A stretch of DNA of 64,000 nt, taken from Altererythrobacter sp. ZODW24. Lineage in GTDB: Bacteria; Pseudomonadota; Alphaproteobacteria; Sphingomonadales; Sphingomonadaceae. Positions within the stretch are counted from its first letter, which is position 1; each line of letters begins with the position of its first letter. The notes beneath the pieces are model-generated. The model had not been told where the DNA came from. It was given only the letters and a program-made list of their open reading frames with translations, and did not search any database. Shown one piece after another: positions 1 through 64,000 of the stretch. The position numbers were made by a program, and so were the translations under genes. The stretch covers positions 1,144,001 through 1,208,000 of the forward strand of contig NZ_CP031155.1 of NCBI RefSeq assembly GCF_003344885.1, read 5' to 3'.

Positions 1-405
1 CTGCGCATATCGGATCGCCAGCAGATCATCGGGCTGATCGACCAATTCCGGCGCGAAATCGGGTGCGAGCGATGACCAGAGCGGTGACCACTTTCCTGCC
101 AAGGGAACATTGGCATAGGCCCCGCTAACAGGCGCTGGCTCGACCGCGATTTGCCGCCAATCCGCGCCAAGCTCCATCGCCACAACTTGCGGCAGGATAG
201 TGCTTACGCCCTGCCCCATTTCCAATTGCGGAACCGCGACAGTGATTACGCCGTCCTTGCCGATCTTCAGCCAAGCATCAAAGGCGACTTCATCCGTTCC
301 GGGCACCAGCGGCGTGGGGAAAGTGCGCGGCTGTATCGACCAGGCGAGCAGCAATCCGCCGCCAACTGCACCGCCAACGAGCAACCCGCGCCTGCTGATC
401 GCCAT
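1..405 (-). CDS. Molybdopterin-binding hydroxylase large subunit (IorB-like), truncated by window edge
   Basis: Only the first 135 residues are inside the window; the gene runs off the left edge. The ATG at 405 follows the mrp stop by two bases, so the two are transcribed together. The N-terminus has a twin-arginine-like signal (SRRGLLVGGAVGGG and a hydrophobic run), then FDAWLKIGKDGVITVAVPQ and EMGQGVSTILPQ. This is the usual opening of isoquinoline 1-oxidoreductase beta-type molybdenum hydroxylases, which bind the molybdopterin cytosine dinucleotide cofactor and act in the periplasm with a 2Fe-2S subunit. The substrate cannot be read from this fragment. The family call is good; the exact enzyme is unknown. 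Confidence 0.8.
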   Translation of the reverse strand, partial: MAISRRGLLVGGAVGGGLLLAWSIQPRTFPTPLVPGTDEVAFDAWLKIGKDGVITVAVPQLEMGQGVSTILPQVVAMELGADWRQIAVEPAPVSGAYANVPLAGKWSPLWSSLAPDFAPELVDQPDDLLAIRYAQ

Positions 406-407
406 AG

Positions 408-1370
408 TCAGACCTTTCCTCCATCCAGCCAGCTTGCGAGCTTCGCAGCAATGGCAGTGAATGCTTCGCCTTCTACGGCATCACCAGCGGCGGGCGGCTG
501 CCCTACATCGCTAGCCTCGCGAATTGCCATCGCGAGCGGAATGCGCCCAAGAAACGGAATGCCTGTGCCGGACGCTGCATTTTCCACGCCGCCGCGCCCG
601 AATGGGTCGCTGACCTCATGGCAATGCGGGCATTCATAGCCGGACATGTTTTCAACAAGCCCGATGATCGGCACGTCGCTATGTTCGAACAATTGCGCCG
701 CGCGCTGGGCGTCTATCAGCGCAAGGTCTTGCGGGGTCGAGACGATGACAGCGCCCGCCGGCTTGAACTTCGCCATAAGCGACAGTTGCACATCACCTGT
801 GCCGGGCGGCAGGTCGATCAAAAGAACTTCAGTGTCGCCCCACTGCGCGTCGACCAGCTGCCCCATCGCACTGCCCGCCATCGGACCGCGCCATGCGAGC
901 GCCTTACCCGGTTCGATCAGTTGCCCCATCGACAGGACGGGAATGCCGGCATCGCTTATCACCGGTACAAGTTTCTCATTTTCAGCAATTGGCTTGGACT
1001 TCGCGCCCAGCAACGTCGGTTGGCTCGGGCCGTACACATCGGCATCGACCACGCCGACCTTCCGGCCCATTTTTGCGAGAGCGACAGCGAGATTGGCGGT
1101 CAGCGTTGATTTTCCGACGCCGCCCTTGCCCGATCCCACTGCAATGATCCGGCGTAAAGTGCGACTTGCCACCATCGCCACGCGCACTTCGGTAATGCCG
1201 TCCACTTCGCTCAAGGCTTCCTTGGCGCCTCGCTCAATCGCTCCGCGCTGGTCTTCGGAAAGACCGCTGGATTCAAGGATCACTGTGGCGATTCCATCCA
1301 CAGCTTTTGCCGATTGCAGCCGTTCGGCAATCACTTCCGGCAAGTGCGCTTTTATCTCGTCGAGTGTCAT
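408..1370 (-). CDS. mrp: Mrp/ApbC-type iron-sulfur cluster carrier ATPase
   Basis: A 320-residue protein with an N-terminal MIP18/DUF59-like domain (about residues 1-80) followed by a ParA/MinD-type P-loop ATPase. The deviant Walker A GSGKGGVGKST is clear at about residue 80, and GYECPHCHE near residue 245 gives the CxxC pair that binds the bridging 4Fe-4S cluster in this family. Mrp/Nbp35 proteins carry Fe-S clusters to apoproteins in the cytoplasm. The downstream molybdenum hydroxylase begins two bases after the stop; hydroxylases of that type need an Fe-S partner, so linkage is sensible but unproven. Length and motifs are normal for the family. Confidence 0.95.
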   Translation of the reverse strand: MTLDEIKAHLPEVIAERLQSAKAVDGIATVILESSGLSEDQRGAIERGAKEALSEVDGITEVRVAMVASRTLRRIIAVGSGKGGVGKSTLTANLAVALAKMGRKVGVVDADVYGPSQPTLLGAKSKPIAENEKLVPVISDAGIPVLSMGQLIEPGKALAWRGPMAGSAMGQLVDAQWGDTEVLLIDLPPGTGDVQLSLMAKFKPAGAVIVSTPQDLALIDAQRAAQLFEHSDVPIIGLVENMSGYECPHCHEVSDPFGRGGVENAASGTGIPFLGRIPLAMAIREASDVGQPPAAGDAVEGEAFTAIAAKLASWLDGGKV

Positions 1371-1443
1371 TGCAATCGCCCCTAGCAGGATTTTCGTGCG
1401 CGAGGCCCTGTTTTTCCTTCAAAGCCGTACCTATAAAGGTTGC

Positions 1444-2595
1444 ATGAGAATATTGGACGGTTTTCGCAACCAGATCGCACTGGCTATGGCCGGTAAAAAA
1501 GGCAGTCCCTGGGGCTCCGGAGATAATTCGGGTTCCGGAGGAGACGATGGAGATGGCGATTCGGGTGGCTCGAAGCCTTCCGGGCCGCGCAATCCATGGC
1601 TTCCCGGTGGAGGCGGCAAGGATGGTCCGCGCCGTTCAGCCAATATCGAAGACATTTTCAAAAACCGCGGCCCCGAAGGCCCGCGCCGTGGCGGCGGTGG
1701 TGGAGGATTTAAAATGCCCCCACGTCCGGGCGGCAAAAGCTGGTTCCCGGTAATTGCCTTCGCGCTGGTAGGACTGTGGGTCTTTATGACCGGCTTCCAT
1801 CAGGTCGAACGCAACGAAGAAGGCGTGGTGACCACATTCGGGAAATATTCCCGGACGATTGGCCCTGGCATCTCTCTGACGATGCCCGCGCCCTTCCAAC
1901 AGGTATATAAAGCGGACGTTACGACTGTTCAGTCGATCCGTATTCCTGAAGAAGGCACGGAGAAGCTGATTCTGACTGGCGACCAGAACCTCGTCGATTT
2001 GCAGTATAAGATTCGTTACCGGATCAAGGATCTCAAGCAATTCCGGTTCCAATTGGCGGAACCCAGGCAAACCGTTGTCGAAGTAGCAGAGGCTGCAATG
2101 CGCGCCTCCGTCGCCGAGCAAACGTTGGATGACACATTCAGCGGCGCAGGCCGTGCGGAGATTCAAGACCGTGTTCGCAGCCGTATGCAGGGCATCCTTG
2201 ATGCCTACCGTGCAGGCGTGACCGTCGTCGGTATCGACATTGAAGAAACTGATCCGCCAGCTGAAGTCGTCGATGCGTTTAAGGATGTTTCCGTGGCTGA
2301 GCAGGACGCCAACGCCGCTATCAACCGGGCCCGCGCGGTCGAACAGCAAATTCTCGCTGGCGCGGAAGGTGACACGGCAGCCTTTGATAAGGTTTACGAA
2401 GAATATCGTCAGGCGCCCGAAGTGACACGGCGCAGGCTCTATTATGAAACAATGGAGCGCGTGCTTTCGAACACGGACAAGACCGTGGTCGAAACCGAAG
2501 GCGTACAGACCTACCTCCCGCTGCCTGAGATCCGCAAACGGTCGCAGGCACAATCGGCGGCGCAGCCAAGTACCATTACCGTGGAGGGCCAGTAA
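1444..2595 (+). CDS. hflK: FtsH protease modulator HflK
   Basis: HflK forms, with HflC, the membrane complex that surrounds and modulates the FtsH protease. The 383-residue product has a Gly/Asp-rich cytoplasmic leader (about residues 15-95) with SIEDIFK-like ANIEDIFKNRG, one membrane span (about 98-118, WFPVIAFALVGLWVF), then an SPFH/band-7 domain starting at FHQVERNEEGVVTTFG. The open frame extends far upstream but that part is antisense to mrp. I chose ATG 1444, preceded by AAAGG; ATG 1486 (MAGKKGSPWG) is the alternative. hflC follows after two bases, so this is an hflKC operon. Confidence 0.95.
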   Translation: MRILDGFRNQIALAMAGKKGSPWGSGDNSGSGGDDGDGDSGGSKPSGPRNPWLPGGGGKDGPRRSANIEDIFKNRGPEGPRRGGGGGGFKMPPRPGGKSWFPVIAFALVGLWVFMTGFHQVERNEEGVVTTFGKYSRTIGPGISLTMPAPFQQVYKADVTTVQSIRIPEEGTEKLILTGDQNLVDLQYKIRYRIKDLKQFRFQLAEPRQTVVEVAEAAMRASVAEQTLDDTFSGAGRAEIQDRVRSRMQGILDAYRAGVTVVGIDIEETDPPAEVVDAFKDVSVAEQDANAAINRARAVEQQILAGAEGDTAAFDKVYEEYRQAPEVTRRRLYYETMERVLSNTDKTVVETEGVQTYLPLPEIRKRSQAQSAAQPSTITVEGQ

Positions 2596-2597
2596 TC

Positions 2598-3455
2598 ATG
2601 GGCAATATTTGGCAAGATCATAAGACATCACTCATCGCCATCGGCCTCGTCGTTTTGGCGCTGTTCTCGACAATCATCGTTGTACCCGAAACCCAGCAGG
2701 GCGTCGTTATCCGGACCGGTGAACCCGTCCGTGTGGTCAACAAGTTCCGCCCCGATCAAGATTACGGCGAAACGGGCGCTGGCGTTCAATGGCGTATCCC
2801 GATCATCGAGCGGGTCGAATATGTCGACAAGCGTATCCTCGATCTGGATATGGAGCGCGAGCAGGTCCTTTCGAGCGATCAGCAACGTTTGCAGGTCGAT
2901 GCTTATGCGCGGTTCCGCGTTATCGATCCGGTTCTGATGGTCGAGCGCGCTGGCACTACCCAGGGGCTGCGCGCGCAGCTTGAACCAATTCTAAACTCGG
3001 TTGTTCGGCAAGAACTGGGCCGCTTTACCTTCGCAGCAATGCTGACGGCAGAGCGCGGTACCGCCATGTCAAACATCACCCGGAAGATGGACGAAGAAGC
3101 CCGCGCCTACGGCGCTCAGGTAATCGACGTCCGAATTAAGCGCACCGACCTTCCTGAAGGCACGCCGCTCGCCGCTGCATTTACCCGTATGGAAACTGAC
3201 CGCCAGCGCGAAGCCGCAACAATTCGCGCTCAGGGCCGTAAAAATGCCCAGATCATCCGCGCCGAAGCGAATGCCAAGGCAGCCAAGATTTACGCAGATA
3301 GCTACGGCGTCGACCCCGGTTTCTACGACTTTTACCGCGCGATGCAGAGCTATGACACGACGTTCGGCAAAGCCGCCGCTGGTCAGGATAAGGGCGAAAG
3401 CAGCATCATTCTATCGCCGAACAACGAATATCTGCGCCAGTTCCGCGGGCGGTAG
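2598..3455 (+). CDS. hflC: FtsH protease modulator HflC
   Basis: A 285-residue partner of HflK with one N-terminal membrane anchor (about residues 10-30, SLIAIGLVVLALFSTIIVVP) and an SPFH domain beginning ETQQGVVIRTGEP. The stretch RITRKMDEEARAYGAQVIDVRIKRTDLPEG is close to the conserved core of HflC, and the C-terminal helical part ends in YLRQFRGR. The start has a good Shine-Dalgarno (GGAGG) within the end of hflK, two bases after its stop, so translation is probably coupled. Length is typical. Its place before a DegP-type protease is common in this order. Confidence 0.95.
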   Translation: MGNIWQDHKTSLIAIGLVVLALFSTIIVVPETQQGVVIRTGEPVRVVNKFRPDQDYGETGAGVQWRIPIIERVEYVDKRILDLDMEREQVLSSDQQRLQVDAYARFRVIDPVLMVERAGTTQGLRAQLEPILNSVVRQELGRFTFAAMLTAERGTAMSNITRKMDEEARAYGAQVIDVRIKRTDLPEGTPLAAAFTRMETDRQREAATIRAQGRKNAQIIRAEANAKAAKIYADSYGVDPGFYDFYRAMQSYDTTFGKAAAGQDKGESSIILSPNNEYLRQFRGR

Positions 3456-3569
3456 GCTTTCGGGCTGACCGGGTCCATTCAAACGGCGTTAAGCCGCTTT
3501 GGAGTGAATGGGGGAATAACTACGGGCGTAATCGCGCCTGTTGAGACAAACAAAGAGGATTTTGTACCT

Positions 3570-5084
3570 GTGCGTTACGCTTATGGAATTTCAACTGCTC
3601 TCCTGCTTGGCGGTGCTGCCATCACTCTGGCCACCGGTTATCCAGCCGGCGCGCAAGTCGCCCAGAACGAAAATATGCGGATCGACGACGCTGTGCCGCG
3701 CCCCGGCGCGCCCGCCAGTTTCGCCAATCTGACAGAGCAATTGCAGCCTGCCGTGGTCAATATCTCGACCCGCCAGCGCGTTCAGGTCAGTGCCAACCCC
3801 TTCGCCGGAACGCCGCTGGCCGAAATGTTCGGCAATCGCGGCGGCCAGCCCCAAACACGCGAAGCGCAGTCGCTGGGTTCCGGCTTTATCATCAGCGCGG
3901 ACGGCTACATCGTCACCAACAATCACGTGGTCAGCCCCAGCGGGCGCGGTACGGTTGAAGAAATTACCGTCACCATGCCGGACGGCGCGGAATATCCCGC
4001 AGAGCTAGTCGGCAAGGATGCAGATTCGGATCTCGCGGTTCTCAAGATCAAACGCGGCGAAGCTTTCCCATTCGTCAAATTCGGCAATTCGGGTGAAGCG
4101 CGCGTGGGTGACTGGGTTATTGCGATCGGCAATCCCTTCGGCCTCGGCGGAACGGTTACGTCGGGTATCGTCTCGGCAGTATTACGTAACACGGGCCAAG
4201 GCGGCGCGTATGACCGCTTCATCCAGACTGATGCGAGCATCAATCGCGGTAATTCCGGCGGTCCGATGTTCGACATGCAAGGCAATGTCATCGGCATCAA
4301 CAATGCGATCTTCTCGCCGTCAGGCGGCAGTGTCGGCATCGGCTTTGCCATTCCGGCAGACGTCGCCAGCCCTATCGTGAATAAGCTGATCGCGGGCGAG
4401 GAAATCCAGCGCGGCTATCTGGGTGTCCAGATTCGTCCCGTCGATGACGATCTCGCCAGCGCCCTTGGCCTCGGCGACAAGAACGGCGAATTCATCGGCG
4501 CAGTCGAACCCGATGCCGCAGCGGATAAGGCCGGTATCAAGGCAGGTGACGTGGTAGTGAAGGTCGACAATAAGTCCGTCACCTCCAAACAGACGCTGTC
4601 GTTCTTGGTTGCCAATGTGGAACCGGGCCAGACAATCCCGATCGAACTCTTCCGCCAAGGCAAACGCCGCACTGTCAATGTCACAGTTGGCAAGCGACCC
4701 TCGCCAGAAGAACTACGCCAATCGCAGATGTTCCAAAATGACGACGACACGGCCACCGACGAGCCAGGCATGAGCGACGGGACAGTGACCGAATCGCTTG
4801 GCCTGCAGGTGGTGCCGGTCACGCCGCGCATTGCACGGCAATTGGGCGCTCCTGAGGACACCAAGGGCCTTGCGATTGGCGCGGTCGATCCAAGCTCTGA
4901 TGCTAGCACCAAGGGCCTTCAGCGCCGCGATATCATTCTGAGCGCCAACTATAAGGACGTCACTTCGGTCGAAGAACTCGATGCTGTGGTTGCCGAGGCG
5001 CGCGAAGATGGCCGTGACGCGGTATTGCTCCGCATCCAACGCCGTGGTCGGCCTGCTCTGTATGTTGCAGTCCGCATGCGCTAA
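3570..5084 (+). CDS. degP: Periplasmic serine protease of the Do/DegP family
   Basis: A trypsin-like HtrA protease of 504 residues with two PDZ domains, acting on misfolded envelope proteins. The catalytic triad can be read: H119 in NNHVV, D154 in DSDLAVLK and S229 in RGNSGGP. The PDZ domains follow at about 285-375 (GYLGVQIRPV) and in the last 100 residues. I chose GTG 3570, not the upstream ATG at 3504, because AAAGAGGA lies 10 bases before it and the protein then starts directly with a signal peptide (VRYAYGISTALLLGG, cut near GAQVA). A terminator follows at 5111. Confidence 0.93.
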   Translation: MRYAYGISTALLLGGAAITLATGYPAGAQVAQNENMRIDDAVPRPGAPASFANLTEQLQPAVVNISTRQRVQVSANPFAGTPLAEMFGNRGGQPQTREAQSLGSGFIISADGYIVTNNHVVSPSGRGTVEEITVTMPDGAEYPAELVGKDADSDLAVLKIKRGEAFPFVKFGNSGEARVGDWVIAIGNPFGLGGTVTSGIVSAVLRNTGQGGAYDRFIQTDASINRGNSGGPMFDMQGNVIGINNAIFSPSGGSVGIGFAIPADVASPIVNKLIAGEEIQRGYLGVQIRPVDDDLASALGLGDKNGEFIGAVEPDAAADKAGIKAGDVVVKVDNKSVTSKQTLSFLVANVEPGQTIPIELFRQGKRRTVNVTVGKRPSPEELRQSQMFQNDDDTATDEPGMSDGTVTESLGLQVVPVTPRIARQLGAPEDTKGLAIGAVDPSSDASTKGLQRRDIILSANYKDVTSVEELDAVVAEAREDGRDAVLLRIQRRGRPALYVAVRMR

Positions 5085-5110
5085 CGCAGCCCGTCAAAGA
5101 CAAAGAAAAG

Positions 5111-5143
5111 CCCCGGCCCTCATCACGAGGTCCGGGGTTTTTT
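5111..5143 (+). terminator. Rho-independent terminator after degP
   Basis: A ten-base stem with one mismatch (CCCCGGCCCT against AGGTCCGGGG) and a seven-base loop is followed directly by six T. It sits 26 bases after the degP stop and just before the end of the convergent penicillin-binding protein gene, so it likely ends the degP transcript. An A-run on the left side could give it some activity in the other direction. Confidence 0.85.
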
Positions 5144-5158
5144 CTTATCTGCCGAACA

Positions 5159-7345
5159 TTAGTCTGGCGGCAAGGCTCCGCCCGTTGCCTGTTCCAGAAA
5201 ATCATCGCTCGCAGCTTGCGGCGGTTCCTGCTTCGCGGGCGGCAAGCTCTGCGGGCGCGGCGGCGGGCCTTGGCCCGGTGGCTGCTGTCCCGGGCTTTGC
5301 TGCCCGTTACCTGGACGAACGGTAACGCCCTCTCGGCTGTCCGGCCCGAACCCTTCTTCGTTCGGATCGAAAGGAACTTCACGCGCCGGATCAGGAGCGC
5401 CCGGCTCGATCAGATTGCCCTGCTCGTCGATGAAGTAATAGTCATCAGGATTGCCGTAAAGAAACTCGTCATCCGGCTCGAGTTGCCATTCAGGCAGTTT
5501 CAGATCGGTGTCGAATTTTTCAATCGGACGGTCTTTAACCGCGTAGCGCATAAAGGCAGCAAACGCCGATGCTGGTGCGCGGCCACCCTGCAGCCCTCGG
5601 ACTGTTTTGGCATCATCACGGCCCATCCAAACGCCCGTCGTAATCCCGCTGGAGAAGCCAAGGAACCAGCCGTCTTTGTTCGAGCTGGTTGTGCCGGTCT
5701 TGCCGGCGACAGGTCGCCCGATTTGTGCAGCCTTGCCGGTGCCTGTGCTGACGGTCGTCTGCAACAAGTCCGTGATGCCAGCGGCAACATATTCGGGAAC
5801 GAGCTGTGTCGTGCGGGCACGCTCGTGTTCGTAGATTACTTCGCCGCTCGCAGTCTCGACCTTGAGAATACCGTATGGCTCAATCGAGCGTCCCCGCGCG
5901 CTGACCGAGGCAAAGGCGCGGGTCATATCGAGCACGCGCACTTCATTCGAACCCAGCACCATCGAGGGATAGGTCGAAATCGGCGTCGAAACACCAAAAC
6001 GCCTCGCCATGCTGGCCACGGTTCCGAAACCGACTTCATTGCCAAGCTGCGCCGCCACGGTGTTTTTCGAATAGGCGAAGGCCGTGCGGACATCCATTTC
6101 GCCGGAAAAACCGCCGCCGGAATTCCTCGGCGACCAGCCATCAATCGTCACAGGCGTATCAACCACGCGGTCGGACGGCGTGTAGCCAGCCTCCAGCGCT
6201 GCGAGATAGACGAACAGCTTCCAAGCTGATCCGGGCTGACGCATCGCATTGGTCGCGCGGTTATAGTTAGACGTCACATAGTCAGTGCCGCCAACCAGTG
6301 CGAGAATTGCTCCGTCGCGGTCCATGCTCACCAACGCGCCTTGCGCGCCGTTCGGTGTATTCGCTTTGATCGAGGCCGTCGCAGCGCGCTGCATACCGAC
6401 ATCCAGTGTAGTCCAAACCTCGATCGGTTCGAATGTCTCAGGCAGCAAAATATCGAGCTGAGGCAATGCCCAATCGGTGAAGTAGCGGACCGAATTCTGG
6501 CCAGTATCCTTCTTCACCTTTACCGTTTCAGGATCGACATTTGCCTCGTTCTGACTGATCCGGCCTTGCTCGCGCATCAGGCGCAGCACAATGTTCGCAC
6601 GGCTGACCGCAGCATCCACGTCGGCGGTCGGCGAGTAGCGCGATGGTGCCTTAACCAAGCCGGCAATAATCGCGGCCTCGGCAACCGAAAGATCAGTGGC
6701 AGGATGGCTGAAGAATTTGCGGCTCGCACTGTCGATTCCGTAAGCGCCGCCGCCGAAATATACCTTGTTAAGGTAAAGCTCGAGGATCTGTTCTTTGGTG
6801 AACTTGCTTTCCAGGGCCATCGCCAGAACCGCCTCACGCGCCTTGCGGTCGATGCTACGGTTGGAATTAAGGAACAGGTTACGCGCCAACTGCTGTGTGA
6901 TTGTCGACGTCGCCTTGATCCGCCCGCCGCCAGTGGCACTGTTATAAAGCGCACGCACGAGGCCAATCGGATCGACGCCAAAATGCGAGCGGTAGCGGCG
7001 ATCTTCCACCGCAACCATCGCCTCCTTCATGACATCGGGGATTTCGTCGCTATCGAGCCATTTGCCGTAACTGGGGCCGAGCGACACGATCTCGCTACCG
7101 TCACGTGCGCGCACAACAATCGTCTGCGCGTTGTTGGTCGCTTTGAGGGATGAATAGGATGGCAAGGAGCGGGCTGCGAACATTACCGAGAATGCCAGCA
7201 TCAACGCGCCCAGCAGCGCGAAACCAGTGCCCCAGATAAGTGTCCGCCGGAACCAGCGCGCTACAAAGCCGCGCTCGGGCTTTTCCTGTTTTGCCTTAAC
7301 GGCGGCGCGCTTACTCGCGCGGCGGCGTTCGCCTCGTTTTGCCAT
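5159..7345 (-). CDS. Class A penicillin-binding protein (PBP1A-like peptidoglycan synthase)
   Basis: A 728-residue bifunctional peptidoglycan polymerase. After a basic cytoplasmic leader and a membrane span (about residues 30-55) comes a GT51 glycosyltransferase domain with VEDRRYRSHFGVDP (catalytic glutamate) and TITQQLARN. The transpeptidase domain has the SxxK motif in GSAWKLF, SKN in YSKNTVAAQ and KTGTT in VAGKTGTTSSN. The last 80 residues are rich in Pro, Gly and Gln and probably disordered. All active-site motifs are present, so the enzyme should be active. It stands alone on the minus strand, convergent with degP. Confidence 0.93.
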   Translation of the reverse strand: MAKRGERRRASKRAAVKAKQEKPERGFVARWFRRTLIWGTGFALLGALMLAFSVMFAARSLPSYSSLKATNNAQTIVVRARDGSEIVSLGPSYGKWLDSDEIPDVMKEAMVAVEDRRYRSHFGVDPIGLVRALYNSATGGGRIKATSTITQQLARNLFLNSNRSIDRKAREAVLAMALESKFTKEQILELYLNKVYFGGGAYGIDSASRKFFSHPATDLSVAEAAIIAGLVKAPSRYSPTADVDAAVSRANIVLRLMREQGRISQNEANVDPETVKVKKDTGQNSVRYFTDWALPQLDILLPETFEPIEVWTTLDVGMQRAATASIKANTPNGAQGALVSMDRDGAILALVGGTDYVTSNYNRATNAMRQPGSAWKLFVYLAALEAGYTPSDRVVDTPVTIDGWSPRNSGGGFSGEMDVRTAFAYSKNTVAAQLGNEVGFGTVASMARRFGVSTPISTYPSMVLGSNEVRVLDMTRAFASVSARGRSIEPYGILKVETASGEVIYEHERARTTQLVPEYVAAGITDLLQTTVSTGTGKAAQIGRPVAGKTGTTSSNKDGWFLGFSSGITTGVWMGRDDAKTVRGLQGGRAPASAFAAFMRYAVKDRPIEKFDTDLKLPEWQLEPDDEFLYGNPDDYYFIDEQGNLIEPGAPDPAREVPFDPNEEGFGPDSREGVTVRPGNGQQSPGQQPPGQGPPPRPQSLPPAKQEPPQAASDDFLEQATGGALPPD

Positions 7346-7430
7346 TTGGCTTTCCGGCCCCTCTATTCACGTCCGTGACCTAAACAGGTGCATAGGTCTT
7401 CAATAACCCGGCGTGAACGGGGAAACGGAT

Positions 7431-7832
7431 TTAATCCTTAGGTTTGAAATCAAGCGCCGCAGAATTGATGCAATAGCGCAGGCCAGTCTGATCCTGCGGG
7501 CCATCCGGGAAGACGTGCCCCAAATGCCCTTCACACTTGGAGCATCGCACTTCGGTGCGGACCATCCCGTGGCTCACATCGCGGTGTTCGTCGACATTCT
7601 CCTCACCAGCAGGGCGCACGAAACTGGGCCAGCCACAGCCGCTGTCAAACTTGTCATCGCTTTCAAACAGAGCTTCGCCGCAGCCGGCACATTTGTACTC
7701 ACCGGCTTCCTTGTGGCCGTCATACTCACCTGTGAACGCACGTTCGGTGCCAGATTCGCGCAGCACATGATACTGCTCCGGCGTCAGTTTGGCGCGCCAC
7801 TCGGCATCGGTGAGGTCGGTTTTGTTGGTCAT
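7431..7832 (-). CDS. msrB: Peptide-methionine (R)-S-oxide reductase
   Basis: MsrB repairs methionine R-sulfoxide in proteins. The 133-residue product matches the family length and shows two zinc CxxC pairs (CAGC and CSKC), the core GCGWPSF, GHLGHVF and the catalytic cysteine in RYCINSAAL. The reading frame is open for 59 more codons upstream, but ATG 7832 has AGGAGA nine bases before it and gives the normal N-terminus ([16 protein letters not shown]), so I start there. It appears monocistronic; 193 bases separate it from the next gene on the same strand. Confidence 0.95.
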
Positions 7833-7983
7833 GCGAGTTCTCCTGTTAAGGAAGATATGGGGATTGTGGAGGGATACGCCAAGTTCGTAACTGGGAAACC
7901 GCCAGCGCGTAAGAAGCCGGGAATGGCTCGGGTTACGACCAGTAATCCGCAAAGGCGACCGCCGGCCGGCGCTTATGTGCCGC

Positions 7984-8010
7984 CCCCTCGGAGGGGTTGG
8001 CGCAGCCAAC
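7984..8010 (-). terminator. Possible hairpin pair after the GST gene
   Basis: Two adjacent inverted repeats lie 16 bases downstream of the GST stop: GTTGGC/GCCAAC with a three-base loop (7996-8010) and CCCCTC/GAGGGG with one base between arms (7984-7996). There is no T-run, so this is a weak terminator call; it may be only a stabilising structure. Confidence 0.35.
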
Positions 8011-8025
8011 TAGCCGCGAGAGAAA

Positions 8026-8697
8026 TTACGCATTCACATCCGCATAGTGGCTTGGTGGTTGGATCACTTCCATGCGTTCGGACAACAGCGGCCGGAAGCT
8101 GGGGCGGCTTTTGAATACCGAATACCAGCCGCGAGACTGTTCGTGCCCTGCCCAGTCGATCCCGCCGAGATAATCCGCGACCGAAATCTGGGCGGCTGCT
8201 GCGAGGTCTGCGAGGCTCATTTGAGCGCCCGCAAGCCAGGGCCGGTGATCAATCAAATAGTCGATGTAATCGAGATGCCCGTGCGCCAGTTTCATCGCTT
8301 CACGCAGCACCCGCGAGTCCGGCGGTTGACGATAAATCAGCCGCTTCTTCATCCGTTCATTGAGCAGTGGCCCGGTTACGTCGCCGAAGAAGTTTTCGTC
8401 AAACAAGGCGACCAAGCGGCGAATTTCCGCGCGATTGGCCGCGGTGCCGTTGATCATCGGCGATTTCTCGACCGTCTCCTCAAAATACTCACAGGTCGCG
8501 CGGCTATCCAGCAGCGTCACACCCTTGTCGGAATCGTGCAGCACTGGCGTGCGCCCGGCAGGGTTCAAGGCGAGAAATTCATCGCGCCCTTCCCAAGGAT
8601 TCTCGCGCCATAAGTCGTAAGCAACGCCCTTCTCGCTCAACAGCAAACGCAGCTTGCGGCTGAAAGGACAGAGCGGAAATTGATGGAGTTGCCACAT
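8026..8697 (-). CDS. Glutathione S-transferase family protein
   Basis: A 223-residue two-domain GST. The thioredoxin-like N-terminal domain opens with LHQFPLCPFSRKLRLLLSEKG, where the CPFSRK motif offers a cysteine or serine to glutathione, and contains the cis-proline segment RTPVLHD and the glutathione-contacting LLDSRATCEYFEE. The C-terminal half is helical, with SLADLAAAAQISVADYLG matching the conserved GST C-domain N-capping segment. The substrate is not predictable. It is transcribed away from the secreted-protein gene upstream with only 43 bases between them, so both may share a promoter. Confidence 0.88.
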   Translation of the reverse strand: MWQLHQFPLCPFSRKLRLLLSEKGVAYDLWRENPWEGRDEFLALNPAGRTPVLHDSDKGVTLLDSRATCEYFEETVEKSPMINGTAANRAEIRRLVALFDENFFGDVTGPLLNERMKKRLIYRQPPDSRVLREAMKLAHGHLDYIDYLIDHRPWLAGAQMSLADLAAAAQISVADYLGGIDWAGHEQSRGWYSVFKSRPSFRPLLSERMEVIQPPSHYADVNA

Positions 8698-8740
8698 AGT
8701 TTTTGCTCATGCCGCAAGGCACCAATTCAGTCCAGCGCGA

Positions 8741-9169
8741 TTAGCGTGAAGAACTACTTCGTACATCTTCGACGGATCGTTCGAATTGTTCGGCCATTTC
8801 TTTAAGCGCCGGAAGCATAGCCTCAAGACCCGTCGCCATGCCGCCCATCATAGTCATGGCCTGCGGCAATTCTTCGCGAACCATTGCTGGCATATCCGCC
8901 GCATCCGGTCCGGCAAGTTGGCCCAAGGTTTCCGCGTCATCGACTGCATCGGCAATGTCCGGATCGATGTTCGCCATCGCATCGACCAGCGGCGCGGTCG
9001 GCATGTCTAGCAAGGCCTCCAACAGCGCGGACAGCGTGACTGCGGCCATTTGCTGTGTCGCGGGATCGCTGAGCGTCGCCGCCGCATCGGATAACTCGCT
9101 GTCTTGCGCCAAAGCGGGTAAGGGAGCGGAAACTGCCAGAGCAGCAGCGGCTATCGGTAAGATTCGCAT
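8741..9169 (-). CDS. Small secreted protein, function unknown
   Basis: I do not recognise a family. The 142-residue product has a clear Sec signal peptide (MRILPIAAAALAVSAPLPALA, cleavage before QDSEL). The mature part is acidic and alanine/methionine-rich with several short amphipathic helices, including a late segment ALKEMAEQFERSVEDV. It has no cysteines or lipobox. An AGGAGG-like Shine-Dalgarno precedes the start. It is upstream of and co-directional with the GST gene. Real gene status is likely because of the signal peptide and ribosome binding site; function is open. Confidence 0.7.
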   Translation of the reverse strand: MRILPIAAAALAVSAPLPALAQDSELSDAAATLSDPATQQMAAVTLSALLEALLDMPTAPLVDAMANIDPDIADAVDDAETLGQLAGPDAADMPAMVREELPQAMTMMGGMATGLEAMLPALKEMAEQFERSVEDVRSSSSR

Positions 9170-9293
9170 AATATCCTCCTTTGAAAGGGGCTGTTAAATC
9201 TTGCTTAGTTCATCTTCAGTGGCCTTAGTCTGAACGGCGCAGGTTTGATCAGGATCGCTTGCACACAGGCGCAATTGCGATAGTGATGGGGCC

Positions 9294-10399
<1,106 letters not shown>

Positions 10400-10400
<1 letters not shown>

Positions 10401-10756
10401 TGGCCCAGAAGGTCGATCTGACGGAGAAATTCTCCCAATTTTCTGACCATTGGGCGCCGCGTATCGTCGCGCGTTACAACGACAATGAAGTGCGGCTGGC
10501 AAAGGCTGAGGGCGACTTCCAGTGGCATAGCCATGATGGCAGTGACGAGCTGTTTCTCGTGATATCCGGCACGTTGACGATGGAGTTTCGCGACCGGACC
10601 GAAACACTAGCGCCTGGTCAGATGATCGTCGTCCCCAAGGGGACCGAGCATCGTCCTCGCGCGCTTGATGGTGAGGTAGAAATGGTCATCATCGACCCCA
10701 AAGACACCGCCAATACTGGCGACCATGCGACTGCCACTGCGGCAGTTGAGATTTAG
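10400..10756 (+). CDS. Cupin-domain protein in the formaldehyde operon
   Basis: A 118-residue single-domain cupin. The two conserved motifs are visible: FQWHSHDGSDELFLVISG (metal-binding His pair and Glu) and PKGTEHRP (third histidine). I start at the ATG that overlaps the adhC stop in TGATG. The role is not established; small cupins next to glutathione-dependent formaldehyde genes could bind a metal or a small ligand. Tight overlap with adhC indicates translational coupling, which is the main support for a link to the pathway. Confidence 0.85.
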
Positions 10757-10765
10757 GAGAGAACA

Positions 10766-11155
10766 ATGCTGAACCATATCATGATCGGCTCTGGCAATAT
10801 CGAAAAGTCGAAGGCATTCTACAACGCCGTGCTCGGCGTATTGGGCGCGGGCGAGCCGATGGCGCATGTGAATGACACCGGCCAAACGCGCCTGTTCTAT
10901 ATGCACGACGGATCAACCTTCAGCGTCAGCGAGCCGATCAACGGCGAGCCGGTTACACCGTCTAACGGTAGCACCATCGGCTTCGCTTGCAACTCGCCCG
11001 AACAAGTGGTGGAGCTGCACGACGTCGCGATCGCCAACGGCGGCACCAGCATCGAAGACCCTCCCGGCCCGCGCGATGGCAGCATGGGCGTGATGCACCT
11101 CAGCTATTTCACCGATCCCGACGGCCACAAGATCTGCGGTATCCACCGCCCTTAA
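10766..11155 (+). CDS. VOC-superfamily (glyoxalase/bleomycin-resistance fold) protein
   Basis: A 129-residue member of the vicinal oxygen chelate superfamily, with LNHIMIGSGNIEKSKAFYNAVLGVLG at the start and LSYFTDPDGHKICGIHRP at the end, the typical paired beta-alpha-beta modules. It has a strong ribosome binding site (AGGAGAGA) nine bases after the cupin stop. It is clearly related to the next gene (both share SPE..V/A, NGGT.IEDPPG and DP.G.K.C), so this is a tandem duplication. VOC enzymes act on thiol adducts or aromatic diols; in this operon a glutathione or other thiol adduct is plausible but unproven. Confidence 0.88.
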   Translation: MLNHIMIGSGNIEKSKAFYNAVLGVLGAGEPMAHVNDTGQTRLFYMHDGSTFSVSEPINGEPVTPSNGSTIGFACNSPEQVVELHDVAIANGGTSIEDPPGPRDGSMGVMHLSYFTDPDGHKICGIHRP

Positions 11156-11185
11156 CCGGTCACAATTTCCAAGGAGAGAATAGCA

Positions 11186-11566
11186 ATGTTTAGCCATGTA
11201 ATGGTCGGTGCGGACGATATCGACGCCGCCAAGAAATTCTACGATGCCTGCTTTATCGCACTGGGTGGCCGCGAGGGGTCGATCGACCCCAAGGGCCGCG
11301 TGATGTATATCAAAGACGGCAGCATCTTCATCGTGACCAAGCCGATTGACGGCCAGCCCGCATGCCACGCCAATGGCGGCACAATCGGCTTCAATGTCGA
11401 CAGCCCCGAAATGGCCGAAGCATGGCACGCCGCAGGCCTCGCCAATGGCGGCACCGCGATTGAAGACCCGCCCGGCATCCGCGAAGGCGGCGGCATGCAG
11501 ATGCACCTCGCCTATCTGCGCGATCCGGCAGGCAATAAGGTCTGCACCATGAAGCGTATGGGCTGA
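11186..11566 (+). CDS. VOC-superfamily protein, paralogue of the preceding gene
   Basis: A 126-residue VOC-fold protein starting FSHVMVGADDIDAAKKFYDACF and ending LAYLRDPAGNKVCTMKRMG. Alignment by eye with the gene at 10766 gives the same spacing of the conserved segments, so the pair arose by duplication, but identity is moderate, so it is old. The start has AAGGAGAGA upstream. It lies 30 bases after its paralogue and three bases before fghA, inside the formaldehyde operon. Paired small VOC proteins may form heterodimers with shared active sites; that is inference. Confidence 0.88.
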   Translation: MFSHVMVGADDIDAAKKFYDACFIALGGREGSIDPKGRVMYIKDGSIFIVTKPIDGQPACHANGGTIGFNVDSPEMAEAWHAAGLANGGTAIEDPPGIREGGGMQMHLAYLRDPAGNKVCTMKRMG

Positions 11567-11569
11567 GCT

Positions 11570-12409
11570 TTGTCGCTCACGACCAAATCTGAAAACCGCG
11601 CGTTCGGCGGGGTGCAGGGAGTGTACTCCCATGGCTCCGCCGAAACCGGCACGGATATGACATTTGCGGTCTATGTGCCGCCGCATGAGCCGGGCGCAAA
11701 GCTGCCCGTGCTGTGGTATCTTTCAGGCCTCACCTGCACCCATGCCAATGTCATGGAAAAGGGCGAATACCGCGCCGCCTGCGCCGAACATGGCGTAATC
11801 TTGGTGGCTCCTGACACGTCCCCGCGCGGAGATGAGGTTGCGGATGACGACGCATATGACTTCGGCAAAGGCGCTGGCTTCTATGTCGACGCGGCGCAGG
11901 AACCGTGGGCGAAGAACTACCGCATGCGCAGCTATATCGAGCGCGAGCTGCCAGCCCTGATCGCCGCGCACTTCCCCGCCGATATGACGCGGCAAGGGAT
12001 CACCGGCCATTCGATGGGCGGCCACGGCGCGCTCACCATCGGGCTGCGTAACCCCGACACCTTCCGCTCGGTCAGCGCCTTCGCCCCGATTGTCAGCCCA
12101 CTGAACTGCCCATGGGGCGAGAAAGCGCTAGACGGCTATCTAGGACCAGACCGCGAGACATGGCCCGACTATGACGCAGTCGCACTGATCGAAAACGGCG
12201 CAAGGTTGCCAGACCTGCTGGTCGACCAAGGCACCACCGACGATTTCCTGAAGGATCAGCTAAAGACAGGTCTGCTCGCCATCGCCTGCAAAAAAGCCGG
12301 CATCCCCGCCCAAATCCGCATGCAGGAGGGGTACGACCACTCATATTACTTCATTGCGACGTTTATGGCCGAGCATGTCGCTTGGCATGCGGAGCGGCTG
12401 AAAGCTTAG
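11570..12409 (+). CDS. fghA: S-formylglutathione hydrolase
   Basis: Esterase D-type alpha/beta hydrolase of 279 residues that cleaves S-formylglutathione to formate and glutathione, the step after AdhC. The nucleophile elbow GHSMGGHGAL, the oxyanion-side segment YLSGLTCTHANVMEKG and the catalytic Asp/His near the end (VDQGTTDDF, GYDHSYYFIATF) are all characteristic of FGH. Translation probably starts at TTG 11570, three bases after the upstream stop, giving MSLTTKSENRAFGG, which matches the family N-terminus. It closes the formaldehyde operon. Confidence 0.95.
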   Translation: MSLTTKSENRAFGGVQGVYSHGSAETGTDMTFAVYVPPHEPGAKLPVLWYLSGLTCTHANVMEKGEYRAACAEHGVILVAPDTSPRGDEVADDDAYDFGKGAGFYVDAAQEPWAKNYRMRSYIERELPALIAAHFPADMTRQGITGHSMGGHGALTIGLRNPDTFRSVSAFAPIVSPLNCPWGEKALDGYLGPDRETWPDYDAVALIENGARLPDLLVDQGTTDDFLKDQLKTGLLAIACKKAGIPAQIRMQEGYDHSYYFIATFMAEHVAWHAERLKA

Positions 12410-12418
12410 CGACCGAAC

Positions 12419-13060
12419 TTAGCGCGCATATTTCCCGTAAACGCCTTTCGATTGCTGCAAGAACTCCTGAAGCAACTCGCTGCGTGTCTTGCCATCGAGC
12501 CGGTGCCCCGACCATTCAATCCACTTCGTCCACGCGGTGGACGCGTCATAACCGACCAAATAGGGCTCGCCGATAGGCGCGCCGCTGACCAACATCTTCT
12601 TTTGCATCGTCTTTTGGACGCTCGCATCAGGGCGGCCACGCTGGATCATGTTCCGTGCAAACGGCCCGGAATCGCTGTAGAATGTGGTCATATTGCAGAT
12701 GCCCAGATTGTTACTGCGGAACGGGTTCTTGATGTAGCTTCTGCTCCCGCGGTCTTTACAACCATGGTAATAGCCCAGCGAACCGATCACGCGCATGAAG
12801 TACAGGCGCTCTTTATCCGTCATGGAACCCGCCATTTTCGAGAGGCTGTCATGCGCGGCGCGCGGGGATGCAGTTGAAAAGACGGTACCATCATCCGCGA
12901 CGCTGAAGGCCGGCAGGACATAGCTTCCGTCAGGCGCCTTATCGGCACGCGGAGCGACGGTTTTGGTGATTGCCGATGTGGCCTCATCAAAAACCGTGGT
13001 GCATGCGGTCAAGGATAGCGCCGCAGCAATCGCGACGCCTACGCGTGTCAGTGTTCTCAT
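12419..13060 (-). CDS. Lipoprotein of unknown function
   Basis: A 213-residue probable lipoprotein: MRTLTRVGVAIAAALSLTAC is a signal peptide ending in a lipobox, with Cys20 as the acylated residue. I start at ATG 13060 rather than 11 codons upstream because GGCGGAAT precedes it. The mature part has a conserved-looking core (DKERLYFMRVIGSLGYYHGCKDRGS, NNLGICNMTTFYSDSGPFARN) with two or three cysteines that may pair in the periplasm. No family recognised. It is convergent with fghA, nine bases apart. Confidence 0.72.
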   Translation of the reverse strand: MRTLTRVGVAIAAALSLTACTTVFDEATSAITKTVAPRADKAPDGSYVLPAFSVADDGTVFSTASPRAAHDSLSKMAGSMTDKERLYFMRVIGSLGYYHGCKDRGSRSYIKNPFRSNNLGICNMTTFYSDSGPFARNMIQRGRPDASVQKTMQKKMLVSGAPIGEPYLVGYDASTAWTKWIEWSGHRLDGKTRSELLQEFLQQSKGVYGKYAR

Positions 13061-13175
13061 AGCAATTCCGCCCCCGTTGGTTCCGTCCGCCAATCGCGAA
13101 CCGTCGCAACGTATTGGAGTAGCCTATGCATCGGCGGGAAACCACTAGCACATTTGGCATATGGGCGGTTGAAGA

Positions 13176-13829
13176 ATGTCAGCTAACAACCCAATTGCGG
13201 ACGTTAGCTCATTGGCTCATAATGTGAGGATGGTGAAAAAGCGTAGTGGAATGAAGGCGCGAGATTTGATCGCAAGTCTCGAGACTGATTTCGGTCATCA
13301 GGTCATACTTGCAGCAAAGACAGAAGAACTCGCCGATACGGCGTTTTTGAGAAGACAGGAGCAGAAGCGGTTACTCGATGATCTCGCAGAAAATGGGGTC
13401 GTGTTGGAATCCATTGATCACCTTTTAGGCATTGCCGAGCCTGACGAGCGAATTTACCCAGTATTGTTTGACCACCTCCAGCGCCAATACAGTCCATGGC
13501 TGCATGAGTGGATAGGCCGTGCCTTCGGCAAAAAGTCCGCGAGGCCTATTGTATGGGACGAATTAGTGAATTTGATAAGGTCGAATTTGCTGGAGGCCTC
13601 CGCAGCTGACGGAGCGATGATAGCTATCTCTGCGATGGCCCGGTCTAGCGACGTTGAGGCCCTCATTGACCTGATAAGTGACCACTCGCTTGGCGAGCGA
13701 CGCATATTTCTTGTCAGCAATTTGATGCGTTCGAAGGCACCGAGAGCTCGGACCGCGCTTATACAAATGCGCAGCGATCCAGAGTTATCGCGGGAGATCA
13801 ATGCGCGTTTGGGTAGGTCCAGAATTTAA
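13176..13829 (+). CDS. Hypothetical alpha-helical protein
   Basis: I do not recognise a family. The 217-residue product has no signal peptide or membrane span and is predicted by eye to be almost all helix, with a HEAT-like repetition in the second half (DVEALIDLISDHSLGERRIFLVSNLM and ARTALIQMRSDPELSREINARLG). It may be an adaptor or solenoid. Its base composition is visibly more AT-rich than its neighbours. It is isolated, with no operon partners, and its stop touches a copy of the dispersed hairpin repeat at 13829. Together these suggest acquired DNA. ATG 13176 has only a weak ribosome binding site, so the start could be internal. Confidence 0.6.
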   Translation: MSANNPIADVSSLAHNVRMVKKRSGMKARDLIASLETDFGHQVILAAKTEELADTAFLRRQEQKRLLDDLAENGVVLESIDHLLGIAEPDERIYPVLFDHLQRQYSPWLHEWIGRAFGKKSARPIVWDELVNLIRSNLLEASAADGAMIAISAMARSSDVEALIDLISDHSLGERRIFLVSNLMRSKAPRARTALIQMRSDPELSREINARLGRSRI

Positions 13830-13859
13830 ATGTCCGCTTCCCACCCAATTGCGGAAATT
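13829..13859 (-). repeat. Dispersed hairpin repeat, copy 1 (reverse)
   Basis: Reading the minus strand gives TTCCGC-AATTGGGTGGGA-AGCGGACAT, the same layout as the copies at 33454, 35430, 37147, 41376 and 42776. Its first bases overlap the stop codon of the gene at 13176. Confidence 0.6.
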
Positions 13860-14035
13860 TTCCTACACACCGCACACCCGCTGCACAGCCCACGGTTCTT
13901 TGAAATCGTGATCTGCCAGTAGTTTTCCGCGCAAACCGCCGAAGTGTCACCCGGTCGGAATTATGCGTTAAATCCATGTAATGTATTAGGGAAGCTAGAA
14001 TTCATACAGGGTGACAGGGTGTAACTTGTGTAACC

Positions 14036-14647
14036 CTAGCGCGCCTTCGGCCCGACCTCGAATACGGCGTATTCGGCGCGCCAATTCGCTCCGGCTGAGC
14101 CGATTTCGCGCTGGTTGGTGAAGAACCAGCGGCGTTCAATGGCAATGTCCATTTCGGACGCAAGTTCTTCAAAATCCGCGACGGTGACATTGTGGATGTT
14201 CTGCGTTTCGTACCAGCTGACCGGCAAGTGACGCGTCACCGGCATTTGCCCGCCCAGCAGCAAAGCGCGGCGCATCCGCCAATAAGCGAAGTTGGGGAAG
14301 CTGACGAAGGCCCGGCGGCCCACGCGCAGCAGTTCGGTCAGCATCCGGTCGGGGCGCGCGGCGGTTTGCAGTGTCTGGCTGAGGATGGCGTAATCGAATG
14401 CCCCATCGGGATAGAATTCAAGATCCCTGTCGGCGTCACCCTGCACCACGGACAGCCCGCGCGAAACGCAGCGTTCCACGCATTCAGGATCAATCTCTAT
14501 CCCGCGCGCATCGACCTGTTTTTCGTCGCGCAGGGCGGCCATCAGCTCGCCGTCGCCGCATCCCACATCCAGCGCGCGGCTGCCGGGCTCGACATGTTCG
14601 AGAATAACCGCGAGATCGGGGCGCAGAACGATAGGAGATGAGCTCAT
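14036..14647 (-). CDS. metW: Methionine biosynthesis protein MetW
   Basis: A 203-residue SAM-methyltransferase-fold protein that, with MetX, supports homoserine acylation in many proteobacteria. The SAM-binding glycine motif is RALDVGCGDGELMAAL near residue 25, and RAFVSFPNFAYWRMR and LPVSWYETQNIHNVTVADFE are typical MetW segments. It is the last gene of metX-GNAT-metW, each overlapping the next by four bases (ATGA). The overlap implies coupled translation. Confidence 0.95.
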   Translation of the reverse strand: MSSSPIVLRPDLAVILEHVEPGSRALDVGCGDGELMAALRDEKQVDARGIEIDPECVERCVSRGLSVVQGDADRDLEFYPDGAFDYAILSQTLQTAARPDRMLTELLRVGRRAFVSFPNFAYWRMRRALLLGGQMPVTRHLPVSWYETQNIHNVTVADFEELASEMDIAIERRWFFTNQREIGSAGANWRAEYAVFEVGPKAR

Positions 14648-15078
14648 GAGTTGTACACGTCCGGGAAGACCCGCTCCATCCCTCGTTCGGGATGCGCCAG
14701 TGCCGTCCAGCCCAACTTCTCATATGCCCAGTGCGCGTCGACGGTAAATAGCACCCATCTTCGCAGGCCCTGCAACTCGGGATGATTGTGGAGGGCCAAG
14801 ACCATCGTCTTGGATAGGCCTTTGCCCCGGTGCTCTTCGAGAACGTAAACGTCAGCGAGATAAGCAAAGGTCGCCTTGTCGGTGACGACGCGGGCCATCG
14901 CGATTTGCTCTCCGCCAAACATAATGGCCACGGCGAGGCTGTTTTCGAGAGCGCGTGAAACCAGCTCGAGCGAAATTCCGGGCGACCAGTAGCTGCGCGT
15001 CAAATAAGCATGCGCCGCAGCCGCATCGATCTGAGACTGGTCATCGGTGAGCAGGTAGCCAAGCGGTAGGTCGCTCAT
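14644..15078 (-). CDS. GNAT-family N-acetyltransferase between metX and metW
   Basis: A 144-residue GNAT enzyme. The acetyl-CoA-binding motif A is [24 protein letters not shown] (RGKGLS is the pyrophosphate loop), and WAYEKLGW near the end is motif B. The start overlaps the metX stop and the stop overlaps the metW start by four bases each, so it is locked into the methionine operon. The substrate is unknown; location suggests an amino acid or small amine linked to sulfur metabolism, but this is inference only. Confidence 0.9.
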
Positions 15079-16187
15079 TGGATGAACCCCTTCACCACTC
15101 GGTCGAGCGCGGGAACGTCCAGCAAGAAGCTGTCATGGCCGTAAGGCGCGGATAGTTCGACAAAGCTGACAGGCGCGCCCGCTGCGTTAAGCGCATGGAC
15201 CACGTGGCGGCTTTCCGCAGTCGGGTACAGCCAGTCCGTGTCGAAACTGATCAGACAGAAGCGCGCCTTGGTATCGGCGAACGCATCGGCCAGCATACCC
15301 TCTTTGCCGTCCTTGGCATGCTCTTCCGCCAGATCGAAATAGTCCATCGCGCGGGTGATATAGAGGTAGCTGTTCGCATCGAAGCGGCCCGTGAAAGCCA
15401 AGCCCTGATGGCGCAGATAACTTTCAACCTGAAAGTCCGCGTCGAAGCCGAAGCTCTTTGCGTCACGGTCTTGCAAGCGGCGACCAAACTTCTCGGTCAG
15501 GCCTTCTTCGGAAAGGTAAGTGATATGCGCCGCCATCCGCGCGACCGAAAGGCCGGCATCGGGGCTGGAACCGGTCGCGTAATAGTCGCCGCCATTCCAT
15601 GCGGGATCGGCCATGATCGCCTGGCGCCCAACCTCGTGAAAGGCGATGTTCTGAGCTGAATGCCGCGCGGTTGTGGCGATCGCCAGCACCCGTTCAGCCC
15701 GGTCGGGAAAGTTTGCCGCCATGCTGAGCGCCTGCATCCCGCCCATCGATCCGCCGACGACCGCGTGCAATTTCTCGATCCCCAGCACGTCCAGCAGAGC
15801 GACCTGTCCGCGGACCATGTCGCGGATGGTGATGACTGGGAAACGCATACCGTATGGCTTGCCGTCCTGCGCACCGCTTGCCGGGCCGGTGCTGCCCATG
15901 CAGCTGCCGATGACATTGGCGCAGATGACGTGGAACTTGCCCGTATCAATCGGCTTGCCGGGGCCGACCATGCGTTCCCACCAGCCCGGTTTACCCGTGA
16001 CCGGATGGGCGCTTGCAATGTGCTGATCGCCGGTGAGCGCGTGACAGACAAGGATCGCATTGCCCTTGTCAGCCGCCAGCTCACCGTAGGTTTCGTAAGC
16101 AATCACCGCGCTATCGAGCACGCGACCATTATCCAGCTTCAGCGGGTTTGGCAGGGTGAGATTTTGCAAAGGCGTGGCGGCGTTCAT
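15075..16187 (-). CDS. metX: Homoserine O-acyltransferase MetX
   Basis: MetX acylates homoserine, committing it to methionine synthesis. The 370-residue alpha/beta hydrolase-fold enzyme shows HALTGDQH near the start, the nucleophile elbow [10 protein letters not shown], and the late Asp/His pair ([13 protein letters not shown] and [11 protein letters not shown]). I start at ATG 16187 ([18 protein letters not shown]); a TTG 13 codons upstream would extend it without family support. It is divergent from hisC, with about 70 bases for two promoters. Whether the acyl group is acetyl or succinyl is not decided here. Confidence 0.95.
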
Positions 16188-16260
16188 TTCGCTGGCGGAC
16201 TTGGGGTAGGCTAAGCGGGCTGTCAATTGCCCGATTTACGCGGTATGCGCGCCTCCGATC

Positions 16261-17361
16261 ATGGCAGACCGTCCAACCATCAAGCCCTGGATAGAGGGTA
16301 TCCACGCTTACACCCCCGGTAAGTCGCGTTCTGACGACGGCCGCGAGCTAGTGAAGCTGTCGGCAAACGAAAATCCGCTGGGCAGCTCTGCTGCGGCGCT
16401 TGAGGCGCTGGCGATGGCGCGCGAGGGAGCGCTTTATCCCGATCCAGATGCCTTCGAATTGCGCGAAAAGCTCGGCGAAGTTCATGATGTCGATCCAACG
16501 CGAGTAGTGTGCGCCGCCGGTTCAGGCGATCTGCTAGGCCTCGCAGCACAAGCCTTCGCAGGACCGGGCGATGAAGTGCTATATGTCCGTTACGGCTTCT
16601 CGCTTTATGACATCATCGCACGCCGCTGCGGGGCAACCCCGGTCGAAGCACCGGATGCTGATTACGGCACCGATGCGGCCGCCTTGCTGTCGCTGGTGAA
16701 CGACAAGACGCGGGTGGTCTTTCTCGCCAATCCGAACAATCCAACCGGCAGCTATATGACCGCGGATGATGTTAAGGCGCTCCATGCGGCACTGCCAAGT
16801 GACGTGCTGTTTGTGCTCGACCAGGCTTATGCAGAATATCTGACAGCTGATGAAGACGATGGCGGATTGGCACTGGCCGCAGCACATGACAACGTGCTCG
16901 TCACCCGCACATTCTCGAAGATTTACGGGCTTGCTGGCGAGCGGATTGGCTGGGCAACCGGCGCACCACATATTGTCGACGCGCTCAACCGCATTCGCGG
17001 CCCTTTCAACGTCACGGTGACCGGCCAAGCTGCGGCGATTGCCGCACTGGGCGATCAAGGTTTCGTCAGGCTATCACGCGAACAAAACGCTGCGGAGTTG
17101 GCGCGCTTTACCGAAGCAGTCGCTGCTCTTGGCAATCACGGGCTGCGACCGCTGCCGAGCAGGGCTAATTTTCTGCTGATCCTGTTCGAAGGCGCGCTCG
17201 CTGCAGAGGCTGCTTACAACGGGTTGGCTGAGCGCGGTTATGCGACCCGCTGGTTACCCGGCCAAGGCCTGCCACATGGCTTGCGGATTACCATCGGTAC
17301 GGCGGAACAAATGGACGAGATTGCCGCCGCCTTGCGCGAAATGGCGGAGACTATGCAGTGA
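16261..17361 (+). CDS. hisC: Histidinol-phosphate aminotransferase
   Basis: PLP-dependent class I/II aminotransferase of 366 residues. Conserved parts are [12 protein letters not shown] near the start, [24 protein letters not shown], and the PLP-lysine in [16 protein letters not shown]; the C-terminal arginine is in GLRITIGT. In Sphingomonadales HisC-type enzymes next to a prephenate dehydrogenase often serve both histidine and aromatic amino acid synthesis, which the next gene (overlapping by four bases) supports. Confidence 0.95.
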
Positions 17362-18263
17362 GCCTAAACAATATCGCGATCATTGGTCTTGGCCTGCTTG
17401 GTGGTTCGCTCGGACTAGCTATCAAGGAGCGTCTGCCTGACGCAAATACCACTGGCTTCGACCGCGATCTCGATGTGCGGAAACGCGCCGGAGAGCTTGG
17501 TCTAGTCGGAACCGTCGCCGATACCGCATCCGATGCAGTGAGCGATGCCGATCTGGTCATTCTCTGCGTGCCGGTTGGCGCAATGAGTGCTGCGGCCTCT
17601 GAACTCGCCGCAGCGCTGAAGCCCAATGCAATCGTCAGCGACGTGGGCTCTTCTAAGGCCAGCGTAAGCAAGGCTCTGACAGAAGCCCTTCCCGGCGCAA
17701 CGGTCATTCCAGCGCACCCGGTCGCGGGCACAGAACGCAGTGGACCGGACGCCGGATTCGCGACTTTGTTCGAAGGGCGTTGGTGTATTCTGACGCCGCC
17801 AGAAGGAGCCGACGAAGCGGCGGCTTCTAGCTTGCGAGCCTTCTGGGAAGCACTCGGCTCAACAGTAGAGATTATGGACGCCGCGCACCACGACTTGGTC
17901 CTCGCAGTGACCAGCCACATCCCGCACCTTATCGCCTATACGATTGTTGGCACGGCCTCTGATCTTGAGGATGTGACGCAAGGCGAGGTGATCAAATATT
18001 CAGCTGGCGGCTTCCGCGATTTTACCCGCATCGCCGCATCCGACCCGACGATGTGGCGCGATGTATTTCTATCCAACCGTGAGGCTGTTCTGGAGGTGCT
18101 TGGGCGTTTTTCAGAGGACCTTACGGCCCTTCAGCGCGCCATCAGATCAGGCGACGGCGACACATTGTTCGATCTGTTCACCCGCACTCGCGACATCCGC
18201 CGCTCGATCATCGATATGGGCCAGGATGATGCCGCACCCGATTTCGGACGCAAGCACGACTAG
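17358..18263 (+). CDS. tyrA: Prephenate/arogenate dehydrogenase
   Basis: A 301-residue NAD(P)-dependent dehydrogenase of tyrosine synthesis. The Rossmann motif is [17 protein letters not shown], with [15 protein letters not shown] and [13 protein letters not shown] as the conserved substrate-site segments including the catalytic histidine. No chorismate mutase or ACT domain is attached. The start is GTG 17358, overlapping the hisC stop by four bases. The 3' end shares its stop region with plsC on the other strand (four bases of overlap). Cofactor and substrate preference cannot be told by eye. Confidence 0.93.
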
Positions 18264-18961
18264 TCGTTCAGCGCGTTAATCGCCTCGTGCACAAGCCGCT
18301 CTGCCTCTGCACGAGGCAGCCCCGGCTCGATAATTTCGCCAAAGCGTATCGTGATCGTTCCGGAACGCTTCCAGAACCGGTGATATAGCTCGCCGCTATT
18401 CACAGCGACTGGAATCACGCGGACTCCAATCATTTTGTACAAACCCGCAAAGCCTGCCTGAAGCGCAGGCCGCGAACCATGCGGCGTCCGCGTGCCCTCA
18501 GGGAAGATGATCATCGGACGACCATCGGCGGCGAAGCCCTTCGCCTGAGTAATCATCCGGCGGAGCATGACCGCCCCTTGGTCCCGGGCCACTGCGACTG
18601 AACCATAAGCATTGGCAATCCGTCCCCAGCCGGGAATCCGGTACAGTTCTTCCTTCGCAAAGGGCACGGGGCCATCAAAAATGTGGGGAAGATCGATCGC
18701 TTCAAAGAAGCTCTCATGCTTGAATGCATAAAGCGCCGCGCCTTCGACAGGCCCGCCTTCTTGCACCACTTTGATGCCCAACAACCAGCGGCAACACCAG
18801 CGGTGCCAATTGGACCACGTATCGGCAGCCGAACGAGCGATCTGACGGTGAAAGACACTGCCTAGACCGCCGCCCAAAACCATCACAGCCGCCACGCTGT
18901 AGAAGATCAGGTAGAAGGCGATGTTACGAAATATTGTAACGAGCAAATTCATCCCGGCCAC
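18260..18961 (-). CDS. plsC: 1-acyl-sn-glycerol-3-phosphate acyltransferase (PlsC family)
   Basis: A 233-residue membrane acyltransferase that makes phosphatidic acid. One N-terminal membrane segment (NIAFYLIFYSVAAVMVLGGGLG) precedes the catalytic block. The usual HX4D motif reads H-ESFF-E here (FKHESFFEAID), so the acid is glutamate. The FPEGTRT motif is intact. It overlaps the upstream YdcF gene by 13 bases, placing it at the end of ftsE-ftsX-ydcF-plsC. I expect it to be active because such glutamate variants occur among alphaproteobacterial relatives. Confidence 0.9.
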   Translation of the reverse strand: MAGMNLLVTIFRNIAFYLIFYSVAAVMVLGGGLGSVFHRQIARSAADTWSNWHRWCCRWLLGIKVVQEGGPVEGAALYAFKHESFFEAIDLPHIFDGPVPFAKEELYRIPGWGRIANAYGSVAVARDQGAVMLRRMITQAKGFAADGRPMIIFPEGTRTPHGSRPALQAGFAGLYKMIGVRVIPVAVNSGELYHRFWKRSGTITIRFGEIIEPGLPRAEAERLVHEAINALND

Positions 18962-19479
18962 ATCCGCGACAATGTGCTGATAATAAGCTTGTTATATTCG
19001 AGGAACATCGTGCTCAGCGAAGGTTCGGACGACACTGAGTCTTCAATCAAAGTCACCTCATCAGGCAGCGCGCTATCAAGCTCCCCCGATGCCCGCGCCA
19101 TGTGCCAGTCGGTTGTTACGAGGCGCAGCGACTTTACGTCATGCTGTGCAATCCAAGCGGCGGTTTCGAGCGCGTTAGTGTGTGTGTCCACTGCTGCAAA
19201 ACCCAGCGTGACGCAGCAATCCATCTGCGCCATCGCAACGTCATATTCGGCGGCCAATTCGCCCGGTTTCACTTCTGGGTCCACGCCGGTGATGAGCATC
19301 TTTTCGGCTAGGCCAGTGTCCAATACTTCCAATCCACGCGCGATCCGGCCCTTGCCTCCGGTCGGAACAACGACTGCGTCGGTCTTTTCACCTTCAAGCG
19401 GCTGCGGCAACGCGAAGATAAACCACACGAAACCCAGAAGCCAGATCATCAGGACCAGAGCGAGACCACGACGCATCAT
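18949..19479 (-). CDS. YdcF/SanA-like DUF218 membrane protein
   Basis: A 176-residue protein with one N-terminal membrane anchor (GLALVLMIWLLGFVWFIFALP) and a DUF218 domain: DAVVVPTGGKGRIARGLEVL, the THTNALETAAWI signature and LRLVTTDWHMARA. DUF218 proteins of the ElyC/SanA group are linked to cell envelope integrity. The ATG overlaps the ftsX stop (ATGA), and the 3' end overlaps plsC, so it is part of the ftsEX operon. The biochemical activity of the family is not settled. Confidence 0.88.
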   Translation of the reverse strand: MMRRGLALVLMIWLLGFVWFIFALPQPLEGEKTDAVVVPTGGKGRIARGLEVLDTGLAEKMLITGVDPEVKPGELAAEYDVAMAQMDCCVTLGFAAVDTHTNALETAAWIAQHDVKSLRLVTTDWHMARASGELDSALPDEVTLIEDSVSSEPSLSTMFLEYNKLIISTLSRMWPG

Positions 19480-20408
19480 AACATGCGCCTCAGGGCCGCA
19501 AGAACCGTCATCCGCGCCGTCAGCATAGCCAGAAGGACGCCTACTAGCGGGATTGATATGATCAACGCCCAGTCGATTACGCCAAGCCCGCCGCCTGCAA
19601 CCATGCCTGAACCCAGCGCCGCGAAGCGATTACCAATAACCACAATAGCAACGAGCCCGAGTACTAACCCGACAGCCCCGCCAACCGCCGCATCTACAGC
19701 TATCGAGCGTTGGAAAATGCGCGCGATCTGACTGTCCGTTCCGCCCAGTAGGTGCACGATCTCGATGGTTTCGCTGTTGCTGCCCAACGCACTGCGCGCT
19801 GCTAGCCAGACGGCAGCCGCGCTTGTCAGTGCAAGCAGCACAACCAACCCGATTGCGAGCCACTGGAGCGAAGCAATGGCTTTAAATACCGGCCCAAGCC
19901 AGCTGGCCTGCGCGTCTATTCGTGCCGCCGGAACAGGGCTGGCGAGCGCTGCCTTCAGCCGGTTCAAACGGTCATCGGTGATCGGACCAGACATTCTTAT
20001 ATCGATCAGCGCAGGAACCGGTACGGCCTCATTTTCTGCCCCAACACCCAGCCACGGCTCGAGCAGTGCGTTCAATTCTTCTTCCGGCACTAGGCGGACC
20101 GAGGCGACACCATCGATGTCGACCAACACGTCCACTGCAGCCGCGGCCTGGCGTGACCGTTCCTGCGGGTCTGCCTCCATAATCTGCACTGTTGCGCCGC
20201 CGGCCAATTCAGCGCGCGCTGCCCCCGCCAGATTGCTGAGCGCTAGGCCGCCGGCAGCCGCGATCACGGTAAGTGCGATCATTATGGCTATTACCCAAGG
20301 CATGGGACCGCTGAGCCGCGCCTGCGGAACAAGCTCCGAAGCCTTCTCGCCCTTGAATCTGGCAATCCCGCGCGGGGCAGAAGGACTGGTGGCTGGCGGC
20401 TTTTTCAT
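19476..20408 (-). CDS. ftsX: Cell division protein FtsX
   Basis: The membrane half of the FtsEX complex, which controls septal peptidoglycan hydrolases. The 310-residue protein has an N-terminal cytoplasmic tail, a first membrane span (MPWVIAIMIALTVIAAAGGLAL), a periplasmic loop of about 110 residues and three more spans after LQWLAIGLVVLLALTSA. The segment VHLLGGTDSQIARIFQRSIAVDAAVGG matches the FtsX cytoplasmic loop. It overlaps ftsE and the YdcF gene by four bases each. Confidence 0.92.
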   Translation of the reverse strand: MKKPPATSPSAPRGIARFKGEKASELVPQARLSGPMPWVIAIMIALTVIAAAGGLALSNLAGAARAELAGGATVQIMEADPQERSRQAAAAVDVLVDIDGVASVRLVPEEELNALLEPWLGVGAENEAVPVPALIDIRMSGPITDDRLNRLKAALASPVPAARIDAQASWLGPVFKAIASLQWLAIGLVVLLALTSAAAVWLAARSALGSNSETIEIVHLLGGTDSQIARIFQRSIAVDAAVGGAVGLVLGLVAIVVIGNRFAALGSGMVAGGGLGVIDWALIISIPLVGVLLAMLTARMTVLAALRRML

Positions 20409-21139
20409 ACCGGCTTGCGCCCCACACTGCCGCGCCCCGGGGGATAGCGCAGCATGCCGGTGGGATCGGACAGCCGCCCCTTATCCAGCCGCATAATCAT
20501 CGAATCGGGCACTTTCTTGAGCAAGTGCACATCATGGGTCGCAACCACCACCGTCGTGCCTAGCCGGTTGAGCGACTCAAACAAACGAAGCAGTTTAAGC
20601 GCCATGTCAGGGTCGACGTTACCGGTCGGTTCATCAGCAACGAGCAATTCAGGCCGTCCAATCACGGCGCGGGCGATAGCAACGCGCTGTTGCTCCCCGC
20701 CCGAAAGCGTCGCTGGCCGCGCGTCCGCACGATGTGTCAGCCCGACCCAGTCGAGCATATCAGCAACCGGCTTGCGCAAGTCAGCCTCCGGCACGCCGGA
20801 AACGCGCAATGGCAGCGCTACATTGTCAAAAGCGGACAGATGCTCGACCAGCCGGAAATCCTGGAAAACAACACCGAGCCGCCGGCGGAAGCCCGGCAAG
20901 CGGGTGCGCGGCATCGTGATAATCTCGGTTCCGAACATGCGGATCATCCCGCGCGATGGACGCTGGGCGAGATATAGCATCTTCAGCAAAGAGGTCTTCC
21001 CCGCGCCGCTGGCACCGGTGAGAAAGTAGAAGCTGCCCGGGTAAAGCGTGAACGAAACATCGCTCAAGACTTCCTTCCCAGAACCGTATCTCAATCCGAC
21101 ATTATCGAACTGGACAACATCGCCCTCCGCGCCGCTCAT
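20405..21139 (-). CDS. ftsE: Cell division ATP-binding protein FtsE
   Basis: A 244-residue ABC ATPase partner of FtsX. Walker A is TGASGAGKTSLLK, the signature is [15 protein letters not shown], Walker B is LLVADEPTGNVD, and the switch histidine is in VVVATHDVHLL. FRRRLGVVFQDFRLVEHLSAFDNVALPLRV is diagnostic for FtsE rather than LolD. It starts the ftsE-ftsX-ydcF-plsC operon, divergent from the zinc-ribbon gene at 21294 with 154 bases between. Confidence 0.94.
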   Translation of the reverse strand: MSGAEGDVVQFDNVGLRYGSGKEVLSDVSFTLYPGSFYFLTGASGAGKTSLLKMLYLAQRPSRGMIRMFGTEIITMPRTRLPGFRRRLGVVFQDFRLVEHLSAFDNVALPLRVSGVPEADLRKPVADMLDWVGLTHRADARPATLSGGEQQRVAIARAVIGRPELLVADEPTGNVDPDMALKLLRLFESLNRLGTTVVVATHDVHLLKKVPDSMIMRLDKGRLSDPTGMLRYPPGRGSVGRKPV

Positions 21140-21293
21140 AAGGAGAATCGCGTCGGTGCGGGAAAAGAAAGGGTACCAGACATGTCCTGCGCCCTATAGC
21201 GGCGGTTCGCTGGGGAAAAAACCCACTGCGAGCCTCTACCCACGTTCAAGACGCCTTGTTGCTAATTCATGACACGCCTAGGGTCTCCACGAT

Positions 21294-22154
21294 ATGATCA
21301 TCGCCTGCCCTGCTTGCGCGACGCGCTACGTTGTCCCCGACAGCGCCATCGGGGTGGAAGGCCGCACTGTGCGCTGCGCGAAATGTCGCCATAGTTGGTT
21401 TCAGGACAACACACCCTTAGACCTGCCAGACGAAGCGCCCACGCAAACGGCGTCACCTCCCGCCCCGCCACCTCCTCCTCCGGCCCCAGAGCCGGAGCCA
21501 GTCGCCGAAGCAGCGGCAGAACCCGAGGCTGCTGGGAACACTGCCCCTGCTGCGGAAGAAGAGGTCGTTGCAGAACCCGAGCCAGCGCGCCCTTCGATTG
21601 ATGTTCGGCCAGATGTGCAGGAAGGCGAACCGCCATTATCGCGCCCTGTCCCGCCCCCGCCGCCGGTCATGGAATCATACGAAGACGATTACTCGCACTT
21701 CGATTCCGAACCGCCATTCCGCGCGCGCCGCAATCCACTGAAGCTTTGGACTGCCGCTGCAGCCGTATTTGCCTTCATCGCACTGGGTACGATTGCTGCG
21801 GTCAGTTATTGGGGATTACCCGAATGGGTGCCGGTCAGCCGGCCGACCTTTGCCGCCCAGCAACCCGATCTCGTGCTCGATTTTCCCGGCGACAAACAGG
21901 ATCGCCGCACCCTGCCCAACGGCACAGAATTTTTCGGCGCTAGCGGCACTGTTACCAACGTAGGCCGCGAAGCCCATGCACTCCCGCCGATCTTGATCGT
22001 CTTGCGTGATGGGCGTGAGCGGATTGTCTATGAATGGGAAGTCGCTCCGCCGCAGGCGAGCCTCGCGCCGGGTGAAAGCGTGACGATCAATGAAGCGGTT
22101 ACCGATGTACCGCGCTCAGCCAAGTTTGCTGATATCGGCTGGAAACCCCAATAA
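21294..22154 (+). CDS. MJ0042-type zinc-ribbon membrane protein
   Basis: A 286-residue protein with an N-terminal MJ0042 zinc finger (CPAC at residues 5-8 and CAKC further on, in VRCAKCRHSWFQ), a long Pro/Glu-rich linker (about residues 45-130), a membrane span (LWTAAAAVFAFIALGTIAAVSYW) and a C-terminal domain with GTVTNVGREAHALPPILIVL, the DUF3426-like part of this architecture. Such proteins are common next to ftsE in Sphingomonadales. The function is not known; cytoplasmic zinc ribbon and periplasmic domain suggest signalling or envelope assembly. Confidence 0.85.
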   Translation: MIIACPACATRYVVPDSAIGVEGRTVRCAKCRHSWFQDNTPLDLPDEAPTQTASPPAPPPPPPAPEPEPVAEAAAEPEAAGNTAPAAEEEVVAEPEPARPSIDVRPDVQEGEPPLSRPVPPPPPVMESYEDDYSHFDSEPPFRARRNPLKLWTAAAAVFAFIALGTIAAVSYWGLPEWVPVSRPTFAAQQPDLVLDFPGDKQDRRTLPNGTEFFGASGTVTNVGREAHALPPILIVLRDGRERIVYEWEVAPPQASLAPGESVTINEAVTDVPRSAKFADIGWKPQ

Positions 22155-22183
22155 TTTCGGGACGAGCAGCTAGTTCGGCTCGC

Positions 22184-22414
22184 TCAGTGAAATTCGGTAT
22201 AGGTTGTGCCATCGCGTGATTTGCGCGGACTGGCACGGTATTGAGTTCGTTGACCAGGCTTCTCGAAATCGACCCGCTCAGCTGCAAGGATCGTCGCGCT
22301 AGCTTGAGCGGTAACGAAAGGTCGCGGCGTCTCAGGTTCCGCCGACACGCTGGCAGGCGAAGACATCAACAGGAGGGCTGCGGCAAAGCTCATGCCCATG
22401 CCTTTCCGCTTCAT
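22184..22414 (-). CDS. Small secreted protein, unknown
   Basis: A 76-residue product with a signal peptide (MKRKGMGMSFAAALLLMSSPASVSA) and a short mature part that is basic and polar (FVTAQASATILAAERVDFE). There is an AGGGT ribosome binding site eight bases upstream of the ATG. No family recognised. It is convergent with the zinc-ribbon gene, 29 bases apart. The signal peptide is the main reason to believe it. Confidence 0.6.
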   Translation of the reverse strand: MKRKGMGMSFAAALLLMSSPASVSAEPETPRPFVTAQASATILAAERVDFEKPGQRTQYRASPRKSRDGTTYTEFH

Positions 22415-22591
22415 TTACCCTGTTCTCAAGCAGCCTGGTAACCTTGTCCCCCACCGGGACTGCCACGGGCTTCGGAGTTAATTGCAATGAATCACGGCAC
22501 CGCATCATCACGGCGCTTGCGGACCCCCAAACCCTTTGCTAGTGGCGCGCTCCTACCCCGCAGGGCTGCGTTTGCACGCCCTGACCAGTGT

Positions 22592-22678
22592 GCGGTCGTG
22601 GCGGAACTGGTAGACGCGCAACGTTGAGGTCGTTGTGGCCGAAAGGCCGTGGAAGTTCGAGTCTTCTCGACCGCACCA
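22592..22678 (+). tRNA. tRNA-Leu (anticodon GAG)
   Basis: An 87-base leucine tRNA with encoded CCA. The acceptor arms GCGGTCG (22592-22598) and CGACCGC (22668-22674) pair fully. The anticodon stem CAACG/CGTTG encloses the loop TTGAGGT, giving anticodon GAG for CUC/CUU codons. A long variable arm (GGCCGAAAGGCC) fits class II tRNA-Leu, and the T arm holds GTTCGAGTC. Its 3' end is repeated at 22863, so it appears to be an integration target. Confidence 0.96.
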
Positions 22679-22862
22679 AACAGTCGTTAAGTAGTTGATT
22701 TAGAAGAACTTTTTAGAAAGTGAGCCTGTCACTAAGCGATGGCCATAGCAACGCTGACTCCCTTCTTTTCTCAAAGAATCTTGCTCACGATTCCACAATC
22801 GTAATTTTGTGATCAAACAGAATCATAAAGTGAAAAATGTGGTGGGTATTCTTGTCATCATT

Positions 22863-22889
22863 GAGTCTTCTCGGGAGCACCAAACAGTC
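22863..22889 (+). repeat. Att-like direct repeat of the tRNA-Leu 3' end
   Basis: GAGTCTTCTCG, three variable bases and GCACCAAACAGTC recur here exactly as at 22659-22685, where they are the T-arm/acceptor end and flank of tRNA-Leu(GAG). That is 24 of 27 bases identical at the same spacing, 204 bases apart. Such a duplication is what site-specific integration into a tRNA 3' end leaves behind. The recombinase remnant begins 295 bases further on. Confidence 0.7.
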
Positions 22890-23084
22890 CTGAATGGACT
22901 TCAAAACATCGCTGGATGATAGACTGCTGCATTGAAGCGCGCAGTTCTGCGGCGCTTTGGGCGTAGAACGAATTCGACTGTGGTCAGAGACTGCAGCTCG
23001 ACCATCGAGAAATTGCCCCAATTATCGAGAGAAGTCTCAGTGGTTTGAGGCAGTGACCGCAATGGCGGAACCGAGGTCAAACTA

Positions 23085-23152
23085 AACGTCTGCTTTGCGC
23101 CCTCGTTTCAGCCGTAACGACCCAATTTCTTAGCGACCGAAAGCGGACGTTC
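23085..23152. repeat. Dispersed hairpin repeat, complex copy upstream of the recombinase remnant
   Basis: The outer arms AACGTCTGCTTT and GAAAGCGGACGTT pair with few mismatches around a core that holds CGACCCAATTTC, the reverse of the TTGGGTCG centre of other copies. It looks like two or more units nested or fused. It ends 32 bases before the recombinase start codon. Confidence 0.55.
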
Positions 23153-23183
23153 TTCGAGGCCATTCCGGCTAAGGAGAAAACCA

Positions 23184-23825
23184 ATGACATAGTCGCAATT
23201 TGATCCCGCAGCTCAGAATTGAGTTCCGTGGAATTTAGGCGCAAAGACTGGCCCCAAACGACCGTTCACCCAGAAACAAATCTGGGCAATCCGTTTCTTT
23301 CTTGATCGTGAAAAGCGCATTCGTGATCGGGCGCTCTTTGATCTGGCAATCGAAAGCAAACTGCGAGGCTGTGATCTTGTGGGACTAAAAATTGGCGATC
23401 TTGTCAGCGGGCCAGACATTCGGAGGCGTGCCGCGATCACCCAGCGCAAGACTGGCAGGCCCGTCCAGTTTGAGGTCGCAGCTGATGCGTGTGATAGTTT
23501 GTTCGCATGCCTCGAACTTCGAGGCGGCTCAGTTGAGGACTTTGTATTCCCCAGTCGGATCGATCATTCACGACATTTGAGCACACGCCAGTAAGCACGA
23601 CTAGTCGATGAATGGGTCGAAGCTATTGGTCTTAGAACTGAGGAATATGGAACCCATTCGCTTCGACGAACAAAAGCGTCGATCATCTACAAGGCGACTG
23701 GCAATATTCGAGCAATCCAAATTCTGCTTGGCCATTCGAACATTGAGAACACCGTCCGTTACCTAGGTGTCGACATAGCAGATGCACTTGACCTAGCGTC
23801 TCGAACTTGGGCGCAACGCCGATAA
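23184..23825 (+). pseudogene. Tyrosine recombinase (integrase) with three in-frame stop codons
   Basis: One frame of 213 codons reads as a small (about 200-residue) site-specific tyrosine recombinase, but has TAG at codon 3 (23190), TGA at codon 13 (23220) and TAA at codon 137 (23592). There is no frameshift. Readable family parts are RPFTQKQIWAIRFFLDRE, the first catalytic Arg in SKLRGCDLVGLKIGDLV, Lys in TQRKTGRPVQFEV, then STRQ-stop-ARLVDEW, the HxxR box THSLRRTKAS, and LLGHSNIENTVRYLGVD with the late His and nucleophile Tyr. The TAA replaces the Tyr usual in STRQYARL. AAGGAGA lies eight bases before the ATG. Catalytic residues survive, so decay is recent. Confidence 0.88.
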
Positions 23826-23852
23826 TCTCTAGAAAAGTTCAAACAGTGTGAT

Positions 23853-23925
23853 CCGATTTCGCCAACCGTCCCGCTGTTAGCATTAGGAGGGGGATGAGGT
23901 TTGCATGATCCCCTAGCGAAATCGG
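23853..23925 (+). promoter_or_regulatory. Nested inverted repeats in the leader of the 23936 operon
   Basis: A perfect ten-base inverted repeat, CCGATTTCGC (23853-23862) and GCGAAATCGG (23916-23925), encloses a second one, GGGGAT (23890-23895) and ATCCCC (23908-23913). The outer right arm runs into the GGGGG that serves as ribosome binding site for the ATG at 23936. A four-codon reading frame (ATG 23894, M-R-F-A-stop) preceded by AGGAGG lies inside. The layout could hide or expose the ribosome binding site. It could also be a recombination site left beside the integrase. Confidence 0.5.
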
Positions 23926-23935
23926 GGGTTATTCT

Positions 23936-24838
23936 ATGCGATTCCATCTATCCAAGCTTGCTATGTGCTGCGCTACCGCACTCGCTATTTCGGCAGGCAC
24001 TTCGGCCATGGCCGAGACGCATGTGGCAGTTCCAGCAAGCGCGGCAGATCAGATTGCCGAACTCCCCACAGGAGACCAACTTGTGTTGGAAGAGTTTTCC
24101 GGAACTCTGCCGTTTGCCGGGCAAGAACTGCAGCTCGAATCGTTCACCGGCTTGCTCGGGTATTCGGCTGAAGTCGCTTATGTCGTCAATGCAGGTGGCA
24201 CGGTCAGAGCCGATGGTAAGCTTGCGCGCACCGGGCGTATGTTGCTGATTGCACCATTTGGGCGGGGAATAGTAAGCGAGCGCTTTGACGCCGCGCGCCT
24301 TCACGACAGTCTTTCTTCATCGCCTAATGCGAGCACTATGCAGGGCATCCTCCCCCGGCTTGAAGATCTGGCCCGCGGGCAACAACGCGGTGTCTTTCTC
24401 GGTCGCCTTGGGCGGACGAATTTCAACGTCGCGACTTTAGGGTCAGGCGAGGCAGAAGTGGACCGGCGCAGCCGGATAGGCGGCACAGCGGTCCGTGAAG
24501 CGCGCTTTGCGGCTCCCACGGCCGGCGTCGCGACGGAGCAAGCCATCGTCGAAAGATTCATGTCCGCTCTGGCGCGCAAAGATCCGGCCGCTGTGAGCCA
24601 ATTCCTAGACCCGTTGCCCTACGGGTACAGCAATCTCGAACAAGGCGGCGATGCCGCGCGTACTGCGATGGCCGCATCTTTGATTGCCCGCCACGATTGG
24701 AACCATTTTGCCGCGCGCCAAATATCCCAATCGGGCGAAACCAGTTGGACCGTACAAGGCACGGGACTGCGAGCAGTGATTGAGCTGCGTCGCACAGCAG
24801 ATTTTGCCTTCGTCCAATCCATCAAGGTGGAAGAATGA
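23936..24838 (+). CDS. Secreted protein, first gene of the giant-protein operon
   Basis: A 300-residue protein with a Sec signal peptide (MRFHLSKLAMCCATALAISAGTSAMA, cut before ETHV). I recognise no family for the first 200 residues, which contain a beta-rich part (LVLEEFSGTLPFAGQELQLESFTGLLGYSAEVAYVV). The last 100 (EQAIVERFMSALARKDPAAVSQFLDP...) resemble an NTF2/SnoaL-like cone fold by pattern only. The stop overlaps the start of the giant protein gene (ATGA), so both are made together. The leader before it carries nested inverted repeats. Confidence 0.75.
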   Translation: MRFHLSKLAMCCATALAISAGTSAMAETHVAVPASAADQIAELPTGDQLVLEEFSGTLPFAGQELQLESFTGLLGYSAEVAYVVNAGGTVRADGKLARTGRMLLIAPFGRGIVSERFDAARLHDSLSSSPNASTMQGILPRLEDLARGQQRGVFLGRLGRTNFNVATLGSGEAEVDRRSRIGGTAVREARFAAPTAGVATEQAIVERFMSALARKDPAAVSQFLDPLPYGYSNLEQGGDAARTAMAASLIARHDWNHFAARQISQSGETSWTVQGTGLRAVIELRRTADFAFVQSIKVEE

Positions 24839-27800
24839 CAATGACCAACCAAACACTCCGTTTTCGCCAAATCCTGAAATCCAGCGTCGCGATTGCGATC
24901 TTGGCCTGTCTCACGACCCCGCTTGCCGCGGAAGAGCGCGAGGAGGCGCCGTCTGGTGACGCCACCGCGCAGTCTCCTGCGGTAATCGCGGTGCAATCTG
25001 CACCCCAGGTCGCATCAATCGAGGAGCGACAGAGCTATGCGTTACGGCTGATGACCCAAGTCTATAATGGCACACGCGATTTATCGCACACGCAGATGCT
25101 TGGCGTCGGCCGTATCCGCAAGGGTAATCGCAGCATCAGCCGGTTCGACTATGGTGACGGCGCGGTTGTGATCGCGCCCGACGTCGGTCAGATCGCCGCC
25201 AGTCGCTTTATGAACGTAAGCGGGACTGAAAAGCAGATTGTCTACAATTACGATACGAAATTGATTCACGGCGACCCGGAGATTGCGGCTTTTCACAATT
25301 CACTTGTCCGCCCGTGGCTCGGAAATGGACCGCATCTCGGCCAAGACGCAAGCTGGGTTCAGAATGTACCCTTGTCGGCGCTTGGAATGCCGACAGTTAG
25401 CGGCGAGAGTATAAGGATCGAACTGAGCCGTACCTATTTTACCCATCAAGGTAAGCCGATGGTTTTGGTTCAATATGACATACCCGCCTTCAGCTACGAC
25501 GCAGGGGCAGGCAAGATGCTGGTCCAATGGGGCCGCGGAATCGCATTGACCGATCCGGGTTTCGGTATGATCTATCTCAATGCAACGCTGCAACGTGCAG
25601 TGGAAACGCGTAACGGCACACCCGGCAAACCTTATCGCTTCGCCCGCAACATGGTCGCTGCCAATCCCGACGGTTCCGCGATGATTGACTATCGTGAAGT
25701 CGAACAGCTGCGCGGGCTGATAGAGCCTATCTTGGGGGCCGACGCGATGATGATCGTGCCGGTTGGCTCGGATGATGAGCGCGCTGATGGTCGCCCACTG
25801 GAACTCGGCCGCCGGCTAGACTTACTGGCGCTGAGTATCGGTGAAAATGGTGCGAATGAGGTACCAATGGCTGCAGGTGTCCAAGGCGCCAGCGGCCGTG
25901 GGAATGAAGTGGCTGGAGCAATCGGCGCTAGGGCAATGACCAATGGCGGCGGGGTTTTTGTAAGCAGTCAAGGCACCAGAGGCCGCGATCTAGTTGCGGA
26001 GGAAGTCACCGACCAGCAGGCCGCGTCCGGCAATGCCGAAGATGCCGGCGGACGCAGTGACGGGGGCGTTGATTCACTTGGGGCGAGGGCGATGACCGAC
26101 GGAGCGATGCCGTTCGGGTCGAGTCAAGATACCAGTGGCAGGACTGTATTAGCGGACGAAGCGGTCGATCAGCAAAGCTCAGCGACAGGCGATCCAGACT
26201 TCGATTTGTCGCCCGAAATGCTGGAAAGATTGGAGCAGTCAACTCAGAGTGGCGACCTCGTCAGTGATGCTTTTGATCGCGTTCGTGGTGGTGGGGGCGA
26301 CGCGGCTTTCGGAAACCAAGATCCGTCAACCGAGGGCTATGCTGGCCCATCGACGCTGGACGTGGTCGATGGCACCGGACAAGTTCTAAAACCGGTTTTG
26401 GGCTATGCTGATAAAGCTAACGCAATCACGAACGGTGTTTTGGCCACGGAGACCATTAGGCTCACCAATCTAGCCAATGATGTTGGCAGCAAAATCAATG
26501 CGGCGGGCGAATCCTATCGGCAGGCAACAGTCGCGTTGAAGAACTCTGGCGCGATGAAATTGACACTGATGCCTGGGGCCGAGCTCCTATTGGACACCTA
26601 CAACCAAACTACAGGTGAGCTGGGCGATCTCGAGCAAAGAATAAACTCGCTATCCTCCTATCTCTCTGATTTGACCAAGCAAGGGGCCGCAATTCCACCA
26701 GAGTCAATTGCGGAGACGAGCAAGCTCGTCAGTCAATACAACATCCTGTATGATAAGGCAGAGGCGCAATATAGGGCCTTTCAAGGCGTGAGTAACAAAT
26801 ACGTCGCTGTATTTGATGATACAGATCCAACTACCGCCAGACTTTTGAAAAGAGTGGAAGAGCGCGCTAGTGACCTTTACGCGCTCGAAAAAGTTGCTGT
26901 TACTTTGGAAAGGGACGCTAGCGCCCTTCAAAAACTCGCCCGCCAACTGCCAGTCGAGCAATTGCAGGATGTGCTGAAGAGATTTGGCGATTCACCCTAC
27001 GGCAAAGTGCTCGACGGCGTCAGCCACGGAATGAACGGCTTTACGGTCGGTCAGTCGCTCTACAACATCGTTGATGCTTCATCGAATGACAAAAGTTCCG
27101 GCCAGCTGAACCTTACACGCGATCACGGGCTTAGCTCGCTTGTTCTCGATCTCACCTCATTGGCAGGCAATGCCGTCAGCGGAAATGTTTCCGCCTTTTT
27201 GAGCGATGCAACCGCTATCACCTTCGGCTCGGTCAGCGATATCATCTTGTCGGGAAAGGCGCTGAAGGACACTCATCAGTTGAACGCCAGACTGCTTCAA
27301 CAGTCACGTGAGATGGATCAGCGCCTATCAGATATGCGACACGAGAAGATCGCTAATCTCGGTGACTTTCTCGATGACGTCGGCACCGATTTGAGCGCGC
27401 TGGATCAGGAAATTGACGACTCCGTCCAGAGATCCAAAGATCTTCTAGAAGAGCGCCGCCAAGCGCGAGCTGAACTCGCGCGTCAGGAGCAGGACGAACA
27501 AGATGGCCAGCAACTGGCATCGGCTGGCCGTGAGGCGGAGAACGAACGAAGAAGGACAGCCAATGATCGGCTGAATAATGACCTCAAGCACAATTACCCA
27601 ACAGTCGACCCAAGCACGATCAAGGTCGTGAAAAAGGACGAGGGCGAGTATGATGGACCGCCGCCTTCGATCTTGCCGCCCGCAACGATAGCCGCGATCG
27701 AGCGTGAGCAGCGTCGGCAGGAAGCCCAAGACAAGCTCGATGCGCAATATGAGGCGGACTGGAATGCTAAAGGCCTGCCGCCTCTGGACACTTTCGTGAA

Positions 27801-29424
27801 CGCAGAAGAGCGGGAGGCGGCTGCGCAAGCTTGGCTCGATACTCGATACGAGGCTGATCGCAAGGCGAAGGGTTTGCCAGACCTCGACACATTCGCCACA
27901 GCCGAGGAGCGCGCAGTCGCCTCGCAAGCTCGTCTCGACGCCGAATATGAGGCTGACCGAAAAGCCAAGGGCTTACCGGCCCTCGACACTTTTGCGACGG
28001 CTGAAGAACGCAAGGCGGCGTCGCAGGCATGGTTGGAAGCCCAGTATGAAGCTGATCGCAAAGCTAGAGGAATCCCAGACGCCGATAGATATGCGAACGC
28101 CGACGAACGGGGGGCAGTTGAACAGGCCAAATTGAACGCAAAGTACCAGGCGGCCTGGGAGGAACGGGGGCTGCCTTACCTCGACAATTTCGCGACCGCA
28201 GAGGAACGCAAGGAAGCGGCCGAGGCGAAGCTGAAGGAATATCAGGACAAAAAATTCGCCGAGCAGAAAGCCGACGAGGTCGCAAAAGCAAAGCAACCTG
28301 GAACCTATGAGTTCCGCACGAGCAAGCTTGAAACTTCGGAACTGGTGGTCAGTGAATTCGGCATCGAGCCGATCACGTTCGAAGAGGTGAATTTTGAAAT
28401 ACCTGTATTCGATAAGGACAACGACCTGTTCGACGAGGACGGCAATCTCAAGAAAGTTGGGCCAGACGATTTCGTGATGACCCCATTCGATCCGCCAGAG
28501 GCGAGTAAGTTCCCGCCAACTGATCCAGATGATCTTGATGGATATCCCGGAACCGGCGAATATCCCGCTTTCAGTTTTGAGAGCATGTCCGGCACAGTTG
28601 AGACTAAGTTAGACAGGTGGGAAGAATGGCTTGCGACCCAAGATGTCCGTAAGCTCACTCAGTTGGCGTTAGCGGCAGGCTATCCCAATTTGGCTTCAGC
28701 TTTGGCCGATGCAGAAAACATCATCCGTATGTCTCAGGATGAAGGGTATCGGAGATGGGCAAGAACTGCCCCTAGCTGTACCGGTTCTAACGGCTGTGGT
28801 CCTCAATATCTGGAGCGCTGGGCGATGAAACGATCAATCGTCGGACTGGGGGACATTCTTGCGCAGAGTCGCGGAATTTTCTCCTCTGGGGGCTTCACAG
28901 ATATCGGCGTCTCAGGCTTCAACCTGATGTATGTCCTGCGCGATTTTGGTATCCAGGATGGGGATTTGATTGATGTCGAGATTAGCCAGTTCGGACGAGT
29001 GATCGGTCAGTTGAAGGGTCACTTCCTGCTTACTGCAGGCAGCCCGTTCAATGTCCGACTGCGTCCAGGTGTCGCCCAGATGGTCATCTCCGCGCTCAAT
29101 GAAGGCTCAGCATCTCCCAATACCGCCGAAGTCACGATTCAAAACGTTGTACGCGGCGATGGACGGCAAACCTACTCGCTTGAAACGGGTCAAACAGCAG
29201 TTCTGCGTATTGAAGCGGGGGCCACCGGTGGAAGCATGCAATCCTCAAGCAATGGTGGTCAAGGAACATCGGCGCTGTCAGGTACAGTCACTTCGGCAGC
29301 AGGATCACGCATTGGCTCGCCAGGCGTTCAGGGAGCTCCGCCGGAGCGTCGACCTGCCCCACCGTCTAGGCCAGCGGCCCCACACATGCGCGACCCTAAC
29401 GGCCCGCGTCCTGACATCCGCTAA
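24835..29424 (+). CDS. Giant secreted repeat protein, unknown function
   Basis: A 1,529-residue protein that I cannot assign. A signal peptide (hydrophobic run SVAIAILACLTTPLAA, then EE) marks export. In order: a globular part (about 60-330) with LGVGRIRKGNRSISRFDYGDG; a Gly/Ala-rich part with a duplicated GARAMT..SSQ.T.GR motif 52 residues apart (363 and 415); a long helical part (about 500-720); a hydrophobic Gly/Ala/Ser stretch (about 760-810); a charged coiled coil; five 33-residue repeats (957-1121); a C-terminal part with the cysteines SCTGSNGCG and a beta-rich domain near 1350-1470; and a Pro/Arg-rich tail. It lies between a secreted protein and a beta-barrel gene. Confidence 0.85.
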   Translation: MTMTNQTLRFRQILKSSVAIAILACLTTPLAAEEREEAPSGDATAQSPAVIAVQSAPQVASIEERQSYALRLMTQVYNGTRDLSHTQMLGVGRIRKGNRSISRFDYGDGAVVIAPDVGQIAASRFMNVSGTEKQIVYNYDTKLIHGDPEIAAFHNSLVRPWLGNGPHLGQDASWVQNVPLSALGMPTVSGESIRIELSRTYFTHQGKPMVLVQYDIPAFSYDAGAGKMLVQWGRGIALTDPGFGMIYLNATLQRAVETRNGTPGKPYRFARNMVAANPDGSAMIDYREVEQLRGLIEPILGADAMMIVPVGSDDERADGRPLELGRRLDLLALSIGENGANEVPMAAGVQGASGRGNEVAGAIGARAMTNGGGVFVSSQGTRGRDLVAEEVTDQQAASGNAEDAGGRSDGGVDSLGARAMTDGAMPFGSSQDTSGRTVLADEAVDQQSSATGDPDFDLSPEMLERLEQSTQSGDLVSDAFDRVRGGGGDAAFGNQDPSTEGYAGPSTLDVVDGTGQVLKPVLGYADKANAITNGVLATETIRLTNLANDVGSKINAAGESYRQATVALKNSGAMKLTLMPGAELLLDTYNQTTGELGDLEQRINSLSSYLSDLTKQGAAIPPESIAETSKLVSQYNILYDKAEAQYRAFQGVSNKYVAVFDDTDPTTARLLKRVEERASDLYALEKVAVTLERDASALQKLARQLPVEQLQDVLKRFGDSPYGKVLDGVSHGMNGFTVGQSLYNIVDASSNDKSSGQLNLTRDHGLSSLVLDLTSLAGNAVSGNVSAFLSDATAITFGSVSDIILSGKALKDTHQLNARLLQQSREMDQRLSDMRHEKIANLGDFLDDVGTDLSALDQEIDDSVQRSKDLLEERRQARAELARQEQDEQDGQQLASAGREAENERRRTANDRLNNDLKHNYPTVDPSTIKVVKKDEGEYDGPPPSILPPATIAAIEREQRRQEAQDKLDAQYEADWNAKGLPPLDTFVNAEEREAAAQAWLDTRYEADRKAKGLPDLDTFATAEERAVASQARLDAEYEADRKAKGLPALDTFATAEERKAASQAWLEAQYEADRKARGIPDADRYANADERGAVEQAKLNAKYQAAWEERGLPYLDNFATAEERKEAAEAKLKEYQDKKFAEQKADEVAKAKQPGTYEFRTSKLETSELVVSEFGIEPITFEEVNFEIPVFDKDNDLFDEDGNLKKVGPDDFVMTPFDPPEASKFPPTDPDDLDGYPGTGEYPAFSFESMSGTVETKLDRWEEWLATQDVRKLTQLALAAGYPNLASALADAENIIRMSQDEGYRRWARTAPSCTGSNGCGPQYLERWAMKRSIVGLGDILAQSRGIFSSGGFTDIGVSGFNLMYVLRDFGIQDGDLIDVEISQFGRVIGQLKGHFLLTAGSPFNVRLRPGVAQMVISALNEGSASPNTAEVTIQNVVRGDGRQTYSLETGQTAVLRIEAGATGGSMQSSSNGGQGTSALSGTVTSAAGSRIGSPGVQGAPPERRPAPPSRPAAPHMRDPNGPRPDIR
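27703..28197 (+). repeat. Five tandem 99-bp repeats coding 33-residue helical units
   Basis: Units start at 27703, 27802, 27901, 28000 and 28099, with a partial sixth from 28198. The consensus is AEERxAASQAxLDAxYEADR followed by KAKGLPxLDTFAT. Each is a charged helix, a Gly-Leu-Pro turn and a short DTFAT linker. The inner units are most alike, the outer ones more divergent, as expected for growth by unequal recombination. Confidence 0.92.
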
Positions 29425-29443
29425 ACCTTCAAGGAAGAAACCG

Positions 29444-30388
29444 ATGATGAAACATACTTTCACCGCGATCGCCCTTGTCACTCTGGCGAACTTGGGAACT
29501 ACTTCCGCGTTCGCTCAGGCGGTTCCGGATATCGACGATGCGATCAACCGTAGCACCAGCATTGACGAATCTCTTCGCGGCCAGGAGCGGACTACTCCGC
29601 GCTTTGATGGCGACGAAGATGGCGAGATCGCGGGTGAGGCCGGGATATTTGTGCTGAGTAAGAACGAAATATTCTATATCGGCGCTGCCGTTGGCACTGG
29701 CTGGGCAGAAAATCCGCTCAGGACGGCTGATGATGTCGGCGACTCATTCTATGCTAATGCCGCGTTCACAGCTGGTTTGCAGACCAAGATTGCTGAAGCC
29801 TTCGATTTCGGCCTCGCTGCTACAGTCTCAGGAACCGAATATGATGCGGCATTTGCACCGTCTTCGCGGACGCTGAATGTTTCGACAAATTTGGGAAGTC
29901 CTATCAAGGGAACACCACTTTATGTCGGTGGAGGCATCTATGGTGGGTTTAGTTATGATGGCAATTTTGAGCGTGGAACGGGCTTCTACGGCGCAAACGT
30001 AGCACTCAGCGCTGGCGGCCCAATTGGTCCGAAGACTCTTGCTCGCGCCAGCCTATCAGCTGTTCGTTCGGGCAATGAAATCAGCGATAACGATGCCTGG
30101 AGTGGAAATTTTGACATAGCCATTACCCAAATCGTTGCCCCCAAAGTGACGATCGGAGCGCAGACCCGTTTGAGCTATTTCGTGTATGATGATTTCTTCG
30201 AAGACGTGACCTTTGTAGAACGGCAGGATTGGCAGATTGGCGGTAATGTCAATGCCAATTGGTCGCCGCTTGATTGGCTTAGCGTATCGGTCTCAGCCGG
30301 TTATCAGAAGCGTGATAGCCGCTTCTTCTTATCCGATTATGACGGGTTCGAAACAGCACTGACGATCGCCGCTCGTAAGCGATTTTAA
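29444..30388 (+). CDS. Outer-membrane beta-barrel protein
   Basis: A 314-residue protein with a signal peptide (MMKHTFTAIALVTLANLGTTSAFA, cut before QAVPD), a short acidic segment, then about 250 residues of alternating polar/hydrophobic beta strands with Gly/aromatic patterning (FYIGAAVGTGWAENP, YVGGGIYGGFSYDGNF, LSVSVSAGYQKRDSR) and a C-terminal ARKRF, a terminal phenylalanine as in barrels recognised by BamA. AAGGAAG precedes the start. The same frame is open further upstream but that overlaps the giant gene. It is 20 bases after that gene, so it is the third gene of the operon and may anchor or export its product. Confidence 0.82.
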   Translation: MMKHTFTAIALVTLANLGTTSAFAQAVPDIDDAINRSTSIDESLRGQERTTPRFDGDEDGEIAGEAGIFVLSKNEIFYIGAAVGTGWAENPLRTADDVGDSFYANAAFTAGLQTKIAEAFDFGLAATVSGTEYDAAFAPSSRTLNVSTNLGSPIKGTPLYVGGGIYGGFSYDGNFERGTGFYGANVALSAGGPIGPKTLARASLSAVRSGNEISDNDAWSGNFDIAITQIVAPKVTIGAQTRLSYFVYDDFFEDVTFVERQDWQIGGNVNANWSPLDWLSVSVSAGYQKRDSRFFLSDYDGFETALTIAARKRF

Positions 30389-30406
30389 AATAAATAGTGT
30401 CGAATT

Positions 30407-32785
30407 TCAGCCGTTGCAGCGCTTGAGAGCGACTTGCAATGGCTCGATACTGTTTTGCTGATCAACCGAAGAAATCTCAGCGCGCTCAGCCAAGGCATCC
30501 CATTCAGCGCGCGCGATGCGAAAGGCGTCACAGGCAGCCTTCGTCCGGCCAGTCTCTTCGAGCGTGTCAGCCAGCGTCTGGCGCGCAGTAATACGCTCTC
30601 GCAGGTAGCCCATATTGTTCGGCTCGCCGGCCAGTTTCTTGCTGCGCGCGGCGAAGGAACGTCGAGCCAAAGCGATGGCATCGTCATTTCTATTGAGTGC
30701 GAGCAAAACATAGATTTTCTGAGAGTGAATTGTGTCTAACCTCGATCGGGAGCCAGCATCATCCGGGTCACGACGAATGACGATATCGAGCAGCGCCTCG
30801 GCCTCTTCCAAATCCGCCAGAGCGTCTCTGGATCGGTTGATATCATTGTAGACTAACGAGCGCCTGAACAGAGCCGCGATCAGGCCCAATCTCCGGTCAT
30901 TGCGCTGCGCTTCGGGCCCATCGCGATACAGCTTCAGAGTGATGTCGTACGCCCTGCTGAGCGGAGGCAAGGAGGTCACAAAAGCCTCGCTTTCAACTGG
31001 ATAAGTCCACGACCTTGTGTAGCCAAGCTCCGAATTGACACTCGCTAATGCAACGAGTGCATCAGTCGAATTCTCAACGGTTGCGGGATCCTCTTCGATC
31101 TCGGCAACGAGAACTTCGAGTAGCTTGACGCCTTCTTCACCTTTCTCAACCCAGACAAGCGGTTTGGCCGCCTGCAATCGAGAGCGATACCAAGCAAGTC
31201 GATACGCGGTCGTTCCCGGGTCGGTTTCCATCAGGCTGCGATAGAGTTCAACCGAACGATTGCCGGCAACAATCGCGCCGTCATTGTCGTCATCAGCTAT
31301 GAACAGAAAGATCGAATTAGAATAAAACGCTTCAGCTAGTGCTTGGGTGTAATCTGGATCGCTGGCATCTTCCGCGTGCAATTGCTCAAGATCGAAAATT
31401 GCTCGATCGAGGGATAAGCGTGCCTCTTCCCTTCGACCCAGATTCGCGCCTTCGGGATTACCTAATACAGTCGATAGCCGATGATACCCGCGCGCAATCT
31501 CTAGCCTCAAGCCCGGCTCGAGGTCATCACCGGCACTCAGCCGTTCAAGATAGGTGCTGGCTTCGTCGGCAATCTGTGACAAAGCCTTGGTGTTGCCGGA
31601 GACTGGCTCTAGTTCATCATAAAGGTCGAAGAGCATGAATTTGGCGATCCCCCGCACCTCAGTGAATCGATCGTCAGCTTGGTCACGGGCGACCACTGCT
31701 TCCTGCCACCACCAACCTGTTGCGCCTGCTCCTACGAAAGTCGCAACTACAAGCGCTGCGGCGACGCTTGCCAAAAGTTGATTGCGGCTGACCCATTTGC
31801 GAAATCGATAGCTGATCGTGCCCGGATGCGCTCGGACGGGGCGACCATTGAGGTAAAGACGGATGTCCTCGGCCAACCGGTCCATCGCCAAATAGCGTTG
31901 CTCGGGTTGCTGGGCAGTCGCTTTGGCAATCATAGCATCAAGCTCGGCGGATCTGGGAGACGGAACGATCTCTTCGAGCATTCTGCCGGCCGAATAGATG
32001 TCACCTAGAACGGTGGTTGCTCCACCAGATGCCCTTTCCGGCGCTGCGTATCCAGGTGTCATGGTCACTGCGCGGATTGGCCTTGCTGTGCCAGGCGTGA
32101 CCTCCTCACCATCCGGTCGAGCAATTCCGAAATCAATCAGCTTCACCTGGCTATCGGTCCCGACTAGAACGTTCGATGGCGTCAAATCGCGATGGACGAT
32201 TAGATTGCGATGTGCATATCCAGCTGCCTCGCAGACCTGCAAAAACAACCGGAGCTTTTCCTCCACTGAGCGGACCTGCGCGTTGATCCAAGCTAGTAGC
32301 GGTATCCCGTCCACTCGTTCCATAACAATATATGGCTGCCCGTCCTCGGTGGCACCACCATCTAGCAAGCGTGTGATATTGGGGTGACTCAGTCGAGCAA
32401 GGATCTGTCGTTCACGATTAAATCGGTCAACCAACCGCTCGGATAGAATTCCAGGCTTGATCAGCTTGATGGCGACGCTGTGCTCGAAATCGCCCTCTTC
32501 GCGCTCAGCTGCATAGACGGTGCCCATACCGCCCGAGCCAATCGTGCCCGTAATGCGATAGGCACCAATCCTCTCAGGCGGCGGCAACGGATCGGCAGTT
32601 TCGATTGCCGCGCCGGTTTGAATGATTGGATCGGTATCAGCTTGCCAGATTTCGGTTACTCGTTGGTGCAGCGCATCGTCGCCGAGGGTCTGTTCTCCCA
32701 ACCAGTGCTCGCGCTTATCCTCGGCAATGTCGAGCATCGCTTCAAACAGAGTCAGGGCTCGGCGTTCAAGGCCGATATCACTCAT
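30407..32785 (-). CDS. Membrane-anchored Ser/Thr protein kinase with C-terminal helical repeats
   Basis: A 792-residue PknB-type kinase. The kinase domain (about residues 70-320) shows the glycine loop GSGGMGTVYAA, the ATP lysine in VAIKLIKPG, the catalytic loop HRDLTPSNVLV, DFG in LIDFGIARP and TPGYAAPE. The catalytic-loop residue that is normally Lys (HRDLKPxN) is Thr. A single membrane span follows (about 343-365, LVVATFVGAGATGWWW), then about 420 residues of TPR-like helices that would be periplasmic. The start overlaps the sigma factor gene by eight bases. It converges on the beta-barrel gene with 18 bases between. Confidence 0.92.
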   Translation of the reverse strand: MSDIGLERRALTLFEAMLDIAEDKREHWLGEQTLGDDALHQRVTEIWQADTDPIIQTGAAIETADPLPPPERIGAYRITGTIGSGGMGTVYAAEREEGDFEHSVAIKLIKPGILSERLVDRFNRERQILARLSHPNITRLLDGGATEDGQPYIVMERVDGIPLLAWINAQVRSVEEKLRLFLQVCEAAGYAHRNLIVHRDLTPSNVLVGTDSQVKLIDFGIARPDGEEVTPGTARPIRAVTMTPGYAAPERASGGATTVLGDIYSAGRMLEEIVPSPRSAELDAMIAKATAQQPEQRYLAMDRLAEDIRLYLNGRPVRAHPGTISYRFRKWVSRNQLLASVAAALVVATFVGAGATGWWWQEAVVARDQADDRFTEVRGIAKFMLFDLYDELEPVSGNTKALSQIADEASTYLERLSAGDDLEPGLRLEIARGYHRLSTVLGNPEGANLGRREEARLSLDRAIFDLEQLHAEDASDPDYTQALAEAFYSNSIFLFIADDDNDGAIVAGNRSVELYRSLMETDPGTTAYRLAWYRSRLQAAKPLVWVEKGEEGVKLLEVLVAEIEEDPATVENSTDALVALASVNSELGYTRSWTYPVESEAFVTSLPPLSRAYDITLKLYRDGPEAQRNDRRLGLIAALFRRSLVYNDINRSRDALADLEEAEALLDIVIRRDPDDAGSRSRLDTIHSQKIYVLLALNRNDDAIALARRSFAARSKKLAGEPNNMGYLRERITARQTLADTLEETGRTKAACDAFRIARAEWDALAERAEISSVDQQNSIEPLQVALKRCNG

Positions 32786-33401
32786 CGCGCAGTGGCCTCA
32801 ACAATGCGTCGGCCAGCCACGCGCGAGCAACCTGCCAACGCCGCTTAACAGTTGGTTCTGACCAACCCTTAACTTGTGCAATGTCACTCACGGTCATCCC
32901 GCCAAAATAGCGCATCTCGACAATCTCCGCGAAGCTCGGATCAATGGCTTCCAATCTGATTAGCGCGGAATCCAGCAAATGCAGATCAGTGGGAGGTACT
33001 CCAACAAGGTTTGTCCGCAGTTCGACTTTCTGATGTGCACGCTTACCTGAGTTTCTAGATCTCGCTTGATCAACGAGAACATTTCGCATGAGCCGGGAAA
33101 CCAAGGCGAGCAAATGGGCGCGATCGTTGATCGTGGGCTCCGCGGCCATGATTCTAAGCATTGCTTCGTTGATAAGGTCGTTGGTGGAAAGCGAGCTCAT
33201 CATTTCATTGCGAAGCCGCGCCACAGCTATCTGCTCCAACTCGGGCAGGACGCGTGCGACGAGCTGGTCACGGGCCGAGAGGCTTCCACTGCGCCAGTTG
33301 AGAATCAGCCTTTGCGTCTCCAACTTGTATTCTCTCCCGCTGTCTGACGCATTGGAAATGCTCTTACCGCGAGGATACAAATTTCGCAGTTTAGGGTGCA
33401 T
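32778..33401 (-). CDS. ECF-type RNA polymerase sigma factor paired with the kinase
   Basis: An extracytoplasmic-function sigma factor of the kind found next to Ser/Thr kinases (the TIGR02999-like group). Region 2 is in LSARDQLVARVLPELEQIAVARLRN..LINEAMLRI and MRNVLVDQARSR; region 4 is EIVEMRYFGGMTVSDIAQVKGWSEPTVKRRWQ, a clear helix-turn-helix. No anti-sigma gene is adjacent; the kinase gene overlaps its end by eight bases. In Vibrio parahaemolyticus an ECF of this type is switched on by phosphorylation by its kinase. The start is uncertain: ATG 33401 is used, while TTG 33323 has a better GGGAGAG site and fits the fold. Confidence 0.88.
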   Translation of the reverse strand: MHPKLRNLYPRGKSISNASDSGREYKLETQRLILNWRSGSLSARDQLVARVLPELEQIAVARLRNEMMSSLSTNDLINEAMLRIMAAEPTINDRAHLLALVSRLMRNVLVDQARSRNSGKRAHQKVELRTNLVGVPPTDLHLLDSALIRLEAIDPSFAEIVEMRYFGGMTVSDIAQVKGWSEPTVKRRWQVARAWLADALLRPLRDE

Positions 33402-33453
33402 GTATGCGGCAGGTTGGAGCGAAATGTAAACGCTGCACCATCGCGGCTTCACG

Positions 33454-33485
33454 AATGTCCGCTATTGGGTGGAAAGCGGACGTTC
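33454..33485 (+). repeat. Dispersed hairpin repeat, copy at the sigma/HTH-operon boundary
   Basis: AATGTCCGCT (33454-33463) pairs with AGCGGACGTT (33475-33484) with one wobble, around the centre ATTGGGTGGAA. This is the cleanest copy in the window. It sits between the divergent sigma-factor gene and the HTH operon. Confidence 0.75.
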
Positions 33486-33535
33486 GACCCTATGATCTAA
33501 ACACCCGCTTCAATGTAACATGACTTACTTCTTGA

Positions 33536-33574
33536 TGTCCGGTGAACCAGACACTATGTCCGGTAAACCAGACA
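33536..33574 (+). promoter_or_regulatory. Two tandem 18-bp palindromes, likely operator of the HTH operon
   Basis: TGTCCGGTGAACCAGACA (33536-33553) and TGTCCGGTAAACCAGACA (33557-33574) are near-identical imperfect palindromes (TGTCCGGT against TGTCTGGT) with centres 21 bases apart, about two helical turns. They end 17 bases before the first gene of an operon that encodes its own helix-turn-helix protein at 34211. That arrangement suggests autoregulation by two dimers on one face of the DNA. Confidence 0.65.
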
Positions 33575-33590
33575 CGGAGATCGTTAGCCG

Positions 33591-34214
33591 ATGCCAAGAA
33601 GTATCATTATCATATGCGGCGCGTTAGTTTTCGGATTACTGCTAGCTCTGTTGTCCCTCGAATTGAATTTCCCGACTGGCTGGATCGGCGCGCTGGCTCT
33701 CGTCGCATGGACCGCATGGTCATGGAGGCGATGGGCAGAACTGGAAAAAACAACCGGACTGGAACCGGGTGCGCCTGAAAGAAATGTGCGTTTCTATGCT
33801 GTTGGCACTGCACTACTTTTTGGGCACCTAATTGCGACGCTCGCTTATCCGGACATCGACCTTCACGTCGGCCACGGGAATTATCTCGCGATAGATTCAT
33901 GGACAATGCTTGCGGCGATGATTGGCGTGAGCTTCGTTGTTAGCAAGGCGGGCACCATCCGCGATGAGCGCGACGAAACGATTATAGCGCGCGGCACAAA
34001 AGCGGGCTTCGTGTCCTTGATCGCAGGCCTAGTCGTATTTTCGTTTATCATGGGATTTCTGCCGCCAGTTCAGGGGAAATCACTGACGCTTTTCATGGCC
34101 GGCAATATTCAGATTGCGATAGTTGTCGCGTCGTTATTGATCAAATATGCAGTCCAACTGATTGAATATGCCAAAGACACCAATGCCGATAACGCCATCG
34201 GTCCGAGCGAATGA
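33591..34214 (+). CDS. Integral membrane protein encoded with an HTH regulator
   Basis: A 207-residue polytopic protein with about six membrane segments ([99 protein letters not shown]). The loop [19 protein letters not shown] recalls the DERE/DERD loop of small membrane proteins that are co-encoded with YozG-like regulators in other bacteria. Function unknown. The stop overlaps the next gene (ATGA), and two tandem palindromes lie upstream. Confidence 0.8.
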
Positions 34215-34471
34215 CTGCCCTTCAGATCGGCAATAACATTCGCCGGTTCCGCTTTGACCAGGCCGAAATGACGCAGGCGCAACTGGCCGAAATCGTAGGC
34301 GTCACACGCCAAACAATCGTGGCCCTGGAAACGGGCCGATATGCACCATCTCTGGAACTGGCCATGAAATTGGCAGCAGCATTCGCGTGCACTGTCGACG
34401 CGCTATTTTTTTGGAAAGACACAGAATTTGGGCGCGCCGATGCGCAGCCCAAAACCGAAAAGGATTCATGA
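34211..34471 (+). CDS. XRE-family helix-turn-helix regulator (YozG-like)
   Basis: An 86-residue protein that is almost entirely a Cro/C1-type HTH domain: [47 protein letters not shown], followed by [13 protein letters not shown]. It overlaps its neighbours by four bases on both sides, so all three genes of this small operon are made together. It is the obvious candidate to bind the two palindromes at 33536-33574. Small regulators of this type normally repress their own operon; that is family knowledge, not shown here. Confidence 0.92.
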
Positions 34472-35385
34472 TGACCAAGTCACTTAAGCTGATAAAGTGG
34501 GCAGGCCTTTTGATATCGGCATTAATCGTTTTGGCAGTTAGTTTTTATGCTTATCTGGTTCTCAGCTTTGATGATCAAAATCTCCCGGAGAACCATGGCA
34601 AAGTTAATACTGAGCTCTTTCTGGGTAGCGGTGAAAATCAACCTTTGATCGTGGGCTTAGGTGGGTCCGAAGGCGGAAACGCTTGGGCTAGCGACTTTTG
34701 GAAAGGTCAACGCGACGAGTTCATCGCTCAGGGTTACTCGTTCTTGGCAGTGGCGTATTTCGGTGAGAAGGGTACACCGGAAAATCTGGATCGGATTGCA
34801 TTGGAGTCCGTACATCAAGCAATTCGCGAAGCAGGTAAAAATCCTAAGGTGAACGGCGAATGCACCGCGCTGATCGGTGGCTCCAAGGGGGCTGAATTGG
34901 CCCTATTACTGGGAAGCCAATATGCCGACATCGATGCTGTAGTCGCGATAGTCCCCGGAAATGCAGTGTTTCCTGCACTGACCATTGCAATGAACACCCC
35001 GTCATTCACCTTGAACGGGAAGGACCTACCTTTTGTGCCAGTTCCTTCAAGCGCTACATGGCCGCTGATCAAGGGAGATCTAAGGGCAACTTGGGAAGAG
35101 ATGCTGAAAGATCAAAAAGCCGTCGACAGAGCGTCGATTGCGGTCGAGAAAATCAATGGCCCGATTCTTTTCGTATCTGCGACCAAAGATGAAGCATGGC
35201 CCTCAACAGAAATGTCTATCTCGATGGAGCAGCGCCTTAGAAAGAATGAGTTTCCATATTATTTTGAACATATTGCAATCGAGGGCAGGCACACATCACC
35301 ACTTGATCACTTCGGTGAAGTTGAAGAGTTCCTCCGGACGAACTTTCTGCAAGGCAAGTCAGTTGGCTGCTTGAAATCGTCCTGA
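34468..35385 (+). CDS. BAAT/acyl-CoA thioester hydrolase-like alpha/beta hydrolase
   Basis: A 305-residue protein with an N-terminal membrane anchor ([25 protein letters not shown]) and an alpha/beta hydrolase domain of the bile-acid-CoA:amino-acid acyltransferase C-terminal type. Evidence is the entry [13 protein letters not shown], the nucleophile elbow [14 protein letters not shown] (serine), the acid in [11 protein letters not shown] and the histidine in IEGRHTSP. Substrate unknown; an acyl-CoA or other ester is likely. I use ATG 34468, which overlaps the HTH stop and has AAGGA upstream. It ends the three-gene operon, and a hairpin repeat follows. Confidence 0.85.
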
Positions 35386-35429
35386 GTTCCGAAACGCAGC
35401 TTCAAGCGAGCCTCGCACGAACCTGTGCC

Positions 35430-35484
35430 AAACGCCTGCTCTTGGGTAGTTTGCGGATTGACCGCTCATGGGTGGCAAGCGGAC
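35430..35484 (+). repeat. Dispersed hairpin repeat, double copy
   Basis: Two units in a row: CGCCTGCTCTTGGGTAGTTT-GCGG and GACCGCT-CATGGGTGGCA-AGCGGAC (35460-35484). The second pairs seven bases with one mismatch. It lies between the acyl hydrolase operon and the ABA4-like operon. Confidence 0.65.
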
Positions 35485-35667
35485 GCCGCACAGACCAAGT
35501 GAACAATCTCTAGTTATGAGATCTGATATCGAAACGAACTGGCCGGTTCGTGTGGAAATGGCATGGGCACTTACGCATGCACAGCAACTTCCAAGCCGTT
35601 GCCGTTGCTTTGATTGCATTGGCTAGACAGTTGCGCCCACTCACATTACCAAAATGAAAAGGACAAT

Positions 35668-36198
35668 GTGAATGGTATTCAGAGCTCCGCTATGTTGACA
35701 GCAGGGCCTACTTTGGCCGTTCCGCTCGAATCCCTGTTTGGCTATGCTGGACAAGCTGCGATGATCGGGTGGTTGATCCTGATTTTCCTGCCACGTCGCT
35801 GGCGTGCGCTGTTATTCGTCCCGCGCTTCCTCATCCCGTTCGGCCTCAGCATGCTCTATGCCGGATTGATTTTCACCCATGTATATACTGTCGATGGCGG
35901 GGGTTTTGGCTCGCTCGCGCAGGTGAAGGCGCTGTTCGGCAAAGACGAGTTGCTGCTGGCAGGGTGGGTGCATTACCTCGCCTTTGATTTGTTTATCGGC
36001 GGATGGATTGCGGTGCAGGCTGACAGGCTTGGGATCGCTCGGTTGATTCAGGCGCCGTTATTGGCGGCCACATTCATGTTCGGCCCGGTCGGCCTCGCGT
36101 TGTTTATGGTGATGCGCGTGGGCTATCGGCGAACGCTGGTCCAACCTCTGCAGGCCGAGCCTCAGAAGCTCCAGACCCGGCAGGAGGACGCTGCATGA
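35668..36198 (+). CDS. ABA4-like (DUF4281) membrane protein
   Basis: A 176-residue polytopic protein with about four membrane segments. The segment WVHYLAFDLFIGGWIAVQADRLG together with GPVGLALFMVMR is the recognisable core of the ABA4/DUF4281 family, which in plants is needed for neoxanthin formation; bacterial members are uncharacterised. I start at GTG 35668, which has AAAAGGA seven bases upstream; ATG 35692 is the alternative. The stop overlaps the next gene by four bases. No carotenoid genes are visible nearby. Confidence 0.85.
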   Translation: MNGIQSSAMLTAGPTLAVPLESLFGYAGQAAMIGWLILIFLPRRWRALLFVPRFLIPFGLSMLYAGLIFTHVYTVDGGGFGSLAQVKALFGKDELLLAGWVHYLAFDLFIGGWIAVQADRLGIARLIQAPLLAATFMFGPVGLALFMVMRVGYRRTLVQPLQAEPQKLQTRQEDAA

Positions 36199-37025
36199 CC
36201 GACTCCAATTCAGATGCGCCCCGGATGATGGCGTTGCTGCCACAACTGGATGACGATCACTTTACCCGGCTCATGCTGTGCACCGGTCTGTTCTTGCTCG
36301 CGGCTCTCGTCGTTTTCGTTCCGGTGTGGCTGCTCGATCCGCGTATTTTGGACAGCGCTGCCATCTGGACCAAACCCCAAAAATTCAACATATCATTGGG
36401 CCTGCATTTCGTGACCTTGGCAGTTCTCGCGCATCAGGTTCCACGCGCCACGCGCACCGGACCGCTCTTGATCGGGTTCGGCTATCTCGCAGTCATCTCG
36501 CTAGTGTTTGAGTTTGTGTATGTGAATGTGCAGGCGGCGCGCGGCGCGCGGTCGCACTTCAATATGGAGACGTCCGTCGAACAAATAATGTATGCCCTGA
36601 TGGGGCTCGGCGCGTTTCTTATGGTGCTCGTCGCCTTCGTTCTCGCGATCCAGATCTGGCGTAAAGGTGACCGCAGCAACCGAGGATTATGGCTCGGGTC
36701 GATTGTCGGACTGACCGCAGGCTTCGCCATCACGCTTGTGTTCGCCGGGCAAATGTCGAGCATCGGCCGGTTCGTTGGCGCACCGCTGAGCGGTGGCGGC
36801 GAGATCGTACCGTTTTTTGGCTGGTCGCGCGAATATGGCGATTTGCGCCCGTCGCATTTCGTTTCGCTGCACCTTATGCAAACGCTACCGCTTGCAGGCT
36901 ACATCGCGGATCGCCAAAAATGGCCTACTGTACCGATAGTGATCGGCCTTGGAGTGATGCAGATCGCGCTTGCAGTAGCGCTGTATATGCAGGCGTTGGC
37001 AGGGCAACCGTTCTGGCCTGCCTGA
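36195..37025 (+). CDS. Polytopic membrane protein paired with ABA4-like gene
   Basis: A 276-residue protein with about seven membrane segments (CTGLFLLAALVVFVPVWLL, FGYLAVISLVFEFVYVNV, ALMGLGAFLMVLVAFVLAIQIW, IVGLTAGFAITLVFAG and others). Polar residues within spans (KPQKFNISLGLHFVT, WSREYGDLRPSHFVSLHLMQTLP) look conserved and functional. No family recognised. Its start overlaps the ABA4-like stop by four bases, so they are coupled and probably work together in the membrane. Confidence 0.78.
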   Translation: MTDSNSDAPRMMALLPQLDDDHFTRLMLCTGLFLLAALVVFVPVWLLDPRILDSAAIWTKPQKFNISLGLHFVTLAVLAHQVPRATRTGPLLIGFGYLAVISLVFEFVYVNVQAARGARSHFNMETSVEQIMYALMGLGAFLMVLVAFVLAIQIWRKGDRSNRGLWLGSIVGLTAGFAITLVFAGQMSSIGRFVGAPLSGGGEIVPFFGWSREYGDLRPSHFVSLHLMQTLPLAGYIADRQKWPTVPIVIGLGVMQIALAVALYMQALAGQPFWPA

Positions 37026-37146
37026 ATTTTGCGTCGTCCCAACCTCTGCTGCAAGTGCGACTTAAGGATCGAGATCATCAAACCAGGCCTATCTCAATCA
37101 ATATGATCTCAGCGAGAGAAATTCGAAGCTTCAGTGTGGTTTCGTC

Positions 37147-37176
37147 AACGACCGCTATTGGGTCGTTGGCGGACGT
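37147..37176 (+). repeat. Dispersed hairpin repeat copy
   Basis: ACGACCGCT-ATTGGGTCGTT-GGCGGACGT, the closest to the general consensus. It lies in the 252-base gap between the ABA4-like operon and the convergent serine hydrolase gene. Confidence 0.7.
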
Positions 37177-37277
37177 CTCTGATCTTTACGCGACAGACAT
37201 CGATATTTGTTGGTAGCCGGAGAGGCTACTCTTACTCACAGCCAATCAATAATTGGAGAATGCAAATTCACTTCCAA

Positions 37278-38831
37278 TTATTGAGGGGCAGATTCTTCGC
37301 GAGCCCTCTCTTCCAAGGCGCGAAGCACTTCCTGTATTCGTGCATTATCTGGATTCAGCTCCAATGCCGCGCGATAGGCGGAGATTGCCTCTTCCCAGTC
37401 TTCGATTGCGGCGCGAGTCTCTCCTAAACTATCGAACGCATTCGCCGATTCCGGAAACAGCCGGGTGTTTAGGGCGAAAACGGCGACAGCCTCCTTCATG
37501 TCTCCCTGAGCTAGATAAGTATATCCCAATGTATTGATCTCCGATTCATTGAGTTTAGTGATTTTGCCTGAGACGATTTGCTCCTCAAACTCCTTGATCG
37601 CGCCTTCGAGACCGTGGCTCTGCTGAAGGTCGGCAAGGATCAAGTCGGCTGGGGTCTGCGGACGGGGCGGGCTAACTCCATAAGAAGCACGCACAAGATC
37701 TTCGCCAAGTCGAACGGTCTCGCCGTATGTTGCGCTGCCGATGCCACCGATACTATCCGCAGCGAAGACGATTAGTCCGGTCTCAGGAAAATACTGCAGA
37801 TTTGCTGTGTAAGGCGGTCCCCAGCCATCGTGGCCAATCGTCCGTACGTCGTTGCCATTCACGTCAATGGAAGAGGTGAATAGACCGTAGCCGATGAAAC
37901 TGGCGCCATTATATGCGACCGCGCGCGGGACCGTCATCTTTTCGAGGGTCTCGGTATTTTTGAAGAAGCGGTCGGAGAACAATGTTTGAAACCATTGAAC
38001 CATATCGCCGGCCGTTGAATAGATTCCCCCGGGGGCAGCCACGCCAACGAATTGACTTTGCGAGGCAGATTGGAACCCGCCCGACATCCTCACGTATCCA
38101 TCGGCTAGGCCTGGGACGACGGAGCGGTAAGAAAGCGTGCCGGAGTTTTTCATTTCAACTGGATCGAATATGTAATGCTGCAACGCCAGATCGAACGATT
38201 TGCCCAATTCGGCCTCAACGATCATCTGCAAAAGGATGTAATTGGCATTACTGTAACTGTAATTTTCGCCTGATTTGAATTCGAGCGGTTCGTCGATAAA
38301 CGTATTCGTCATGTCTACCAGGCTGACTTGCAACACAGCCATGCCCGCAGCCAGCACACGAGCCTGAAGCGCCTGATAAGGAGGTTTGTACTGGTAGTTC
38401 GGAATTCCCGAGCGATGACTGAGCAACTGGTCTACAGTTACCTGCGCCGAGGGTTTGCCCGCAAATTCTGGCAGAATTTCTGCGACCGTCTGCGACGTGC
38501 TCAACAGCCCTTCCTCTTCCAATCGAAGAATCAGCGCAGAGGTGAAGGGCTTGGATACTGATGCGAGGCGAACCTTGGTATCCAACGAATACGGCACGTC
38601 AAAGGGAATGTTCGCCATACCGAACGCCCCTTGGTATAGAATTTCGGAAGTTGTTGCGACAATCACAACGCCGTCGAATAGCTTGGCATCATGATATGAC
38701 TGTGCGATTTCGTCAGCTACAACAGCATAATTCGCAGGGCGGGCATCGGGGACAGTTTGTCCTACCGCTGGAACCGAAAGCCCCGCAAGGCAAATCACTG
38801 GGGCAAGTAAGCGGCAAGTTATGGTCGTCAT
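37278..38831 (-). CDS. Secreted serine hydrolase (beta-lactamase class C fold) with TPR tail
   Basis: A 517-residue exported protein. After a signal peptide (LLAPVICLAGLSVPAVG) comes a class C beta-lactamase/CubicO-type domain with the SxxK nucleophile in LASVSKPFTSAL, the YxN motif in YSYSNANYILL and HDG in IGHDGWGPP as the third motif. The last 110 residues are TPR-like (LGYTYLAQGDMKEAVAVFALN, SLGETRAAIEDWEEAISAYRAAL). The start at 38831 follows AAAGGAGAGG; an upstream ATG is less likely. Third gene of a gntR-hydrolase-hydrolase set, 48 bases after the previous one. Substrate unknown; such proteins are mostly esterases or peptidases. Confidence 0.88.
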   Translation of the reverse strand: MTTITCRLLAPVICLAGLSVPAVGQTVPDARPANYAVVADEIAQSYHDAKLFDGVVIVATTSEILYQGAFGMANIPFDVPYSLDTKVRLASVSKPFTSALILRLEEEGLLSTSQTVAEILPEFAGKPSAQVTVDQLLSHRSGIPNYQYKPPYQALQARVLAAGMAVLQVSLVDMTNTFIDEPLEFKSGENYSYSNANYILLQMIVEAELGKSFDLALQHYIFDPVEMKNSGTLSYRSVVPGLADGYVRMSGGFQSASQSQFVGVAAPGGIYSTAGDMVQWFQTLFSDRFFKNTETLEKMTVPRAVAYNGASFIGYGLFTSSIDVNGNDVRTIGHDGWGPPYTANLQYFPETGLIVFAADSIGGIGSATYGETVRLGEDLVRASYGVSPPRPQTPADLILADLQQSHGLEGAIKEFEEQIVSGKITKLNESEINTLGYTYLAQGDMKEAVAVFALNTRLFPESANAFDSLGETRAAIEDWEEAISAYRAALELNPDNARIQEVLRALEERAREESAPQ

Positions 38832-38879
38832 CTGTCCTCTCCTTTCGAGGGGCATTCCAGGTGAGGGCTGGCACTCAAA

Positions 38880-40634
38880 TTATTGGCGCCTCAACGAAGC
38901 GATCAATACATCGCCAACAATGTTCTGCCGCCATTTGCCCCATATGTAGCCTTGGCCATAATTTCCGCCGGTCATGGCGACGACCAGATCAAATTCAGGC
39001 ACGACGACAACAATCTGGCCCCCATTCCCGCTCGCTTCGTAAGATTGATAGGTCTCCCCTCCAACGGAGATCTGATGCCGGTGCCATCCATATCCATCTT
39101 CGCCTCCGAAATAGAAATTGGAGAATCCGGTTTCATCCAATCCAGTTGTTTCTGGAGTAATCGCAACCTGCTTAGCTGTGGACGCCGCAACCCAGTCTTT
39201 GTCGATCAATTGCTTACCGGCCCATTTGCCTTGGTTCAGATATAGCTGGCCAATCTTCGCTAGGTCTCGCGTCCGCAGATATGCGCCACCTCCAAGGTAT
39301 GCTTCGCCGTTCGGCATCACATTCCAATAGGCATTCTGGAATCCTAAAGGCTCGAACAAACGCGTCTGCAGAAGTGAAAGAACCGATTCTCCGGTTGATC
39401 CAGCTAGGGCGGCCCCTATCAAGTTCATGCCGCCCGAGCAGTAGGCGTATCTCTCCCCGGGGGTCGCCGCAAAATCGAGTGCTGCGGTATATTCCCATAA
39501 ATTCGGGAATTCCCCTTGCTGCCACATGACATCTTCATGGCCGGCAGTTTGGCGGTTGCCATCGTAGCAGTCGAAGCCGCTTTGGTGAGTTAAGAGGTGA
39601 GAAAGAGTGAGGGGTTGCGCGTCAGGTTCGTTGGGTACCTCGATAAAGCGGTTGATCGGCGTGTCTGCCCCCAGATCGTGCCCTTCCTGCATCAGCGCTC
39701 CGACGAGGATCGACGCAAAAGTCTTCCCGGCTGATCTGATGTCATGGGGCTTGTCGCTGGTTTCGCTACGGAAGTACTCCTCAACGACGAGTTTGCCTCC
39801 TCGGGCCACCAACAGGCTATGAACCAGTTGTGGCTGTTCTTCGGCACCGCTTTCGTTCGCAATGGAGTTGATCAAGCTATGGATTGCGTCCCTGTCAAAC
39901 CCAGCTTCATCGAGCGACCCGACCGGCCAAGCCCCGTTCGAAGAAGGGGCCTCTAACTGTCTTTCTTCTCCCTCACCAAAGAAGTCTTTGGCCAGGTCAG
40001 CTGCCGGATCGATGAATTGCAATGCAAATTTCTCGATGGGTCCGAATCCCATCGTCAGGCTCTTGTCCGATGCGTTCAATTCCACCGACGAAAACTCCAC
40101 ATCGTCGTTTGGCGTGGAGAGAGAATACCGATCTGGCGCTTTTTTTGTGACCTTATACATACGCGAAGGGCCGGTGATATTGCGTTCTGGATTGAGCAAG
40201 GCAGCAACAAGGTGCTCCTCCGCCCGCTCTTCGACATTCATGAAGAGATTGAACGCACGGTCCAGCGGGGTCGCTATTCCCGTCCAACCGTTCTCAGGAG
40301 TGGCAACGAGCCGCGCCGCATGCGCGAGTCGTTGCCCCCCCACTGAATTGGCTGGTTGAATATAGAACCCGTCGATTTGCTGATCGCGGTCAGAGAATGA
40401 GCCCGCAAAGCTAGCGCCATTGTCGAACTTAATGGAAACCTGGTCTACGGCTGCGGCAATTTCTGAGGCGCTGAACCTCTCGCCTTTCCGATCCTCACGG
40501 GCGTAATGTATTTCGACCGCCGTTCCATCATCAGGCTGTAATGTGCCAAGCCATAGACCTTCGATCCCGGAATTGGTCGGCGCACAGGCAGATACCGTGA
40601 TTAAAGATAGGGCAGAAAGCATCTGTAATTTCAT
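38880..40634 (-). CDS. Serine hydrolase lipoprotein (beta-lactamase class C fold)
   Basis: A 584-residue protein with a lipoprotein signal (MKLQMLSALSLITVSAC). The first 230 residues form an extra beta-rich domain of unknown role; the CubicO-type hydrolase domain follows with SxxK in IRSAGKTFASILVG, the tyrosine motif as YAYCSGGMNLIG (YCS instead of YxN) and a C-terminal GNGGQ. The hydrolase domain resembles esterase-type members. The start overlaps the GntR stop by four bases (ATGA), so expression is coupled to the regulator. Substrate unknown. Confidence 0.87.
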   Translation of the reverse strand: MKLQMLSALSLITVSACAPTNSGIEGLWLGTLQPDDGTAVEIHYAREDRKGERFSASEIAAAVDQVSIKFDNGASFAGSFSDRDQQIDGFYIQPANSVGGQRLAHAARLVATPENGWTGIATPLDRAFNLFMNVEERAEEHLVAALLNPERNITGPSRMYKVTKKAPDRYSLSTPNDDVEFSSVELNASDKSLTMGFGPIEKFALQFIDPAADLAKDFFGEGEERQLEAPSSNGAWPVGSLDEAGFDRDAIHSLINSIANESGAEEQPQLVHSLLVARGGKLVVEEYFRSETSDKPHDIRSAGKTFASILVGALMQEGHDLGADTPINRFIEVPNEPDAQPLTLSHLLTHQSGFDCYDGNRQTAGHEDVMWQQGEFPNLWEYTAALDFAATPGERYAYCSGGMNLIGAALAGSTGESVLSLLQTRLFEPLGFQNAYWNVMPNGEAYLGGGAYLRTRDLAKIGQLYLNQGKWAGKQLIDKDWVAASTAKQVAITPETTGLDETGFSNFYFGGEDGYGWHRHQISVGGETYQSYEASGNGGQIVVVVPEFDLVVAMTGGNYGQGYIWGKWRQNIVGDVLIASLRRQ

Positions 40635-41302
40635 GAATTCTCTTTCTTTTGATCAAGCCGGCTCGATAGCCAATCTAGAATTGGTTCCTTCCCGGTCGTT
40701 AGATTTTGATGCAGCGCCTGTGCAGCTCCAGCGAGATCCTGCTCACGGAGCGCTTTTATGATTTGTGCATGCTCATCACCCGCGACGGGGAGTCTTGGTG
40801 TCTCGCGGAAGAGAGCCAACTCGTAGCGCCGGGTCCGGGCCATCATGTTCTCAATGATGTCGAGCAACACTGTGTTTGAGCATCGACCCCAGACAAGCCG
40901 GTGGAAATGCTCGTCTGCGTCGATCATGGCTGGGCCAGCTTCGGCGTCAAGAAAGGCCTGATTGGCCTTTTCGATCCTGTCGATTTCGGCCTCGTTGGGT
41001 TGCTCGCCTAGCAGCAGCGCCTGCGGATCGAGAATGGGTCTCACATCATACAGATTGCTAAATTCCTCGGTAGTAAACTCCCGCGCAAAGAAACCGCGGC
41101 GGGGAATGACTTCCACAAAATGCTCCGCAACCAGATGGCCGAGTCCCTCTCTCAAAGGTGTGCGGCTGATCCCAAGGCTCTTTGACAAATGGACTTCATT
41201 GATTCGCGAGCCATCGGGGATAGCTCCTTCAATGATCAGGGATCGTATGGCGGATGCCGCTTGTTTGGAAATAGGGTCGGCGCGTGTAACTGTATACTGC
41301 AT
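40631..41302 (-). CDS. GntR-family (FadR/FCD type) transcriptional regulator
   Basis: A 223-residue regulator. The N-terminal winged HTH is visible in IRSLIIEGAIPDGSRINEVHLSKSLGISRTPLREGLGHL, and the C-terminal all-helical FCD domain contains EADEHFHRLVWGR, DADEHFH-type metal-binding residues, and DEHAQIIKALREQD. FCD regulators usually sense carboxylic acids. I start at ATG 41302; a GTG six codons upstream is possible. It heads an operon with two serine hydrolases, so those probably release or degrade its ligand. A palindrome overlaps the start codon. Confidence 0.92.
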   Translation of the reverse strand: MQYTVTRADPISKQAASAIRSLIIEGAIPDGSRINEVHLSKSLGISRTPLREGLGHLVAEHFVEVIPRRGFFAREFTTEEFSNLYDVRPILDPQALLLGEQPNEAEIDRIEKANQAFLDAEAGPAMIDADEHFHRLVWGRCSNTVLLDIIENMMARTRRYELALFRETPRLPVAGDEHAQIIKALREQDLAGAAQALHQNLTTGKEPILDWLSSRLDQKKENS

Positions 41303-41305
41303 ACA
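41291..41305 (-). promoter_or_regulatory. Putative GntR operator overlapping the gntR start codon
   Basis: TGTAT-ACTGC-ATACA is a perfect five-base inverted repeat with five-base spacer, placed across the ATG of the GntR gene. Size and placement fit an autoregulatory FadR-type site that blocks transcription or initiation. Confidence 0.5.
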
Positions 41306-41375
41306 ATTGATATAACGCACCCGATGAGGCTTACAAGGAGAAAGTGCACAGCAGTAGCTAATGCTCGTTTAGGCT

Positions 41376-41430
41376 AAACGTCCGCAAATGGGTCGTTAGC
41401 TGCCTGTCAGCTTATGGGTGGGAGGCGGTC
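41376..41430 (+). repeat. Dispersed hairpin repeat, double copy
   Basis: AACGTCCGC-AAATGGGTCGTT-AGCTGCC followed at once by TGTCAGCTTATGGGTGGG-AGGCGGTC. Two degraded units in tandem lie in the gap between gntR and the nitroreductase gene. Confidence 0.6.
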
Positions 41431-41512
41431 ATTGAGGCGCACGCTTCTAATGACGGCTATATCCTGAAAGCGGGCGTCAAACTTGTTGTTAGATCGGTCT
41501 ATTTCATAGTGT

Positions 41513-42610
41513 TCATACTGCCAAAACTGCATCGACTGTGCGCCGAAGTGACATTGGCATTGTCGGCCCATAGCCGAAGCGCATGACGATATTGGGACGC
41601 TGTCCTGGCATCCCAACCAAGGCAGCCAGTTCTGCGCGCAATTTCGAGACTTCAACAGGTTGATTGATATAAGCCTGCTTCAGCCCAAGAGCCGTAGCCT
41701 GCAAAGCAAACCGCTGACAGGCGCGGCCTGCTCTCACCCAATGTTCTGGATCATTCTTCTCTGCAACAAACACCGCAATGCCGGCAGAACCATTGATCTG
41801 ACCGGCATATTTTTCATTCTCGCTGTTTTCTCGAAACGCAAAATCAAAAATGCGACGTCCTATCCACGTGGGCGAACTGGGATTGCCGGTGCAGGCTCCA
41901 AATAGACCATCGCGCATTTTCATCGCGTCATTGGGATTGAAACGCACCCAATGCTTGAGCTCGTCGACAAAGTCCTTATCCTCCATCTGCGTGCTGTTTC
42001 CAGCCATCACCAGATCGCGGATGCGGTTCATCTGAGTCCTCTCAGTTATCAGGATCGTTGCGACACCGGGGATTTGCGATGCAGAAGACAGCAAGGCCAA
42101 ATTTGCACTACTGACGGGTCTGCTATCATAAACTGCTCTGGTCGATTGCCTCTTCGCAATAGCCCCAAACAAGGGAGAACGATCATTCCCGCCTGCCGCC
42201 ATCTCGACCACAACCTTGCCGCCCTCAGCCGAATCAAATCGAACCTCGCTCGTTCGATTGGCCGCTGTGCCTGCAATCATCAGATTTTCAGCCGCGCAGC
42301 CAAGGCTCGCGAATAAATGATGATCGTCAGGATCGACTACGGCCGTTCGGCGAGTAAAATCGGGCAGTATCTCAAAACTACTCCCCCGAACGCGAAACTT
42401 CCAAGGCTGGGTATTGTGGCCGTTGGCTGCCAACGTGGCATAGCGGATTAATTCACGGTCATCTGGCTTCACAGCAAGCGGCGCACGCAACTGTGCAACA
42501 GCATCTTCATAATCATCCATCGATCCCATTTGTTTCACTGCTACCGCGGCCGCAGTTCCGCCGGCGACGATCAGCGTTCCACTGCCAATCAATAGGGTGC
42601 GCCTGTCCAT
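41513..42610 (-). CDS. Acg-like nitroreductase-family flavoprotein with TAT-like signal
   Basis: A 365-residue protein with MDRRTLLIGSGTLIVAGGTAAAVAV at its N-terminus, a twin-arginine-type leader. The body reads as a nitroreductase-fold duplication of the Acg type: ATLAANGHNTQPWKFRV near residue 60, IAKRQSTRAVYDSRPV in the middle, and RAGRACQRFALQATALGLKQAYINQPVE late. Mycobacterial Acg binds FMN but is thought not to reduce nitro compounds, so a flavin store or sequestering role is possible. Export of the folded flavoprotein fits the TAT leader. It stands alone between two repeat copies. Confidence 0.85.
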   Translation of the reverse strand: MDRRTLLIGSGTLIVAGGTAAAVAVKQMGSMDDYEDAVAQLRAPLAVKPDDRELIRYATLAANGHNTQPWKFRVRGSSFEILPDFTRRTAVVDPDDHHLFASLGCAAENLMIAGTAANRTSEVRFDSAEGGKVVVEMAAGGNDRSPLFGAIAKRQSTRAVYDSRPVSSANLALLSSASQIPGVATILITERTQMNRIRDLVMAGNSTQMEDKDFVDELKHWVRFNPNDAMKMRDGLFGACTGNPSSPTWIGRRIFDFAFRENSENEKYAGQINGSAGIAVFVAEKNDPEHWVRAGRACQRFALQATALGLKQAYINQPVEVSKLRAELAALVGMPGQRPNIVMRFGYGPTMPMSLRRTVDAVLAV

Positions 42611-42920
42611 CCACTTTGCTCCTGCTCTTCAAAGAAAAATTCGTTCGAACAGGAATATGAACTCAATCTTGGCGCTCAAATACGTGTTGTAACTGACATC
42701 GCCTGGCCCCACCGGCTGCCTCATGGGTAACTTCCGCTCTCGCTCCGAACGCGGCAACTTGGATCGCACAAAGACGAACGGCCACAATTGGGTCGAGGGC
42801 AGTCTCCCCGGCTTGGTGAGGTAGAGCGTGCTCTATGTCTTTCTTATCGCTTAACTTAGGCATTTACTGCTTTATATCACCAATACACCAACATAATCTG
42901 TGGGTGAATTGGAGGGCGTT
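42611..42920. other. Gene-free stretch
   Basis: No supported gene. A minus-strand frame at 42663-42863 lacks a convincing ribosome binding site and protein-like composition. The only structure I see is the hairpin-repeat copy at 42776-42803. Confidence 0.5.
42776..42803 (+). repeat. Dispersed hairpin repeat copy, degraded
   Basis: GAACGGCC-ACAATTGGGTCGA-GGGCAGTC keeps the ATTGGGTCG centre, but the arms have several mismatches. It lies between the nitroreductase and the small membrane-protein gene. Confidence 0.5.
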
Positions 42921-43193
42921 ATGATGGCGAAAGCGCAAGCGGGAACGAGCGGCCATCCTAGCCGCGCATCTACACTTCGCACGATCTACCGTGTGCTGCG
43001 GTGGATTGTGCTAGGGCTGTTATCAATATTTGCGGCGCTGTCTTTAGTTTACGCGGGTTGGTTTTTCACCCGGAACTGGTCTTCCATGGCCGAGCGTGAA
43101 ATTTCTGCATTCTATGACAATGTCCTAGCTCATCACCCTGGGCCGGTAGACGCAGGTATTGGTGACGAGGGTTCAAGCGATCACGTTCTGTGA
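42921..43193 (+). CDS. Small single-span membrane protein, unknown
   Basis: A 90-residue product starting MMAKAQAGTSGHPSR with a single strong membrane span (WIVLGLLSIFAALSLVYAGWFF) and a polar tail (NWSSMAEREISAFYDNVLAHHPGPV). GGAGGG lies nine bases upstream of the first ATG, which is why I prefer it to the GTG at 42900. No family recognised. It is isolated and could also be the start of a truncated longer gene, since nothing protein-like continues after it. Confidence 0.55.
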   Translation: MMAKAQAGTSGHPSRASTLRTIYRVLRWIVLGLLSIFAALSLVYAGWFFTRNWSSMAEREISAFYDNVLAHHPGPVDAGIGDEGSSDHVL

Positions 43194-43498
43194 GTCAGTT
43201 CAAATCTCGCATGTCTGTCAATGCGTGTCAGAGAAAATTGGATCTGACCAACGCGAACGGCAGCAATTGGACAATGGACGGAGCAGCAGTTTGCGTTTGG
43301 AAGAGTGGCCTGACGGACTAGCGATTGAGTCGACAGCATTCAGTCACATGGATGTAAGAAATGCGACGGACCGGAATAGGCTCAAATTAGAAGCTGCAAC
43401 CTTGATCAGGAGGCGGGTGCTAGCCAGCTTGCTCCAGCATTTGTGACTTTGCAGCATCAAAATACCCGCGTACTTTGTATGGCAATCGGAGAAAGTGA
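43194..43498. other. Gene-free stretch
   Basis: I see no supported gene in these 305 bases. A plus-strand frame at 43159-43446 overlaps the small membrane-protein gene and has no ribosome binding site. A degraded copy of the hairpin repeat (GAACGGCAGCAATTGG and following) is visible near 43247. The promoter of the following gene must lie here, but I cannot place it. Confidence 0.45.
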
Positions 43499-44293
43499 AT
43501 GGACAGAACAGTCACGTCCAATCGTCCTGAATTGTGGGGTCCTTGCTTACCAAGACCTGCAACGGACGGGCATAAGTATGATCGTGGATATGCGGCGATC
43601 CTTGCAGCAGCCGAATTAACCGGAGCCACCCGGCTGGCCGCTAGTGCATGCAGCCGCATCGGTTGCGGATTGGTGAGCGTCGTAGCTGCAACCCGAGATG
43701 ACGTTTATCGGTCGAGTTTACCGCCTGATATAATGGTTCATCGGCAACCTCCGGAGAAAATGTCGGTTTTGCTGGGTGGGCCAGGGGGAGTTACGACTGA
43801 CCAATTCAATGAGCTGCTTGGTGCTTCACAACTTCAGGCACGCGTCTTCGACGCCGGTGCAATACCGAGAAGAGAGCACTTCAATCAGCTCGACAGAACC
43901 TGCGTTATCACTCCGCATATCGGAGAGTTTGAACGTCTTTTCGGCAAACTAGAGAATGGTGCAAAGACAGGTGCGCGAGCAATTGCTTCTGAGAGCGGTG
44001 CGACCGTTGTTCTGAAATCGTCAAGAACCATTATCGCTAGTCCCGACGGCCGGACTTCAGTCAACAGCCATACGAGTCCCTATTTGGCTATAGCGGGGAC
44101 CGGCGATGTCTTAGCGGGGATAATCTCAGGGTTGGTGGCGCAAAGAATGCCACATTTCGAGGCCTGCTGCGCAGCAGTTTGGATTCATGGCGAAGCTGGC
44201 AGACGCATTGGCCCCGGGCTAATCGCAGGAGATATTGTAGAGTCTATACCTCACATCCTTCAGGATTTATTGCGGACAAATGACGCACAGTGA
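43499..44293 (+). CDS. nnrD: Stand-alone ADP-dependent NAD(P)H-hydrate dehydratase
   Basis: A 264-residue ribokinase-fold enzyme that repairs hydrated NAD(P)H using ADP (family knowledge). The hallmark segments are HKYDRGYAAILAAAELTGATRLAA at the start, VITPHIGEFERLFG in the middle and IAGTGDVLAGIISGLVA, containing the catalytic Asp in GTGD. The NnrE epimerase domain, often fused at the N-terminus, is missing. GGAGAAAG precedes the ATG. A housekeeping bifunctional copy may exist elsewhere; this one sits at the head of a stress-gene region, suggesting a specialised extra copy. Confidence 0.9.
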   Translation: MDRTVTSNRPELWGPCLPRPATDGHKYDRGYAAILAAAELTGATRLAASACSRIGCGLVSVVAATRDDVYRSSLPPDIMVHRQPPEKMSVLLGGPGGVTTDQFNELLGASQLQARVFDAGAIPRREHFNQLDRTCVITPHIGEFERLFGKLENGAKTGARAIASESGATVVLKSSRTIIASPDGRTSVNSHTSPYLAIAGTGDVLAGIISGLVAQRMPHFEACCAAVWIHGEAGRRIGPGLIAGDIVESIPHILQDLLRTNDAQ

Positions 44294-44396
44294 TTGAAAG
44301 CGCGATATGATCGCGACCGCGAGACATTCTGCAGGCGATCGCGGAAATGGATCACCTTTGAAAAAGCGGGCAAGTGTCAGTTGGTCTAGTTCAGAT

Positions 44397-45566
44397 TCAC
44401 GCATTCTGGGCGAGCGCTTTGCCTCCCCGGCTAACAACAGCGCCCAAGCCGAACAGCATGGCGAAGAGCCATACTAGTAGACCAAGGACAGGTATCATTC
44501 CCAGAAGGAGGATCGCGGCGGCTCCCAGCGCTGGCCAAAACAGGCGTGCGGTCCAAGCAGTCGGGTGATCGTCCGCCTTAGTCATCAGTTTACGTGCTTC
44601 TATGCCTAGAAGATAGGCCGTCGCGGCGACTGCAACCGGTGTAATTGCAAAGCAAATAGCTGCCAGCAACATTGCTACCGGTGCACCGATCACGCTCGCA
44701 ACTAGCAAGACAATAGCGAGCGGCACGCCAACCGCCACGAGTACGCCAAAACCAAGGCTCTTTAGGGGTTTGGAGCGGATGAAATCTGCCGAAGAGCGCA
44801 TCAAGCTGGGCATCGCAATCGCTATGGCAACAACCAGAACGGCAAAGCCAAGGGTCACTGCTACGGCGAGCATAGCGAATAGCTTGCCAGCGCCTCTACC
44901 CCAGCTTTCGAAAGTAGAGTGGTCCTCGGGAGGCAGCACCATGCGCCGCCCGTTTACGACTGCTCCGGGTTGAATAATCAAGTTTTCCGTTCGATAGAGC
45001 AAATCTCCGCCGATCCGCGCCTGAGGACCGAGTGTAACTTTGTCACCGCTGAGGCGTGCATCGCCGCCGACTACTGAGTTTAGATAAACGCTTCCGGCAC
45101 CAATCCTTAAATCCACAGGGACCGCGGCTTCAAATCTCGCATCGCCGCCTGCAACCACAGCGGAGCCACCAATGCTGAAGCCAGGACGGACAAACACATC
45201 CCCACCAGCGACCACGATATCGTCCGCGACCTTTCCGCTCACTAGGTCCAGTTCGCCACCCGCCGCAAATAAGTCCTCAATGGTAACATTTTTCACAGTA
45301 ATTCCCCCCCCGGCGATCACCAGATGGTCAGCCGAGGTGGAATCGACGTTGATCGTGCCGCCCGCTGCGAACACATCGTCCGTAGAATTCACCTTGAGAT
45401 TGATGTCATCGGCAGAAAAGAAAGACATGTCAGGGGCTTTCATGCCCACATCAATGTTATTGCCGACCTCGCCGGTGATTTGCGGATTGACCCGGCTGGC
45501 TGTGAAGAACGTTAGCAGGATAAGGGCTAAGAGCGCCATCGAGACTGCGGGAATCTTTTGAGACAT
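44397..45566 (-). CDS. Bactofilin-like repeat protein fused to a membrane domain
   Basis: A 389-residue protein with a signal anchor (ALLALILLTFFTASRV), then about 180 residues of short beta repeats of the polymer-forming bactofilin type (DDVFAAGGTINVDSTSADHLVIAGGGITVKN, GGDARLSGDKVTLGPQARIGGDL), then a C-terminal half with about five membrane segments (LFAMLAVAVTLGFAVLVVAIAIAM and others). The beta repeats would lie outside the cytoplasm. This fusion is known as an uncharacterised architecture in many bacteria; a role in envelope structure is plausible. It is convergent with nnrD. Confidence 0.82.
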   Translation of the reverse strand: MSQKIPAVSMALLALILLTFFTASRVNPQITGEVGNNIDVGMKAPDMSFFSADDINLKVNSTDDVFAAGGTINVDSTSADHLVIAGGGITVKNVTIEDLFAAGGELDLVSGKVADDIVVAGGDVFVRPGFSIGGSAVVAGGDARFEAAVPVDLRIGAGSVYLNSVVGGDARLSGDKVTLGPQARIGGDLLYRTENLIIQPGAVVNGRRMVLPPEDHSTFESWGRGAGKLFAMLAVAVTLGFAVLVVAIAIAMPSLMRSSADFIRSKPLKSLGFGVLVAVGVPLAIVLLVASVIGAPVAMLLAAICFAITPVAVAATAYLLGIEARKLMTKADDHPTAWTARLFWPALGAAAILLLGMIPVLGLLVWLFAMLFGLGAVVSRGGKALAQNA

Positions 45567-45967
45567 TGTTTTGCACCTTGATGACGGGAACCGAATGAAA
45601 ACTCGGTGTCAGAATCAAGAATCATTGTCCGCGATTGTGCACAGTCGGTCTTTACGGAATGGTCCTTAGCTCTCTGAAACGACGGCCGGGCAAGGTAAGG
45701 CTTCAGCGAGGCAATGTTTTCCTAGTGACGTCTCAAAGATTTTGGATGTTACCGCTATTTGTTAGCCCGCTAGCTATCGGTCAATGTTGGCCCTTGGGGA
45801 GACCTCCAAGACTTGGCGAGATCAGTCACGAGCGCCACCATTTACAAATTCTGCTGGGGCTAAGAAAAGGGCATGTCTGGTTGAAGCGTCACTACCGAGG
45901 AACCGGCTATGGGTCCGCCTGCTGGCGAGGTTGGAGGCAATTCTTAGGACGGAAAGGGATAGCCAGC
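45567..45967. other. Gene-free stretch
   Basis: A 401-base gap between two minus-strand genes. The plus-strand frame at 45635-46030 runs into the thioredoxin gene antisense and has no protein-like composition, so I do not call it. I see no repeat copy and no clear terminator. Confidence 0.5.
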
Positions 45968-46204
45968 TCAGAGTGCTGCCAGCTTTGCCTGTGCTTCCTC
46001 CACACTCAATACCTTTCCGGCCGAAACTAATTTCTCGTCAATCACAAGCCCCGGTGTGGACATGACCCCATAGGAAGCCATCTCGACGAAATCAGTCACT
46101 TTTATGATCTCTGCCTGGATCCCCATTGCCTCGGCAGCCGCTTTGGCATTTTGCTCTAGTGTGATGCACTTCTTGCAGCCTGAGCCAAGAATTTTGATGA
46201 TCAT
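45968..46204 (-). CDS. Small thioredoxin-like protein (redox-active disulfide family)
   Basis: A 78-residue thioredoxin-fold protein of the archaeal MTH895/TM0996 type. It has IKILGSGCKKCITLEQNAKAAAEA at the start with a CxxC active site (CKKC), and the cis-proline segment MSTPGLVIDEKLVSAGKV. These small proteins are often encoded next to DUF318 permeases, as here: the permease gene lies 14 bases upstream on the same strand. A partner role in handling a metal or metalloid thiolate is inference. Confidence 0.9.
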   Translation of the reverse strand: MIIKILGSGCKKCITLEQNAKAAAEAMGIQAEIIKVTDFVEMASYGVMSTPGLVIDEKLVSAGKVLSVEEAQAKLAAL

Positions 46205-46218
46205 TGCGAATTTCCCTT

Positions 46219-47226
46219 TCAGAGCAACAAGTAACTGAATGCGTTAAAAACGTATCCGATAAGTATAATGCCAAACACAATGATCCCGATGAACAATAGC
46301 AGCAAGCGCAGTTTCACAACTCGCTTGAGCATAATCATCGACGGTAGCGACAGGGCGGTGACAGCCATCATGAACGACAATGTTGTGCCGATGCCGACAT
46401 CCTTTCCCACAAGCGCCTCCGCTATCGGCAACGTCCCAAAAATATCAGCATACATCGGAGCGCCAACTAGGGTGGCGACCAGAACTGACCACCAATTGTC
46501 CTTGCCCAACAGGCCAGTGATCAAGGGTTCGGGAATCCAATTGTGGATGGCAGCGCCAATCCCCACGCCAATCAAGACGTAGAGCCAGACCTTTGCGAAA
46601 ATCTCGATGACTTGATCCTTCGCAAATGCGAAGCGTTCACTTCTGGTCAGGCTTTCCTCTTCCCCCGGCGCCGCAGGGCCGCTGAATACGAAGGCTTCGA
46701 CCTGATCTTCCATATGCAATTGGCTGATCATCGTGCCGCCAACGACAGCGAGCAATAGCCCTACCGCAACGTAGGCGATTGCAATCGCCCAGTTGAAGAC
46801 ACTGGCTAACAGGATGATCGAAGCAAGGTCCACGAGCGGCGAGGAGATCAAGAATGAAAAAGTCACACCAATTGGTAACCCGGCCCGTGTGAAACCAATA
46901 AACAACGGGATTGACGAGCAGGAACAGAATGGAGTGATCGTGCCTAGCAGCGCGGCCATGATGTTGGCCCCTAGGCCTTTGCGCTCACCTAATATGCGGC
47001 GCGTGCGTTCGGGTGGAAAGTAACTTTGGATTAAGGAGATACTGAATATCAACACTGTGAGCAGGATGAATATCTTGATGACATCGTAAATGAAGAAATG
47101 GATGCTGCCGCCGATCGGGCTTGCAAGATCAAAGCCGAACACATCGCTTACCAGCAGTCCGACAAGATCAGACAACCATTGCATCCGCAGCAGTTGATCA
47201 TTTAGCCACGCAAAAATCTCAGACAT
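46219..47226 (-). CDS. DUF318-type permease
   Basis: A 335-residue polytopic protein with eight or more spans. The signature TPFCSCSSIPLFIGFTRAGLPIG, including the Cys-Ser-Cys motif, and SPLVDLASIILLASVFN define the family, some members of which (ArsP) export organoarsenicals. I start at ATG 47226 with GGAG upstream; the frame is open 18 codons more. Here the gene is coupled to a small thioredoxin, and no ArsR regulator is adjacent, so the substrate is open; a metal or metalloid thiolate would fit the cysteines. Confidence 0.88.
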   Translation of the reverse strand: MSEIFAWLNDQLLRMQWLSDLVGLLVSDVFGFDLASPIGGSIHFFIYDVIKIFILLTVLIFSISLIQSYFPPERTRRILGERKGLGANIMAALLGTITPFCSCSSIPLFIGFTRAGLPIGVTFSFLISSPLVDLASIILLASVFNWAIAIAYVAVGLLLAVVGGTMISQLHMEDQVEAFVFSGPAAPGEEESLTRSERFAFAKDQVIEIFAKVWLYVLIGVGIGAAIHNWIPEPLITGLLGKDNWWSVLVATLVGAPMYADIFGTLPIAEALVGKDVGIGTTLSFMMAVTALSLPSMIMLKRVVKLRLLLLFIGIIVFGIILIGYVFNAFSYLLL

Positions 47227-47532
47227 GATGTGAGCTCCAGCAGTGGGTTTTGGTGCGCTTACTCCGACTTGCGGTCGCACCCGTCAACTGGTGTAGCTTG
47301 AACAGACAGGCAGTACTGGGCAGCCTTTCCAGAATTCACGGTCTAGGATCGCTCGATTGAAATCGGTCCAGACGTAGTCGATGAACCATACAGCGCATAG
47401 CACTAACTGCCCAACCTTCGTCAGATGTTAACTGGCCAAACGCAACGAACGATCTAACTTGAGTGCACATGCGGTAAATCAGCTTCAAAAAAAAACGGAC
47501 CTGTGGCAATTAGCTTGAGAAGGAAGCTTGCG
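47227..47532. other. Intergenic stretch with a possible 39-residue ORF
   Basis: Between the divergent permease and stress-protein genes. A minus-strand frame (47284-47403, GTG start, AAGG ten bases upstream) would encode a 39-residue peptide with FWKGCPVLPVCSS; the composition is protein-like, but evidence is thin. An A-run (AAAAAAAAA) lies near 47487. Promoters for both flanking genes must be here but are not recognisable. Confidence 0.25.
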
Positions 47533-47952
47533 ATGTATTCTCGTATCCTAGTGCCAATCGACCTCGATGAACCTAACTCATGGGGCAAAGCTGTGCGCGT
47601 TGGTCAAGCCATGGCAGAGGCATTCGATGCAAGCCTAACTCTTTGTACTGTGGTGCCGGACAAAGTTGCTGCAATCGAGGCGCAATGGTCTCGCCTTTCC
47701 TATCAGGCATTGCTGGACAAGGCGTCTGCGAAACTGGCCTTACTTGCCGACGACTTGGGCGCAAACGATTTGGGGACTGAAGTGGGGATGGGTAATGTTA
47801 CCAGCGGTGTCTTATCGGTCGCAGAGAAGATTGAGGCAGACCTTATCGTGCTCTCCTCCCACCGGCCAAAGATGAAGGACTGGCTGATTGGTGCGAATGC
47901 TTCGCGTATTGTCCGCCATGCAAGCTGCTCAGTTCTAGTCGTGCGCGACTAG
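47533..47952 (+). CDS. Universal stress protein, single UspA domain
   Basis: A 139-residue UspA-fold protein: MYSRILVPIDLDEPNSWGKAVRVGQAMAEAF at the start, DLIVLSSHRPKMKDWLIGANASRIVRHASCSVLVVRD at the end, where the G-x2-G-x9-G-type nucleotide loop is only partly conserved (GANAS). AGGAAG precedes ATG 47533; a start ten codons upstream is less likely. The next gene begins six bases after the stop, so they form an operon with the VIT1/CCC1-type transporter. Confidence 0.92.
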   Translation: MYSRILVPIDLDEPNSWGKAVRVGQAMAEAFDASLTLCTVVPDKVAAIEAQWSRLSYQALLDKASAKLALLADDLGANDLGTEVGMGNVTSGVLSVAEKIEADLIVLSSHRPKMKDWLIGANASRIVRHASCSVLVVRD

Positions 47953-47957
47953 GCGGA

Positions 47958-48707
47958 ATGGCGCGCTCATCTCGAGATCTGCCGGGCGAACATACTCCTC
48001 ATCAAATCCGCAACCGTCTGGCTCATCCTCGGGGAAAAAGCCAGCTTGGAGACTTCATGCTTGGCGGCGTCGACGGGGTCGTCACAACATTTGCAGTGGT
48101 GGCCGGCAGTGCAGGAGGCCAGCTAGCGTCTACAATCGTCATTATCCTCGGTATAGCGAATCTTATCGCTGACGGTTTTAGCATGGCCGTGAGCAATTAC
48201 CTTGGCACCCGCACGCGTCAGGAAGAGGTCCGACAAAGCCGCGCAGATGAAGAATGGCAGATCGATGTCTTCCCCGAAGGCGAGCGGGAGGAAATTCGTG
48301 AGATTTTTGCGCAAAAGGGGTTTGAAGGTGCCAGCCTGGACGAGATCATCGACGTTATTACCGCCGACAGAGAGGTCTGGGTAAATACAATGATGGCAGA
48401 AGAACTTCAGTTGAGCGATGTGTCCACGCACCCGCTCAGGGCAGGACTCACGACTTTCGTCGCATTCTCGATTTGCGGAGCCGTTCCCCTACTTCCATTT
48501 CTGGTCGGCATCGGCGATTTCGGCGCAATGTTCTTTGCCAGCGCTTGTCTCGGCGCTCTGACGTTTTTGGCCTTAGGAGTGGGAAAAGGCAGGGTGGTCG
48601 GCATTTCGCCTGTCCGGTCTGGCCTGCAGACGTTGGGAGTGGGCGGGATAGCTGCAATACTGGCTTATGTCGCAGGATATCTGCTGCATTTGCTCTTCGC
48701 TGCTTGA
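47958..48707 (+). CDS. VIT1/CCC1-family transporter
   Basis: A 249-residue membrane protein of the vacuolar iron/manganese transporter family. The first span FMLGGVDGVVTTFAVVAGSAGG and the second IVIILGIANLIADGFSMAVSNYLGTRT carry the conserved Asp and Met residues that line the metal path, followed by a charged cytoplasmic segment (EEVRQSRADEEWQ, REEIREIFAQKGF) rich in Glu and three C-terminal spans. Likely substrate is Fe(II) or Mn(II). It follows a universal stress protein by six bases. Confidence 0.9.
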   Translation: MARSSRDLPGEHTPHQIRNRLAHPRGKSQLGDFMLGGVDGVVTTFAVVAGSAGGQLASTIVIILGIANLIADGFSMAVSNYLGTRTRQEEVRQSRADEEWQIDVFPEGEREEIREIFAQKGFEGASLDEIIDVITADREVWVNTMMAEELQLSDVSTHPLRAGLTTFVAFSICGAVPLLPFLVGIGDFGAMFFASACLGALTFLALGVGKGRVVGISPVRSGLQTLGVGGIAAILAYVAGYLLHLLFAA

Positions 48708-48834
48708 TCGAAAATGTCAGAGCTCCACCCGGATAGCGGCATTAGACAGTTTCTGACTGACCTCCTTGGGTCGATTGCGGCAATCGTGGTCCGATCCTTG
48801 CCAATGTGTTTCGTAAAGTTGCGATAGCCCTGCG

Positions 48835-49296
48835 TTAGCTGGTGCGGCGCTCGCCTTCGTTCCGCATCAGTCTGGCTCCCGCACCGCCGCTTGGTGGGAC
48901 CTCCGGTCGCAATCCGATTGCCGGCTCGTAGCCATCTTTGCGCAAGGTGAGCATGTAAGCGACCAGGTCATCAATGCGTTCTGCCGGGATCTCGAAGTAC
49001 ATCTCACTGGGGTAGTCGTGCGATCGGTTGAGCCATTGTGTCAGGGTGCTTCGGGTAAGGTTAGGCGTATTCACAACGGTTTCGAAAGTCGGTGCGCCGG
49101 GTATAGGAGACGTCTGCGATGCTTCTACCGCATGGCAGTCAGAGCATCGGTTGCGGGCGAACTTTTTGCCTCGCACCTCGGATAATTCACGTTCGGAAAT
49201 TTGCACCTGGGCTGTTCTCACAGCACCACCATCCGCAGGGGTAGCTTCGCAACCACAAAGAAGGACGGTTGCCGCGAGGGAAGTGACTATTTTCAT
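48835..49296 (-). CDS. Membrane-anchored mono-haem cytochrome c
   Basis: A short cytochrome c of about 153 residues. The haem site is CSDCH in KKFARNRCSDCHAVE, the axial methionine is probably in SEMYFEIPAE, and the segment ERIDDLVAYMLTLR closes the fold. The leader IVTSLAATVLLCGC has a lipobox-like cysteine, so it may be a lipoprotein. ATG 49296 is used; ATG 49308 is equally possible because neither has a strong ribosome binding site. Redox partners are not evident from neighbours. Confidence 0.85.
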   Translation of the reverse strand: MKIVTSLAATVLLCGCEATPADGGAVRTAQVQISERELSEVRGKKFARNRCSDCHAVEASQTSPIPGAPTFETVVNTPNLTRSTLTQWLNRSHDYPSEMYFEIPAERIDDLVAYMLTLRKDGYEPAIGLRPEVPPSGGAGARLMRNEGERRTS

Positions 49297-49346
49297 AATC
49301 GCCAGCATAGAGGTCTGTATTGAACAATGACAACCCAGCCCTCTAC

Positions 49347-50408
49347 TTATTGACTGCGGCTAACTTGTTCAGAGAGCCTCGCCTCTGTATTCTCGAACCC
49401 ACTGATAATGTTACCGGCTGCCGGGAGTACGTGCACCGCTCGTCGATTTTGCGCGAACGACGTCAGGTTCGCTATAGTTGTTTCGCTAATGGCAGTCATC
49501 GCTTCGTGGGTGAAAAAGCCTTGGTGCCCGGTTATAAGCACATTGGGGAAGGTCAGAAGACGGGCAAAAATGTCATCCTGAATGATCTGCGCCGACAAAT
49601 CGTTGAAGAATAAATCCCCTTCCTCCTCATAAACGTCGAGACCGAGGGCGCCGATTTTTTCGTTTTTTAGCGCACGGATCACCGCGGCTGTATCAAGTAC
49701 GGCACCTCTGCTGGTGTTAATAATTGTTACGCCCGGCTTCATTTGCTCAAGTTCGACATCGGAAATCAAATGCTTTGTGGCGGGCGTCAATGGGCAATGC
49801 AGGGTCAAAATGTCGGCACATCTGCACATATCGGAGAGCGTCACATAGGTAACACCCAATTTGATGCATTCCGGATCGGGTGTTGGATCAACAGCAATAA
49901 CCTGGCAGCCGAACCCAGCCGCGATCTGAGCAACGATGGAGCCGATCGCACCAGTACCGACGATCCCGATGGTCTTTCCGAACAAGTCGAAACCTAACAA
50001 CCCCTCGAGAGCAAAATTGCCTTCGCGTACACGATTGTAAGCCCGGTGGATGTTTCTCGTCAGAGATAGCAGTAACGCCAGCGTATGTTCGGCGACTGTA
50101 TGGGGCGAGTAGGCTGGTACGCGCGCGACCTGAATGTTTAATTCCTCCGCTGCTGACAAGTTGACGTTGTTGAACCCAGTACAGCGCAGAGCGACCAATT
50201 CCACACCTATTGCGGCTAGAGCCTTCAGCACATCGCAATCCAGTGTGTCGCTTACGAAACAGCACACGGCGCGGTGTTCCGCCGCTAGTGCCGCTGTCTC
50301 GAGCGTAAGCTGCGTCTCGAAGAAGTTTAGGCGGTGCCTCCCCGCATGGTTAGCTACTTCCAGATAAGTCCGATCATACCCTCTGGTACTGAATACAGCG
50401 ACGTCGAT
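49347..50408 (-). CDS. ldhA: D-lactate dehydrogenase-type 2-hydroxyacid dehydrogenase, start codon reads ATC
   Basis: The protein matches fermentative D-lactate dehydrogenases: the N-terminus VAVFSTRGYDRTYLEVAN, the Rossmann motif GIVGTGAIGSIVAQIAAGFG, catalytic Arg in NTSRGAVLDT, Glu in YEEEGDLFFND and His in TGHQGFFTHEA. At the place where ATG is expected (50406-50408) the sequence is ATC, preceded by GGGAG at normal spacing. No ATG, GTG or TTG occurs in frame between the TAA of the upstream gene (50442) and GTG 50267, which would remove 47 conserved residues. So either AUC starts translation, or the start is lost, or one base is wrong. All catalytic residues are intact. Confidence 0.75.
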   Translation of the reverse strand: MDVAVFSTRGYDRTYLEVANHAGRHRLNFFETQLTLETAALAAEHRAVCCFVSDTLDCDVLKALAAIGVELVALRCTGFNNVNLSAAEELNIQVARVPAYSPHTVAEHTLALLLSLTRNIHRAYNRVREGNFALEGLLGFDLFGKTIGIVGTGAIGSIVAQIAAGFGCQVIAVDPTPDPECIKLGVTYVTLSDMCRCADILTLHCPLTPATKHLISDVELEQMKPGVTIINTSRGAVLDTAAVIRALKNEKIGALGLDVYEEEGDLFFNDLSAQIIQDDIFARLLTFPNVLITGHQGFFTHEAMTAISETTIANLTSFAQNRRAVHVLPAAGNIISGFENTEARLSEQVSRSQ

Positions 50409-50441
50409 GTAACTATCTCCCGAATTCTGCGAAAATTTCGC

Positions 50442-51050
50442 TTAGCAAGGCTGAACACCGCCACCGCCCGGCCGCTCGATAGTTGACTCCAAATCGGCCA
50501 TCACGCGTCGTGCATCAAAAGCCCGAAAATCATCTTCCGGTTTTGCTCCCTCGCCCATCACAATTTCCGCATGAGCGGTGAATTTTTCAACCGTCCTAAG
50601 TGTGCTGCGCGTTGCCCAAAACGGATCGCCCCATTCGGGATGCCAATCGATCCAACCGCCGCCAGTCCGATAATAGCGCCAATGGGGCCGCCAATATCCG
50701 TAGGCCGATCCATAAACCGGTCGATATGACGGGTCTGGATGAACGTAGGTTCGCGTATCACGCTCGGTCAACCGGTCGATGATCGCGAACCAGTCATTGC
50801 CATTTTCAACCGTTAGTTCCGCCGCACGGTAAAGCAAATATCCTTCCACCCGCTCACGCGAAGTAAAGCAATTGCCCGCGAAGTTGACGCGGTACCTATC
50901 GGCAGCAAGGCGCGTTTCAGAAAACCCACCCGACACTTTCTGACCGGGTATATCAGGCTGATATGGCGTCGATGTTGCACAACCGCTGAGGGTCAGCACG
51001 AATGCCATAAGGATAGTTCCCATTGTACGGATCGGTCTTGGAATGGGCAT
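50442..51050 (-). CDS. Lipoprotein of unknown function (CC0125/CC1285-like)
   Basis: A 202-residue probable lipoprotein: MGTILMAFVLTLSGCATSTPYQP gives a lipobox ending at a cysteine about 24 residues in. The mature part contains YRVNFAGNCFTSRERVEGYLLYRAAELTVENG, a pattern I associate with small alphaproteobacterial envelope proteins, and an aromatic-rich loop (YGYWRPHWRYYRTGGGWIDW). GGAGACGCAATC precedes the ATG. It is 33 bases upstream of the D-lactate dehydrogenase and in the same frame. Confidence 0.8.
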   Translation of the reverse strand: MPIPRPIRTMGTILMAFVLTLSGCATSTPYQPDIPGQKVSGGFSETRLAADRYRVNFAGNCFTSRERVEGYLLYRAAELTVENGNDWFAIIDRLTERDTRTYVHPDPSYRPVYGSAYGYWRPHWRYYRTGGGWIDWHPEWGDPFWATRSTLRTVEKFTAHAEIVMGEGAKPEDDFRAFDARRVMADLESTIERPGGGGVQPC

Positions 51051-51207
51051 GATTGCGTCTCCTTTTCTGCATCATCGGGGCAATTGGCGTTGCTGCTGTA
51101 TCCGTAAGCTTACCTAATGACCGGTGTCGCCTGGTCCGCTTGGCTTGCAACACGTCCCGGAAGCCCATCGTGGGTTCCGGATCGATAAGGATTTCAGGAG
51201 AAAGACG

Positions 51208-51633
51208 ATGAGCGCATTAGGTCTCAAGAGTTTCGACAAGGCCATTCAGGATGCCAATATTTGGATCGACGAGCTGATGGACAAACTCGATTGGGATGAC
51301 AAACAGCGAGCACATCGGCTTCTACGTAGCACACTGCATACTCTGCGCGACCGCTTGCCAATTGGCGAAGCCGTCGATCTATCGGCGCAACTACCCACAC
51401 TGATCCGCGGCATTTATTTCGAAGGCTGGCAGCCACACCGAACGCCGACTGGCGAGAAGACTGCGGAGGAATTTTCCGGACGGGTGGACGAAGCGTTTGG
51501 CGACGACGAGAACATCGATCCGGTGACGCTGACGAGGGCGGCGCTAGAAGTCGTCAGCGACCATGTCAGCGGTGGCGAGATCAACGATGTGAAAGGCTGC
51601 CTGCCACCCAAGATCAGAGAGTTGTGGCCCTGA
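51208..51633 (+). CDS. DUF2267 protein
   Basis: A 141-residue soluble helical protein. The pattern [56 protein letters not shown] is the DUF2267 core; members are small, acidic and often found with stress or ion-transport genes. Function not established. CAGGAGAAAG precedes ATG 51208, so the open frame upstream is not used. The ABC exporter genes follow after 28 bases and may share its transcript. Confidence 0.9.
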
Positions 51634-51661
51634 GTCTGATCGGTTGGACAGGATAGATGAG

Positions 51662-52414
51662 ATGATCGGTTCCGCCGGCCAGAGCGCTCCTGAAGCTGCA
51701 ATGCAGAACGGCTTCTCAGCCTTTCTTGGCACTAGCCTCAGCAAGATATACCAGACAGGCGAAACACAAGTACACGCGTTGCGCGGCGTGGACATCTCGA
51801 TTGCACCCAGCGAAATTCTTGTTCTGCTCGGGCCTTCAGGTAGCGGCAAATCGACCCTACTGAACATCATCGGTGGACTCGACCGGCCGAGCGCTGGCGA
51901 TCTGTGGTACGGCGACCTTAACCTGACCGATCTATCGGATCGCGACCTGACCCGATTCCGTCGCGCGCATGTTGGTTTCATCTTCCAGTTTTACAATCTC
52001 ATCCCCAGCCTGACCGCAGAAGAAAACGTCCGCTTGGTCACCGATATTGCGGAATATCCATTGGACCCTGCAGATGCATTGGAGCAGGTCGGCCTCAGCC
52101 ACCGCCTGCACCATTTTCCAGCACAGTTGTCAGGCGGAGAGCAGCAGCGCGTGGCCGTCGCACGCGCCATAGCGAAGCGGCCTGGCGTGTTGTTCTGCGA
52201 TGAGCCAACTGGCGCACTTGACAGCGCTACTGGTGTCAAAGTTTTGGAAACGCTGGCCAATGCAAATGCACTATTCGGCACGACCCTGATCATCATCACG
52301 CATAATGCTGGGATCGCCGCAATGGCCGACCGAGTATTGCACTTTCTAGACGGCCAGATCGTATCGATTGAGGAAAATGCTAACAGAGTCGCTCCAGCGG
52401 ACATCAGCTGGTGA
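51662..52414 (+). CDS. ABC exporter ATPase (MacB/LolD type)
   Basis: A 250-residue ABC ATPase: Walker [10 protein letters not shown], signature [16 protein letters not shown], Walker [13 protein letters not shown], switch histidine IIITHNAG. The [33 protein letters not shown] segment is typical of the type VII (MacB/Lol/FtsX-like) ATPases. I start at ATG 51662, preceded by AGGA; TTG 51644 is possible. Its stop overlaps the GTG start of the permease gene. Together with the permease and adaptor it forms a tripartite mechanotransmission-type exporter. Confidence 0.93.
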
Positions 52415-54774
52415 GGGCAATCGACCTCAAGCTGATGCGCGATCTGTGGCATATGCGCGGGCAGGCGCTGGCAATCGGACTAGTGATCGGCGGCGCGATG
52501 GCTGTGTTCGTCATGGCTATCAGCACGCAGGAATCGCTCGAGGACACGCGCGATGTTTATTACGAGCGCAATCACTACGCTGATGTCTTCGCCAATATGA
52601 CCCGCGCCCCGGCGAGCGTTGCACAGCGAGCCGGTGCTATTCGCGGCGTGCGCCGCGCCGAGGGACGGATAGTGCAATTCGCCACGCTGGAACTAGACGG
52701 CCGCACCGAACCCATCCGCGCTGTAATCAATTCGGTAGGCGATGGTGGGCGAACCGAGCTCAATCAGCTGGTCATCATCGCTGGCCGTGCGCCAGATATC
52801 GATCAGGCAGCAGAAGTTGTAATCGACCGCAGCTTTGCCGAGGTCAACGAGCTTGCCCCTGGTGATGAGATCATAGCGCTTATCTATGGCACGCGGCAGA
52901 GCTTGCAGATCGTCGGCATTGGTCTCGCACCGGATTACATTTACTCGATCCCGCCCGGCGATCTTGTGCCGGACGAGAGCCGCTTTGGCATATTTTGGAT
53001 GGGGCGGGAGGCGCTCGAGGCGGCCACCGACCGAACGGAAGCGATCAACTCGGTATCGCTTTCCTTGGAGGCATGGGCGGACGAAAGCGACGTCATTCGC
53101 GAACTCGACACGCTGCTGGCCCCCTATGGCGGGACAGGCGCTTACGGACGTGATGACCACATTTCGCATGCATTTTTGACTGGCGAACTGGATCAGCTTG
53201 ATGTGATGTCGCGCACAATTCCGCCAGTATTTCTGCTAGTCTCTACTTTCCTGATATTCGTTGTTCTGGGCCGCTTGATCCAGACTGAGCGTGAACAGAT
53301 CGGATTGCTCAAGGCGTTCGGATACAGTGACCGCGCGATCGCCTGGCACTACATTAAATTTGCCATTGCGATGGCAACTATCGGGATTGTTTTCGGTGCA
53401 TTTGCAGGCGCGTGGCAGGGGCAGGCGATGAGCGCTCAATATGCCGAATCTTTCCGCTTCCCGTTGCTCTATTATCGCATGTCGACTGGAACGTTTCTGT
53501 CAGGGGCGCTGCTAGCGGCAGGATCGGCGACCATCGGTTCAATCGGCGGTGTGCGCTCAGCGATTAAGCTGACGCCGGCTGTGGCGATGGCTCCCCCGCC
53601 GCCAGTGATTTACCGTGAAGGGATATTGGAGCGCCGTGGGAAAATGGCCGGGATCACTAGTATCGGCCAGATGATTCTACGGCATTTGCTGCGCTTCCCG
53701 ATGCGGTCCTCGATGACCGTGATAGGCGTAGCTCTTTCGCTTGCGCTGTTGTTCAGCATGCTCAGTTTTATCAGCAGCGCCACTTCCATGCTCGAGACTC
53801 ACTTTGGCAGGACACAGCGGCAGGATCTGACTGTCACCATGATCGAACCGCGGAACGAGGACGTGCTGTTCGCCCTTGCCAGTCTACCAGGAGTCATGCG
53901 GGTGGAGCCCACTAGGGCAGTTTCGGCCCGGCTCACTAATGGAGCGCGCTCCGAACGGGTGGCCATTGAGTCTGGCCCAGCGGACGGGACATTGTCGACC
54001 CGAATAGGGGTTGGCGGTGATGAAGTGCCGCTGCCAGCGGGCGGACTGATGCTCAGCCGCCAGCTTGCTGACAAGTTGGACGCAGCACCCGGAGACGAGC
54101 TCGAAGTTGCAGTGTTAGAGGGGCGCCGCACGATTATTGCCATGCCGATGGCGCGCACTATCGACGAACTGGTCGGCACACGAGTCTACGCCGACAGCGC
54201 TACTGTGGCCCGTCTCACACGCGATGCCGCTCCGGTTAGCGCGGTGCTCATGCGGATCGATCCAGCTCATCGCGAAACCATTCTTGCCGAGCTGCGCGAC
54301 ATGCCGTTGGTATTGGGGGTGACCGAGCGCGAAGCCGCCATGACCCGCTTCCGCGAATTGATAGACAGCAGCATCGCCAGCATGATCTGGGTCTATATCG
54401 GCTTTGCTTCGCTGATCGCTGTTGGCGTAGTTTATAATGGCGCGCGCATCCTGTTTTCTGAAAGGGCCCGTGAACTCGCCACATTGCGTGTGCTCGGCTA
54501 TCATGCCCGCGAAGTGGCGCTGGTGCTCTTGGGCGAAGTTGCGGTGCTAGTGTTTGTAGCAATACCAGTGGGATGCTTCGCTGGATACTGGATGGCCATG
54601 GGCCTGATGGCGGCGTTCGGCTCAGACCTTTTCCGGCTGCCGTTTGAACCAGAGCGTTCGACCTTCGGGTTCGCGACTGCTGTTGTGCTGGCTGCCGCTT
54701 CGCTGACCGCGGTGATTGTGGCACGCCGTGTCCTTAGGCTGGACATGGTCCGGGTATTGAAGGCGCGCGACTGA
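52411..54774 (+). CDS. ABC transporter permease with two FtsX/MacB domains
   Basis: A 787-residue permease with two FtsX-like core domains: the first span is near residues 15-35 ([19 protein letters not shown]), a long extracytoplasmic domain (about 40-260), three spans (about 270-390), a second extracytoplasmic domain and three C-terminal spans (about 660-780). It starts at GTG 52411, overlapping the ATPase stop, and its stop overlaps the adaptor start by one base. Such permeases move lipids, peptides or lipoproteins by conformational coupling; substrate unknown. Confidence 0.92.
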
Positions 54775-55937
54775 TGTGGGCAAGAATAAAACGCTGGCGT
54801 TGGGCCATTTTGGCGGTGGCGGCCTTGGCAGCCTTCTTAGCCTACAGCTTCTACCCTGAAACGGTGCAGGTGGATCTGGACGAGGCTTCGTCCGGGCCGA
54901 TGGCGGTCGGAGTCACTGACGATGGCGTGACGCGGGTCGAGGACGTCTATGTCATCTCCGCTCCGGTGAGCGGACAGGTGACGCGGATCGAGATCGAGCC
55001 GGGCGACAGCGTTGCAGCGGGCAAGACGATTGTCGCAAGAATGGCCGGGCGCGCGCCACAGCCGCTCGATCCGCGTACGCAGGCCGAATTACGCGGTGCC
55101 CGCGCGGTTGCGAGTGCTGCACAGCGCAGTGCAGCCGCCTCCCTGGTGTTGTCAGAGCAAACTCTCACGCGCTCAGAAGCGCTGGCAAAACGCGGCTTCC
55201 TTCCCCTCGCCCAACTCGACGCTGCCCGGTCGGATACTGCCGCCCGCCGGGCAGCGGTTGATCAGGCGCGCGCCGAAGGTCGTCGGATCGACGCTCTGTT
55301 GTCCCAACCAGCCGCCAGCGATGCCAGCAGCGGGCCAGTGATCGTCCGTGCGCCTTCCTCCGGCGTAGTGCTGAGGGTCCTGAGCGAGAGCGAAGGGATC
55401 GTCGCTGAGGGCACGCCGCTGGTTGAAATCGGTGACCCGGCGCGGATCGAAGTCGCCATTGACTTACTCAGCCGTGAGGCGGTGCAGATCGCGCCGGGCG
55501 CGCGGGTCGAGATTACCAATTGGGGCGGGGAGCGCCCGCTGATCGGCCGGGTGCGCACCGTGGAACCGTTTGGTGAGCTCAAAATTTCGGCGCTGGGGAT
55601 CGAGGAGCAGCGGGTCAATGTCATCGTGGATTTTTCCGAGGACGCAGCCGAGTTGGCGCGGCTCGGCCATGGTTATCAACTCGATGCGACAATCATCCTG
55701 TGGCAAGCCGAAAGCGTAACGCGAGTGCCGATAGGGGCGCTCTTTCGCGGCAGCGATGGCGAATGGATGATCTATGTCGTGGAAAGCGGGCGAGCTGCTG
55801 AACGAGCGATAACGCTGGGTCATATCAACGACACTTGGGGCGAGGTGCTCGGCGGGTTGCGGGCAGGCGAGCGCGTGATCGTCAATCCCGGAGCATCGGT
55901 GGCAGACGGAGTGCGAGTGGCAGGGCGCGAGGAATAG
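54774..55937 (+). CDS. HlyD/MacA-like periplasmic adaptor subunit
   Basis: A 387-residue membrane fusion protein. After one N-terminal span (WAILAVAALAAFLAYSFYP) come a lipoyl-like barrel half (VISAPVSGQVTRIEIEPGDSVAAGKTIVARM), a helical hairpin (about 100-170, with AELRGARAVASAAQRSAAASLVL), the second lipoyl half (VIVRAPSSGVVLRVLSESEGIV) and beta-barrel parts. The start overlaps the permease stop. It probably links the permease to an outer-membrane channel that is not encoded here, so a shared TolC-like protein is needed. Confidence 0.93.
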   Translation: MWARIKRWRWAILAVAALAAFLAYSFYPETVQVDLDEASSGPMAVGVTDDGVTRVEDVYVISAPVSGQVTRIEIEPGDSVAAGKTIVARMAGRAPQPLDPRTQAELRGARAVASAAQRSAAASLVLSEQTLTRSEALAKRGFLPLAQLDAARSDTAARRAAVDQARAEGRRIDALLSQPAASDASSGPVIVRAPSSGVVLRVLSESEGIVAEGTPLVEIGDPARIEVAIDLLSREAVQIAPGARVEITNWGGERPLIGRVRTVEPFGELKISALGIEEQRVNVIVDFSEDAAELARLGHGYQLDATIILWQAESVTRVPIGALFRGSDGEWMIYVVESGRAAERAITLGHINDTWGEVLGGLRAGERVIVNPGASVADGVRVAGREE

Positions 55938-55965
55938 GACCGGTCGTTACTCGCTCGGATCGCGC

Positions 55966-57573
55966 CTAATGAACCTTGCGCTTCTGCTTACCCTGTTTGT
56001 AATCGTAATAGGACTCGAGCACTTCTTGCATCTTCTGGACCGCTTCCTTGCGCTTCGTCTCATCGCGAATCTGCCGGAGCCGGGACCGAAGGCCAGTGGT
56101 GAATTCGGCATAGCTGTTCTGCCAGTCGAGGCCGAGAGTCTGTGGAACGTCTGTTCGCCCAGTCCGGACACGTTTTGCAGGCTTCTTTGGGTGAAGTGCA
56201 TAGCGCTCGCCGATCTGGGGTAACCGCACAGAAAGTTCGGGGTCACTCCGCTGTAATTCCTTGCGTAACTGTTCCAATGCATCCGGCTCGCCGTGGTCGA
56301 GGAACAGGCTGCCTGTAATCGGGCTGCGCTCGCCTATCCAGTCGAGCAATTCGCCTTGGTCAGCATGGGCAGAATAGTAATCGATACGGCGTATTTGCGC
56401 CCTTACGCGCACTTCCTGGCCGGAGATCCGCACATTGCTGGCACCCTCCAAGATCACTCGCCCAAGTGAGCCTTGCGCCTGAAAGCCGACGAACAGCACT
56501 GTCGCTTGGCGGCGGTGGAGATTGTGGATGAGATGGTGCCGAATTCGGCCACCCTCGCACATGCCCGAAGCCGCAAGGATGATTGCCCCGGATACCGAAT
56601 TCAGCCTGATAGATTCCTTCACATCAGTGGTGAAATGAAAGCTTGGATGATCGAAGATATTGGCGTTGCCAGTATCCTCCAGGCCCGTAGCATAGCGTTC
56701 AAAGACGCCGGTCACTCTGTTGGCCAGAGGTGAATCAACGAACACCTGAACATTGGGGATCGATCCTGATTGGAGCATTGCGGCCAGATCAAGAAGCAGT
56801 TCCTGCGTTCGCTCCAACGCAAAGGCCGGGATGATCAGATTCCCGCCTCGCGCGGCCGCTGCACGCACCTCGGCTTCGAGATACTTGCGGCGCTCTTCGA
56901 TAGACACTTTTTCCCGCAACCGGCTGCCATAGGTCGCTTCGCAAACGACATGATCGAAGCCCGAAGGACCGGTCGGATCGAGCTGAAATGCCTTATTGTC
57001 AGGGCCAAGATCGCCTGAACATAAGACTTTGGTGCCAGCCGCCTCGAGCTCAACCGATGCGGATCCCAGAATATGTCCGGCATTCCACAACCGGGCCCGG
57101 AACCCTGGCGCGGGTTCGAACCATTCCTCCAGTGCTACCGGCTTACACAAGCGCCAGGCTGCCAATGCGTCCTGTTCGGTATAGATTGGCTCAAATGGCT
57201 CTTCTCCTGCACGGTCGCGCCGCCGGTTGCGGCGCTTGGTATCGTATTCCTGAATACGCCCCGCATCGGCGAGCATGTGTTCAAGAAGGTCGCTGGTTGG
57301 GTGCGTGCACCAGATGTCGCCCTTAAATCCGCGCGCAACCAGCTTGGGGAGCATGCCGCTATGGTCGATATGGGCATGCGTCAGAATCACCGCAGAAATG
57401 CCCCGCGCATCAAATTCGAAATTATCCAAGTTCAGCATTTCGAGCGAGCGCGAGCCCTGAAACATCCCGCAATCGACCAGTATAGATGTTTCGCCGATTG
57501 CGAATTGCATGCACGATCCTGTGACCGTGTGCGCTGCGCCGTGAAATGTCAGTGAAAGCGATCTTTCTGTCAT
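55966..57573 (-). CDS. Metallo-beta-lactamase/beta-CASP RNA-processing-type hydrolase
   Basis: A 535-residue metallohydrolase. The metal site motif is LTHAHIDHSGMLPKLV near residue 70, with a further His in NAGHILGSASVELEA and a C-terminal HADQGELLDWIG. Between them is the beta-CASP domain (RRKYLEAEVRAAAARGGNLIIPAFALERTQELL) and VLFVGFQAQGSLGRVILEG, the RMMBL part. Members are RNA-processing exonucleases/endonucleases of the Ysh1/CPSF type. I start at ATG 57573; the upstream ATG adds five residues. It is convergent with the exporter operon. Confidence 0.92.
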   Translation of the reverse strand: MTERSLSLTFHGAAHTVTGSCMQFAIGETSILVDCGMFQGSRSLEMLNLDNFEFDARGISAVILTHAHIDHSGMLPKLVARGFKGDIWCTHPTSDLLEHMLADAGRIQEYDTKRRNRRRDRAGEEPFEPIYTEQDALAAWRLCKPVALEEWFEPAPGFRARLWNAGHILGSASVELEAAGTKVLCSGDLGPDNKAFQLDPTGPSGFDHVVCEATYGSRLREKVSIEERRKYLEAEVRAAAARGGNLIIPAFALERTQELLLDLAAMLQSGSIPNVQVFVDSPLANRVTGVFERYATGLEDTGNANIFDHPSFHFTTDVKESIRLNSVSGAIILAASGMCEGGRIRHHLIHNLHRRQATVLFVGFQAQGSLGRVILEGASNVRISGQEVRVRAQIRRIDYYSAHADQGELLDWIGERSPITGSLFLDHGEPDALEQLRKELQRSDPELSVRLPQIGERYALHPKKPAKRVRTGRTDVPQTLGLDWQNSYAEFTTGLRSRLRQIRDETKRKEAVQKMQEVLESYYDYKQGKQKRKVH

Positions 57574-57746
57574 GCTCGGCTCATCCAAAGCTAAGCTTCT
57601 GCAGCCTCGAAAGCAGGTCTGGCATCAGGAAATGCCCTTAGTCGAAGGTTGGAATGACGCCCGGTCTGCTTCGCCACATTAGGACATTTACGGATAGTTG
57701 AACTGCTCGGCGCAGCGCATCTCGGCAACGTTCACAGGAGTCGAAG

Positions 57747-58361
57747 ATGACAATGTCCAAACCAAACATAGCACCCGGTTCCGCAGCGCCGACGTCTTCC
57801 CAACCGCGAACGTTCTCAAATCGCGAAGCCGAAGAAAACTGGAGCCGCGAGGCAACTACACTAACTGGACTCGAATTATGGATCACGCCGGCAAAGGCAG
57901 ACGACCGCGGCCCTCTGGAGCAGTTCTTCGATAAAGTGACCCCGCAAGATCTGTATTATAGGTTCCTTTCTGGCATACATAAAGTCGATGACGAGCGTAT
58001 CACGGCAATGGTCCGTGATGATGACGATTCCAGTATCGATTTTCTCGCTCTCGACAACAAAACCGGCGATATCCTTGCAACGGCCATGCTGGTCGCAGAT
58101 CCCGCGTTTGAAAATGCGGAATTCGCCATGTGCACGCGCGAAGATGCCAAGAACAAGGGCATCAGCTGGGTCCTGCTCGATCATGCTACGCGCTATGCCG
58201 AAGCGATGGGCATAAAACGCCTCACGTCGTTACAAAGCGCGAGCGACGTCGGTGCTCTCCAACTTGAACGCGAAATGGGCTTCACTGTACGCACCAGCGC
58301 CGAAGACCCTACTCATATGTTAGCCGAAAAGATGTTCGGACCGCATGGCCGGAACGCCTGA
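57747..58361 (+). CDS. GNAT-family acetyltransferase overlapping the P-type ATPase gene
   Basis: A 204-residue protein. The GNAT core is at about 75-185: QDLYYRFLSGIHKVDDERITAMV, IDFLALDNKTGDILATAMLVAD, then the acetyl-CoA loop region TREDAKNKGISWVLLDHATRYAEAMGI and LEREMGFTV. The loop reads KNKGIS in place of the usual R/QxxGxG/A, so acetyl-CoA binding may be weaker. The N-terminal 45 residues look disordered. The region resembles the acetyltransferase part of protein-lysine acetyltransferases. CAGGAG precedes the start. The last 17 bases overlap the next gene. Confidence 0.85.
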   Translation: MTMSKPNIAPGSAAPTSSQPRTFSNREAEENWSREATTLTGLELWITPAKADDRGPLEQFFDKVTPQDLYYRFLSGIHKVDDERITAMVRDDDDSSIDFLALDNKTGDILATAMLVADPAFENAEFAMCTREDAKNKGISWVLLDHATRYAEAMGIKRLTSLQSASDVGALQLEREMGFTVRTSAEDPTHMLAEKMFGPHGRNA

Positions 58362-60993
58362 GGGCCATTCTTGGCATGCGCTGACCCCAGCGGAAGCGCT
58401 GGCTAAGCTTGCTTCGTCTCCGAAAGGTCTATCCGACAATGAGGCCCGTCGCCGGCTGGAGATTCACGGACCCAACCGGCTACCTGAAGCCCGCCCGATA
58501 AGCCCGATACGCACTTTCCTGAGACAGTTTGCCAACCCGCTGATCTACTTGTTGCTTGTGGCAGGAATACTCTCACTGGCCATCGGCGACCGCTGGGATG
58601 CGCTATTCATATTCGGGGTTCTGACGCTCAATGCCGTGATCAGCGGCTTTCAGGAGCTGAAGGCAGATGCCAGCGCCCGCGCCTTGCGAATGTTAGTGCC
58701 GCAGACTGCGCGGCTGAGACGGGCCGGTACGACCATCGAGATCGCTTCGAGCGACATTGTGCCCGGCGACATCGTCGCGCTCGAAAGCGGCATGAAAGTG
58801 ACCGCAGATATTCGATTGCTGAATGCTCAGGGACTCAGGATCGACGAGTCACTGGTTACCGGTGAATCGATGCCAGTTGCCAAAGATGCTGACTGCTTGC
58901 TCGCCGAAGAAACGGATCCGCCAGATCGCATAACGATGGCCCATGCAGGCACGGCCGTGGTTCAAGGGCGCGGTGAAGGAGTAGTCGTCGGGACAGGCGG
59001 GGCGACAGTACTCGGAGGTATCGGACGGACTTTGCAAACTGCAGCCGAATCTGCCGTAGATACTCCAATGGTGCGGCGTATGGGCGTGCTTGGCAGGCAA
59101 ATCGCTGTCGGCACCATGCTGATGATCTCTCTGCTCGCAGTAATGCTGGCCGTGCAAGGGGAGAGCTGGCGGGATATCATACTACTGGCCATCGCGCTCG
59201 CCGTGTCAGCTATTCCCGAGGGGCTTCCGGTCGCTGTGACGGTTGCACTCTCAGCGGCGGCAAACCGAATGGCGAAACGCAATGTAATTGTGCGGGCCTT
59301 ACCCGCGGTGGAGGGGTTGGGAGCATGCACTCTGATCGCCAGTGACAAGACAGGCACGCTGACGCTGAACAAGCTGACAGTTGAAAGCGTGGTCCTTCCA
59401 TCCGGTACCGGCCTCGACCGCCACGCATGGATTGACGCTGGCTTCAATGGCCAGCTCAAACGTCTTGGTTGCGCTGCTGCATTGTGCAACGAGGCGCGCT
59501 TGACTGAAAGCGGCAGCCCGGTCGGCGATGCTGTCGATATAGCCTTGCTGGACCTTGCGCGCGAGACGGGTTGCGATCCGGATGAACTGATCGAGCGTGA
59601 ACGGTTGGAAGTTATCCATTACGAGCCCGTTCTAAAGTACGCCGCTGTGGCTGTCTTGATCGACAACGAAGAGGTGTTCGTCGTCAAGGGCGCACCAGAA
59701 GTTGTCTTAGCGATGTGCCGGGATGCCGGACCCAAGCAAACCGCACTTGCCGAGAAAATGGCAGCCAACGGCTACCGCGTTCTAGCGCTGGCGCAACGGA
59801 TTTCTGCAGGACCGGACGAGCGGCTGCGGAACGGTTTGCATGACCTCGAATTGGTGGGATTTGTTGGTATCACCGATCCCCTACGCCACGGTGTGATCGA
59901 GGCAGTCTCCAAATGCCGGAACGCCGGGATAGACGTCCGGATGATAACTGGCGACCATCCCGCTACCGCGCTCGCCATCGCACAGAAGCTTGGAATGTCA
60001 GTTGCCGCAGGTGGCATAATCACCGGTGCCGAGCTCGCCGAACTGGATCCCGAAGGCGCTGCATATTCTGAAGCAGTCAGAGCGGCAAAGGTATTTGCTC
60101 GCACGGAACCGGCGCAAAAGCTCTCAATCGTGCTTGCGCTTGAAAGGCTTGGCGAGATCGTTGCGGTCACCGGGGACGGCGTAAATGATGGCCCGGCTTT
60201 GCAAGCGGCGGATATTGGAGTTGCTATGGGCCGAGGCGGCACCGATGTGGCGCGCGGCGCGGCTGATCTGGTGCTGGCCGACGACAATTTCGCAACTATC
60301 GTTGCAGGTATCGAAGAAGGCCGGGTCACGTTCCTCAATATCCGCAAAATCGTTTTATTTATGCTCGCGACAGGATTGGCGGAAATATGCATGTTCCTGG
60401 GTGCGCTGGCGTTCGGTCTGCCTATGCCGCTTACTCCCGTGCAATTGCTCTGGCTCAATGTCGTAACCAATGGCGTGCAGGACGTTACTCTCGGCTTCGC
60501 ACGCGGAGAAGGTGACGAATTGCAGCAGCCACCGCGCCGGAACTTGGCTGCTCTGGTCGACCGAGATGCAATTATCCTGATGTTGCCGGGCGCGGTAGTT
60601 ATGACCGCTATCTCGGTCTGGATACTTTCAACCACACTCGCAGATGGAGCCAGCATCGATGCCGCGCGCAATGCGGTAGTGCTGACCGTTGTATTCTTCC
60701 ATTTCGCCTATCTTATCAGCATTCGCCATTTGCACCGCCCGTTCTGGCGCTGGAATCCTCCCGAGAACCTCTGGATGTTTGTGGGCATGGCAACAGCGCT
60801 GACCCTTCAGATCGCTGGCATGTATTTTCCGCCGATGCAGGCTTTGCTCGGACTTTCCCCTGTAACTAGTACCGTATTGTTGCAGTGCCTGGTCGGAGGA
60901 GTTCTGGTTCTTCTGGTTACCGAAACAACCAAACGCATAGTTCATCGCGTGCCCAGCGCCACGTTGAACAGTATCGTCAGTCCGGCGGCATAG
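58345..60993 (+). CDS. P-type cation-transporting ATPase, P2A (calcium-pump-like)
   Basis: An 882-residue P-type ATPase: cation ATPase N-domain (HALTPAEALAKLASSPKGLSDNEARRRLEIHGPNRLPE), actuator motif TGES in LVTGESMPVAK, the PEGLP motif in membrane segment 4 (AIPEGLPVAVTVALS), phosphorylation site DKTGTLT at about residue 334, TGDGVNDGPAL hinge, and six C-terminal spans including LTPVQLLWLNVVTNGVQDVTLGFARGEGD. PEGLP and the domain layout point to Ca or Mn rather than heavy metals. Its start lies inside the GNAT gene; its end overlaps the antiporter gene on the other strand by 52 bases. Confidence 0.93.
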   Translation: MAGTPEGHSWHALTPAEALAKLASSPKGLSDNEARRRLEIHGPNRLPEARPISPIRTFLRQFANPLIYLLLVAGILSLAIGDRWDALFIFGVLTLNAVISGFQELKADASARALRMLVPQTARLRRAGTTIEIASSDIVPGDIVALESGMKVTADIRLLNAQGLRIDESLVTGESMPVAKDADCLLAEETDPPDRITMAHAGTAVVQGRGEGVVVGTGGATVLGGIGRTLQTAAESAVDTPMVRRMGVLGRQIAVGTMLMISLLAVMLAVQGESWRDIILLAIALAVSAIPEGLPVAVTVALSAAANRMAKRNVIVRALPAVEGLGACTLIASDKTGTLTLNKLTVESVVLPSGTGLDRHAWIDAGFNGQLKRLGCAAALCNEARLTESGSPVGDAVDIALLDLARETGCDPDELIERERLEVIHYEPVLKYAAVAVLIDNEEVFVVKGAPEVVLAMCRDAGPKQTALAEKMAANGYRVLALAQRISAGPDERLRNGLHDLELVGFVGITDPLRHGVIEAVSKCRNAGIDVRMITGDHPATALAIAQKLGMSVAAGGIITGAELAELDPEGAAYSEAVRAAKVFARTEPAQKLSIVLALERLGEIVAVTGDGVNDGPALQAADIGVAMGRGGTDVARGAADLVLADDNFATIVAGIEEGRVTFLNIRKIVLFMLATGLAEICMFLGALAFGLPMPLTPVQLLWLNVVTNGVQDVTLGFARGEGDELQQPPRRNLAALVDRDAIILMLPGAVVMTAISVWILSTTLADGASIDAARNAVVLTVVFFHFAYLISIRHLHRPFWRWNPPENLWMFVGMATALTLQIAGMYFPPMQALLGLSPVTSTVLLQCLVGGVLVLLVTETTKRIVHRVPSATLNSIVSPAA

Positions 60994-61973
60994 ACCAAGA
61001 TGACGGCAATCGAATCCTCGCCCATTCTGAGAAACGTATGGTCGCGCCGTTCGATCAATCCGAGGACAAAAATACCAGACATGAGCAGCGCGAGCAAAGC
61101 CGCGAGAATTTCGAATGAACCGGCCGCCGCCAGAACCGGTGGCCCGGGCGCTGCCAAGTCGACAAGAAAAATCAGGGCGATATTGAACATATTGGACCCG
61201 AATATCTCGCCGACCGCCAGTTCGTAGCGTTGGTTTCGCATGGCACCCGTGATCGCGCTCAGTTCTGGTAAAGATGTGGCAGCTGCAGCCAACACCAAAC
61301 CGATCAGTCCGCCGCCAAGGCCACTTTCCCGCGCAATGATATCGCCAGTATATGCCAATCCCAGACCCGCCACGAGAATCAGCGCCGCTAGGCCCCCCAA
61401 TGCCGCAGCGATCTTGCGCAAGGATGTGGTGCCCTCATCTAGCTCTCCCACGAGAGCCAGATCGGGCGGATTGACCACTATCCACATGGGCCGTCTTTCG
61501 GCCCTGTGGGCAACGCGGATGGCAAACAGGCAAAACAATAGGATTGTCAGAGACCATGGTCCGATCCCGAATGCGGAAAAAGTGCTGCCTACGACAATCG
61601 CTGCAACAACAAGGCCGAGCAAGAGCATGCTCAACAACCCTTGAATTAGCGTGACGGGCTTAGCGAGTACCGATGTAAGCGCCTGCTTTCCAAGCACCAT
61701 ATCGGCCAAGGCGAGGAGCAGAATGTTGAATGAGGCGCTACCGATGATGTTGTTGAGCGCCATCTGCGAGGAACCCAGTGCAGCTGCGCTTGTCGCAGTC
61801 GCCATTTCCGGCAGCGAGGTAATACCGCCCATCACCAGCATCCCGGCAAAGGCCTGACCAAGTCCTGTCCTTTCGCTGAGCGCGACAACGTGGCGCGGAA
61901 GTCTGGTTCCAGCCCACCAAACGACCGATGCGGCGGCACAAAATCCAAGCAGAGCAAGCGCTAGTGCGCTCAT
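60942..61973 (-). CDS. Sodium/calcium exchanger-family antiporter (CaxA/YrbG-like)
   Basis: A 343-residue membrane protein with about ten spans in two inverted halves, each carrying an alpha repeat: VMGGITSLPEMATATSAAALGSSQMALNNIIGSASFN and AAAATSLPELSAITGAMRNQRYELAVGEIFGSNMFN. The conserved glutamates in TSLPE are the ion-binding residues. It opposes the P-type ATPase, with a 52-base tail overlap, so the two calcium-type transporters are arranged as a convergent pair. Ion specificity (Ca or other) is inferred from the family. Confidence 0.92.
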   Translation of the reverse strand: MSALALALLGFCAAASVVWWAGTRLPRHVVALSERTGLGQAFAGMLVMGGITSLPEMATATSAAALGSSQMALNNIIGSASFNILLLALADMVLGKQALTSVLAKPVTLIQGLLSMLLLGLVVAAIVVGSTFSAFGIGPWSLTILLFCLFAIRVAHRAERRPMWIVVNPPDLALVGELDEGTTSLRKIAAALGGLAALILVAGLGLAYTGDIIARESGLGGGLIGLVLAAAATSLPELSAITGAMRNQRYELAVGEIFGSNMFNIALIFLVDLAAPGPPVLAAAGSFEILAALLALLMSGIFVLGLIERRDHTFLRMGEDSIAVILVYAAGLTILFNVALGTR

Positions 61974-62223
61974 TGCAAGCAGAAGGCTCGGTCAACGCGC
62001 CCGAACCAATCGGATATAGCTGAACAATACATTATGTTATTTGCATGCTGCCACGGCGAGCTGCCATCCATCCGTAGTTTTCCGGAGGTCCCGAAACCTA
62101 GAGACTGGTCAACTAGCTGAAAGCGAAGCCATGATTGATGGCGTCATCTGGAACGACAAGCCGATCCTTCTTTGCGACGAGCAACCGAGAAAGGCTCCCC
62201 AAAATAATTATGGAGGTTAGCAA
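61974..62223. other. Intergenic region upstream of the small interrupted gene
   Basis: This region includes a possible 29-residue reading frame (62131-62220, ATG start, ending GGTTAG). It overlaps the ribosome binding site of the interrupted gene at 62224, so it could act as a coupled leader peptide. I see no other coding potential here. An AT-rich patch near 62030 (ACAATACATTATGTTATTTG) is a possible promoter region, without clear -35/-10 boxes. Confidence 0.35.
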
Positions 62224-62457
62224 ATGGTTGCAATCGGCCACAAAAAGTAGATATTTGTTGATGGGGGTACCGATTCGGAGGTCACGGTGCTGCGAGACAA
62301 AGACGACTTTGTAACCCAGAGAAACATTCGGCGCTTTAGCTTGATGCTCAAGACTGAAATCGATCCCGAGAAACGCTCCACTCTCGAACGCCTGCTTCTC
62401 GAGGAACGACTCAAGCAAGCAAAAGCAGCACCCGTTCAACCTGAGACAGCCGATTAG
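62224..62457 (+). pseudogene. Small gene interrupted by an in-frame amber codon
   Basis: ATG 62224 has an ideal ribosome binding site (GGAGG, eight bases upstream). The frame reads MVAIGHKK, then TAG at 62248-62250, then continues open for 68 codons: IFVDGGTDSEVTVLRDKDDF, a basic middle and a helical charged tail (STLERLLLEERLKQAKAAP) ending at TAG 62457. Composition after the stop is fully protein-like. It could be a recent pseudogene, or translation could restart at GTG 62287 to give 56 residues. I recognise no family. Confidence 0.55.
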
Positions 62458-62621
62458 CAGCAGATGCTATGCGCGTCATCCAAACTGGAGCTCAGCGACC
62501 GACATATCAGCAAGCCGAAGCGTCATCTAAGGAAGCTTCCTTATTCTCTCACATGGTTTGTCGGACCACCCTTGGCATATGATTGGAGAGTCGATTCTCC
62601 CCATCGCCAAAGGAGATCGCC

Positions 62622-63656
62622 ATGGAAAACCATTACGAAACACCCAGGCTGGCATTCGAAGCTACGCGGGGCCAATCCCCTGCGTCGCCGAGATCAGTCT
62701 TGCGGCAAAAACGCAGGAATGTTGGGTCGCCGAGACTACTCGTTTGCGTGGATGGCAACGACGCGGCTTACTCCATTGTGCCGCACGCATTGGCAATCGC
62801 ATGCAGCCTTGGCCTAGAGCCAACGTTCGCAAGAGTGATCGACACGCTTGGGCATTTCCGGACACCAGCCGACCCGATCGAATGGCAACGAAGCCAACAG
62901 AGCCAGCAACAGGACCTGGAGGTCCTCGCGGGGGAACGCGAACCCGGCCTTGCCGCTGACAGTGTACTGCTCGCGGGAAAACCGGCTGACGAGCTAAACG
63001 ATTGGGCGCTGGATCACGGCGTCACACTGCTTGCAATGGGATGCCGCGATGCTGAGCCAAGCACTGGCCTCGGCTCCACTGCGCGAGCGCTCCTCGATCA
63101 AGCCAATCACTCGCTGCTGCTTATCCCTCCGACAACTGAAAAAGATATGACTTATCGGCGTGTAATGGTCCCTATCGATGGATCGGCGCGGGCTGAAAGT
63201 GTCTTGCCGGTTGCCCGCCGGATCGCGCGCACGCACGGCGCGACACTGGTTTTGGTCCACGTGCTGCCGAAGCCTCGTATGTCGGACATATCGCATCCGT
63301 CCAGAGGCAAGATGCGCGGTGAAATCGCAACTCTCGACGAAGGCTGCACGCGCGATCACCTCGAAGAATTGCGGACCCGTTGCATCGAAGATGGGGTTCC
63401 AGTGAACACGGTCACGACCGGTCCTGGCGATCCGCGTTCGATGTTGGCACGTACTGCCAAGGAACAAGGCGCCGACATCATAGTCATGTCGTCGCATGGC
63501 TGCACCGGCCGCGATGATGTGCCTTGCGGCAGCGTGGCGGAATATTTGGCAAGCAACGCGCCTGTTCCAATCCTGATTGTGCGCCCGAACATTGAATGCA
63601 GTTTCGGTCCCGAGCCGCAAAGCTGCCGGAATACGTCCGCTTTTCGTTTCTCCTGA
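62622..63656 (+). CDS. Tandem universal stress protein
   Basis: A 344-residue protein with two UspA domains. The first (about 40-175) starts RLLVCVDGNDAAYSIVPHALAIA and lacks a clear ATP loop; the second (about 180-330) starts RRVMVPIDGSARAESVLPVARRIA and ends in IIVMSSHGCTGRDDVPCGSVAEYLASNAPVPILIVRP, with a G-x2-G-x9-G-S-type loop that fits nucleotide binding. AAAGGAGA precedes ATG 62622. The stop overlaps the start of a cyclic glucan synthase gene (TGATG), so the two are translated together. Confidence 0.9.
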   Translation: MENHYETPRLAFEATRGQSPASPRSVLRQKRRNVGSPRLLVCVDGNDAAYSIVPHALAIACSLGLEPTFARVIDTLGHFRTPADPIEWQRSQQSQQQDLEVLAGEREPGLAADSVLLAGKPADELNDWALDHGVTLLAMGCRDAEPSTGLGSTARALLDQANHSLLLIPPTTEKDMTYRRVMVPIDGSARAESVLPVARRIARTHGATLVLVHVLPKPRMSDISHPSRGKMRGEIATLDEGCTRDHLEELRTRCIEDGVPVNTVTTGPGDPRSMLARTAKEQGADIIVMSSHGCTGRDDVPCGSVAEYLASNAPVPILIVRPNIECSFGPEPQSCRNTSAFRFS

Positions 63657-64000
63657 TGGGGGCGGTACACGACACCGGGTTCAAGCCGGTTTTGGCGGCG
63701 CGGGAACTGGCAGCGCAGCACATCGTCGCTTTGCAAACGCCTGATCCCATACCCGTATGGGACAGCGTTCCGGCGATGCGGCGATGGCTCGACAAGGCAC
63801 GTGTTGCCTGCACCGATCCGCCGCCAAATGCTAGCAAAGCGGCAGAGTGGCTCCTCGATAATGACTATCAGATTCACCGTGCGCTTCGGCAAATCGAGCA
63901 AGATCTTCCGCAGCAATTCTACCGGCAACTTCCCGCTTTGGGCGAGCAAGATGAAGGCTACCCCCGCGTATTTGCTCTTGCGCATGCACTGCTCAGGTCG
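63656..64000 (+). CDS. Cyclic beta-1,2-glucan synthase N-terminus, cut by window end
   Basis: The frame opens with ATG in TGATG, overlapping the stress protein stop, and stays open to the window end (115 codons). The segment AAEWLLDNDYQIHRALRQIEQDLPQQFYRQLPALG followed by GYPRVFALAHALLRS is the conserved N-terminal part of NdvB/ChvB-type cyclic glucan synthases and related GH94/GT84 proteins, which are normally about 2,800 residues. The product makes periplasmic cyclic glucans used in osmotic adaptation. Only the first few percent is visible, so the subfamily is uncertain. Confidence 0.82.
   Translation, partial: MGAVHDTGFKPVLAARELAAQHIVALQTPDPIPVWDSVPAMRRWLDKARVACTDPPPNASKAAEWLLDNDYQIHRALRQIEQDLPQQFYRQLPALGEQDEGYPRVFALAHALLRS

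What the first reader, a model, noticed from the sequence alone, without database searches (positions are those of the whole stretch)
23936..30388. Three-gene operon for a 1,529-residue secreted repeat protein with its own beta-barrel
A secreted protein, a giant secreted protein with duplicated segments and five 33-residue repeats, and an outer-membrane barrel are coupled (ATGA overlap, then 20 bases). None of the first two matches a family I know. The order suggests a cell-surface assembly: the barrel anchors or secretes the giant protein and the small one assists. This is the strongest candidate here for an undescribed system.
Basis: partly seen in the sequence, partly recalled or inferred. 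Interest (0 to 1): 0.75.

Follow-up and report, generated by a model that had tools for sequence, protein, structure and literature searches.

The report
Kinase-sigma controlled giant surface-protein operon
Three bacterial genes for a small exported protein, a giant exported protein and an outer-membrane barrel form a real, rare and scattered unit that a neighbouring kinase and sigma factor very probably switch on, in a regulatory slot that in relatives drives other kinds of surface proteins.

Summary
The operon is real: g1 (300 aa, 23936-24838), g2 (1,529 aa, 24835-29424, five 33-residue repeats), g3 (314-aa barrel, 29444-30388). g1 and g2 match no Pfam, NCBIfam, PHROGs or PDB sequence family; g3 is at the edge of Pfam BBP2_2. 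The same g1-g2-g3 order occurs in five other scattered alphaproteobacteria, but only 4 of 398 sampled genomes of the order carry it. All six operons carry TGAHCCRWTT-N13-CGCYK before g1 with identical spacing. The motif also precedes autotransporter-cluster giants, a laminin-G giant and a PEP-CTERM-like protein beside related sigma-kinase pairs. Identities of g1-g3 correlate with each other but not with those of sigma or kinase, so regulators seem exchangeable. Best explanation: a kinase-activated sigma factor induces an envelope assembly in which g2 is the giant component, g3 its outer-membrane partner and g1 a FecR-like/NTF2-like accessory. The regulatory link is well supported computationally; surface display of g2 through g3 is inferred. 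The 33-residue repeats are private to this allele.

The parts
23849..23876 (+). Predicted ECF sigma promoter TGATCCGATT-N13-CGCTG, 59 bases before g1
   Evidence: Same spacing in all six loci; matrix recovers other surface-protein genes near related sigma-kinase pairs
23936..24838 (+). g1: 300-aa exported protein, FecR-like beta domain (about 48-116) and NTF2-like domain (about 194-300)
24835..29424 (+). g2: 1,529-aa exported protein; conserved N domain (about 60-345), variable helical middle, conserved C domain (about 1160-1464)
27724..28218 (+). Five 33-residue repeats (g2 residues 964-1128), private to this allele
   Evidence: DNA array also seen
29444..30388 (+). g3: 314-aa outer-membrane beta-barrel, C-terminal Phe, borderline BBP2_2
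30407..32785 (-). Transmembrane Ser/Thr kinase (kinase domain about 74-274, TM near 337, weak TPR matches in the C-terminal part)
   Evidence: adjoining the operon in five of six loci
32778..33452 (-). ECF sigma factor, TIGR02999 (Sig-70_X6)
   Evidence: 152.7 bits, cut-off 126.15
23270..23825 (+). Decayed tyrosine-recombinase remnant behind tRNA-Leu (22592-22678); insertion context, not part of the machinery

Best explanation
A mobile, signal-induced envelope module. A transmembrane Ser/Thr kinase senses something outside the cytoplasm and activates, probably by phosphorylation, a TIGR02999 ECF sigma factor. The sigma factor recognises TGAHCCRWTT-N13-CGCYK in front of g1 and transcribes g1-g2-g3 as one operon. 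All three products leave the cytoplasm by Sec. g3 inserts in the outer membrane as a beta-barrel; g2, the giant protein, is the structural or binding component, held to or displayed at the outer membrane through g3; g1 (FecR-like plus NTF2-like) is a periplasmic accessory. Supported by computation here: the operon, its co-conservation, the link to the sigma-kinase pair, the promoter motif. Inferred: activation by phosphorylation (by analogy with EcfP/PknT and EcfK/PknS), the topology of g2, the g2-g3 contact, the surface function.
For: Same gene order in six genomes. Sigma and kinase adjoin it in five of six, in differing arrangements, so not simple synteny. TIGR02999 sigma above cut-off in 40 of 398 genomes of the order but in all 4 that carry g1 (P about 9e-4 leaving out the window's genome); one copy per genome in the four tested. 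Motif in 6/6 upstream regions, score 59 of 75 against a shuffle maximum of 52. A matrix built only from the g1 promoters finds sites 28-191 bases before three giants of an autotransporter cluster and one laminin-G giant beside related sigma-kinase pairs, and 56 bases before a PEP-CTERM-like protein beside the sigma nearest the window's; 23 hits against 6 in a reversed control. g1, g2, g3 identities correlate with each other (Spearman 0.66-0.90). Kinases keep glycine loop, HRD, DFG and one TM segment.
Against: In one genome the sigma-kinase pair is not beside the operon. The module's sigmas are not one clade, and g1-g3 identities do not track those of sigma or kinase. The sigma2.2 motif S/A-T-x-D/E is not the phospho-accepting QTTA/STTA of ECF43, so phosphorylation may act elsewhere or not at all. 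The g2 model has mean pLDDT 41; nothing shows that g2 crosses the outer membrane. No expression data.
Confidence: 0.6

Rival explanations
1. g2 stays in the periplasm: an envelope scaffold or lipid-binding protein with a LolA/lipovitellin-like N domain that works with g3 (a porin-like barrel) in moving or sensing envelope lipids under stress; nothing is displayed outside.
For: N domain of the g2 model resembles lipovitellin (Z 9.6) and LolA-like proteins; g3 resembles porin-like BBP2_2; ECF sigma factors often serve envelope stress (general knowledge).
Against: Low-confidence model, and porins score close; other targets of the motif are surface or exported proteins; the most conserved part of g2 is its C domain, not the N domain.
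Confidence: 0.25
2. g3 is a dedicated secretion pore and g2 its released or surface-bound substrate, as in type V secretion with a split barrel.
For: Giant exported protein with a tightly coupled barrel gene in all loci; the same regulatory slot holds true autotransporters elsewhere.
Against: No POTRA, TPS or autotransporter domain in any of the orthologues; g3 is a 314-aa protein without extra domains, and nothing shows it passes proteins.
Confidence: 0.15
3. The sigma-kinase pair and the operon are neighbours by chance on mobile DNA, and the operon is transcribed by another factor.
For: Pair unlinked in G300; sigmas polyphyletic; no correlation of identities.
Against: Adjacency in five of six loci in different arrangements, co-occurrence in 4 of 4 genomes against a 10% background, and an ECF-like motif shared with other genes near pairs of the same subclade.
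Confidence: 0.1

Closest known systems
ECF43 sigma-kinase systems (Vibrio EcfP/PknT, Xanthomonas EcfK/PknS; PMC8999054, PMC13147305)
   Same: ECF sigma gene paired with a transmembrane Hanks-type kinase; the sigma2.2 acidic motif is altered and holds Ser/Thr
   Different: Motif S/A-T-x-D/E keeps one acidic residue instead of QTTA/STTA; predicted target is an exported three-protein operon, not a T6SS or a polymyxin-resistance regulon
Autotransporters (type Va) beside related sigma-kinase pairs in the same order
   Same: Giant exported protein near a TIGR02999 sigma-kinase pair, with the same promoter motif in L120, L124 and L138
   Different: Barrel is a separate gene (g3), no PF03797 in g2, extra protein g1
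Laminin-G giant proteins with OEP/HlyD genes beside sigma-kinase pairs (L117, L127)
   Same: Giant protein in the same regulatory slot; motif found in L127
   Different: OEP/HlyD genes suggest type I export; g1-g2-g3 have Sec signal peptides and no such genes beside them
FecR-type periplasmic domains
   Same: g1 N-terminal beta domain resembles putative anti-sigma factor BDI_1681 (4m0h, 4m0n)
   Different: No FecR Pfam match; a signal peptide instead of a cytoplasmic anti-sigma part; joined to an NTF2-like domain
BBP2_2 putative beta-barrel porins (PF10082), EpsL (TIGR03014)
   Same: C-terminal part of g3 matches weakly
   Different: Only one orthologue exceeds the Pfam cut-off; no exopolysaccharide gene within the operon

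Membership tests
TIGR02999 (Sig-70_X6) ECF sigma factor | score above the curated cut-off of 126.15 bits | tested here: met
   152.7 bits
ECF43 phospho-activated sigma factors | gene next to a transmembrane Ser/Thr kinase | tested here: met
   Overlapping genes 30407-33452
ECF43 phospho-activated sigma factors | sigma2.2 motif QTTA/STTA with the second Thr phosphorylated, acidic DAED lost | tested here: not met
   STND, STHE, ATGD, STGD in the six sigmas: second Thr absent, one acidic residue kept (motif from PMC8999054 and PMC13147305)
ECF43 phospho-activated sigma factors | activated by phosphorylation | not testable with these tools
   needs biochemistry
FecR domain (Pfam) | Pfam match in g1 | tested here: not met
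   No FecR match for any of six g1 proteins at E up to 10
FecR domain (fold) | fold similarity to solved FecR-type domains | tested here: inconclusive
   Foldseek 4m0h/4m0n probability 1.0 but E about 5e-3, on a pLDDT-65 model
NTF2-like superfamily (g1 C-terminal domain) | cone-shaped alpha+beta fold | tested here: met
   Many NTF2-like chains, best Z 9.0 over 98 residues at 3.5 A; 4ovm Foldseek probability 1.0. Fold only, no function implied
BBP2_2 (PF10082) barrel | score above the Pfam cut-off of 23.7 | tested here: inconclusive
   26.5 bits for the L017 orthologue, 18.8 for the Emcibacteraceae one, no match for the window's g3
Autotransporter (type Va) | C-terminal PF03797 barrel on the giant protein | tested here: not met
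   No match in g2 or its orthologues
Two-partner secretion (type Vb) | POTRA/ShlB-FhaC barrel partner and TPS domain in the passenger | tested here: not met
   No such Pfam match in g3 or g2
Slam surface-lipoprotein translocon | SlipAM barrel with TPR domain and a lipoprotein cargo | tested here: not met
   SlipAM only at E 0.027 in one orthologue, no TPR match in g3; no lipobox seen in g1 or g2 (sequence)
LolA/LolB/lipovitellin-like lipid-binding fold (g2 N domain) | half-open beta barrel with helices | tested here: inconclusive
   Z 9.6 to 1lsh and 6.8 to LolA3, but the model is low-confidence and porins score close

The most novel reading that the evidence does not exclude
g1-g2-g3 is an undescribed way of building a giant protein at the Gram-negative surface (separate small barrel, FecR/NTF2-like helper, two-headed giant), and one subclade of kinase-activated ECF sigma factors is an exchangeable switch to which unrelated surface-protein systems (autotransporters, laminin-G giants, PEP-CTERM proteins, this trio) have been plugged in repeatedly.
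Probability: 0.3. Interest if true: 0.8.

Novelty: new variant of a known kind. Interest (0 to 1): 0.6.

Why it matters
Kinase-activated ECF sigma factors are known from very few studied cases, and most have no known target. Here a target operon and a predicted promoter can be read from sequence for a whole subclade, and the targets appear to be surface or exported proteins of several unrelated secretion types. That makes two questions testable: what these kinases sense, and whether alphaproteobacteria re-dress their surface by exchanging giant proteins under a common switch. g1 and g2 are also protein families for which none of the libraries searched holds a described member.

Tried and rejected
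Pfam, NCBIfam and PHROGs found no family for g1 or g2; PADLOC matched only the generic kinase domain, so a phage-defence reading has no support. PDB sequence profiles: nothing convincing. Plasmids and viral contigs: no relatives of the operon; one E 8e-4 hit in the repeat and helical part of g2 was dropped. Whole-g2 searches of many genomes failed twice on the server. A class-wide search with g1 found only the window's genome in 385, but scored at most five candidates per genome, so distant relatives may be missed. Marginal g1 hits in G065 and G544 and g3 hits in G185 and G144 were dropped: short and low identity, most inside much larger frames. Profiles of g1, g2 and g3 hit nothing in the other sigma-kinase neighbourhoods. 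A single origin of the module's sigmas was tested and rejected. No second copy of the tRNA-Leu 3' end was found in the window, so the island's far end is undefined. Motif hits inside sigma genes (L105, L111) look like coding conservation and are not counted as promoters.

Full report
In the four orthologous loci with an unsplit operon the gaps are equally tight, -4 to 12 bases. The five 33-residue repeats (g2 residues 964-1128) score 205 by autocorrelation against a shuffle maximum of 22, but no orthologue has them; a 52-residue duplication near residues 364 and 416 has a 56-residue counterpart in L017.

The trio is conserved and rare. It was found in Qipengyuania mesophila YG27 (L011/L020), an Emcibacteraceae MAG (L012/L019), an uncultured Sphingomonadaceae genome (L017), Aquisalinus flavus (L018) and genome G300 (split over contigs L013 and L026). 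g2 identity to the window is concentrated in an N domain (31-64%, residues about 60-345) and a C domain (62-72% in four orthologues, residues about 1160-1464), with a variable middle. Of 398 genomes drawn evenly from the order, four including the window's own have it; neither of two sampled genomes of its genus does. The window copy lies just past tRNA-Leu and a decayed tyrosine recombinase, and G+C falls from about 0.57 to 0.53-0.55 beyond it, all consistent with horizontal arrival.

On the opposite strand, converging on g3, lie a TIGR02999 ECF sigma factor and a transmembrane Ser/Thr kinase. The pair adjoins the trio in five of six loci, in different arrangements: converging behind g3 (window, Q. 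mesophila); sigma upstream of g1 on the same strand with the kinase diverging (L012, L018); behind g3 on the same strand (L017). In G300 the pair is on another contig. Each of four tested genomes has exactly one TIGR02999 sigma above cut-off; 40 of 398 genomes of the order have one, including all four with g1 (hypergeometric P 9e-5, or 9e-4 without the window's genome).

All six g1 upstream regions share TGAHCCRWTT-N13-CGCYK with identical spacing, beginning 38-90 bases before the annotated start. A simple test gives 59 of 75 matched letters against a maximum of 52 in 40 shuffled sets. With no mismatch the window's whole genome has one copy, in front of g1; the pattern was fitted to these sites, so that count is only descriptive. 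The independent test is a matrix made only from the g1 promoters and run over 779 kb around other sigma-kinase pairs: 23 hits against 6 in a reversed control. Among 184 genes near pairs of the same sigma subclade the strongest hits precede giants of one autotransporter cluster (L138, L120, L124) and a laminin-G giant (L127); among 393 genes near the other pairs there was one hit. L138 and L122 of that cluster carry PF03797. L136, whose sigma pairs with the window's in the tree (support 91/66), has the best hit, 56 bases before a protein with a PEP-CTERM-like tail. The split into subclades was made after seeing the hits, and two hits fall inside sigma genes.

The regulators appear exchangeable. 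Pairwise identities of g1, g2 and g3 rise and fall together over the six loci (Spearman 0.66-0.90), whereas those of sigma and kinase do not follow them (-0.16 to 0.26; the 15 pairs are not independent). The module's sigmas fall in several places of the tree, with at least three changes forced by well-supported branches. L017 shows it best: its g2 is close to the window's, but its sigma groups with those beside autotransporter giants.

Protein anatomy. g1: signal peptide, a beta domain resembling FecR-type domains (Foldseek probability 1.0, E about 5e-3) and an NTF2-like domain (Z 9.0) on a model of mean pLDDT 65. g2 was modelled through the 1,186-aa Aquisalinus orthologue: mean pLDDT 41, N domain mostly 50-80 with a long beta meander whose best structural neighbours include lipovitellin, ApoB and LolA-like proteins, but porins and autotransporter barrels come close. 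I take the lipid-binding idea as a lead only. g3: barrel with C-terminal Phe in all six and borderline BBP2_2 membership. A cysteine pair in the g2 C domain is present in five of six orthologues, which suits an exported protein.

Mechanism. By analogy with EcfP/PknT and EcfK/PknS (PMC8999054, PMC13147305) the kinase would activate the sigma factor. The sigma2.2 motif here, S/A-T-x-D/E, differs from the ECF43 motif, so membership of ECF43 is not claimed. The sigma-promoter-operon link is the best supported step. Surface display of g2 through g3 is an inference from the nature of the other targets and from the barrel gene.

Verdict: a real three-protein operon with its own predicted switch; a new variant of a known kind (a sigma-kinase-controlled surface protein system), with two protein families lacking a described member in the libraries searched.

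Noticed in passing
window 33535-33575: Two 21-base copies (ATGTCCGGTAAACCAGACACT), each nearly palindromic, just before a membrane-protein gene (33591) followed by an HTH_3 regulator (34211): looks like an operator pair of that regulator.
   Followed up: no
window 22592-23825: tRNA-Leu with a decayed tyrosine recombinase behind it, and a partial copy of the tRNA end (GAGTCTTCTCGGGAGCACCAAACAGTC) near 22863.
   Followed up: partly
L012 12729-13430 (+): In the Emcibacteraceae locus a 233-aa protein with the PPP-type Ser/Thr phosphatase motifs GDIHG, GDYVDRG and GNHE (read by eye) lies between g1 and the sigma gene: a possible opponent of the kinase.
   Followed up: no
L117 1-11929 and L127 7021-19901: Laminin-G/PPC giant proteins next to OEP-type (and in L127 HlyD) genes and a TIGR02999 sigma-kinase pair: a probable type I secreted giant under the same kind of switch.
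   Followed up: partly
L115 12641-16537 and L100 10567-11538: YadA-type trimeric autotransporters beside TIGR02999 sigma-kinase pairs of another sigma subclade.
   Followed up: partly
L136 12553-13239 (minus): PEP-CTERM-like exported protein preceded by the best motif hit outside the g1 operons.
   Followed up: partly
L120 2646-9287 and L124 4153-10929: 2,200-residue proteins of the autotransporter cluster without any Pfam match of their own.
   Followed up: no

Follow-up and report, generated by a model that had tools for sequence, protein, structure and literature searches.

The locus analysed here raises the question of why the same short repeat stands at nearly every operon boundary of an accessory region, and whether it bounds the units of a cassette array, as the original prediction had proposed, perhaps recognised by an integrase family whose remnant also lies beside a copy. 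The window, that is, the whole stretch of 64,000 nucleotides, comprises bases 1144001-1208000 of a 2.81-Mb single-contig alphaproteobacterial genome. The repeat had been described with single undefined bases on both sides of its central block, a literal form that has 0 matches; the repeat intended is real, has a length of 30-31 nt and follows the consensus AATGTCCGCAATTGGGTCGTTAGCGGACATT. By parts it reads AATGTCCGCAAT-GGGTSG-AAAGCGGACATT, i.e., two 12-bp inverted arms flanking an asymmetric 6-bp spacer, and in a finer form AATGTCCGC-AA(T)T-GGGTSG-(A/T)(A/T)A-GCGGACATT. Inverted arms around an asymmetric spacer are the layout of tyrosine-recombinase core sites such as lox and dif. A position weight matrix (PWM), run over 0.90 Mb of array sequence taken from a dozen or so genomes, found 410 sites, compared with 3 when the sequence was reversed, so that sites are detected with nearly no background. 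A search of Rfam with the repeat and a scan of viral contigs for the site pattern gave no match.

The features of the window, together with those of one array from a relative, are listed in Table 1. The copies foreseen near 33454, 35430, 37147, 41376, 42776 and 13829 are indeed sites, the one near 42776 being weak, and between 33 and 43 kb every copy has the same orientation, as had been stated. The copy reported at 23085 is split or decayed (E 0.12), and an intact site occupies the same place in the congener G002; the one placed at 48758 is very weak and doubtful, and a degraded copy announced near 43247 stayed at chance level (E 0.37). A strong copy on the minus strand at 13175, overlooked before, forms the opposite end of a single ORF. 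Two junctions are double sites with a spacing of 26 bp. The description of one self-contained operon between consecutive copies fits the stretch of 33.4-42.8 kb, with units that hold one to three genes and read in both orientations. The tRNA-Leu(gag) gene lies at the accessory region's edge, and its 3' end recurs as a partial repeat at 22863-22894.

Table 1. Sites, genes and cassette units of the window, and ORFs of the array L088 of a related genome (coordinates of each sequence).
Sequence	Feature	Position	Strand
Window	Site, spacer GGGTTG, last-type end of one-gene cassette	13175..13205	-
Window	217-aa ORF filling the cassette; ATG inside the 13175 site; no Pfam match	13176..13829	+
Window	Site, spacer GGGTGG, first-type end of the same cassette	13829..13859	-
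Window	tRNA-Leu(gag), edge of accessory region	22592..22678	+
Window	Split or decayed site adjoining integrase remnant; marginal alone	23085..23151	-
Window	Broken small tyrosine recombinase copy, three in-frame stops	23184..23822	+
Window	Site, spacer GGGTGG (first type)	33454..33484	+
Window	Cassette unit 1: membrane protein, HTH_3 regulator, BAAT_C-type hydrolase	33591..35385	+
Window	Tandem site pair: 35431 (degraded) and 35457 (GGGTGG)	35431..35487	+
Window	Cassette unit 2: ABA4-like protein and 276-aa protein	35614..37025	+
Window	Site, spacer GGGTCG (last type)	37147..37177	+
Window	Unit 3: two beta-lactamase-fold serine hydrolases and GntR/FCD regulator; strand opposes sites	37278..41320	-
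Window	Tandem site pair: 41377 (GGGTCG) and 41403 (GGGTGG)	41377..41433	+
Window	Unit 4: nitroreductase-family protein; strand opposes sites	41513..42610	-
Window	Weak site, spacer GGGTCG	42777..42807	+
Window	Very weak, doubtful site; PWM 12.5-13.4, exceeds reversed-sequence null	48756..48785	+
L088 (G166)	Array sites		+
L088 (G166)	Interval ORF	8276-8536	-
L088 (G166)	Interval ORF	8713-8958	+
L088 (G166)	Interval ORF	8994-9293	-
L088 (G166)	Interval ORF	9368-9835	+
L088 (G166)	Interval ORF	10025-10438	-
L088 (G166)	Interval ORF	10496-10924	+
L088 (G166)	Interval ORF	10960-11238	-
L088 (G166)	Interval ORF	11281-11688	-
L088 (G166)	Interval ORF	11903-12322	+

Over the whole source genome, about 32 copies were found at E<0.03, and their placement is clustered, with 11 pairs less than 5 kb apart against 1.7 expected (p 5e-5); in all 11 of these adjacent pairs both sites lie on the same strand. 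Within the bacterial family, the distribution over 397 genomes is patchy: most have no sites and a few have many, nine site-rich genomes carrying 41-89 each (profile counts). When 84,980 species genomes were scanned with the site pattern, the matches listed included Sphingomonadales and Caulobacterales (Brevundimonas, Caulobacter, Phenylobacterium), as well as one Acetobacteraceae MAG and one Massilia.

The arrays of these relatives, in which sites point the same way and each interval holds one ORF, support the cassette reading. In a first set of loci, adjacent sites less than 3.5 kb apart were on the same strand in 220 cases against 33, or 203:18 without the genome G411, whose site directions are mixed (17:15) and which contributes nearly half of the exceptions. 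A second set of 120 public loci, picked by site match and not by direction, with a few loci from genomes of the first set, gave 218:9 (Brevundimonas 21:0, Caulobacter 10:0) and includes a nine-site array in Caulobacter sp. 17J80-11 (NZ_JACSJI010000004.1). The median interval between sites is 656 bp, and the longest ORF filling it reads with the sites in 42 cases and against them in 68 (first set). The array L088 of the genome G166 illustrates this well, with about ten co-directional sites, one ORF per interval and ORFs on both strands. Since the sites are co-directional while the ORFs face either way, direction is a property of the array and not of its genes. The window behaves likewise: its sites from 33 to 43 kb are all on the plus strand, with units 1 and 2 reading along them and units 3 and 4 opposed to them. 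A replication-strand bias was considered as the cause of site direction and rejected, because the direction is constant within each array and varies among arrays.

The two ends of an array also differ. The first site carries the spacer GGGTGG in 54 cases and GGGTCG in 9, whereas the last one carries GGGTCG in 51 and GGGTGG in 13; in G166, 7 of 8 last sites have the spacer GGGCGC. The arrays are thus polar. Furthermore, some junctions are double sites in which GGGTCG is followed by GGGTGG after 25, 35 or 71 bp, and the double site of G222 is a conserved sequence of ~101 bp. As for the contents, 103 cassette ORFs matched 67 Pfam families, nearly every family once, including GNAT acetyltransferases, immunity proteins, DUFs, a P450 and histidine kinases, and a single ORF of the 103 had a PADLOC match to defence systems. 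At 20 loci elsewhere that hold homologues of the unit 4 nitroreductase, 0 sites were found.

The integrase remnant of the window belongs to a family of small tyrosine recombinases with members in 85 of 249 genomes of this bacterial family. Their domain is Pfam PF00589. Profile matches to the XerC/XerD/XerA models are limited to the catalytic half, starting at model residues 94-129, and the closest solved relative by sequence is the catalytic domain of XerD. A core-binding N-terminal domain of the Xer/IntI type was not found; some of the frames extend further, to at most 360 aa. The residues R-K-H-R-H-Y (R56, K84, H153, R156, H179, Y188) are invariant in 20 sequences. The IntI-specific model TIGR02249 scores 20-23 bits against a cut-off of 265, the best matches being XerC/XerA. 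The predicted structure has a mean pLDDT of 66 and was for this reason left out of fold searches.

The proposed link between the repeat and this family is supported by its intact members, which are bracketed by sites. We analysed 49 recombinase loci, 19 from hand-picked genomes and 30 from a family-wide search, and sites lie at most 300 bp from the recombinase ORF 41 times, against 1 in reversed sequence, several of them at fixed offsets (3' +105-109, 5' -83 of the ORF). Among the family-wide loci, 14 of 30 have a site, compared with 1 of 78 controls around nitroreductase, metW or mreB (p 1e-8). Even a matrix trained solely on three genomes that lack the recombinase found sites beside it in 23 of the 49 loci, against 0 in reversed sequence. 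In G166, divergent arrays begin on either side of the recombinase, and in G415 and G411 the flanking sites on both sides are directed towards it. In G222, G261 and G297, with 70-89 sites each, no member of the small recombinase family was found. There the enzyme has either been lost or acts in trans, or another enzyme does the work, and this absence in three array-rich genomes is the largest weakness of the enzyme assignment.

These three genomes do carry other tyrosine recombinase genes, and together with the architecture of arms plus 6-bp spacer they would fit a different assignment, in which the host XerC/XerD recombines the arrays at dif-like sites, comparable to the dif modules of Acinetobacter, and the small recombinase is mere cargo. 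Nevertheless, the small recombinase is flanked upstream and downstream by sites at constant distances, also in site-poor genomes, other genes have no such bracket, and by eye the arms show no likeness to dif. We therefore regard host Xer as an unlikely agent.

If the sites are places of exchange, homology between related sequences should end inside them, and in several cases it does. In G166 (locus L153) one cassette occurs twice, at 7090-7609 and 8676-9195, with 97% identity and different neighbours; at the left site the copies agree only rightwards from AGCGGACGTC, and at the right site the agreement runs to GCGG. Similar breaks within sites were seen in G222 (L160) and G255 (L096). The divergence points of duplicated cassettes bracket GGGTSG^AAA^GCGG, i.e., the three bases 3' of the spacer, some falling to the left and others to the right of AAA according to the case, with no single crossover base; such a scatter may reflect a staggered exchange.

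The comparison with the congener G002 points in the same direction. It is collinear with the window over 1-22.7 kb, at about 75-82% identity, except for 12.4-13.8 kb, and the homology ends at 13835 and 23102, both within sites. At the first of these loci the 217-aa ORF is absent from G002, where a decayed site leads into another gene. At the second it has the intact site mentioned above, whose spacer is GGGGCGC; here the two sequences correspond as far as the last base of the spacer, and the window then continues into the region of the integrase remnant instead. No counterpart locus of the 33-43 kb units was found in G002. Around metW in other genera, no lipoprotein neighbour was found.

The expectation that gains and losses in relatives break at the repeats held at these two loci of the window. 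A three-site, two-cassette array located between mutL and mreB in G297 conforms less readily. In 29 congeners this gap measures 112-157 bp and has no site. The insert of G297 is 1.2 kb long, has an 11-bp direct repeat (TTATTGACATG) at its bounds and reaches ~150 bp past the outer sites; TGTGAAAAC motifs stand close to each of its ends. The array thus came within a larger insertion, and the exchange of cassettes within arrays and the arrival of an array may be separate events.

Individual sites can fold as hairpins (z -4.9 and -7.1), and units are ordered GGGTGG - genes - GGGTCG; two ends in one orientation are typical of HUH/Y1-type elements. Both features could be read as the ends of single-strand elements (IS200/IS605-like or REP/RAYT), in which a Y1 enzyme moves hairpins with GGGTGG on the left and GGGTCG on the right. 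However, the breakpoints fall in the middle of the site and not outside the hairpin, the sites associate with a tyrosine recombinase, and arm-arm covariation within sites does not exceed that of shuffles. The lack of covariation argues against a role as RNA or as a conserved hairpin and agrees with a shuffling that brings together arms of different neighbours, although decay would look similar. On balance we consider movement by a Y1 enzyme very improbable. Least probable of all is that the copies are dispersed intergenic repeats (terminators, REP-like) without a mobilising role and that homologous recombination between them shuffles the genes: the copies are intergenic and share 30 bp as a possible substrate, but a stretch of this length, rich in mismatches, is short for such recombination, and a direction that is constant within an array, array-dependent and independent of the genes, the polarity of first and last spacers and the bracketing of the integrase all speak against it.

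The reading that we prefer, with a probability of roughly three in four, is that the repeats are the core sites of a cassette system in which DNA is exchanged by a tyrosine recombinase, the small Xer-like enzyme being the most likely candidate. In the mechanism we propose, the inverted arms of ~12 bp (AATGTCCGCAAT / AAAGCGGACATT) would be where subunits of the recombinase bind, with the asymmetric 6-bp spacer (GGGTGG, GGGTCG, GGGCGC) setting the direction. The recombinase bracketed by sites would then exchange DNA in or beside the spacer, so that circular one-gene cassettes could enter at a site in a single orientation and be excised between direct sites. Unrelated genes, read in either direction, would in this way come to stand head to tail in arrays. 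As part of this same explanation, the window would hold an old, degraded cassette array beside a dead copy of the recombinase.

With respect to known systems, the arrays resemble integrons in their mostly one-gene cassettes with unrelated contents, in sites of one direction, in a tyrosine recombinase located at the array with sites adjoining it, and in the existence of arrays without recombinase (cf. CALINs). They differ in that the recombinase comprises the catalytic domain only and is not IntI, in that the 30-bp sites are lox-like, with both attC R boxes (RYYYAAC/GTTRRRY) present in 0 of 391, and in that the cassette ORFs face both ways. By IntI and attC, then, this is not an integron, though it is integron-like in its proposed working. 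A paper on archaeal integrons describes integrons as entirely absent from Alphaproteobacteria (PMC9668308). In Acinetobacter, genes flanked by Xer-type pdif sites are shuffled as modules (PMC6449649). What these dif modules have in common with our arrays is that shuffled genes lie between two-armed Xer-type sites whose spacer is short; they are mainly plasmid-borne and rely on the host XerC/XerD, while the sites found here are direct repeats with symmetric arms, form chromosomal arrays and have their own recombinase family. In size and domain content, this family is similar to other recombinases that consist of the catalytic domain only (XerC-like C-terminal domain, FimB/FimE-type invertases). 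Unlike these, it is bracketed by sites that are apparently its cognates, and no invertible promoter was seen. A search of open-licence papers found neither the site strings in any relevant paper nor a description of such a system.

Taken further, these comparisons make us lean, with somewhat less assurance than for the cassette mechanism itself, towards a second, independently evolved gene-capture system in Sphingomonadales and Caulobacterales, with lox/dif-like sites, spacer-coded polarity and its own minimal Xer-like recombinase, as the Alphaproteobacterial counterpart of integrons. If this is true, it would offer a second example on which ideas about integron evolution can be tested, and the pairing of a minimal, one-domain recombinase and a lox-like site might serve as a tool. 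Should the system work as proposed, the 30-bp site would be a simple handle for listing many mobile genes, and the system would account for the origin of many short orphan genes in the relatives of Sphingomonas, Erythrobacter, Brevundimonas and Caulobacter.

The 30-bp site often contains an ATG as well as an open frame in both directions, as at L220 and L219 and in a copy in the window, and the peptides read from the 30-mer in the two directions begin MSAMGGKRT... and MTAFDPLRT.... Automatic gene callers may thus place the starts of hypothetical proteins within sites. In a simple ORF set that took the longest ORF of an interval between adjacent sites, only 1 of 162 started within a site.

In the related genome G411 (L090, L091, L092 and L166), site directions are mixed and inverted double sites of 58/82 bp are present, unlike in the other genomes examined. 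In G297, the mutL-mreB region carries a 1.2-kb insertion bearing a two-cassette array. Close to each end of the insertion stand TGTGAAAAC motifs and an 11-bp direct repeat; the TGTGAAAAC motif was found close to no other array. In the congener G002, the 3' end of a window gene is present a second time, as an incomplete copy that adjoins site-like sequences.

Within the accessory region of the window, two 21-bp tandem copies of TATGTCCGGTRAACCAGACAC lie directly past the site at 33454, and a 1529-aa protein with zero Pfam matches is encoded close to a kinase/ECF sigma pair. At the island edge, part of the tRNA-Leu(gag) 3' end recurs 204 bp downstream; this duplication is old and resembles an attachment site.

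Coordinates of the features described
Feature	Sequence	Position
ATG-containing site	window	13175
Gene copied at its 3' end	window	11570-12409
Its partial copy	G002:C1	near 430972-432397
tRNA-Leu(gag) 3' repeat	window	22659-22690 and 22863-22894
1529-aa protein	window	24835-29424
Kinase/ECF sigma pair	window	30407-33452
TATGTCCGGTRAACCAGACAC tandem copies	window	33535-33575
mutL-mreB insertion	L373 (G297)	111-1344

Four near-identical partial copies of the small tyrosine recombinase stand at contig ends in Croceibacterium salegens (G255; C12, C15, C30 and C52), which suggests a recently multiplied, assembly-breaking element.
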